Shown here in pieces: positions 1 through 32,087 of a DNA stretch of 32,087 nt. The notes under the pieces were generated by a model. The model saw only the letters and a list, made by a program, of their open reading frames with translations, searched no databases and was not told the origin of the DNA. Source of the DNA: a virus; IMG/VR virus record IMGVR_UViG_3300036985_002969, positions 1 to 32,087 of that record; one strand, given 5' to 3'. The position numbers and the translations under genes are program-made. Position 1 is the stretch's first letter; each line of letters begins with the position of its first letter.

Positions 1-112
1 CGCCCGCCCACGCGCGCGCGCGCCCGCGCCTGAACCCGGACCTGGGGGGTCAACAACCCATTAATCTAACCCCCTCCCGAGACTGCATTCCGACTTGTGG
101 TAAACTCCCGAC
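1..112. other. GC-rich non-coding leader before terS
   Basis: No ORF of useful length is seen on either strand. Bases 1-30 are almost pure G/C, with an alternating CG tract at 10-23. A potential stem GGGGGT (45-50) / ACCCCC (69-74) with an 18-nt loop lies between this tract and the terS promoter. It could be the end of an upstream transcript or an element near a packaging site, but nothing proves either. Confidence 0.5.
98..106 (+). promoter_or_regulatory. Extended -10 promoter placing the transcript start at the terS ATG
   Basis: TGG-TAAACT matches an extended -10 element (TGn followed by TAnnnT). The last base of the hexamer is at 106 and the terS ATG begins at 113, so a normal start site 6-8 nt downstream falls on the A of the start codon. 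There is no Shine-Dalgarno sequence before the ATG and no convincing -35 hexamer. This is the arrangement expected for a leaderless mRNA. The call rests on motif spacing only. Confidence 0.5.
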
Positions 113-739
113 ATGCGCGGTTCAACTCAAATCAAAGTACAGATCCGGAAGTGGGCTGAAGAGAGTGGCCTTTGGAAGCAGTTCGTGGATGTGCGCGAAC
201 GCTTGAAGAAGGACGGGATGCCGCCTGCTGATGCTTGGTTGGAGGCGGCGAGGGAGTTGGACTCTGAGATGTGGGGGAATGTGGGCGGTCAGTCTTCGAC
301 TCGTCTTGACCTGCCACATGGCAGGTCTGCTCCGTTGGCGGGCGAACCCGATCAGGATCAAGAGGGGGTGCAGGGGGAGAGTGTGCCTGTTGTGAGTAAG
401 CCGGCGCAAGCGGGGGAGGCTGCTACGAAGGCTGTGTTTGCTGGGAAGAAGGTTGCGACTGTCAAGGTGGTTGAATGGGTCGCGAGCAACATGCAGGTGG
501 AGGATGTGTTGCCTTCTGACGCTCCGAGTAGTGAGGCTTGGGGCATGCTGGTGTGGGCACGGCGCAGCCCGGTCAACGAGAGTCAGTTCTGGGGTTCGAT
601 TTACGCTAAACTCTTGCCGTCGCGTAGTGCAATTGAGGCCGAGCAGCGCTATTCTGATGATGGAATCCGCATGGAAGAGACGGCAACTCGCCTTCTCAAG
701 ATGCGAGATGACACCGAATCACAGAGAGAGGCCCTTTGA
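113..739 (+). CDS. terS: Putative terminase small subunit (208 aa)
   Basis: This is the first gene of the rightward packaging/head operon, followed after one tiny gene by the large terminase, which is the usual place for TerS, the DNA-recognition subunit. The N-terminal third (about 1-50) is charged and helical. Residues 60-105 are a low-complexity Gly/Pro/Gln linker. Residues 115-170 form a tryptophan-containing block (EWVASNM, EAWGMLVWARRSP, FWGSIYAKLLP) that looks like the conserved core. The 3' end overlaps the next start as TGATG. The linker region contains one copy of the 18-bp palindrome (309-326), coding for D66-R71. Assignment is by position and general character, not by a diagnostic motif. 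Confidence 0.6.
   Translation: MRGSTQIKVQIRKWAEESGLWKQFVDVRERLKKDGMPPADAWLEAARELDSEMWGNVGGQSSTRLDLPHGRSAPLAGEPDQDQEGVQGESVPVVSKPAQAGEAATKAVFAGKKVATVKVVEWVASNMQVEDVLPSDAPSSEAWGMLVWARRSPVNESQFWGSIYAKLLPSRSAIEAEQRYSDDGIRMEETATRLLKMRDDTESQREAL
309..326. repeat. 18-bp palindrome copy 1, inside terS
   Basis: ACCTGCCA-CA-TGGCAGGT: perfect 8-bp arms around a 2-nt centre. The other three copies are at 7498-7513 (core), 22395-22412 and 30892-30909. This copy lies in the coding sequence of the disordered linker of TerS. It therefore sits about 200 nt downstream of the proposed leaderless start. Confidence 0.9.
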
Positions 740-858
740 TGCCCAAAGTTGGAAAGAAATCGTTTCCGTACACTCCCGCAGGCAAGAAGGCGGCAAAGAA
801 GTACGCCGCAAAGACCGTCAAGCCTGTGATGAAGAAGCCGTATCAGGGTGGCATGTGA
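739..858 (+). CDS. 39-aa lysine-rich peptide between terS and terL
   Basis: ATG at 739 overlaps the terS stop (TGATG) and the TGA is at 856-858. The product is very basic, with KK/AAKK clusters and a MPKVGKKSFPYT N-terminus. Small peptides of this kind, beginning MPKVGKK.FPYT, recur beside terminase genes in environmental phages; that statement is recall, not a search. Its charge suggests binding to DNA or an acidic partner during packaging, which is inference. No fold can be assigned. Confidence 0.75.
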   Translation: MPKVGKKSFPYTPAGKKAAKKYAAKTVKPVMKKPYQGGM

Positions 859-860
859 CC

Positions 861-866
861 GGAGGG
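861..866 (+). promoter_or_regulatory. Strong ribosome binding site deciding a TTG start for terL
   Basis: GGAGGG ends 4 nt before the TTG at 871. No ATG or GTG start with a comparable site exists nearby, so translation of the large terminase most likely begins at this rare TTG codon. Confidence 0.8.
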
Positions 867-870
867 CCAA

Positions 871-2601
871 TTGAGCGGTAAGTGGCTCCACCTAGTTCCA
901 AAGGGGTACGAGGAGAACTTGCGTTGGCGCAAGTCTGTCTATGTGGCCGCTCGTGGTTCTGAGGCTGACCGCCGCGCTCTGCGCAAGATGTGTTCCGAGG
1001 ACCTTCTGTTCTATGTGAACGCATTCTGCTGGACATACGACCCTCGACTTGACAGTCCCACGGTCCCGTTCATCACTTACCCGTTCCAAGACGAGACATT
1101 CTTGGACTTGAACGAAGCGATCGGCAAGAAGGACATATGCATCAAGAAGAGCCGTGACATGGGTGCAAGCTGGATGCTCTGCACCTTGTTTGAGTGGCGC
1201 TGGCATTTCCGGGACGGTCAGTCTTTCCTGTTGGTCAGCCGCAACGAGGAGTATGTTGACAAGCCCGGTAACTCGAAGTGCCTGTTCTGGAAGATCGACT
1301 ACATCCTCAAGAACCAACCGGGATGGCTCCTTCCCAAGTACACCCGTACCCATTTGAGGCTTACCAACGAAGAGAACGGTTCTTCGATCGATGGGGAAAG
1401 CACGACCGGCGATGTTGCTCGTGGTGACCGGCGCACAGCCATCGGCATGGACGAGTTTGCGGCTTTCGATGTTGATGCTGGGTACAAGGCCCTGTCATCC
1501 ACCCGAGACGCAACACGCTCCCGCATCTTCAACTCCACTCCTGATGGAGTTGGCAACGCTTTCTACGATGTCGCCCACAATCAGCAGATGAAGCAGGTTG
1601 CTCTGCATTGGACGAAGCACCCCATCAAGGCCGAAGGCTTGTATGTGGGTGAGGATGGCAAGCCTCACAGTCCCTGGTACGACGAGGAGTGCAAGCGATG
1701 CATCCACCCACAGGAGATTGCACAGGAACTCGACATTGACTTCGAGGGGTCGGACTACCAGTTCTTTGATCCCAAAGAGATCACACGACTTGTGGTGCAG
1801 TATTGCAAGCAGCCACTATTTGTTGGCGACATTGACTTCGACCACACTTCCTTGATCCCTCGCCGATTTGAAGCGTCCCCACGAGGCAATCTGCGCCTTT
1901 GGTGTGGAATTGATGCGGCTGGCAATGTCTCTTCGGACCGTGGCTATGTCATGGGTGTGGACATTGCAACGGGCACAGGGAGCAGCAACTCGGTCATTTC
2001 GGTTGCAGACAGAAAGACCGGCGAGAAGATTGCCGAGTTGGTTACTCCACACATGAGACCGGACGAACTCGGCAGGTACGCGGTGGCCCTTGCTAGGTGG
2101 CTTCGAGACGACACGGGTAACGGGGCCTACATCATCTGGGAGGCTCCTGGCCCTGGTAGAAACTTTGGTGATGTGGTCATCGAAGCCGGATACCGGAATG
2201 TTTACTACCGCACGAGGGAAGAGTCCCTCGCAAAGAACCAGACTCAGATTCCTGGATGGTGGCCGGTAAAGGACGCCAAACGAGCCGTGTTCGGCGACTA
2301 CAGGCGAGCTCTCATTGACGGTCGGTTCATCAACCGATCGAGTGACGCGATGAACGAGTTGCGCGAAATCATCTACACGGCCAACGGATCGATTGAGCAC
2401 TCGAAATCGGTAAGGACGATTGACCCGAGCGGAGCGCGCGATAATCACGGCGACAGACCTACCGCCGATGCCCTGTGCTGCTATGCTCTTGCAAGAAGAA
2501 CACCTGCGCCCACGGAGGTCGTGGACCGCATCCCTGAAGGCAGCATTCTCGCCCGCCGCACCGCAGCGTCGGATCGAAGGCGAAGAATGGAAGCATGGTA
2601 A
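871..2601 (+). CDS. terL: Terminase large subunit (576 aa, TTG start)
   Basis: ATP-driven packaging motor and headful/cohesive-end nuclease. The ATPase half has a deviant Walker A, KSRDMGAS (93-100), and a Walker B, IGMDE, with D194/E195. The C-terminal RNase H-like nuclease half shows acidic residues in the expected order: D364 in MGVDIATG, E424 in IIWEAPGPG and D533 in RPTADAL. Length is normal for the family. The start is TTG with GGAGGG upstream, 12 nt after the preceding stop. The stop codon overlaps the portal start as TAATG, so the two are likely translationally coupled. The KSRDMGxSW form of Walker A occurs in a large group of tailed-phage terminases. Confidence 0.95.
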   Translation: MSGKWLHLVPKGYEENLRWRKSVYVAARGSEADRRALRKMCSEDLLFYVNAFCWTYDPRLDSPTVPFITYPFQDETFLDLNEAIGKKDICIKKSRDMGASWMLCTLFEWRWHFRDGQSFLLVSRNEEYVDKPGNSKCLFWKIDYILKNQPGWLLPKYTRTHLRLTNEENGSSIDGESTTGDVARGDRRTAIGMDEFAAFDVDAGYKALSSTRDATRSRIFNSTPDGVGNAFYDVAHNQQMKQVALHWTKHPIKAEGLYVGEDGKPHSPWYDEECKRCIHPQEIAQELDIDFEGSDYQFFDPKEITRLVVQYCKQPLFVGDIDFDHTSLIPRRFEASPRGNLRLWCGIDAAGNVSSDRGYVMGVDIATGTGSSNSVISVADRKTGEKIAELVTPHMRPDELGRYAVALARWLRDDTGNGAYIIWEAPGPGRNFGDVVIEAGYRNVYYRTREESLAKNQTQIPGWWPVKDAKRAVFGDYRRALIDGRFINRSSDAMNELREIIYTANGSIEHSKSVRTIDPSGARDNHGDRPTADALCCYALARRTPAPTEVVDRIPEGSILARRTAASDRRRRMEAW

Positions 2602-4349
2602 TGAAGCTTGACCGTGTATCTCGCCTCGTAACTGCCTTTGACCACTCGCGTAGGAAGTTGCAGACTTTCCGTGAGCGGCGTCTTGGCATGATCCGTCAAT
2701 TCGTTGGTGGAGCATGGTCCGATGGTGGTGCTCCTGATCGCGTGCCGGTCAACTTTCTTGAGATGGCGTTGAACATCTACCGCAGGCAGGTGGCAGCTCG
2801 TGCTCCCCGCGTGATGGTCCGCTCCAAGGACGGTGATAACATTTCGTTTGCAGATGATCTTGAGATTGCTCTCAACATTGCAATCGAAGACATGAAGTTC
2901 GACGAGACGATGCGCCGGTGGGTACTTGAGGCGATGTTTGGTATGGGCGTCCTCAAGGTTGGCCTTGCTCCAAGCGACCAGCGCGAGATCATGGGTTTCA
3001 CTCACGATCCAGGACAACCGTTTGCCGATGTCGTTGACTTCGAGGACTTCGTCTTCGACATCACCGCCAAGCGATGGGACCAAGTACAGTTCTGTGGCAA
3101 CCGCTACGCACTTCCACTTGAGGCCGTGCAAGACCTCAAGATGTTCCCAAAGAAGGATCTGTCGAAGTACGAGCGTCGTACAACCAACGAGCAGGGCGAC
3201 CAGAAGATCTCGAACATGGTCGATGACGGTGGTTCGTACGGAGAAGAGTCGTACATGGACCTCGTTGAGTTGTGGGACATCTGGCTCCCATACGAGGGTG
3301 TGGTCGCAACTTTCCAAACCGATCCGAATGGTGGCCTCGAAGATCGAGAGCCTCTTCGTGTTGTTGAGTGGGATGGCCCTGAAGGTGGCCCATATCACCT
3401 GCTCTCGTTTGGCGATGTTCCAGGTCAGATCATGCCGCTCCCTCCAGCGGCTCTGATGATCGACCTGCATGAACTCGGCAACCGAGTGTTCCGCAAGCTT
3501 GCTCGTCAAGCAGATCGACAGAAGACCGTCACGCTTGTTGCCTCTGCGAATCAAGACGATGGTCGTCGAATCACAAACGCAAACGATGGAGACGCCGTTG
3601 CGGTTGATCGTCCTGAAGCAACGAAGGATGTTCGATACGGCGGCGTTGATCAGGCAGGTCTTGCGTTCTTCCAGCAGTTGCGACAGTTGACTTCGTACTT
3701 CGGTGGCAACCTTGAAACCCTTGGTGGTCTCAACAATGCGACGAACACGGCATCACAAGAGCAGTTGGTTAAGAGCCAGGCCACGATGCGCATTGCTGAC
3801 ATGCAGGAGCGTGCCACGGCTGCATCGACTGATGTGATCAAGGCAATTGCGTTCTACATGTGGAACGATCCAATTCGCGCATACAGGATCCCAAAGAAGA
3901 TTCCAAACTCGGACATGACAATCATGGCCGAGATGAAGCCAGAGAAGCGCAACGGAGAGTTTCCTGACTACGCGATTGAGATCGTTCCGTTCTCAATGCA
4001 GTCTCGCACTCCGTCTGAGCGACTTCAAAGCGCAATGCAGGTCATGCAGACATACATCGTTCCGATGTCTGCTCTCCTTCAGCAGCGTGGACTTGTTCCC
4101 AACATCGAAGCGTTCCTCAAGATGTCTGCCGAACTCAGCGGCACTCCAGAAATCATGGACCTCGTGATGAAGGTTCCTCCACAGGAACTCATGCAAGGTC
4201 CTCCGGCTCCCGGTGGTGGTGCAGGTGGTGCTGGTTCTGCGAACACGACGCGCAACTATGTGCGCTCCGACCGAGGTGGAGACAGTATTTCCAAGGGCGA
4301 TCAGGTTGTCGCTCAGATGATGCAGCAGGCAAATCAGGGAGCAGGTTGA
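2601..4349 (+). CDS. Portal protein (582 aa)
   Basis: The dodecameric ring at the capsid vertex through which TerL moves DNA. The identification rests on position directly after terL, on length, and on sequence character: an N-terminal helical region (NIYRRQVAARAPRVMV), a central segment with alternating polar/helical blocks (VLEAMFGMGVLKVGL), a glutamine-rich long helix around 345-420, and a Gly/Ala/Gln-rich disordered C-terminus. I chose ATG 2601 over the in-frame ATG 2595, because GGAAG at 2589-2593 is spaced 7 nt from 2601 and the TAATG overlap with terL is the local style. The stop overlaps the next start (TGATG). Confidence 0.85.
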   Translation: MKLDRVSRLVTAFDHSRRKLQTFRERRLGMIRQFVGGAWSDGGAPDRVPVNFLEMALNIYRRQVAARAPRVMVRSKDGDNISFADDLEIALNIAIEDMKFDETMRRWVLEAMFGMGVLKVGLAPSDQREIMGFTHDPGQPFADVVDFEDFVFDITAKRWDQVQFCGNRYALPLEAVQDLKMFPKKDLSKYERRTTNEQGDQKISNMVDDGGSYGEESYMDLVELWDIWLPYEGVVATFQTDPNGGLEDREPLRVVEWDGPEGGPYHLLSFGDVPGQIMPLPPAALMIDLHELGNRVFRKLARQADRQKTVTLVASANQDDGRRITNANDGDAVAVDRPEATKDVRYGGVDQAGLAFFQQLRQLTSYFGGNLETLGGLNNATNTASQEQLVKSQATMRIADMQERATAASTDVIKAIAFYMWNDPIRAYRIPKKIPNSDMTIMAEMKPEKRNGEFPDYAIEIVPFSMQSRTPSERLQSAMQVMQTYIVPMSALLQQRGLVPNIEAFLKMSAELSGTPEIMDLVMKVPPQELMQGPPAPGGGAGGAGSANTTRNYVRSDRGGDSISKGDQVVAQMMQQANQGAG

Positions 4350-4717
4350 TGCCGTTCTACCACTACATCGACAGGAAGACAGGCGAGAAGTTTGAGTTGA
4401 TGATGACGATCGCAGAGATGATGCGTCGTCAGAAGAAGAATGGAACGCTCGCTCACGAAGGTCGGACCCTGCATAGGGACATCACCTCAGAGCACGGTGG
4501 ATTCTCAAACACTCCTAGTAACTGGCCCATGCTGAGTGACGGTGCAGGAGTGCATCCCTCGCAGATCGGTGCTGCGTTCAAGGAAAGCGTTGGATTCGGA
4601 ATCCCCACTCAGTTCCATCCTGAAACTGGACAGGCAATCTTTGAGTCAAGATCTCACAGAAGTGCTTTCCTGAAGGCAAAGGGAATGTATGATCGAAGCG
4701 GGGGTTATGGAGATTGA
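4349..4717 (+). CDS. Small conserved head-operon protein with a cysteine-less FmdB-like N-terminus (122 aa)
   Basis: Lies between portal and scaffold, overlapping the portal stop as TGATG (the TTG at 4346 is a less likely start). The N-terminus MPFYHYIDRKTGEKFELMM resembles the start of FmdB-type zinc-ribbon proteins but lacks their cysteines. The second half (PSQIGAAFKESVGFGIPTQFHPETGQAIFESRSHRSAF and a C-terminal GGYGD) looks like a conserved block seen in small proteins next to phage portal genes, from memory. It may be a head-assembly factor, but no function can be shown here. Its last codons overlap the ribosome binding region of the scaffold gene. Confidence 0.65.
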   Translation: MPFYHYIDRKTGEKFELMMTIAEMMRRQKKNGTLAHEGRTLHRDITSEHGGFSNTPSNWPMLSDGAGVHPSQIGAAFKESVGFGIPTQFHPETGQAIFESRSHRSAFLKAKGMYDRSGGYGD

Positions 4718-4719
4718 CC

Positions 4720-5565
4720 ATGATTGATAACAAGAACACTCCCGTTGACGACCCGTTTGACATCCGTGACACCTCGATGGAAATCGATGATGCCGTGAAT
4801 AACGGTCAGAGTGCAGAAGCACTTGAGACCTTTGCGGATCCGGATGCATCAAACTGGCAATCCGAACTTGTGAGGCAGGCGCGCGAGCGCGGACTGTCCG
4901 CAGATGTAATCAACAAGCTGGAAGGCATGGATGCCGTGAACGACTTGCTGTCGATCATCGCATCAACCGTCCAGAAAACCACTCAGCCGACAGTTGCAGA
5001 GGTTGAATACAAACCGAAGCAGGCTGCGGATGAGTTCTTTCTCGACATCGATGAATCGACTGCATTCGATCCGGATGCAGCACGCGCATTGAAGGCGATG
5101 AACTCGTTCTACTCCAATCGAATCCGCGAACTCGAATCGAGAATCGCCGATCGAAAGGACGCCGATTCACTTGGCGGAACGCGTTCTTGGGTCAAGACGC
5201 TTGGCGCTGAATGGCGCACGGTGTTTGGGACCGACGAAAAGCCGAACACCGAGAACATCAAGATGCTTGAGGAATCCGTGCAGACCATTCGTGCGGGTTT
5301 CGCGGCGCGCCACAAGCGCCTTCCTGTTGATCAGGAAGTCTTGAAGATGGCTCTGAACGCGTCGTTCGGAGACCGTCAAAGTGAAATCGCACGCAACCAA
5401 TTCACCGACAAGGTTGCCAAGCGTGCAAGTCAGATCGTTTCTCGTCCCGGAACTCGCACCGCATCCTCTGGCAACCCGCGAATGCGCGCTGCCCAGGGTG
5501 TGGCTGACTGGTTCCGAGCGAAGGGTCTCGATCCGTACGGCGCAGCGCAGGACACCTTCGAGTAA
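4720..5565 (+). CDS. Putative capsid scaffolding protein (281 aa)
   Basis: Located immediately upstream of the major capsid gene, as scaffolds are. It is acidic at the N-terminus, helical, free of cysteine, contains predicted coiled-coil stretches (about 125-150, NSFYSNRIRELESRIADRK) and ends in a basic, flexible tail (TDKVAKRASQIVSRPGTR), the part that usually contacts the coat protein. No Ser/His/Asp protease pattern is evident, so this appears to be a scaffold without a fused protease. ATG 4720 has GGAG at 4709-4712; the upstream TTG (4714) lacks a proper site. Confidence 0.7.
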   Translation: MIDNKNTPVDDPFDIRDTSMEIDDAVNNGQSAEALETFADPDASNWQSELVRQARERGLSADVINKLEGMDAVNDLLSIIASTVQKTTQPTVAEVEYKPKQAADEFFLDIDESTAFDPDAARALKAMNSFYSNRIRELESRIADRKDADSLGGTRSWVKTLGAEWRTVFGTDEKPNTENIKMLEESVQTIRAGFAARHKRLPVDQEVLKMALNASFGDRQSEIARNQFTDKVAKRASQIVSRPGTRTASSGNPRMRAAQGVADWFRAKGLDPYGAAQDTFE

Positions 5566-5583
5566 CAAGAAACGGAGTAAATC

Positions 5584-6651
5584 ATGCCTATTCTTCAGGC
5601 AGATGACATTGCAGATCTGATCACGACGACCCAGCGCAATCTGGGCGAGATGAAGTGGACCGACCTGTCCTACAGCCTTCAGGAGCACATTGCTCTCCCG
5701 CAGCTCCTGAACAAGAACAAGGTCTCTTTCAACAGCGGCACTGGCATCCAGTGGAACTTGATGATCGGCACTACCGGCTCCACCAAGGAGACCGGTCTCT
5801 ACGCAACCGACAGCGTCAATGTGTCTGATGTGATGATCACGGCCAACATCCCGTGGCGCCACATCAACACCTCGTACGCTATCGAGCGCCGAGAAATTGC
5901 CATCAATCGCTCGCCATCGCAGATCGTGGACCTTGTCCGCATCCGCCGTCACGATGCGATGGTGGACATGGCCGGCTTCATGGAGACGCGCTTCTGGCGT
6001 CGTCCTGCTGGTTCAACCGACACGCTCTCGATCTACGGTGTTCCGTACTGGATCACCTGGACCGACAACTCAGCCGTCAACGCCAACGGTGGTTTCGACG
6101 GCGGCAATCCGACCGGTTTTGCGGCGGGTGCTGGCAATGTCGAATCCGGCGCATACCCCCGTTGGACCAACTGGTGCGGAAAGTACACCGCAGTCACCAA
6201 GGACGATCTGATCGCGAAGTGGCGCAAGGCATCGACCTTCACCAACTTCAAGGCGCCTGTTGCACAACCGGACTACCAGACCGGCCAGATGTACGGGTAC
6301 TACACCAATTACAATGTCATCGGTCAGCTTGAGCGCGTCCTCGAAACCCAGAACGATAATCTGGGCAACGATGTTGCGTCCAAGGATGGTCGCGTGACCT
6401 TCCGTCAGGTTCCTGTGACCTGGTGTCCACACCTTGAAGGCCGTGCCGGTGATCCGATCTACGGCATCAATTGGGGTTCTTACCGTCCCGTCTTCCTTTC
6501 TGGCGAGTACATGCGCGAGGAAGGTCCGACCAAGGCAAGCAACCAACACACCGTTTTCGTCACTCACATTGACACCACGATGAACCTCCAGTGCACTAAC
6601 CGACGCGTGAACTTTGTTCTCGCTACGGCGTCACCTGATGTTTCTGCATGA
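5584..6651 (+). CDS. Major capsid protein (355 aa), HK97-fold type by context
   Basis: Forms the icosahedral shell. It follows the scaffold with an 18-nt gap containing GGAG (5574-5577) before the ATG. The protein has the composition of a coat protein: an N-terminal helical arm (ADDIADLITTTQRNLGEMKW), a repeated Gly/Thr/Asn-rich middle (NSAVNANGGFDGGNPTGF) and a C-terminal beta-rich domain (HTVFVTHIDTTMNLQCTNRRVNFVLA). Similar proteins in environmental podovirus-like genomes begin with a comparable DDIADLI..T...L arm. No maturation cleavage site can be located from sequence. Confidence 0.85.
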   Translation: MPILQADDIADLITTTQRNLGEMKWTDLSYSLQEHIALPQLLNKNKVSFNSGTGIQWNLMIGTTGSTKETGLYATDSVNVSDVMITANIPWRHINTSYAIERREIAINRSPSQIVDLVRIRRHDAMVDMAGFMETRFWRRPAGSTDTLSIYGVPYWITWTDNSAVNANGGFDGGNPTGFAAGAGNVESGAYPRWTNWCGKYTAVTKDDLIAKWRKASTFTNFKAPVAQPDYQTGQMYGYYTNYNVIGQLERVLETQNDNLGNDVASKDGRVTFRQVPVTWCPHLEGRAGDPIYGINWGSYRPVFLSGEYMREEGPTKASNQHTVFVTHIDTTMNLQCTNRRVNFVLATASPDVSA

Positions 6652-6672
6652 TCCTCGAAAGGAGATTCCACA

Positions 6673-7464
6673 ATGGGACAAATTCTCACTAAGCCCGGAC
6701 AGGGCGCCCTTGGTTGGGCGGAGTTCGGAGATGCGATCTTCGACCCCGCAAATGCCATTCGTTCCTACCTCGACTTTGTCGAAGGTGCGGCCAGCCTCAC
6801 TCTCAGCGCAACTAGCGCAACCGCAACCGTTGGTGCTCACTACACCGGAACTTCGATTCATAGTACTTCAGCCCTTGGCACGGCTACTGTTGGTACAGCG
6901 CATGGCGGAACGCTGACTCTCACAATGAACGCCACCACCACCGCTGCTGATGCGGTGATCATTGGCTCAAACTCGCGGTTCATGCTCGTGAACGCTGCTC
7001 GTCGTATTTATTTCGAGGCTAGCGTCACAAATACGGCGGTAACTAACACCTTTGTTGTCGGACTCACTTCGACTCCGTCTGCAAGCGTGTTTACCTCCTC
7101 GCTCATCGCTACTCCAGTTGACAGCATTATGATTGGTCGAGATGGTCAAACGGATGCGATTACTGGAGCTGTTGCCAATCGCACTCTTCAGCTTTGCGTT
7201 CGTGGTTCAAATGGTGCGATGACCGAGACTATCCTGCTGATTCCAGCAGCTCTCTCTGCATCCACCACTTACCGCATTGGAATTCAAGTCATTGGCCGCA
7301 ATGTTCAGGCGTACATCAATGGCATCAAGGTTGGGTCTGTCGTGCAGTACGACAACACATCCGGAACGGTAACGGCAATGGGATGGCAAGTCGCGACTCT
7401 TGCGCCAAGCACAACCGCACAGCCGCTGACCATTGACTACATCGCTACCTCAGCCACTCGCTGA
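6673..7464 (+). CDS. Putative capsid decoration/surface protein with LamG/lectin-like C-terminus (263 aa)
   Basis: Last gene of the rightward operon; AGGAG lies 8-12 nt before the ATG. It is rich in Ala, Thr, Ser and Val and almost lacks charged residues in the middle, typical of beta-structured surface proteins. The C-terminal part (about 175-263) reads like a laminin-G/concanavalin jelly roll, with the characteristic strand pair TTYRIGIQVIGRNVQAYING followed by KVGSV. Such domains bind glycans or serve as outer capsid decorations. Its position after the coat gene supports a head-decoration role; a receptor role is possible. It ends 26 nt before the bidirectional terminator. Confidence 0.6.
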   Translation: MGQILTKPGQGALGWAEFGDAIFDPANAIRSYLDFVEGAASLTLSATSATATVGAHYTGTSIHSTSALGTATVGTAHGGTLTLTMNATTTAADAVIIGSNSRFMLVNAARRIYFEASVTNTAVTNTFVVGLTSTPSASVFTSSLIATPVDSIMIGRDGQTDAITGAVANRTLQLCVRGSNGAMTETILLIPAALSASTTYRIGIQVIGRNVQAYINGIKVGSVVQYDNTSGTVTAMGWQVATLAPSTTAQPLTIDYIATSATR

Positions 7465-7490
7465 CAACAGCATCGGCTGATCAATCAAAT

Positions 7491-7520
7491 GAAAGGGCCT
7501 GCCATGTGGCAGGCCCTTTC
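7491..7520. terminator. Bidirectional rho-independent terminator containing palindrome copy 2
   Basis: GAAAGGGCCTGCCA-TG-TGGCAGGCCCTTTC: a perfect 14-bp inverted repeat located between the stop codons of two convergent operons. It is preceded by AAAT on the left and followed by TATTT on the right, so both transcripts would meet a GC-rich hairpin and a short U-rich stretch. The central 16 bases (7498-7513) are identical to the core of the three other palindrome copies. Confidence 0.9.
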
Positions 7521-7523
7521 TAT

Positions 7524-7679
7524 TTACTCTCGGTTGGACATGATTGCGGCTGCATGGATTGACCAAGAAATGGCCTCTGTGATTGTCTTGAGGCCCTCCT
7601 GATCCATGATGCCGATCAGGATGTCGTAGTCTGATTGCCTGATCCTGATGCTCTGCGTCGGTTCTTTGCGGGTGCTCAT
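7524..7679 (-). CDS. 51-aa ribbon-helix-helix (Arc/CopG-type) DNA-binding protein
   Basis: Last gene of the long leftward operon. Its ATG (7679-7677) overlaps the stop of the giant gene as ATGA, so it is probably translated by coupling. The sequence has the RHH plan: a short alternating strand (TQSIRIRQSDYD), helix 1 (DILIGIMDQEGL), a turn, and helix 2 (TITEAISWSIHAAAIM). RHH proteins dimerise, insert the paired strand into the major groove and bind inverted repeats. The stop codon is 3 bp from the terminator palindrome, which makes that repeat family a candidate operator (inference). Confidence 0.7.
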   Translation of the reverse strand: MSTRKEPTQSIRIRQSDYDILIGIMDQEGLKTITEAISWSIHAAAIMSNRE

Positions 7680-10600
7680 TCTTCGGAGTCTACATCCATG
7701 CCGTACTTCTCGACAAGGCGGCGGGCAAGATCGTCATTGACCGATTCCATGCGCCTCTGACGGGTGTCAAGAGTCCTGTCGTCAATCTTGCGCTTGATAC
7801 GCCGACCGATGCTTGGATCTTTCATCAGCGCCTTCATGGTGAATGGAAGCGGCATATCAGGGAACATGCCGTTCCAATGTCGGATCCGCTGCTGCATCTC
7901 CACGATCATCCCTGAAGCTGCAAGCGTTGCAATCTCGTCCTTGTATGCGTCCATCGCCTCTTTCATAACGACGATCTTGTTGTACTCAAGGCTCTCAAGG
8001 CTTTCGCGAATCGTGCGGAAGCCCATGATTCCCCTGACTTGCTCAGCCGTAGTCTTCCTGAACTTCAGGCGTCCCTGCACATCGTATTGCTCGGTTTCAC
8101 CGGCAATGATGTCGATGGCATTGCCAAGTTGCTGTACGGCAGGAGATGACGCGTAGGCCGCATTGGTGAACTCGCGGAACCCGCTTTGGTAGACGGCATC
8201 CTTGTTGTCCAATGATGTGTAGATGTCTCCCATTGCGGACAATGTTGGTCCAGCAACAAACGATCCAAGCTGCTCATAAGTGGTTCTTCCGTACGGCTTG
8301 GGAAACAGGACGATCGAACCAGAGATATCAATTCCTGCCGCAGCCGGAAGGCCCATGACAACGACATTGGCCCAGTTCTCGCCCAACTGCTCGCGAAGTC
8401 CCTGATAAATGTCGTAGCCCGTTGCCTTGTCTTCTTCATCGGTCAGAAGACGAGCAAGTGCATCAAACAAGAAGTAGACGGGAAGACCCTTTACACCACC
8501 CTGCACAATGAATGTCGCAAGCCAACGGGTAAACATTGCGCTTCGTGTCCGCATGGGAAGTCGTTCTCCAGTTACTGGATGACGAGCCATGAGAATGCCG
8601 TCGTAAGCAAGGCCAACCGACGAAAGCATGAATCGCTTGTACTGGAGGAGAGTTGCCCTTGTCGGTCCACGGAAGACAACCGGGTTGTTTGCCTTGGTAA
8701 AGGCAAACTGGGTCTGGGCAACGCGAAGCAGCGCGTGTCGCGCGGCTTCGTTGTCAGCCATACCGAGTTCTTCCTTGGCGTATAGGTAGAACGCAACAAA
8801 GGTGAAGTTCTGATTCCGCGATTCTGCTTCGCCGATTGGCGACTTCTGCATGATCTTCTTGATTGGCTCATACACGCGAGTGAGCCAGCCAGTACCGCTT
8901 GTCATGCGGAACTCTCGACCTTCATACCACTGGCCGTTAGGGCGCAGATATCCAAAGCGTGAAAGAATTTCCTTGCCTTCGCGGGTGTTGTACCGCTTCA
9001 TATACGAGAGGAATCGAACTCCTCCGATGATTGGGAAGACCGTCTGGAATGGCTGCATTGAGTTGACGACTTGTTGGCGAACCGTCCAGAGTTGGCGAAC
9101 CACATTTGCCGTGCGAACCATTGACATCCATCGCCGAGTTGGCATAGGACCAACCATCGTCCTTATGCCTGGAATTGCTGCAACAAGGCCATCAAGAGCT
9201 TGCTCAAACTGACTCTGACGGAACTGCGTCGTGTAGTCAAGCGTGTCCTGGAAGTGCGCTGCCCATCCAATGTAGCCCTGACGGCGAAGATCCTCGATGG
9301 TTGATGCAACATTGCGGCGGAGGCGGTTGAAGTACAGCCACTTGTAATAGCCAGCGGTCTGAGACTCCCATGCACGCATGAAGTCCATATCGAAGCCTTC
9401 CTTGCCTGTTCGCTCAAGGAGTGGCGCGTAGAACCTCTGCTTCCCTTCTGCTCGCCCAATGCGTCCGCGAAGCATGTCGCTGACGGCTGCACTTTCAATG
9501 CCCGCAGCTTGCTTGATGTGACGACGAAGAGCGTCGTACTGCTTTCCGCTGACTCGAACGATGTCAGGCGGAATGTAGGTCTGAATGTTGATCTCAATGC
9601 GACCGATGTCTTCCTTGTTGACTCCGGCTGGAGGATTCTTTCGGAAGGCAAGAAGGCGACGAGTCATCTCCGCTTCGGTGTTGGTCGTTGCGGTTCCACC
9701 GTCCATTGCAATTGACCTGCGGGCTGCTCGCATGGCTTGCGAGTTGGTGGTCCCCTCAACTGCCTTTGCCTCTGCGTATGCGCTCTTTGAGTACCAGAAG
9801 CCCTCGTAGGAACCGAAGAACGCATGGAAGATGTGGGAGAACTGCCTTCCCCAATCGTCTGGAACCATCACCTTGACAATGGCATCGCGCGCCTCTTCCG
9901 GAGTCATCATGTCTCCGGTGTCCGTGTCCATGACGAACATCTGGTAGTCACGACGACCAGGTCCGTACTGGACGCGCTCTACTGCCCAGTTTGCACCGTT
10001 CTCTTCGGCAACGCGCACCAGACGCTGAAGGCCCATGTAGCGCACGATTTCGGTGGCGGATTCCCGCTTGGCCTTGATGATGCCTTGTCGTTGGTCTTCG
10101 TCAATTCGCTTGAACTCGCGAAGGATGTCAATGACATCGTCTGAAAGACGGGAGCCTTCTTCATCAACCCATTGCGCATCTGAGTTCGGCTTGTTTGGAT
10201 CGTAGTACCGATCCATGAGCATATAGAACTTGCGCCCCTTCTCCTTTCGGTACGCGGATGGCAACTTTGAGTACAGGTCCTGTCCCTGCGTCACAATGCC
10301 CTGTGTGACACGCGCTCGTTCAAGGTCCTGCCCAACTAGTTCTTCTGCGACAAAGCGGATCTGCCGGTTAGAAGATGACCATGCCGATCCGATGAGTGGG
10401 AGAAACCACCTACGGAACATGCCAAGGTCACCGGGTTGTTTCCGGCTCACGACCGCTACTTCGTTGCTTGTTCCAAAGAAATTGCGCAGAGCTGAAAGAG
10501 CTCCCCCGCGAGGTGCAGGAGTCTCCAATGCGGCAGGAAGAGCAAGATCAGTATCTTCGTCTGAATCGACCATTTCCATCGACAGAACTGGAGTCCTGCG

Positions 10601-13600
10601 AATTGCCGTTTCAGGTCCGGTGTATGGCTCTTCCTGCTGCTCTTCTTCGGTCAGTTGTCCGTCATCAGGGAATGTGTTTTCTACAGCTCGTCGCTGTTCT
10701 CTGGCGACTTCCTCTGGGACAACTCGTTCTGCGATGGCGTCTGTTCCTTCATGGTATCCATCGGCAGGTTCGTCGCCCACACGCTCTGGGTCTCCAAGTC
10801 CAGACTCGATCCCAACTGCTTCAGCAACGATTGCCTGAATGGATCGCGATTGGACCGGTTCCCCTTGCCTGAAATCAGAGAACGCAGCCATTCCTCGTTT
10901 GTCATCTGGAACTCCTTCAAGTCCGTAGGTAATTGACTCGACAGCCATAGCGCGCGCAGAGTCGTTGATGATGCCAGTGGCATGCCACTGGGAAAGGTAG
11001 TCAATGAGCGCATCCGTGCGAAGCGCCATGATTGAAGACTGTGACGCTGTGGTTCCATCAGATGAGCGCATTGCGTTGGCGCGCATTGCCGGATCGATTT
11101 CTCCGGCGTAATGGATGCGAAGCCCAATGGCAGGATTTGAGATCTTCACTCCATTGCGATCAACACGCGGATCCGTGAGCACTTCAATGTGCCATCCCGG
11201 ATTCGACTGCTCGATTTGCGCAATGAGTCCGGTCGCTTCTGCAATTGACCTTGCCGTCTTGAAGTTGACCGTGAAAGCAGGTCGAGAGTTGGGTGTCCTC
11301 TCGATTCCATACGGAAGGGTCTGCGTCACGGTCACTCGGCTTGTGGAACCAGCATTCCTGATTGCCTTTGCAATGCGTTCGGCAAAGGCATTGCTGTCAA
11401 ACTTCAGGTAACGAACCGTGATGCCAATGCCAATGCGTCGGCCACCGCCACGCTGGTCTTCGTTGTACTGAATAGAGATGACAGCATTGTCATTCTTCAG
11501 TTCGTCGATGAGCGGCTTCAGGACATCCGACTCAGGATCAATGTCCGTGGTGTTGATCTCGGTCTCGATCAAAGTGAGCGGATCGCGATCAAACGAACGC
11601 TCAAATGATCCAGCTTGACCTGCTGCCGTGGTCCAGCCATTCTCGTCCCAGAGATCTTTTTCCGCAAACCACATGAGAGCCTGTAGGTTCATCGGCTCCA
11701 TGTTGAGTTGGCGAGCGGCGTCGTTCATAATCTCCTGCGCAAATGCATATTCGCCAGTGATCTGATCGATATTGCCTTCCTTGACTTTTCCCTTTACCGC
11801 AGTCTCGGCGTATGCAGGAATCCTTGCCATGCCATATGCGGCTCTGATTGCACGCGCAGCCCATAGGTCAATGGTTGCGTTTGTGCCAAGTCCTGACAGG
11901 TTGCTAAAGAAGGTGTGAACCTTTGGGCTTGAGATCTGTTGCGCCCAGATTCCAGCCATGACATTGAGGGCAGGCCGAGAGTTCATGCCGAACTTTCGGT
12001 TCATAGCAATGCTTGCTCCATCGACAAGATTGCCCTCGCTGTCAAAGGAGGCCGGATTTGCAACTTGAACCGATTCAATCCATTCCTTGCGTGCCTTGTT
12101 GTATGCGCGCTTCGAGTCCTTGAAATCAACCTTTGCTGGTCCATAGGAATTTGCAAGGTGATCGATGGTTAGGAATATCCTCTGCTTGGGGTGAACAAGT
12201 TGTCCGTCCTTGTTCTCGTATGGATCGGTTGGGAAAGGCTTGCCCTGTGTCAGGATGATGTCGCGGAATGGAGTCGGACCGGTGTAAAGGGAAAGATCAG
12301 CGCGCTTCTTAGCAAGGAGAGCGCGAGTCGCGTCCTTTTTCTTTGGGTACTTCCGTCCGGTCTTTCTTGAAAGCGCGTCGAGTTCATTGTCTCGAACCTT
12401 GATCATTGCGTTGATGTTCTTGAGCGCATCAAGCCGAGTCTTGTCGGTCACCCAATCGACATACTTGGACAGGAAGGCGTCGTACTTGCCTGCTGTGAAG
12501 TTGCGCATTGCATCGACAGCGTTCCTGTAATTGGTATCCGCTGGAGTCTGTGGACTGAGCGCGGCAAGCAACTCAGAGAACATGATCTGATGGTTTCCAA
12601 ACGCCGCATGAAGGCGATTGAAGATCTCGTTGTACCACCTGTTCTCTCGAATGATCTTTTGCGCGCGCTCGTCGCCGTTCTTGGCGCGTTCGTTGAGATC
12701 ATTGAAGCGGTCAACAATGTTCTTAACCGCAATAGATTTGTTCTTGGAACGCTTTTCCGCGTTCTCAGCAACAACTTTCTTGCGTTCATCCTTTGAAAGT
12801 CCAACCAGAGACTTTTGCTCTCCAACCAACTGCCAGCCAATCTTGCCGGTGTTGAACGCAATCTCTCCATCAGAGATGCTGATTGATTTGACAGGTGGAA
12901 TGATCCATCCCGGATCGCCAGCGCGCCGCTTGGCATTGTCGTCAATCTGCTGACCAAACTGGTCGTTTGCAACAATGCGAAGCAAGAACTCCATTGTGGA
13001 CTTGACCTTGCCAGTCGCCTTGGAGGACGAGATTACAGATGCAATTGCATCCTCCATGTCGGTTGGCAACTTGCGCGAGAACTTCATCGCATCGTCAAGG
13101 TCATTTCCCTTGATCTTGCGTGCGCTTGTAATTGCAGCCTTGAGGAAGTTCTTTCCCTTGCCAGTCATATTCTTGTATGCGGGATCTTCAGAAATGGAGT
13201 CAACATCAATAGCAAGTGCGTTTGCCTTCTCTTCGTCTGGGGCAAATCGATCAAGATTGGCTTCGTAGTACGCCTTGGCGGTCGTCTTGCGAGCATTGAC
13301 CGTCTTGTCTTTGAGCATCGCGTTTTCAATCGTTCGCTTTGAGATCACCCATGCGTTCGAGATAGAGATGCCAACAAGCTCGAGAACCTTTCCTGCCATC
13401 GACTTGGACGGAACTTGACGCGGTGACTGCATGACGGTGACCGTGTCAGAAGGTCCATCAATCGTCTCTGCCCTGTCGTCAATGTCGTTTCCAATTGACA
13501 GCACGCTCACGCTGCCTACGGGTCGAGTCGTTGCGGCTGGAACTCCGGGATCAATAGTCGGACTGCTTGTATCTTGAAGTCCGCTACGCATTGAGGTTGC

Positions 13601-16600
13601 AAGCGCAAGTGGGCGGAACGATTCGTTTGCCGCAAGAATGAAATCAACAAGCGCGTCAAGAGCCTCGTCTGGCTTGCCAGTATTTGTTGCAAGCAGCCGC
13701 AATGCCCTGCCAATCTCAACATCAAATCTATTATCAGTACGAAATGCCGTTTTGCCATCGTATTCTTTTGATCCTGTGTTGATCAAAAGGCGCAGTTCTG
13801 CGGCCATCATTGCCATGCGGTTTCCAGCCGCTTGCGCGCTTTCTGGATCTGCAACAAGAGATGCAAGAGCAAGGGATGAAAAGGTCTTTTTATCCGCTGC
13901 AATAATTGAAGCCGAAAATCCAAGTGTTTCAAGTGCATCGTTTGCACGACCAACCGCAGACGATACAAATTCGGCTCCTCCAAAACGCTTTGCAACCGAC
14001 ATCATCAATTCGGTTGCAGCGTTCATCGATGCAATGATCCACTCAAATGTGACGCCAGATGCGTTGCGCGCCTTGGCCTCATCAACAATCGTCTTGAGGA
14101 CGATGTGAAGTTCCCGTGGATCCGACAGGATTAGCGTAGAAATCTTTGCGGCAATACGGACGGCGCGCTCTTTATTGAGTGATTCGCGCTTATATCCAAC
14201 CCGTGTGAGTTCCGGGTCCAGTTGTCGCATAATCAAGTCGTACAACTCTGGAGATGCCTTGTGCAACTTATCAAGAATGGCCGCGTGGTTTGCATCGACG
14301 ATGCGCTCGTAAGTCGTGCCATCATCAGATTGAATTCCCATCAACAGGGCATGCCACATTTCGTGGTAGATGGTGTCAAATACTCCTGCACGGGCGGCAT
14401 CACTACCCGATCCAATACCTGGAAGTTTGGAGCTTACATTGGAATACGAGATCACTGGCATGTTCAGGTAGAACTCTCCTTCCTGAAGCGGGATATCGGC
14501 TGCAACATCGGAAACTACATACGACTTTGTTCCATCCGAAGCGACAACTTCCCTCATCCGCATGTTCATTGACAGATCGGGGTAGAACTGTCCAAGAGTC
14601 CGACTTTGAGACTCACGAGTAGTCTCTATTACAACGATGCCATTTTCATTGGCATGCGTGATTGGGTTCTCGTCTGGATTAAAGCCAAATTGGTCTGCAA
14701 GTACCTTGGGATCGGCAAATCGGTGTTGCCTCCCACTCAAATCTCCAAGCCGACCAATATTGGCCTGCCCTTCGTGCGCAAAACTTACTGTTTCATCGCT
14801 ATCACCAATTAAATAATGACTTGGAGAAGCGTTGTCCTTGGTTCCACGAGCAAGAAACACTTGTGCTGCCCTTGCTGCATTGCCGATTTGCTCCACAGTC
14901 AACTTTTTCTGATTGTTCTCGATGTATCCAAGATCGCCTGGCTTCACTTCACTATTTGAACGCAATGACCCCCTTGCGCTAGACGCGCCAACCATTAGTG
15001 CCCATGATCTTTTCACAATTGTAAAAAGCGTAGTTTTTGGTCGAGGAGGAGCATTCCTTGACTTCTGGCCGCGCCTTTTCCACTTTGCAGAAGGAAGATC
15101 CTTGTTTTCAGTTGTCGGCATTCTTGGACCGGCAAACGCTGCTTGAGGAGGAGTATTCTTGTCAACAGTTGCATCGTTTGCAACAACCGACGCGCCATGC
15201 GCCTGAGCCTGCATGATGTCGGTTACAGAGACTGGAGCAAGAGCAATGCGAAATCCCTTTGCGTCTTCATAGATCTCAAAGAATCCAGTATCGAGCAGTT
15301 CTGCTCGTTCATACTCATTCAACTGGTTGTAGATGTCATGGTCGTGCTTTCCGTATTTTGGATCATCTATGGCGTACAGGGACACAAGTTCCGATGGTGT
15401 CGTTCCTGCAATAGATGCGGCCTTATTTGCGGCCTGAGTAAGCAAATGCCCAGCCGGAGTCTGCCACAGGAGCATCGCCCATGATTGGCTCTGGAGGCTG
15501 GTCATGGCATTTACTACACCAGCCGTAGAAAAACGGCCTCTAGTGCCCGGCATTACCGTTGTTCCATTTGGCGCAAGGCCAAACATCACGGTTGCAATGG
15601 ACTTGATCCGGTTTCGACGCCTTGCCATCATTGCCGTTGCGGTGACAGACGGCTTCTTTGGAGTTGGCGCAGGGGCCGCAGGCTCGGGTGCAGTAGGAGC
15701 CTCTGGAGCAGTACTGGGAGCAGCCGGTTCAAGGCGACCGTCCGAATCAAATTTATAGACCGTATAGGTTCCATCTTCGTTGTCTTTGATGTAGCCAAGA
15801 CCAACCATCAGATCGAGGCCAATGGGGTCAAGGGTCGAGGCGTTCCATTCGTCGCGAGTAAACGCTTCGTTGCTTAAAAACTTGTTGATGAGCGCCCTCA
15901 ACGCGTCACCAAAAGTATCGATCGAATCAGGATCCTGTCCGATCAGATCGGCAATGAAAGCAGGTGGCAACTTGCCCGTGCGATTGCCCTCTTCCGTGAT
16001 TTCCGCCCACAGGTCACGAGGAGTCACCGCAGGCTCAGGGGCTGGCTCTGGCGTAGGCGCAGGCTCTGTGCCCGTAGGCGCAGGCTCAGGGGCAGGCTCT
16101 GGGGCTGGGGCTGGTTCTGGAGTGGACGCAGGCGCAGGGGCCGCAGGGGCAGCCGTTGGGGCTGTAGGAGTTGCGGTAGGAGTAGGAGTTGCCGGAGCTG
16201 GTTTGGCTGTAGGAGCAATGCCCTCTCGCGACTTCAGGTCCGACCACTTGGTCTCCATCTTGACACGCGACTCAGGAGACATCGGCCTGCCATCTGTCAG
16301 GCCAGTCTCAAGACGAGCAAGTTGATCCTTCTCGGTATTGGTAAGTGGCTTTCCAGTGGTAGCCGGAGTGACCTTTGGAAGCGGTGGCGCCTCGTACGGC
16401 TTTGTGGCCGCAAGACGAGCCGTCAGTTCGTCGATCTCTTTCTGAAGTCGAGTCTTGTCGGCTGCGGTTGCCGTTGGGGCAAAGAAGGCTCGCTTCTTCA
16501 ACTCCAACTGCTGCTTCTCATACGGACTCAGAGGTTTGAGGTCCTCTGGCTTTGTAGGAGCTGCCGGTGCAGGAGTGGGAGCGGGCGTAGGGGCTGGCGC

Positions 16601-19360
16601 GGGCGCGGGAGCCGCAATGCCCTCGCGCTCCTTGAGGCGCTTAAACTCCTCCTCCCACTTGATGCGTTGTTCTGCCTTCATCGGCCTGCCATCTGTCAGG
16701 GCAGTCGCGATCTCCTTGAGACGGCGCTTCTCTCCCTCTGTAAGCGGTTTGCCAGTGGGGACTGGAGTGACCGTTGGCAGGGCTGGAGCAGCAAACTTCT
16801 TGGCGCTGCGCGAGCGGCGATCAAGCGTGTCGATCTCAGTCTTCAGCCGCTCTTTGTCCTTAGCGTCGGTGCGCGGATCGGCAAACGCTGCCTTCTTCAA
16901 CTTTAACTGCTCGGTGTCGTACGGAGACAGGGGATCGAGATCCTCGTCCTTGGTTCCGAAGACCTTGCGCGAGAACAGTTCCTGACGCTCCTTGAGCATC
17001 TTGAGGAGATCTGCGCCCTTTGGACGCTTCGTCTCATCGGCAAGCATGCCGTCGATCTCGTCAAGGCGCTTCTGCTCTTCTGGGGTAAGTGCCGCAGGCG
17101 CCGTCTTGGGAGCGGAGTATCCACCAGCCTTTGCCGATGCTCGCATCAACTTGCTAACCAGTTCGGACCGCTTCGCGTTGTCGCCGAGGACAGCCGCCAT
17201 TGCAGCCGACAACTTAGGGTCGGAGAAGAGTCGCCCGATGTTGGCCGCAGTTGGGGCAAGACCTGCGGTGGCAAGGATCATCTGGACCGCAGTTGGGTTC
17301 AACCCAACAAGCTTGTCGATCTCTGCATCATCAAGCGCAGCAAGTTTTGCCGCATCAATGCCACCGTTCTCGATCTTGATCGGTGTCTTTGTCTTTCGAT
17401 CGACAAGTTCAACGCCATCAAGGATTGATCGCGTTCCTGCCGCTGGTGCGCCAGTTGTCAAGGATTTCTTGACCGCTGCTGGCGAAGGCTCCGCAGGAAT
17501 GGAAACAGCATCGGATGGAACATCAAGTCCACGACGCTTGAGTTCCGTAATTGCATCTTGCGGCCTGACGCGCAGGGTAGTTGCTCCCGCGCTGGTATCG
17601 ACCTCAGTCGTGTCTCCAACCGATTTGCCGCGTGCCGCATCTTCAAGTTGCTGCTGAGAGAGATCTGTGGCATTGCCACGGGTGAATGCTCCGCTCTCCT
17701 TGATGCCCTGCTCGAAAGCCTTCCACGCGCGCTCGCGGCTAGTCATCTCCTGCCGGTACTGTGAAAGATCTGTTGCCGCAACAATGCGCCCTGCAACGCC
17801 ACCGCCGCCAGCGCCTCCAAGGATGTTGCCTGCAAACTGCGTCAGAACCTCATTCCACGCCGCCGATTTAATGGACTCATCATCGCTTGTCAGGTCGCGG
17901 TAGACCTGTGCTCGGGTGAGTGGATCTCCACCAGAAGCCTCCCATGCTGCGATTTGCACGAGTGTTCCAAGCGCGTCTTCCGCAACTTCTTGGAAACCTT
18001 CAGCAAGCGCTCCCGCAGCGACCTTTCTGATGATTGTGGAATTGCTGCTCAACTTCTTGACCGACGCGGCAACTGCGGCTCGCGCCATAGTCTGTGCAGC
18101 GGCCTGCTGTACCTTTCCAAACAGCGCTTCGCCAGGAATCATCTGAAGCACGGTTGATGCAATGCCGTAGAGGGTTGCATCGACTGACGCAATTGCCCGC
18201 GCTCCTTCGTCGTCATATCCAAGTTGGAGTGCCTGACGATACGACGAGTTGTATGCGCCACCTGCCGCCTGTGCGCCCGCGCTTCCGACGAACATCGATA
18301 TTGCGCTGGTTCCTCCTGTCATCATTGCAAGAGCAAGCGACAAGCTAAGTTGTCCAACGCCATCGCCCATTGCATTCAGGACCTGCATAGTCTGATCAGT
18401 CGATCCTGTCATCGACTGCTTGCCAAGCTCAAGCACTCCAGAAAAGTTGTTAAAGAAGGTGGACGCTGCTTCTCCGCTTGTTCCTGTTTGAAAGCCGAAG
18501 ATGTCCTCGGACCATGACTCAAGTCCGCTGCCGAGAAGGGATCCAAATCCACTAATCGACTGAAGTCCGCTCAATAAGCCCGATGGCACAGAAAGTGCAA
18601 TGCCACGCAGTTTTCCGGCTCCTCCGGTGCGCTGGATATCAATGGACTTCTTTTCAAGTTCTCGATTGACCCATGCTCCCCATTCTCCTCGGTCAATTGC
18701 CTTCTGCTGATCAACTCTCTTGCGGACTGCACTCTTGAGATCAAGAAATTGCATCACGCCTTGCGTTTCTTCCGAGAGCGATTCGTTCTTGCGAACAACA
18801 ATCCCCTCATCGCCAAGACTTTGACCGGTGCGTGGATCCGTGAATATGCGTTCCCACATATTCGGATCTGTCCGCATTTTTTCGCGCTTATCCCGATCTG
18901 CAATGACCGACTGCATGTCGGGCTGAGACAGCGTGTCGAGGTTCTGCGAATAATGATCGACAAAGTCATCGATGTTGCGATCAGCCGAATAGCCGCGAGG
19001 ACCACTAGGAAGTTTCTGTTGACGCTTGATCCATGATTCAGCGTCAATTCCGCCAGCGGTTCCGCCAACTTTGTATTTGGCATCCTCCGGAGTCGGCTCA
19101 TAGATGCCCTGTGACTCTTTGAGGCGACGATCAGCAGCGTCAGAACTGCTTGACATTGCCTTGCCAACCGCCTCCAACTCCTTCTGAGCCATGTATGGAT
19201 TGAACGATGGCGATGTCGGATCAGAAGCCTTACTGGCTGCGCGGTTTATTGCGCCGCCAACATCCATCTGAGGCGCAACCTCATTGAGCATTGGTTCCGC
19301 AGGCATGAGGAGCGGGCGTCCAGTGACTGGATCGAATGGCGGCTTGTTGATCGTGCTCAT
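7676..19360 (-). CDS. Giant polyvalent/ejection-type protein with zincin motif (3894 aa)
   Basis: One 11.7-kb reading frame, among the largest genes expected in a phage. Order of parts: hydrophilic 1-250; Ala/Gly-rich, partly hydrophobic membrane-interaction-like segment about 250-480 (AQAAGGAYNSSYRQAL; ALAEGFQEVAEDALG); two 110-residue repeats (807-916 and 940-1049) joined by Ala-Pro linkers; a longer Pro/Ala/Glu spacer about 1050-1115; a zincin-like site HEMWH at 1666-1670 with E1731 as possible third ligand; a helical domain about 2200-2580; and a C-terminal region from about 2975 with the FRGPTRATLLQYKRF block near 3560, typical of large polyvalent proteins. Proteins of this type are thought to be packaged and injected with the DNA. 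Start and stop both use ATGA overlaps with neighbours. Confidence 0.85.
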   Translation of the reverse strand: MSTINKPPFDPVTGRPLLMPAEPMLNEVAPQMDVGGAINRAASKASDPTSPSFNPYMAQKELEAVGKAMSSSSDAADRRLKESQGIYEPTPEDAKYKVGGTAGGIDAESWIKRQQKLPSGPRGYSADRNIDDFVDHYSQNLDTLSQPDMQSVIADRDKREKMRTDPNMWERIFTDPRTGQSLGDEGIVVRKNESLSEETQGVMQFLDLKSAVRKRVDQQKAIDRGEWGAWVNRELEKKSIDIQRTGGAGKLRGIALSVPSGLLSGLQSISGFGSLLGSGLESWSEDIFGFQTGTSGEAASTFFNNFSGVLELGKQSMTGSTDQTMQVLNAMGDGVGQLSLSLALAMMTGGTSAISMFVGSAGAQAAGGAYNSSYRQALQLGYDDEGARAIASVDATLYGIASTVLQMIPGEALFGKVQQAAAQTMARAAVAASVKKLSSNSTIIRKVAAGALAEGFQEVAEDALGTLVQIAAWEASGGDPLTRAQVYRDLTSDDESIKSAAWNEVLTQFAGNILGGAGGGGVAGRIVAATDLSQYRQEMTSRERAWKAFEQGIKESGAFTRGNATDLSQQQLEDAARGKSVGDTTEVDTSAGATTLRVRPQDAITELKRRGLDVPSDAVSIPAEPSPAAVKKSLTTGAPAAGTRSILDGVELVDRKTKTPIKIENGGIDAAKLAALDDAEIDKLVGLNPTAVQMILATAGLAPTAANIGRLFSDPKLSAAMAAVLGDNAKRSELVSKLMRASAKAGGYSAPKTAPAALTPEEQKRLDEIDGMLADETKRPKGADLLKMLKERQELFSRKVFGTKDEDLDPLSPYDTEQLKLKKAAFADPRTDAKDKERLKTEIDTLDRRSRSAKKFAAPALPTVTPVPTGKPLTEGEKRRLKEIATALTDGRPMKAEQRIKWEEEFKRLKEREGIAAPAPAPAPTPAPTPAPAAPTKPEDLKPLSPYEKQQLELKKRAFFAPTATAADKTRLQKEIDELTARLAATKPYEAPPLPKVTPATTGKPLTNTEKDQLARLETGLTDGRPMSPESRVKMETKWSDLKSREGIAPTAKPAPATPTPTATPTAPTAAPAAPAPASTPEPAPAPEPAPEPAPTGTEPAPTPEPAPEPAVTPRDLWAEITEEGNRTGKLPPAFIADLIGQDPDSIDTFGDALRALINKFLSNEAFTRDEWNASTLDPIGLDLMVGLGYIKDNEDGTYTVYKFDSDGRLEPAAPSTAPEAPTAPEPAAPAPTPKKPSVTATAMMARRRNRIKSIATVMFGLAPNGTTVMPGTRGRFSTAGVVNAMTSLQSQSWAMLLWQTPAGHLLTQAANKAASIAGTTPSELVSLYAIDDPKYGKHDHDIYNQLNEYERAELLDTGFFEIYEDAKGFRIALAPVSVTDIMQAQAHGASVVANDATVDKNTPPQAAFAGPRMPTTENKDLPSAKWKRRGQKSRNAPPRPKTTLFTIVKRSWALMVGASSARGSLRSNSEVKPGDLGYIENNQKKLTVEQIGNAARAAQVFLARGTKDNASPSHYLIGDSDETVSFAHEGQANIGRLGDLSGRQHRFADPKVLADQFGFNPDENPITHANENGIVVIETTRESQSRTLGQFYPDLSMNMRMREVVASDGTKSYVVSDVAADIPLQEGEFYLNMPVISYSNVSSKLPGIGSGSDAARAGVFDTIYHEMWHALLMGIQSDDGTTYERIVDANHAAILDKLHKASPELYDLIMRQLDPELTRVGYKRESLNKERAVRIAAKISTLILSDPRELHIVLKTIVDEAKARNASGVTFEWIIASMNAATELMMSVAKRFGGAEFVSSAVGRANDALETLGFSASIIAADKKTFSSLALASLVADPESAQAAGNRMAMMAAELRLLINTGSKEYDGKTAFRTDNRFDVEIGRALRLLATNTGKPDEALDALVDFILAANESFRPLALATSMRSGLQDTSSPTIDPGVPAATTRPVGSVSVLSIGNDIDDRAETIDGPSDTVTVMQSPRQVPSKSMAGKVLELVGISISNAWVISKRTIENAMLKDKTVNARKTTAKAYYEANLDRFAPDEEKANALAIDVDSISEDPAYKNMTGKGKNFLKAAITSARKIKGNDLDDAMKFSRKLPTDMEDAIASVISSSKATGKVKSTMEFLLRIVANDQFGQQIDDNAKRRAGDPGWIIPPVKSISISDGEIAFNTGKIGWQLVGEQKSLVGLSKDERKKVVAENAEKRSKNKSIAVKNIVDRFNDLNERAKNGDERAQKIIRENRWYNEIFNRLHAAFGNHQIMFSELLAALSPQTPADTNYRNAVDAMRNFTAGKYDAFLSKYVDWVTDKTRLDALKNINAMIKVRDNELDALSRKTGRKYPKKKDATRALLAKKRADLSLYTGPTPFRDIILTQGKPFPTDPYENKDGQLVHPKQRIFLTIDHLANSYGPAKVDFKDSKRAYNKARKEWIESVQVANPASFDSEGNLVDGASIAMNRKFGMNSRPALNVMAGIWAQQISSPKVHTFFSNLSGLGTNATIDLWAARAIRAAYGMARIPAYAETAVKGKVKEGNIDQITGEYAFAQEIMNDAARQLNMEPMNLQALMWFAEKDLWDENGWTTAAGQAGSFERSFDRDPLTLIETEINTTDIDPESDVLKPLIDELKNDNAVISIQYNEDQRGGGRRIGIGITVRYLKFDSNAFAERIAKAIRNAGSTSRVTVTQTLPYGIERTPNSRPAFTVNFKTARSIAEATGLIAQIEQSNPGWHIEVLTDPRVDRNGVKISNPAIGLRIHYAGEIDPAMRANAMRSSDGTTASQSSIMALRTDALIDYLSQWHATGIINDSARAMAVESITYGLEGVPDDKRGMAAFSDFRQGEPVQSRSIQAIVAEAVGIESGLGDPERVGDEPADGYHEGTDAIAERVVPEEVAREQRRAVENTFPDDGQLTEEEQQEEPYTGPETAIRRTPVLSMEMVDSDEDTDLALPAALETPAPRGGALSALRNFFGTSNEVAVVSRKQPGDLGMFRRWFLPLIGSAWSSSNRQIRFVAEELVGQDLERARVTQGIVTQGQDLYSKLPSAYRKEKGRKFYMLMDRYYDPNKPNSDAQWVDEEGSRLSDDVIDILREFKRIDEDQRQGIIKAKRESATEIVRYMGLQRLVRVAEENGANWAVERVQYGPGRRDYQMFVMDTDTGDMMTPEEARDAIVKVMVPDDWGRQFSHIFHAFFGSYEGFWYSKSAYAEAKAVEGTTNSQAMRAARRSIAMDGGTATTNTEAEMTRRLLAFRKNPPAGVNKEDIGRIEINIQTYIPPDIVRVSGKQYDALRRHIKQAAGIESAAVSDMLRGRIGRAEGKQRFYAPLLERTGKEGFDMDFMRAWESQTAGYYKWLYFNRLRRNVASTIEDLRRQGYIGWAAHFQDTLDYTTQFRQSQFEQALDGLVAAIPGIRTMVGPMPTRRWMSMVRTANVVRQLWTVRQQVVNSMQPFQTVFPIIGGVRFLSYMKRYNTREGKEILSRFGYLRPNGQWYEGREFRMTSGTGWLTRVYEPIKKIMQKSPIGEAESRNQNFTFVAFYLYAKEELGMADNEAARHALLRVAQTQFAFTKANNPVVFRGPTRATLLQYKRFMLSSVGLAYDGILMARHPVTGERLPMRTRSAMFTRWLATFIVQGGVKGLPVYFLFDALARLLTDEEDKATGYDIYQGLREQLGENWANVVVMGLPAAAGIDISGSIVLFPKPYGRTTYEQLGSFVAGPTLSAMGDIYTSLDNKDAVYQSGFREFTNAAYASSPAVQQLGNAIDIIAGETEQYDVQGRLKFRKTTAEQVRGIMGFRTIRESLESLEYNKIVVMKEAMDAYKDEIATLAASGMIVEMQQRIRHWNGMFPDMPLPFTMKALMKDPSIGRRIKRKIDDRTLDTRQRRMESVNDDLARRLVEKYGMDVDSEE

Positions 19361-22300
19361 CGCTTACGGTCCTTCTGCTGGAATGATGCGCCCTTCGTCT
19401 TCACGAATTCGGCAAAGTCACGCTTGGTTTGATCAGCACTTCTGCCAGAACTGAGATCGTTTGGATTGCGATCAAAAATGTCCTGTGCTTTCACAACTTG
19501 GCCTTCGAGACGCTTGTACTCATCGCGGAGTCTTTGTTCAGCCTCACGACCCTTATTTGGCCCTCCAAATAAAGTATCTAACCATTTGGCTTCTTCTGGT
19601 TTCCAATTCATGTCTGCCGGAGGCTCAGGCGTAGCAACATTGGCTCTTTGCTTGGAACGCATGGCTTGATCTGCATTCCCGCTTGTCGCCGCTGTGCCCA
19701 TGTCTTGAAGTTGCATAGGCCGATCCTGTTGCGGCAATGCAGTAGGAGCGGACGGACGAGAAACAGGTTGGGCAGAAGCAGGTGAAGTAGTCGAAGCCGA
19801 CGGGCGAGAAACAGGTCGAGCAGGAGCACTTGGATTGGTCGCGCCCCTTGGAGTGGTCTGTGGAGCGTTCTCTTCGGTCATTGAACGCAGACGCTTGCGA
19901 AGATCCTCCACAATCAATTTGCCCTTTACGCTGTTTCCAAATCCATTTTGCTTTGCAACGGATTCGACCATGCGATCGATCTGACGATACTTGTTGCCGA
20001 AATCCTTGCGGGCCTGTTCACTTCCGCTCTGCGCGCGGCCCTCCATCTCCTGGGCAACGGTAAAGATGTTCTGCGCCATTTCATTGATGCCCTGCGTGTA
20101 TTGGGGAGTACGGCCTCCTCCGGCTTGCAACTCAGAGTCGGAAGCATCGGCAAATCCGAGTTTGTATACCTTGTCTCCAATTTCGCTAGCCATGTTGCTG
20201 GTCGGAAGATTGGCTCCAGCCCGATCAGAAGGCTTGTTGGCCTTATCAGGATTCTTTGCCCATCCGGTGCTGTCGAATCCGCGCCTCTTATCAATCTTGT
20301 AGCCAAGCGAGTGCGCGATGTACATCGTCATCATTGCGCGACCTGTGGGTTCCAATTCGCCGTAGAAATTACCGACGATTGCCTCAAGTTGAGCCTGCGC
20401 GTTGCTGTTCTCAGGGTCCCATGCCTCGTCGGTTGTTTGGAACTTCTGAAGTAGATCCTCCAACTTCGCCCACTCTTCGGGAGAACGAGCACGGATGTTT
20501 GATGTTTCCTTGGAGAACAACTTCCTCTGTGCGTCGTTAAGTGCAAAGTTGCCAAGGTTGACCGTCTGCTGCGAGAACGGAAGAACGCGAAGTTCGTTTC
20601 CATTCTCTTGTGGAACAATGTTTGCAAACTCCGTGTCCACCTCAAGGTCAGCAAGTTGGCGCATCTGCGTTGGTGCAGGAATCTCTTCGCCGTTTGGTCC
20701 CTGAATTAGCGGGATAGCAATGTCACTTCCACGCCTTTGCACCTGCCTACTTCCACGCGAACCTTGTTGTATGCTATACCGATCTGGATTAAGCGCGGGC
20801 TTCTTTGCCTCGGGGACCTCAATGCCCATAGCCTTAGCGACCCGCTTGGCTCGGTCTCCCTTTGAGTTCTGCTCTTTGGCAAAATCCTGAATGCGAGCCT
20901 GATCAAGTTCATCGTTCAAATCGATGCCCTGCTCTTGCAATGCCGCAACGGCTGCCTCTGGATCGTTCTTCATCATCTCTGTCAGCATGTCGCGCTGTTC
21001 TGGATCTTCAATGGATGCGACAGCACTTGCAATCACTTGACGCTCGCTTGGAGTCGATGCCGGATCCTGCCCCTTAGACCACTTTTCGTAGGCAGCAAGA
21101 GCATCTTCTGGGTTCATGGGGGCGCTACCTCCAGCCGCTCGCTGCGTGCCTGTGCCCGCCGATGCAGAACGACCTTGACCGCCGCCTGCCGCCGGCGTCA
21201 TTTGGAGCTTGCCCATCTGATCCATGTAGCGGGTTCCGGGAGGAAGTGAATCGATTTCCGATTGCTGGCGCGGAACAGGGACAACTTGTCCGTTTTCTGC
21301 GCGCATAGAAGGCATGATGTCGCCTGTTGCAGGATTGCGGAATCTGCCGTCCTGCGTGGACTGGAGGCCAGTTCCCTGCTGAATCTCTGCAAACTGCTCT
21401 GCTGGCGGAGCGTCGTACCCATATGGGCTGCTATCGAGCGGCTTTGACTGCATAAATCCCTGCCTAAGTTCTTCCGCGCGAGCCTCAATTTGGTCAATTG
21501 CCTGTTTGCGCTGTTCTGGAGAGAACCGCCTGTCAGAAATAACACTCGTCCGCGACTTCTCAAGTTGGCTCAGTGCTTCTCTGTACCCGGACTCCGTACC
21601 AGCTGGATATACGAATCCAAGATTAGGTGGTTCAGTTGGCTGCGGTGGCGGCGGCAATGGCCCCTGCTCAGACATGCCTGGTTGCGGAACCTGCTGTCCG
21701 GGAGACTGTGGCGCACTTGGTTGTGGCGCCTGTGGCGCTTGTGGCTGTCCGGGCGCCTGTGGCGCTTGTGGCGGCTGTTGTCCAGCGGGGTACTTGATGG
21801 GCGCGCCGGGCGGGGGCGGTGGCGGAGGAGCGGGGATGTTGGTCCCTAGGTGATAGCCACCGCTTGCTCCTCCAAAGCCGGGAGGTGCAGGCGGACCCAC
21901 CAATCGATTGGCGCGCGCTTCATCTCGCTCTGCGCGCCCAGGAACACCTCCGGGTGGCGCCCAATCCTGCGGCAATACTGGATTGTTCGGGTTGACCGGC
22001 GGCTTCCAATCCTTCGGCAACGGCGGATTGTTTGGGTTTGCCGGCTTACTCGGCGGCATGTTTGCCAGAGAAGCAGGCATTGACGGGTCGTATTGCTTCG
22101 GCAATGGCGGATTGTTTGGGTTTGCCGGCTTACTCGGCGGCATGTTTGCCAGAGAAGCAGGCATTGACGGGTCGTATTGCTTCGGCAATGGCGGATTGTT
22201 TGGGTTTGCCGGCTTACTCGGCGGCATGTTTGCCAGAGAAGCAGGCATTGACGGGTCGTATTGCTTTGCCCGCTCCTCGGCCAGCCGTGCCTGTCGGCCT

Positions 22301-22380
22301 GCGAAAGCCTGTTGCATCTGCTGTTGACGCTTCAAGGTCTCCGACGCTTGGAAGTTTGGATCACGAGGTGACGCGGGCAT
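19357..22380 (-). CDS. Large proline/glutamine-rich internal-virion-like protein (1007 aa)
   Basis: Lies directly before the giant gene and overlaps it as ATGA, so the two are probably made and packaged together. I place the start at ATG 22380, which has GGAG (22390-22387) at 6-nt spacing; the upstream ATG at 22392 sits against the hairpin without an independent site. Residues about 40-123 are three 28-residue repeats, about 180-247 a Pro/Gln-rich disordered stretch, and about 850-880 a Pro/Ser hinge. The folded part (about 560-840) includes TGRAMMTMYIAHSLGYK and long helical segments. No enzymatic motif is recognised. An ejection protein is the best guess, from size, context and disorder. 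Confidence 0.75.
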   Translation of the reverse strand: MPASPRDPNFQASETLKRQQQMQQAFAGRQARLAEERAKQYDPSMPASLANMPPSKPANPNNPPLPKQYDPSMPASLANMPPSKPANPNNPPLPKQYDPSMPASLANMPPSKPANPNNPPLPKDWKPPVNPNNPVLPQDWAPPGGVPGRAERDEARANRLVGPPAPPGFGGASGGYHLGTNIPAPPPPPPPGAPIKYPAGQQPPQAPQAPGQPQAPQAPQPSAPQSPGQQVPQPGMSEQGPLPPPPQPTEPPNLGFVYPAGTESGYREALSQLEKSRTSVISDRRFSPEQRKQAIDQIEARAEELRQGFMQSKPLDSSPYGYDAPPAEQFAEIQQGTGLQSTQDGRFRNPATGDIMPSMRAENGQVVPVPRQQSEIDSLPPGTRYMDQMGKLQMTPAAGGGQGRSASAGTGTQRAAGGSAPMNPEDALAAYEKWSKGQDPASTPSERQVIASAVASIEDPEQRDMLTEMMKNDPEAAVAALQEQGIDLNDELDQARIQDFAKEQNSKGDRAKRVAKAMGIEVPEAKKPALNPDRYSIQQGSRGSRQVQRRGSDIAIPLIQGPNGEEIPAPTQMRQLADLEVDTEFANIVPQENGNELRVLPFSQQTVNLGNFALNDAQRKLFSKETSNIRARSPEEWAKLEDLLQKFQTTDEAWDPENSNAQAQLEAIVGNFYGELEPTGRAMMTMYIAHSLGYKIDKRRGFDSTGWAKNPDKANKPSDRAGANLPTSNMASEIGDKVYKLGFADASDSELQAGGGRTPQYTQGINEMAQNIFTVAQEMEGRAQSGSEQARKDFGNKYRQIDRMVESVAKQNGFGNSVKGKLIVEDLRKRLRSMTEENAPQTTPRGATNPSAPARPVSRPSASTTSPASAQPVSRPSAPTALPQQDRPMQLQDMGTAATSGNADQAMRSKQRANVATPEPPADMNWKPEEAKWLDTLFGGPNKGREAEQRLRDEYKRLEGQVVKAQDIFDRNPNDLSSGRSADQTKRDFAEFVKTKGASFQQKDRKR
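22012..22263. repeat. Three 84-bp direct repeats in the 1007-aa gene
   Basis: Units at 22012-22095, 22096-22179 and 22180-22263, identical apart from a C/T difference near the start of unit 1. Each encodes the same 28 residues, beginning QYDPSMPASLANMPP (44-127 when counted from ATG 22392). A degenerate partial fourth unit (KDWKPPVNPNNPVLPQDW) follows in the protein. Near identity at silent positions implies recent unit duplication. Confidence 0.95.
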
Positions 22381-22394
22381 CAGAGTCTCCATAA

Positions 22395-22412
22395 ACCTGC
22401 CATGTGGCAGGT
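22395..22412. repeat. 18-bp palindrome copy 3, between two minus-strand genes
   Basis: ACCTGCCA-TG-TGGCAGGT on the + strand. On the leftward mRNA it would form a GC-rich 7-8 bp hairpin in the 30-nt gap between the zinc-binding protein gene and the 1007-aa gene. It lies 4 nt upstream of the GGAG ribosome binding site and is followed by UUU. It could act as a transcription attenuator, an RNA-processing or stability element, or a protein-binding site. Confidence 0.9.
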
Positions 22413-22422
22413 GTCAATGATA

Positions 22423-22860
22423 CTAGCCAATAATGTGCTTGAGAACCCAGGATTTGACCCTGTCGGTCAGTTTGGGATGTCGTCCCGGAGCCTGCCGCCA
22501 CTTGTTCTTTGGGCACGAGGCTTCCGGCATGGTCAACTTGATCGACAACTTGGACCGAGCCGTTACGCCGCAACCACAGCCGCGACAGAATCCAACCGAG
22601 TCAGCAAGATCCTTGCTGTCGAAGCGCTGCTCGCACGCGCGGCAGAGATCGGCTCGCTTGTTGAACTCGTCGTCGGTGACGGGTCCGTAGAGCTGCAAAC
22701 TCATCTCGGCGGTCACATACTTCTTTACATTGGAAACCGTGATCTCGGTGGGCGGATCTGGAACGGCCTGCTTGGGAGATTCCTGCTCCTGGCGAAGACG
22801 CTTGGCAGCTTCAACCGAGGTGTCGAACGGAGCGGAGAAGTAGGAGTTCTTTGAAATCAT
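22423..22860 (-). CDS. Zinc-binding protein with CxxC / CxxCxC cluster (145 aa)
   Basis: The C-terminal half carries C73-x2-C76, C92-x2-C95-x-C97 and C116-P, a pattern expected to bind one or two zinc ions. The surrounding form (RADLCRACEQRF, FCRGCGCGVTARSKL, CPKNKW) matches a motif style I recall from small proteins of many phages and prophages, ending in CP..KW. The first 45 residues are hydrophilic and lack structure-forming pattern. Its start overlaps the stop of the cysteine-rich gene (TGATG). It may help assemble or cap the neighbouring cysteine-rich protein, but that is only inferred from adjacency. Confidence 0.7.
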   Translation of the reverse strand: MISKNSYFSAPFDTSVEAAKRLRQEQESPKQAVPDPPTEITVSNVKKYVTAEMSLQLYGPVTDDEFNKRADLCRACEQRFDSKDLADSVGFCRGCGCGVTARSKLSIKLTMPEASCPKNKWRQAPGRHPKLTDRVKSWVLKHIIG

Positions 22861-25064
22861 CAGACGCCTTCGTCGCAGTCAGGAGTGAAACCAATGCAAT
22901 CAATCTGTCCAGTAGTCCCATGCGGGGGGCAATCGGTGTCCGGTCCGCACTCGGTATTGATCTGCACAGTTGGATCAACCGCCGTTGGGTCGCAGTCACA
23001 TACTCCGTCTAGGCACACGGCTCCACAACATGCCCGGTTGGAGTATTCGCTTTGCGCGCATGGATCAGCGCCATCATCTGGACATCCGCATCCCCAGCAC
23101 CACGACAGCTGGTCTTGCCCTGGAAAGGTCCAAAGGTTGCAAAGTCCGGGCGGAGGAGCAGGGTGGCTCTTGGGCCATGTCCCCCATGAATTGAATACGG
23201 GAAGTGGCGGCTTTTCTGGGCGACAGGTGAACGGAATCGAGTCAAGCCATGAATCAACAGAGCGCTTCGCTCCCACAAGGAACGAGTCTGCCATGTACAG
23301 GCAGCGGATCTTGTAGCAGTATCCGCATTGGGGGCCGGGATTGCAGGAACTTCCACTTGCCGCAACGAAAGTCATGTCCGCCTTGTAGTTGGTGTACTTG
23401 ATCCTGAGACCTTCGCAGTACGGCTTGATGGAGAAGGATTCGCACAATTCAGGAGGGTCGCATGACGGCAGCGGAAGCGCGCAGTCGTATTCCGCGCATC
23501 CACGGCAATTCATTGGGATGCCAAACGACGCCGATGTGTTGCAGCATGTGCATGCGGATTGTGTTCCCGGACTTCTTCCTCCGCCCTTCAACGCTTCGAT
23601 GCAGTTTTGCGCTCCACGGGCATCTCCAATGAGGATCGACAGGATTTCATCTCCTGGGCACACATTGGCGTCCCATCCTGCCCATGTCCATCCACCTGGT
23701 CGTCCACGGAAATAGATCCACTGGCGCTCGCACCAGTAGTCGTAGTCCGCTTGCGCCGTCGCTCCGCTTGTTGGACCAGGGTATGTGATAAAGCAGTCTG
23801 CCTGAAGCGGATTCAGGTCTGGATGCGCGTCAACAACATCCACCTTGCGGAGCAGCGGCTGATTGCTTGTGCCAACCGTTTTGTATGTCATTCGCTTGCG
23901 GAACGGCCCAAGCGTGTGCATCTGATCTACATCTTCAATGCATGTGTTGTATCCAGCGCCTGGGAATTTTGCGTCGAGCTCCTGATATGCGGTTCGCTGC
24001 TCATCGCGCCAATCATTTGAACGGATGTAGCCGGCGTTGGCAAGCTTGATGAGCACGGCCTGCTCCGGATGCGTGCAGGTTCCAAAGAGATCCTCAAGCA
24101 ATTGCTCCGCCTCCGCCTGTTCGATGACGCCAAACCGAACTGCATCGATGAGGTCTCCTGCATACAGCGGTATTCCGGAGCATGCGAAGATCCACCACTT
24201 CGGCACGAGGTCATCGGTCTGGTAGATGTTCCCGCCGCAGTTGACTCCACCTGGACCTTGCGTGCATCCGGGCACATAGATGCGAACGCCTTCTGGGCAG
24301 TCCGCGATGCGCCACCATCGCTCGAAATGCACGACAGCAAGCATTTGATGCGCTCGATTGAGGCCACCGAGCCTCGTGCAGTTGCTGAAGGATCCTCCTG
24401 AATAGGTGATGGTGTCGCAATCTCCAGATGAACCAAGGGCCTGACCGTCCTTGTGGCATATGGACTCGACAGCCCACTTCCATTGGTCCGTCGAACCCAT
24501 GCGGCGACGGCGCCATTCGGACATTCCCTCGTCATTGCAGTTGGAGCAGCAATCGACGCAGTTATTGTTCCAGATCTGCGAGTTGTATGCAGGGTCGTTG
24601 CAGCATCCGAACTTAAGGGCCATTCCGCATGCAGGAGTCGTGCAGGAACTTCCATCCAGGTAGGCTTGGCATGGAGTTGCCACTGGAACCGGAGGATCTC
24701 CGACACCCTCGTATTCGCAAACTGCGGGAGGGCACATCTCGGCTAGACCACTCACCGATCCAATAGCATTGGTTGCCGTGATCGGAATGCATCGCCACCA
24801 GCAACTGTGGTAGTGGTAGATCGCCTGGATCGGAGACTCGGTTGGCTGCGTCTTCTCGCAGCAGAACTCGTCGTAGACCGGATTGAGCGGGTCGCTGTTG
24901 TCGATGCATCCGCCGGCGGTCTTGATGCTGTATCCAGGTCGCTCGCACCAGAGAAGAAGAGTGTCGTCCTTGTGGCAGCATCCGCTCTCGATCTCGGTCT
25001 GCCAGATGCAGTCCTTCTCGCAGGTCGGGTCGCAACAGCACGATTGGGCGTAGGCTCCAAGCAT
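22860..25064 (-). CDS. Extremely cysteine-rich virion-module protein of unknown function (734 aa)
   Basis: I count about 65 cysteines in 734 residues (near 9%), spread over the whole length and often paired, as in SCCCDPTCEKDC (8-19), VDCCSNC and the C-terminal GAVCLDGVCDCD. Tryptophan, glycine and proline are also abundant; long helices occur only in a central stretch (about 290-380) that is cysteine-poor and may be a separate domain. No signal peptide is visible. The gene lies between tail-like proteins and a zinc-binding protein, each joined by TGATG overlaps, so a tail-fibre/spike or disulfide-stabilised surface role is plausible. Multiple metal sites are an alternative. I do not recognise a family. 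Confidence 0.8.
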   Translation of the reverse strand: MLGAYAQSCCCDPTCEKDCIWQTEIESGCCHKDDTLLLWCERPGYSIKTAGGCIDNSDPLNPVYDEFCCEKTQPTESPIQAIYHYHSCWWRCIPITATNAIGSVSGLAEMCPPAVCEYEGVGDPPVPVATPCQAYLDGSSCTTPACGMALKFGCCNDPAYNSQIWNNNCVDCCSNCNDEGMSEWRRRRMGSTDQWKWAVESICHKDGQALGSSGDCDTITYSGGSFSNCTRLGGLNRAHQMLAVVHFERWWRIADCPEGVRIYVPGCTQGPGGVNCGGNIYQTDDLVPKWWIFACSGIPLYAGDLIDAVRFGVIEQAEAEQLLEDLFGTCTHPEQAVLIKLANAGYIRSNDWRDEQRTAYQELDAKFPGAGYNTCIEDVDQMHTLGPFRKRMTYKTVGTSNQPLLRKVDVVDAHPDLNPLQADCFITYPGPTSGATAQADYDYWCERQWIYFRGRPGGWTWAGWDANVCPGDEILSILIGDARGAQNCIEALKGGGRSPGTQSACTCCNTSASFGIPMNCRGCAEYDCALPLPSCDPPELCESFSIKPYCEGLRIKYTNYKADMTFVAASGSSCNPGPQCGYCYKIRCLYMADSFLVGAKRSVDSWLDSIPFTCRPEKPPLPVFNSWGTWPKSHPAPPPGLCNLWTFPGQDQLSWCWGCGCPDDGADPCAQSEYSNRACCGAVCLDGVCDCDPTAVDPTVQINTECGPDTDCPPHGTTGQIDCIGFTPDCDEGV

Positions 25065-25543
25065 CAGCAGATCTCCACTGGATTTGGATTTTCAAACCAT
25101 GCGCGACCCGCTGGGTCGATAATCATCTCGACGACGGCATTCGTCGGATACGCAAGCCTTGTTGGTGTTGCGGGAATGATGTTGCCGCCATCATTGGCAA
25201 TCGTCGTCTCGTACGAGTTCCATGCGACACCGCTCCTGGTCGAGTTGCGACCATTTGACACGGTGTTCCATGTTCCGCCCGTCGCAGCTCGCTCTACCTC
25301 TTCCCATGTGTATGTCCACCAAGCCTTGCCGCCAACAGGAGCCTGCGACGACGAACCTAGGATTTTTGCGGCAAATACCTGTGGGACAAGACGGTCTTCT
25401 GCACGATCTGGAGTACTAGCCGTGCGCGAAGCACTATTTACAATCCGATCAATTTCCGACAGTTGGCTTTCCAACTCACGCCAAGCATCAGCCTGCTTCC
25501 TTGCGACTGAACTAGGAAGGAGTTGTAAAAGTTTGCGCGGCAT
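25064..25543 (-). CDS. Structural protein of unknown role (159 aa)
   Basis: Joined to both neighbours by TGATG overlaps. The N-terminal 45 residues are helical and charged (LPSSVARKQADAWRELESQLSEIDRIVNSAS). The C-terminal half is beta-like with many aromatic and small residues (GGKAWWTYTWEEVERA, EMIIDPAGRAWFENP). This layout, a short helical anchor followed by a beta domain, is common in tail-tip and fibre-attachment proteins, but no family is recognised. Confidence 0.6.
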   Translation of the reverse strand: MPRKLLQLLPSSVARKQADAWRELESQLSEIDRIVNSASRTASTPDRAEDRLVPQVFAAKILGSSSQAPVGGKAWWTYTWEEVERAATGGTWNTVSNGRNSTRSGVAWNSYETTIANDGGNIIPATPTRLAYPTNAVVEMIIDPAGRAWFENPNPVEIC

Positions 25544-26331
25544 CAGAATATTGTTGATTCAGACACAAGTTGATTGCTGACGGTCTTCCACTTGCCGTTT
25601 CCGCTGTCAAGAGTCTGATCCCACACAGCCTGCTGGCGGTAATGGCCTGATGGGTCATATGTGAGCACAATTGAATTGAACCACGGGTACTGTCCGATGT
25701 CGTTCTTTGCGTTCTGAAATCCCTCGTACTTGAGGGTGTTTACCGCAAAGACTCCACCAAGCTCGCCAATGGCAAAGGCATTCGAGTTCAACTTTCCTGT
25801 CTTCGCGAGTTCGGCATCATTGACTGACAGGACCGGAGTCGTGTACTCCAGTTCAATCTTCATTGTCGGTCGCTGGATCTTGTACGGTCGCGGATACAAC
25901 TCCGGAGTTTGCAAGTTTCCAGGACGAAGTTGGATTGAGAACCAATCGGTGGGCGCAGGGTCGGCATTGTGCCTGTACCCATTGGTGAAGCTTGCAGAGT
26001 TAATCAGGTACGCATCGACATACTCAACCGTGCTCTGGATACGAACTCGGCGCTGCGTCTGGTTCCTGCGTTGCGCGCGCTGATTGCGACCATACATCAG
26101 ACTCACGATGTACTTTCCGTTTCCCCATCGCGTCGATTCTGCGGAAATGAGCGGCACATTGAGAATGCCGCTGTACAAGGTTTCGCCCACCGCAATAACT
26201 GCGGCATCGATTGCATCCTTCTGCGCTGTGTAGCCAGTAGCAAGGCATCTGATTGTCGCACGATCTGCGGTCTCGGACTCGTATCCGATGGATATCGAAG
26301 TCCCAGGAATGTGCGTCTTTATGTTTGCCAT
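25543..26331 (-). CDS. Probable tail or neck structural protein (262 aa)
   Basis: A beta-rich, Asn/Thr/Tyr-rich protein without cysteine clusters or helices of note. Its features include MANIKTHIPGTSISIGYESE at the start, a basic central stretch (GRNQRAQRRNQTQRRVRI, about 80-98) and a C-terminal half with YDPSGHYRQQAVWDQTLD. It is placed three nucleotides after the small Gln-rich gene and overlaps the next gene as TGATG. Context points to a virion component between the adaptor and the ejection proteins. No enzymatic motif is seen. Confidence 0.6.
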   Translation of the reverse strand: MANIKTHIPGTSISIGYESETADRATIRCLATGYTAQKDAIDAAVIAVGETLYSGILNVPLISAESTRWGNGKYIVSLMYGRNQRAQRRNQTQRRVRIQSTVEYVDAYLINSASFTNGYRHNADPAPTDWFSIQLRPGNLQTPELYPRPYKIQRPTMKIELEYTTPVLSVNDAELAKTGKLNSNAFAIGELGGVFAVNTLKYEGFQNAKNDIGQYPWFNSIVLTYDPSGHYRQQAVWDQTLDSGNGKWKTVSNQLVSESTIF

Positions 26332-26334
26332 GTG

Positions 26335-26574
26335 TCAGCTCATGTCGCGGAAGTTCTGGTTGAGCGTGCGCAACTCAGTAAGGATCTGCTCAAGCAACTG
26401 CGTGGTTGCGTCGAGTCCAAGTTCTCCAAACGAGAAATCCTGTTGTCCAGCGGAGGAAGAACCTTCAGCCGACGAAGAGGTTTGGAAACCGATGTTTGGG
26501 GCTTGCGATGCCTGTTGCAGTAGGCTTGGACTACTCGCGTACGCCTGCATGTCTTGTTCTGTTGGATCAATCAT
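26335..26574 (-). CDS. Small Ser/Gln-rich protein with C-terminal helix (79 aa)
   Basis: ATG overlaps the stop of the preceding gene (ATGA). Residues 1-50 are low complexity (SSSAEGSSSAGQQD). Residues 52-79 form an amphipathic, leucine-heptad-like helix (LGLDATTQLLEQILTELRTL). It resembles short linker or assembly peptides of virion modules. Function unknown. Confidence 0.55.
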   Translation of the reverse strand: MIDPTEQDMQAYASSPSLLQQASQAPNIGFQTSSSAEGSSSAGQQDFSFGELGLDATTQLLEQILTELRTLNQNFRDMS

Positions 26575-27065
26575 GCGTGTGCACTAGTCGCTTCCGTTGT
26601 GGTTCGCGAGGTGTCCGTGATTCGACCAACAATGGTCATCTGAACGGTCGCCGCAGTCCTGACCCATCTAAATTTCGTTGACTCGACGATCATCGATCCT
26701 TTGAGGTAGATGCCACTTGCCAACTGCACGGACCATCGCATGCGGGAGTATGTGTCGTCGGTCGAGAACATGTTCCCAAGTCCGCTGTACGAAGTTGATG
26801 ATCCCTCAACGGTCGGACCCTTCACGGAAATGAGAAGGCCCTGAAAGGCAACCTGACCACCGAGCAGCCCCGATCCTTCGGCGGTGTGGAATGTGTCGGC
26901 AATACTATCGGTTCCGCCAGTCGTGTCCTCGACATCCTGCGTGTATGTGATGTCGCAAGCCTGCAACTTCAAGGCCATAGTGGCCACGACGCCGCTTGGA
27001 GATTTGACGATCTGTAGAACAGCCGTTCCAGCCGTTCCTGGCTTTGCAAGTGATACAGTTGCCAT
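26571..27065 (-). CDS. Probable tail-type beta protein (164 aa)
   Basis: The composition is Thr/Ser/Gly/Val rich with alternating hydrophobic residues throughout, consistent with a beta-barrel such as a tail-tube or decoration subunit. There is a central SGIYLKGSMIVES region and a flexible Thr-rich C-terminus (TDTSRTTTEATSAHA). AGGTG precedes the ATG with proper spacing. The stop overlaps the next start (ATGA). If this virus is a podovirus, a nozzle or decoration subunit is more likely than a long-tail tube protein. Confidence 0.55.
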   Translation of the reverse strand: MATVSLAKPGTAGTAVLQIVKSPSGVVATMALKLQACDITYTQDVEDTTGGTDSIADTFHTAEGSGLLGGQVAFQGLLISVKGPTVEGSSTSYSGLGNMFSTDDTYSRMRWSVQLASGIYLKGSMIVESTKFRWVRTAATVQMTIVGRITDTSRTTTEATSAHA

Positions 27066-27073
27066 AAATCACC

Positions 27074-27310
27074 TCATCCGCTAGTGGTAACACTAACCCA
27101 AGCCGAGACAGCGTTTGTTCCGCTGTTGATGTAAGCGCGAGTGCTGGCAGAGGACCCGTCAACTCGGATCGCAAGGCAACCCTTTGCAAATCCGGCGGTT
27201 CCTGCGGTTGGAACGCCACTAACCCACGCAAAGCACTTGCCCTGCGAGGTTCCAATTCCGGTCGGGCCAACTGCTTCGCTGAGTTCGCTGATCTGATTGT
27301 GTGCAGACAT
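27074..27310 (-). CDS. Small virion surface protein (78 aa)
   Basis: AGGAG lies 6 nt before the ATG, overlapping the stop region of the adaptor gene. The sequence GTAGFAKGCLAIRVDG followed by YINSGTNAVSAW matches, by eye, the short repeat-like domain G..G.AKGC.......Y.N.GT..S..W. That domain is frequent in small proteins encoded near capsid genes and in head fibres or decoration proteins. Its assignment as a decoration protein is moderate. Here it sits away from the capsid gene, next to the adaptor. Confidence 0.6.
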   Translation of the reverse strand: MSAHNQISELSEAVGPTGIGTSQGKCFAWVSGVPTAGTAGFAKGCLAIRVDGSSASTRAYINSGTNAVSAWVSVTTSG

Positions 27311-27318
27311 GATTGCTC

Positions 27319-28422
27319 CTAGTAGAGGGTGTTGTTGTAGGTGATATCTGTTGAGAGAGGCGAACGACCCTGACTGTAGAGTGTATCGCTCCTGTCGAGA
27401 TTTCTTCCGAAATATGCAGAGCCGGCGGTCTTTCGATCGAGTGCGACACTTGCCGCGATTCGCTTGGCAAAGTATTCGCGGTGCTCTCCGTTTGGAGAAT
27501 CTGCGTACTGCTCCGCAACGGCAAGACAGGACGCAAGCATCGTCTCGTGGTGGTAGGCCATTCCGGGAGGATGGATGTCGGTTGTTGCGTTTCCGGTTGC
27601 GATCCAGTCTGCGACTCCTGGAAACACAAACAGATAGCGGAAAGACAGGCGAAGGGTCCGATCCGGCCTTGGGAAGAACACGAGTTCATACCTCGTGTAC
27701 ATGCCGGCGGTCCCAAGAGTTCCAATGCGGTCGATGCCTGGGTCTCTCCAAGGACGCACGCAGAAGTATGCAGGTGTTCCCGTCTGGATCAGGGTGTTCA
27801 GGAACATCTCCCGAATCTGATCGTCTCCAACCTGACGGACGGGCATGTACCCACTCGCAGCTTCAAGAGTGATGTCGCCCTCGATGCCACCGAACGATGT
27901 TGGAAGCGCATAGATCGCATCGGTGATCGTAAATGCGATTCCGTTTCCCGAAGCAATTATGAAATTGTCGGCGGCTACCGCATCTTCAAGATTAACTTGT
28001 AAGTTCGACACCCTTGCGTGGATGTGGATGATGCAATTTTGATCCGTGTTTGGATGCGTGTATTCGAGCACGCCAAGGTTGCACCATGTTGGAATGGTTG
28101 CTCCAGAGAAAGTGGCATACGCAATTGGAGCATCGTCAACAAGCGTGCAACCATTCCCAGGATCGCCATCCTCCGAATATGGAGCGTGCACCACGATGTT
28201 CATCGTTGGTCGCATGAACGACCAGATGTGTGCAGTTCCGTCTTGAAGAAGCGGAGGCGCGTAGAACTGGCGCATGCCTCGGTCAATCACCGCATCGACA
28301 TCCGCTTGCTGTGAAGCGGTCATGGACGAATATGTCCGACCGAATCCAAAGTATCGCCCGATCTCGCTTCTCCACGAGTCGAGTGACATTGCAAGTGATG
28401 TGTGCGGTGATGACGCGGGCAT
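27319..28422 (-). CDS. Head-tail adaptor / neck protein (367 aa)
   Basis: The N-terminus SLDSWRSEIGRYFGFGRTYSSMTASQQADVDAVIDRGMRQFYAPP and the WSFMRP block (67-72) are hallmarks of a family of neck/adaptor proteins that I associate with many environmental podovirus genomes. There these genes lie after the coat gene and attach the tail below the portal. The remainder is beta-rich with a C-terminal helical segment (AYHHETMLASCLAVAEQYADS, ALDRKTAGSAYFG). The start codon overlaps the stop of the preceding gene as TAATG. Recognition is from memory of motif style. Confidence 0.7.
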   Translation of the reverse strand: MPASSPHTSLAMSLDSWRSEIGRYFGFGRTYSSMTASQQADVDAVIDRGMRQFYAPPLLQDGTAHIWSFMRPTMNIVVHAPYSEDGDPGNGCTLVDDAPIAYATFSGATIPTWCNLGVLEYTHPNTDQNCIIHIHARVSNLQVNLEDAVAADNFIIASGNGIAFTITDAIYALPTSFGGIEGDITLEAASGYMPVRQVGDDQIREMFLNTLIQTGTPAYFCVRPWRDPGIDRIGTLGTAGMYTRYELVFFPRPDRTLRLSFRYLFVFPGVADWIATGNATTDIHPPGMAYHHETMLASCLAVAEQYADSPNGEHREYFAKRIAASVALDRKTAGSAYFGRNLDRSDTLYSQGRSPLSTDITYNNTLY

Positions 28423-29039
28423 TATCCGAGTCTCACATAGCAGTTAGCCACAGCGTCCGCTGCAAAGGTGTTTGCGCAAATCGCTAGGTAATCAGCGCCA
28501 CCAAGATGTGGGAATGCGTAAACCTGCGGAACTGTTGCAGATCCAGCAACTGCCGTAGTGGCGCATCCAATTACACCGTCAAGAGCCGCGCTGAAGGCGA
28601 GTACTGGGGTTCCAAGACCAGAGAAGGTCTTGTACGCGGTTCCCGCTGGAGAAGGCATTGCGAGCATTGATGCGGATGTTGCCATTGTTCCAGTCCCGTA
28701 CATGTATTGCACAAGCCATCGGGTTGCTTCTCCTCCAGACGCGTAGTCACCATAGATGGCGTAAAGATCGAAATTATGCGTTGCGCCTGAAGCACTAACT
28801 GGCATCAGGTACGCCTCTTCATATCCGAGGCATGGAATCAGAGAAGCAATCTGTAGGGATGTGTTACCTGAAAACACAATCTTGGGAAGATTCTTGTACC
28901 AACCAGACTGGAAGGTATATGAAGCCTGCGGATTGGGAGGAGTAGAGGTGAGAGACGAATCAACGAGCATGATTGTCTGACCAGCTGTCTGATTCAAACC
29001 GTCTGGGAACGCAAGAAATGTTTTTGAGTAAGCGGCCAT
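28422..29039 (-). CDS. Virion structural protein of unknown role (205 aa)
   Basis: Alanine-, serine- and glycine-rich with few charges, compatible with a beta-structured capsid or tail surface protein. The C-terminal half (GCATTAVAGSATVPQVYAF) is low in charge. GGAAAG precedes the ATG, which starts 1 nt after the HNH gene's TGA. No motif is recognised. Location directly before the adaptor gene suggests a neck or head component. Confidence 0.55.
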   Translation of the reverse strand: MAAYSKTFLAFPDGLNQTAGQTIMLVDSSLTSTPPNPQASYTFQSGWYKNLPKIVFSGNTSLQIASLIPCLGYEEAYLMPVSASGATHNFDLYAIYGDYASGGEATRWLVQYMYGTGTMATSASMLAMPSPAGTAYKTFSGLGTPVLAFSAALDGVIGCATTAVAGSATVPQVYAFPHLGGADYLAICANTFAADAVANCYVRLG

Positions 29040-29040
29040 G

Positions 29041-29268
29041 TCACTTTCCGTTTCTTGATCGGTTCCTCGACTTCGACTGCACGCGCAAGTTCGAGGGCTT
29101 GTTGTTCATTGGGTTCGAGTCGCGGTGATCCACATCGCGTCCGTCACCCTTTTGGACTTTGCCGAGTGTTTCCATGCTACGGCGAGCCTTGTTGCGGTTG
29201 GATCGCGCCGCAACCTGTTCTGGCTTGCCGTGAAAATCACGGTATTCCTTGGCGTAGTCGCGTGGCAT
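29041..29268 (-). CDS. Small HNH-like nuclease (75 aa)
   Basis: Residues 45-63 contain the HNH core DVDHRDSNPMNNKPSNLRV: the DH pair, the central N and the final N are placed as in the His-Asn-His motif, though the last H position is an Asn as in the HNN subgroup. The rest is strongly basic (SNRNKARRSMETLGKVQKGDGR and KSRNRSRNGK), as expected for DNA binding. The start is ATG 29268, two bases after the preceding TGA; a longer in-frame ORF to 29613 is an artefact of read-through. HNH proteins usually assist terminase cutting, but here the gene lies far from terL. Confidence 0.8.
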   Translation of the reverse strand: MPRDYAKEYRDFHGKPEQVAARSNRNKARRSMETLGKVQKGDGRDVDHRDSNPMNNKPSNLRVQSKSRNRSRNGK

Positions 29269-29270
29269 AG

Positions 29271-29390
29271 TCAGGTCCGACCGGGCTTTGGAGTGCCGCC
29301 ACCGGCGCTCGGTCCGCCAGCGCTTGGACGCCTTGCCGCTGCAACTTTCTTTCCAACAGGCTTCCTTGCTGCCATTGATTTCTTCTTCAT
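29271..29390 (-). CDS. 39-aa basic Lys/Arg-Ala-Gly peptide
   Basis: ATG 29390 with AAGGAA upstream, TGA at 29273-29271. The peptide starts MKKKSMAARKPVGKK and ends in a Gly/Pro tail. It sits in the only otherwise empty slot between two genes and keeps the operon's tight spacing, which supports translation. It is a second very basic 39-residue peptide, comparable in kind (not sequence) to the one between terS and terL. A DNA- or RNA-binding or packaging-associated role is speculation. Confidence 0.6.
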   Translation of the reverse strand: MKKKSMAARKPVGKKVAAARRPSAGGPSAGGGTPKPGRT

Positions 29391-29401
29391 GTTTCTGTTC
29401 C

Positions 29402-29794
29402 TTATGTTTCTGCAATCCAGTACTGAAGTACGGGAGTGCCTGTGAGTGAGCGGAATGTGGGAACCGTTCCCGATCCGCTTGAGTTGATTCGGAGAATTGC
29501 CATTTCGCGCGGCTTGAGTTCCATAAACGGAACGAAAAGCAATAACAGACCTGTTCCAATCTGAATGTTCTCGCCGACGGTGGTCGATGTGTTTCTGAAG
29601 TAGGCGTATCCAACCGTTGTACCGGTAAGCGTGTTCAGGTCAATGGCAACGCCATTTGTAATCGCAGCGGCCTGTGCTCCGCCGGCTGATTTGGTTCCGG
29701 TCATGTCGAACAAGGCAGTACCTGGGATCTGCGAGTACGAAAGCAGACCCTTGTTGACTTGCATGACGGTTGTGATCTGGATCTCGTTTGCCAT
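29402..29794 (-). CDS. Probable structural protein (130 aa)
   Basis: The sequence is Thr/Gly/Ala rich and beta-like throughout (KGLLSYSQIPGTALFDMTGT, VGYAYFRNTSTTVGENIQIGTG, GTPVLQYWIAET), without charged clusters. It closely resembles a recurring type of small head or tail protein (AYFRN.S..VGENI), but no named family is certain. GGAAG precedes the ATG; the start is 1 nt after the preceding stop. The hydrophobic LLLLFVPF stretch (about 82-90) is too short and isolated to be a membrane anchor. Confidence 0.6.
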   Translation of the reverse strand: MANEIQITTVMQVNKGLLSYSQIPGTALFDMTGTKSAGGAQAAAITNGVAIDLNTLTGTTVGYAYFRNTSTTVGENIQIGTGLLLLFVPFMELKPREMAILRINSSGSGTVPTFRSLTGTPVLQYWIAET

Positions 29795-29795
29795 G

Positions 29796-30041
29796 TCAGC
29801 ACTTCCACGCCCGAAGGCTCTTGTTGATGCGGCTGTTCGGGTCGTTCGCGGTCTTTGCGCTCGTCAACTTATTCTTCATGCCCTTCATGCGAGCACAGAA
29901 GCTGTCGCGTCGGGAACCACCTTCGGGCTGTGGCGCCTTGAGGTTTCCGCCGGTGGCGTTGTTGTAGGCTTGACGGCCAGCGGCGTTCAAGCCGCCTTTC
30001 GGGTTCTGACCCTCCTTGCGCTGCCATGCCGGAGTCTTCAC
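29796..30041 (-). CDS. DUF6321-type protein (81 aa), GTG start
   Basis: Starts at GTG 30041, which has GGAGG upstream and overlaps the stop of the lipoprotein-like ORF as GTGA. The sequence MKTPAWQRKEGQNPKGGLNAAGRQAY, then SFCARMKGMKNKLTSAK and a C-terminal KSLRAWKC, matches the conserved phage family I know as DUF6321 (AWQRKEG..P.GGLN..GR; FCARM.GM). Its members are small basic proteins encoded near structural genes, of unknown function. The longer in-frame start at 30083 would add an unlikely leader (VLSATLICFGGC) that overlaps the upstream gene. Confidence 0.8.
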   Translation of the reverse strand: MKTPAWQRKEGQNPKGGLNAAGRQAYNNATGGNLKAPQPEGGSRRDSFCARMKGMKNKLTSAKTANDPNSRINKSLRAWKC

Positions 30042-30268
30042 TTCGCATCCTCCGAAACATATGAGGGTGGCACTAAGTACCACCCTTCAGGAACTGCGAT
30101 CTGGTTGCTCGACTTGATCCACTTGCCCTCGATCAGCATGTAGACCTGCATCCTTGAACTTGGACCCACTCGCATCGGGGACATCTCTGGGACGAACACG
30201 GCTCTGTCGCAACCACTCATCGATTCGATTGCCAGCACGGCGAAGACGACCCACATCGTCATCTGCAT
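30038..30268 (-). CDS. Small lipoprotein-like protein (76 aa), possible outer spanin
   Basis: Begins MQMTMWVVFAVLAIESMSGC: a hydrophobic stretch followed by a cysteine in a lipobox-like setting (MSGC; C20), as in exported lipoproteins. The acidic residue at position 15 makes this signal imperfect. The mature part (MRVGPSSRMQVYMLIEGKWIKSSNQIAVPEGWYLVPP) resembles short phage lipoproteins next to holins, from memory. It lies entirely inside the 87-aa ORF 30087-30350 except for its last 49 nt, in another frame, as Rz1 lies with Rz. Its stop is used for coupling to the next gene (GTGA). Both the lipoprotein and spanin calls are moderate. Confidence 0.55.
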   Translation of the reverse strand: MQMTMWVVFAVLAIESMSGCDRAVFVPEMSPMRVGPSSRMQVYMLIEGKWIKSSNQIAVPEGWYLVPPSYVSEDAK

Positions 30269-30350
30269 TAATTCCAGTCCGCGAGCGCAGAAGCAAATGC
30301 TGAAGCACCGATGAAAGGATCGAAGAGATGATTGAGAAGACAGCATTCAC
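30087..30350 (-). CDS. Overlapping ORF with N-terminal hydrophobic helix (87 aa), possible inner spanin
   Basis: GTG 30350 overlaps the holin-like stop (GTGA). Residues 3-21 (AVFSIISSILSSVLQHLLL) are a good single membrane segment, followed by a charged region (DDDVGRLRRAGNRIDEWLRQSRVRPRD). The lipoprotein-like ORF is embedded in another frame of the same DNA. A single-TM protein overlapping a lipoprotein, right after a holin-like gene, is the genetic architecture of Rz/Rz1 spanins. The soluble part is short and lacks a clear long coiled coil, so the function is uncertain. It could also be an unrelated small membrane protein. Confidence 0.5.
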   Translation of the reverse strand: MNAVFSIISSILSSVLQHLLLRSRTGINADDDVGRLRRAGNRIDEWLRQSRVRPRDVPDASGSKFKDAGLHADRGQVDQVEQPDRSS

Positions 30351-30544
30351 TTCACCCCAGCCTGCTCACTCGTGACATTGTTGTCACGCGCAACGATCAA
30401 GCCGATGCCTGCAATGATTGCAGCAACCACGGCGCCCCATTCGGGCACGGTCGATGGATCGTTGTCGAACATTGCCTTCATTGCTGTGCCAACGGCAACG
30501 AGGATCGCGCCAATACCGGCGGTAGTAGTCTTCCAACTATTCAT
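30347..30544 (-). CDS. Holin-like two-TM protein (65 aa)
   Basis: Two membrane helices in a hairpin: about 9-26 (AGIGAILVAVGTAMKAMF) and 36-52 (WGAVVAAIIAGIGLIVA), joined by a short polar turn (DNDPSTVPE) and ending in a charged tail. Size and topology fit class II holins, and similar KTTTAGIGAI...DP...W.A..AAI.AGIGLI proteins are commonly annotated as holins in environmental phages. The ATG overlaps the preceding stop (ATGA) and the stop overlaps the next start. No endolysin gene is seen in this window. Confidence 0.65.
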   Translation of the reverse strand: MNSWKTTTAGIGAILVAVGTAMKAMFDNDPSTVPEWGAVVAAIIAGIGLIVARDNNVTSEQAGVK

Positions 30545-30810
30545 TTGTTGCTCCGTTCGAGGTTGTTGAGTCGGCGCTGAATGTCTTCAAGAGCGCGTTC
30601 CTGCATCGCATCGCTAATAGCGGTGCTTGCTTGCGCCTTTGCAAGATCGTTGACTGCGCCAACCAATTTGTCAAGGTCAGTAGACACTTGAGTCAACTGT
30701 TGATCGCGCTTTCCAACGAAAGTAAACAAGCCAAGAACACCAAGCATCAGGGCCACTAACTGGAGCACCTGAATGATATTGGACATGTTGCTGCGACTAG
30801 GTTCCGACAT
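30541..30810 (-). CDS. Single-TM coiled-coil protein at the head of the leftward operon (89 aa)
   Basis: Begins MSEPSRSNMSNIIQVLQLVALML, with one membrane helix (about 12-31) followed by a long amphipathic coiled coil (TQVSTDLDKLVGAVNDLAKAQ, MQERALEDIQRRLNNLERSNK). This is the topology of holin-associated or Rz-like proteins. ATG 30810 has no Shine-Dalgarno sequence but lies about 3 nt after the start site predicted from the promoter at 30820-30846. ATG 30786 (MSNII) is an alternative start. The in-frame ATG 30900 would run into palindrome copy 4 and is rejected. Confidence 0.7.
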   Translation of the reverse strand: MSEPSRSNMSNIIQVLQLVALMLGVLGLFTFVGKRDQQLTQVSTDLDKLVGAVNDLAKAQASTAISDAMQERALEDIQRRLNNLERSNK

Positions 30811-30819
30811 GGCGCGCGG

Positions 30820-30846
30820 ATTGTATCCACATCGTCCAAACTTCAA
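30820..30846 (-). promoter_or_regulatory. Sigma70-like promoter of the long leftward operon
   Basis: On the minus strand TTGAAG (30846-30841) and TACAAT (30825-30820) are separated by 15 bp, somewhat short of the ideal 17. The predicted start near 30813 puts the transcript start about 3 nt before the ATG at 30810. The two boxes both match 5 of 6 consensus bases or better, and this is the only such pair seen between the RusA-like gene and the operon. The call is from motif matching alone. Confidence 0.5.
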
Positions 30847-30874
30847 CCCCTGATCTTCCCCATAAGGACGCACC

Positions 30875-30909
30875 GACCCCTTGCGGGGGTCACCTGCCAT
30901 GTGGCAGGT
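30875..30909. repeat. Palindrome copy 4 with adjacent GACCCC hairpin
   Basis: The 18-bp palindrome occupies 30892-30909. Immediately left of it, GACCCC (30875-30880) and GGGGTC (30886-30891) form a 6-bp stem with a 5-nt loop. In the leftward direction the two hairpins are consecutive and lie about 46 bp upstream of the operon promoter. They could terminate read-through from the primase/RusA unit or act as an operator. Confidence 0.85.
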
Positions 30910-31266
30910 CTGGTGTTTGGTTTGGGCATCCAGGGTTTACCCTGCCCATCGATCCCACGGACAACCACGGCTCAGATGGAGGGCTTCGGCAGGGTGTCGT
31001 ACGCGCACCGAAGCGGGATCGAAACGACGATTGCTCATCGTTGCATCCGTGACAAACCCACGGACGCGGCAGGGTGCTTGCGTGGCCTCAACCTTCGTCA
31101 GGCAAGCATGACTAGCTTAGTTGTTCAAAAAAACACCCACTACCAAGATCGGATCGGTAATGGGCGCTCTGGGGGAAAAGATGTCGTGGACTTTCGTCCT
31201 AAACCCTCACCTGTCGGGTGCGACAGGTGAGAGTGGGGATTGGAACCCGACCAACCCGAACACACC
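30910..31266. other. 357-nt intergenic region with several hairpins and no gene
   Basis: No credible coding sequence or tRNA is found. It contains CAGGGT-TT-ACCCTG (30931-30944), TCCGTG-ACAAACC-CACGGA (31046-31064) and GGAC/GTCC around a GAAA loop on the minus strand (31188-31199). There are two short CGGCAGGGTG direct repeats (about 30990 and 31067) and an A-run at 31126-31132. The right end holds the terminator-like hairpin at 31206-31231. Function unknown; a replication or regulatory region is possible. Confidence 0.5.
31206..31231 (-). terminator. Terminator-like hairpin after the RusA-like gene
   Basis: CTCACCTGTCG (31206-31216) and CGACAGGTGAG (31221-31231) form an 11-bp perfect stem with a 4-nt loop, located 36 nt downstream of the RusA-like stop. 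Only TTTA follows in the leftward direction, so a weak U-tract. The arms ACCTGTCG/CGACAGGT look like a diverged version of the ACCTGCCA/TGGCAGGT palindrome family. Confidence 0.6.
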
Positions 31267-31770
31267 CTATCGTCGGGAATCTACAAGGTCAATGACCTCG
31301 ACAACGATTCTCGTTGATTTGTCCTTCGATTTCTCTTGTTGCACCTTCAATTGGCAGTACTCGGGGTTGTCCTCAAGGATCACGGACAGTCCGTGTCGGC
31401 TCCTTCCGCGAGGTGACTTCAGCGCATCGAGGATTGGCTTGGCTGCGGCGTACAGGTTGTCGGTGTCATAAGCGCGCTTCCTGTGACCGTAGAACCGAGT
31501 GATCGTCACAGAGACCGGGCATTCGTACTTTGGAAGTGGTGATCCAAGGACAAAGATGTATTGCTCGATCCGCTCACGCCAAGACTTTTGCTTCCTGAAG
31601 TGCCAGCGCATGTACGCGTTCAAAGACGGCATGTCTAGCGGCAAAGTAACGGACCATCCGAGACGAGTGACTTCGAGACCATCTCCGACACCTGCTCCCT
31701 CGTCACTCCTGACCTCTTCCACTCCCTTGCGTCCTTTGCGGGCGGAACGATGATTCCCACTTTCTGACAT
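31267..31770 (-). CDS. rusA: RusA-family Holliday-junction resolvase-like protein (167 aa)
   Basis: RusA cuts four-way DNA junctions during phage replication and packaging. The signature is present: the N-terminal LPLDMPSLNAYMRWHFR block (residues 43-59), the acidic YDTDNL motif (D102, D104, N105) followed by K111 and D115 (KPILDAL), and ILEDN (E133, D134). The order and spacing agree with the metal-binding Asp residues of RusA. The ATG at 31770 has GGAG 7 nt upstream and is therefore preferred, which makes the first 45 codons overlap the primase 3' end by 136 nt in another frame. Residues 1-38 are hydrophilic and probably disordered. Confidence 0.8.
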   Translation of the reverse strand: MSESGNHRSARKGRKGVEEVRSDEGAGVGDGLEVTRLGWSVTLPLDMPSLNAYMRWHFRKQKSWRERIEQYIFVLGSPLPKYECPVSVTITRFYGHRKRAYDTDNLYAAAKPILDALKSPRGRSRHGLSVILEDNPEYCQLKVQQEKSKDKSTRIVVEVIDLVDSRR

Positions 31771-32087
31771 GACTTACTCCGTAGGTGCTGTGCGAGCTTG
31801 CGCGCGCTGTCGATCCCGACATTGTCGGAGTCGCTGATGATGCAGACGGGCCGATTAGAGACGACCTCTTCGACAAGCGCGTGGCTTCCCATCGCGCTGG
31901 GCCTTCCAATCGCATTGAATCCGAGGCTCAACATCGCAGCCGTGTCTGTCGGACCCTCGCAAATCAGAACGCCCTTCTTGATGCAGGGCCATTCTAGTGG
32001 CATGAATAGTCCCTGCCGAGATCCCTTGATTGCCCACTTCTTTCCTGCTTCGGATCGAAGGCGTATTCCGATCAGCCTTTGGCCGAA
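31635..32087 (-). CDS. TOPRIM-domain primase, C-terminal part (partial at right edge)
   Basis: Open at the window edge: the 28 codons before the first in-frame ATG (32003) are open and match the domain, so the true start lies outside. TOPRIM features are GVLICEGPTDTAAML, with the glutamate in the first motif, and CIISDSDNVGIDSARKLA, with the DxD pair of the second. The segment IRLRSEAGKKWAIKGSRQGLF upstream is typical of the fold before TOPRIM in phage primase or primase-helicase proteins. It ends at TAG 31637-31635 inside the RusA-like gene. Whether a helicase domain is attached cannot be told. Confidence 0.8.
   Translation of the reverse strand, partial: FGQRLIGIRLRSEAGKKWAIKGSRQGLFMPLEWPCIKKGVLICEGPTDTAAMLSLGFNAIGRPSAMGSHALVEEVVSNRPVCIISDSDNVGIDSARKLAQHLRSKSCQKVGIIVPPAKDAREWKRSGVTREQVSEMVSKSLVSDGPLLCR

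Follow-up and report, generated by a model that had tools for sequence, protein, structure and literature searches.

In the T4 gp37/gp38 and Tfa-type pairs of tailed phages, a variable exposed protein is encoded close to the tail genes, and the gene after it specifies a small, conserved helper. High cysteine content is a feature of metallothioneins and of disulfide-rich extracellular proteins, and a small six-cysteine family, DUF6171 (PF19668), has to our knowledge no known function. Here we analyzed a 32,087-nucleotide stretch of viral DNA (IMG/VR record IMGVR_UViG_3300036985_002969, hereafter the window), in which a gene for a very cysteine-rich protein is followed by a small gene with the DUF6171 cysteine pattern. 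This layout recalls the tail fibre/helper pairs, and the cysteine content recalls the two cysteine-rich protein groups. The window gene belongs to a two-gene cassette that recurs in phages; in it, the partner is conserved and the cysteine-rich bodies differ completely from phage to phage.

The cysteine-rich gene and its neighbors

The open reading frame lies on the minus strand; the first-pass annotation had given no strand. As noted there, its 734-residue product is extremely rich in cysteine, with 65 residues (8.9%). It also has 24 tryptophans and 11 histidines, and the same interval read on the plus strand contains eight stop codons. The cysteines are dense at both ends and sparser at residues 256–490; the middle, described earlier as cysteine-poor, is not cysteine-free. 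The neighboring proteins, stated to be nearly devoid of cysteine, contain 0% (the 1,011- and 3,894-residue proteins downstream) or, for most upstream proteins, 0.4–2.6%. The gene overlaps its neighbors on both sides by the sequence TGATG, its start with the stop of the 159-residue gene and its stop with the start of the 145-residue gene. The latter encodes a zinc-type protein with six cysteines, in agreement with the zinc-binding product that had been predicted for the coupled gene (Table 1).

Table 1. Positions of the cysteine-rich gene, its tag and the genes around it in the window
Feature	Position	Strand	Basis
Cysteine-rich protein, 734 aa, N-terminal tag MLGAYAQSCCC; predicted new fold	22860..25064	-	Sequence, alignment, AlphaFold and Foldseek
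CCC tag, codons 9-11, near the N-terminus; common to 98/112 cassettes	25032..25040	-	Sequence and cassette survey
Partner (divergent DUF6171 / phrog_13558), a zinc-type Cys6 protein of 145 aa; its start and the stop of the cysteine-rich gene overlap (TGATG)	22423..22860	-	
Upstream neighbor, 159 aa; stop overlaps start of cysteine-rich gene; relatives upstream of cassettes in 17 cysteine-rich families (shared synteny)	25064..25543	-	
Neighbor, 262 aa; profile match (hhalign E 4.5e-5, probability 69%) to a late protein of ~300 aa encoded upstream of many other cassettes	25543..26331	-	
Terminase large subunit (phage context)	871..2601	+	
Major head protein-like (phage context)	5584..6651	+	

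The plus-strand half of the window holds the terminase and major head protein genes, and the DNA is therefore that of a tailed phage. The cysteine-rich gene belongs to a late structural block, and TerL and head genes lie close by; these surroundings are in keeping with its earlier assignment to a virion module. Three further minus-strand genes were seen in the window. The 3,894-residue protein (7676–19360) is probably a giant internal or ejection-type virion protein, a KQYDPSMPASLANMPPSKPANPNNPPLP-type repeat occurs in three near-exact copies close to the N-terminus of the 1,011-residue protein (19357–22392), and an HNH-endonuclease-like gene lies among the late genes (29041–29613; phrog_4578, E 2e-6).

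A recurring two-gene cassette

IMG/VR was searched with partner alignments only, and the gene directly upstream was read afterwards. This yielded 115 distinct cassettes, of which 112 could be evaluated. The directly upstream protein carried an N-terminal CCC in 98 of the 112, typically four to nine residues after the initial methionine and most often followed by glycine. Eight more upstream proteins were judged by inspection to be cysteine-rich with no exact CCC (one or two starts are unclear), and in the remaining six cases, which came from cyanophages, a Variovorax phage and the contig L081, the partner was of the DUF6171 type. Under the same permissive rule, the tag was found in 2 of 877 other open reading frames, both of them true members. 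The upstream proteins ranged from 206 to 1,725 residues and had a median cysteine content of 7.25% (3.6–14.7%). They fell into 29 families at a BLAST cut-off of E<1e-6 over half of the shorter protein, at which very remote homology between some families is possible. The partner gene usually overlaps the cysteine-rich gene or sits immediately downstream, and the window pair has the same organization, with CCC in a cysteine-rich protein directly upstream of the partner. The protein had been regarded as a single oddity; instead, it represents one of at least 29 families with the same tag and partner.

The partner protein

Nearly every relative of the window protein is followed by a protein of 97–151 residues with six invariant cysteines. 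The pattern CxxC ... CxxCGC ... CP was invariant in an alignment of 18 sequences and is present in the window partner. No adjacent partner gene was detected for two members of the window family (L008 and L022); L012 and some other contigs end inside the gene. All 18 partner members tested matched phrog_13558, and 13 of 18 related partners matched DUF6171 (best E 5e-11). The window partner scored 16.1 bits against DUF6171 (E 0.015), below the curated Pfam cutoff of 27 bits. The window partner is a divergent relative of DUF6171. A literature search, with most subscription journals outside its scope, returned no paper on DUF6171 and nothing relevant on cysteine-rich phage tail proteins.

DUF6171-type genes also occur beside adhesin genes in cultured cyanophages. 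The gene adjoins a gp37–gp38 adhesin tip with a cysteine cluster in S-SRM01 and a tail fibre gene in S-CBS2, a further likeness to the T4 and Tfa-type pairs. In Synechococcus phage S-SRM01 (L029, 6279–9225), a flavin-dependent halogenase gene is also adjacent, and a link between halogenation and the tail tip is possible. In S-CBS2 (L083, 5806–6225), the DUF6171-type gp34 bears the name "RNA polymerase-like protein," probably a misannotation, and the neighboring gp35 has an N-terminal cysteine cluster. By inspection, the DUF6171-type gene of L081/L082 (around 5388–6177) adjoins sulfotransferase-like and glycine-rich adhesin-like genes.

Relatives and predicted structure of the window protein

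Searches of Pfam, PHROG and PDB sequences with the cysteine-rich protein and its alignment gave no match; among the families thus left unmatched were the PHROG and Pfam tail families that represent known fibres, spikes and receptor-binding proteins of phages. No match was obtained by tblastn against the 50,697 cultured-phage records of INPHARED. Relatives with 26–70% identity, full-length proteins among them, were found in phages of different types, on about 25 contigs of IMG/VR; an additional family scan with a T4-like member as the query gave no further contigs. The AlphaFold model had a pLDDT of 57.8 with a 12-sequence alignment and of 75.5 (pTM 0.79) with a 26-sequence alignment. Foldseek returned nothing significant for the better model against PDB (best E 2.5) or for the first, weaker model against PDB and BFVD (best BFVD E 0.5). 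The first-pass annotation had recognized no family and had proposed remote-homology searches, structure prediction and a search of metagenomic phages. Its view was upheld at the level of Pfam, PHROG, PDB sequences and PDB folds: no known family or enzyme was matched, a good model resembled no solved fold, and the search of metagenomic phages gave the relatives on the IMG/VR contigs.

Conservation is much stronger in a core (VPKWWIFACSG, DWRxEQ, LGPFRKR and ERQWVYF) than at the ends of the protein, and this core is confidently predicted in the model. Such a core might be a catalytic domain acting, for example, on the host surface. We consider this highly improbable, given that the protein matched no enzyme fold or sequence and that the other 28 families lack the core yet have the same tag and partner.

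In GTDB, the cysteine-rich protein matched only two MAG contigs. Among the 396 and 385 related genomes surveyed, the only match outside the two bacterial bins was a weak one of 24 bits. Because related genomes lack matches, the two MAG contigs are probably binned phage contigs. Taking the host from these matches was rejected, since only two MAG contigs match and the neighboring genomes do not.

Conservation and chemistry of the cysteines

In the alignment of 26 window-family sequences, cysteine ranked first in conservation among the residue types (mean identity 0.78), ahead of tryptophan (0.68) and arginine (0.63), and 28 cysteine columns were near-universal among the 22 full-length sequences. 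On this evidence from the homologues, the high cysteine content is not due to chance. The composition of the protein is the one feature that would fit a chance reading frame or an annotation artefact, an explanation already refuted by the full-length relatives at 26–70% identity, the conservation of cysteine above all other residues and the conservation of the gene pair.

Adjacent cysteines were over-represented in the window family (160 CC pairs observed, 105 expected), CxxC was near expectation (105 observed, 89 expected) and CxC was depleted (60 observed, 96 expected). The enrichment of CxxC or CxC that would mark a zinc-cluster or metallothionein-like protein was thus not found in this family. 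Because of this combination, the cysteine pattern looks more like disulfide-rich than zinc-ribbon chemistry. Between the disulfide-stabilized and metal-loaded modules suggested previously, the former is the better guess, with the disulfides themselves predicted indirectly, from the motif counts. Co-loss of cysteines was perfect for the pairs C267–C276, C588–C679 and C642–C684, and the overall signal was no stronger than that for other residues.

A protein whose cysteine clusters bind zinc, iron or copper, with the partner as a metallochaperone and the metal serving structure or receptor mimicry, is a somewhat unlikely alternative. The six invariant cysteines of the partner are typical of zinc or iron-sulfur sites, and the large protein has CCC, cysteine clusters and some CxxC pairs, e.g., C169–C176. 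However, the window family shows the motif frequencies given above, in which CC and not CxxC or CxC is enriched, and its member in the window has only 11 histidines in 734 residues.

Genomic settings of the cassettes

Tail genes often precede the cassette. The window-family gene was found in dissimilar surroundings. The L012 copy stands in a T4-like head/tail block, behind the terminase, tail sheath and portal genes; the L019 copy lies after tail-fibre genes and L-shaped tail-fibre-assembly-like genes and before exonuclease VIII and RecT-like genes; the copies of the window, L002 and L003 precede large cysteine-free proteins within a late block. These settings differ, and the same cysteine-rich protein therefore serves phages with different gene plans.

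Some cassettes are associated with adhesin-type modules. RCC1 propeller repeats were identified in the bodies of L074 and L068 (E 2e-53 and 1e-12), and the L061 body weakly matched a glycine-rich domain (E 0.002). The L052 cassette is directly preceded by a gene for an Mtd_N receptor-binding protein (E 8.6e-12). The L074 protein with RCC1 repeats (662–5836) is the 1,725-residue CCC protein, and the gene after its partner resembles, by inspection, GMP reductase/IMP dehydrogenase.

The cassette of several phages is flanked by lysis-type genes for small membrane proteins or lipoproteins on one side and by integrase or recombination genes on the other, so it could encode a late non-virion factor. 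Such a factor would be released at lysis or would act against the host envelope or competing phages, and its cassette would be an accessory beside the lysis genes. In many families, a small transmembrane or lipoprotein gene is just upstream (by inspection, spanin- or holin-like genes of this kind are directly upstream of many cassettes on L163–L217), the downstream genes encode an integrase or a RecB-type exonuclease, and the cassette moves between phage types. We nevertheless regard a non-virion role as unlikely: in the window, L002, L003 and L012, the cassette is inside structural-gene blocks, the bodies carry adhesin-type modules, and the N-terminus has no evident signal peptide.

Proposed function

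The best explanation, to which we assign a probability of roughly 0.45, is that the cassette encodes a modular class of exposed, probably tail-associated adhesins, whose CCC tag is constant and whose maturation or docking is served by a dedicated zinc partner. Counted in its favor were the frequency of the tag (98/112 against 2/877 in the background), the 29 families, the tail-gene settings (including those of the DUF6171-type genes in S-CBS2 and S-SRM01), the RCC1 and Mtd_N modules, the weak glycine-rich-domain match, the excess of CC, the conservation of cysteine, the three perfectly co-lost pairs and the synteny across 17 families. Counted against it were the window family, which has no fold match supporting an adhesin function, the position of the cassette beside lysis-type and integrase or recombination genes in several phages, the two members with no adjacent partner (L008 and L022) and the co-loss of cysteines, which does not exceed that of other residues.

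As a late, surface-exposed adhesin, the cysteine-rich protein would be made in reduced form in the cytoplasm, and disulfides (or metal) would stabilize it on lysis or release. The constant CCC tag may be a docking or maturation signal, and the zinc protein may act as a dedicated chaperone or adaptor that recognizes the tag or shields its thiols. A constant tag and a dedicated partner would make the body swappable between phages and hosts. In a fuller and more tentative form of the proposal, the cassette would be a widespread phage display device, undescribed in the literature searched, in which any of many unrelated cysteine-rich adhesin bodies bears one CCC tag. The small zinc protein would recognize this tag, mature the protein by thiol shielding or by insertion of disulfides or metal, and dock it on the virion, and bodies could be exchanged among tailed phages, both T4-like and other.

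If the cassette reading is true, these genes would amount to a modular phage protein system of a new kind. The cassette is common in viromes from freshwater and other environments, and cultured-phage records show no detectable similarity except for distant relatives of the partner. The partner gene offers a handle for finding otherwise unrecognizable host-interaction proteins in metagenomic phages. The system also raises the testable questions of how a protein with 65 cysteines can be produced in a reducing cytoplasm and what makes one CCC tag and one zinc protein necessary for bodies that are otherwise unrelated.

Comparison with known systems

The cassette resembles the T4 gp37/gp38 and Tfa-type pairs in its layout and shows no sequence or fold similarity to them. 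We know of no counterpart of the cysteine-rich body, the N-terminal CCC tag or the zinc-type helper among the tail fibre/chaperone pairs. Mtd_N, the domain of the major tropism determinant, occurs immediately upstream of some cassettes as a separate gene, and the cysteine-rich proteins themselves lack it. Unlike metallothioneins, with which it shares a high cysteine content and no sequence relation, the window protein is ten-fold longer, is rich in tryptophan and has a folded core. The subfamily of the window partner has the cysteine pattern of DUF6171 and phrog_13558 and differs from DUF6171 in an extra RAxLTVKLTMP segment, an N-terminal AExSL helix and its pairing with a CCC protein.
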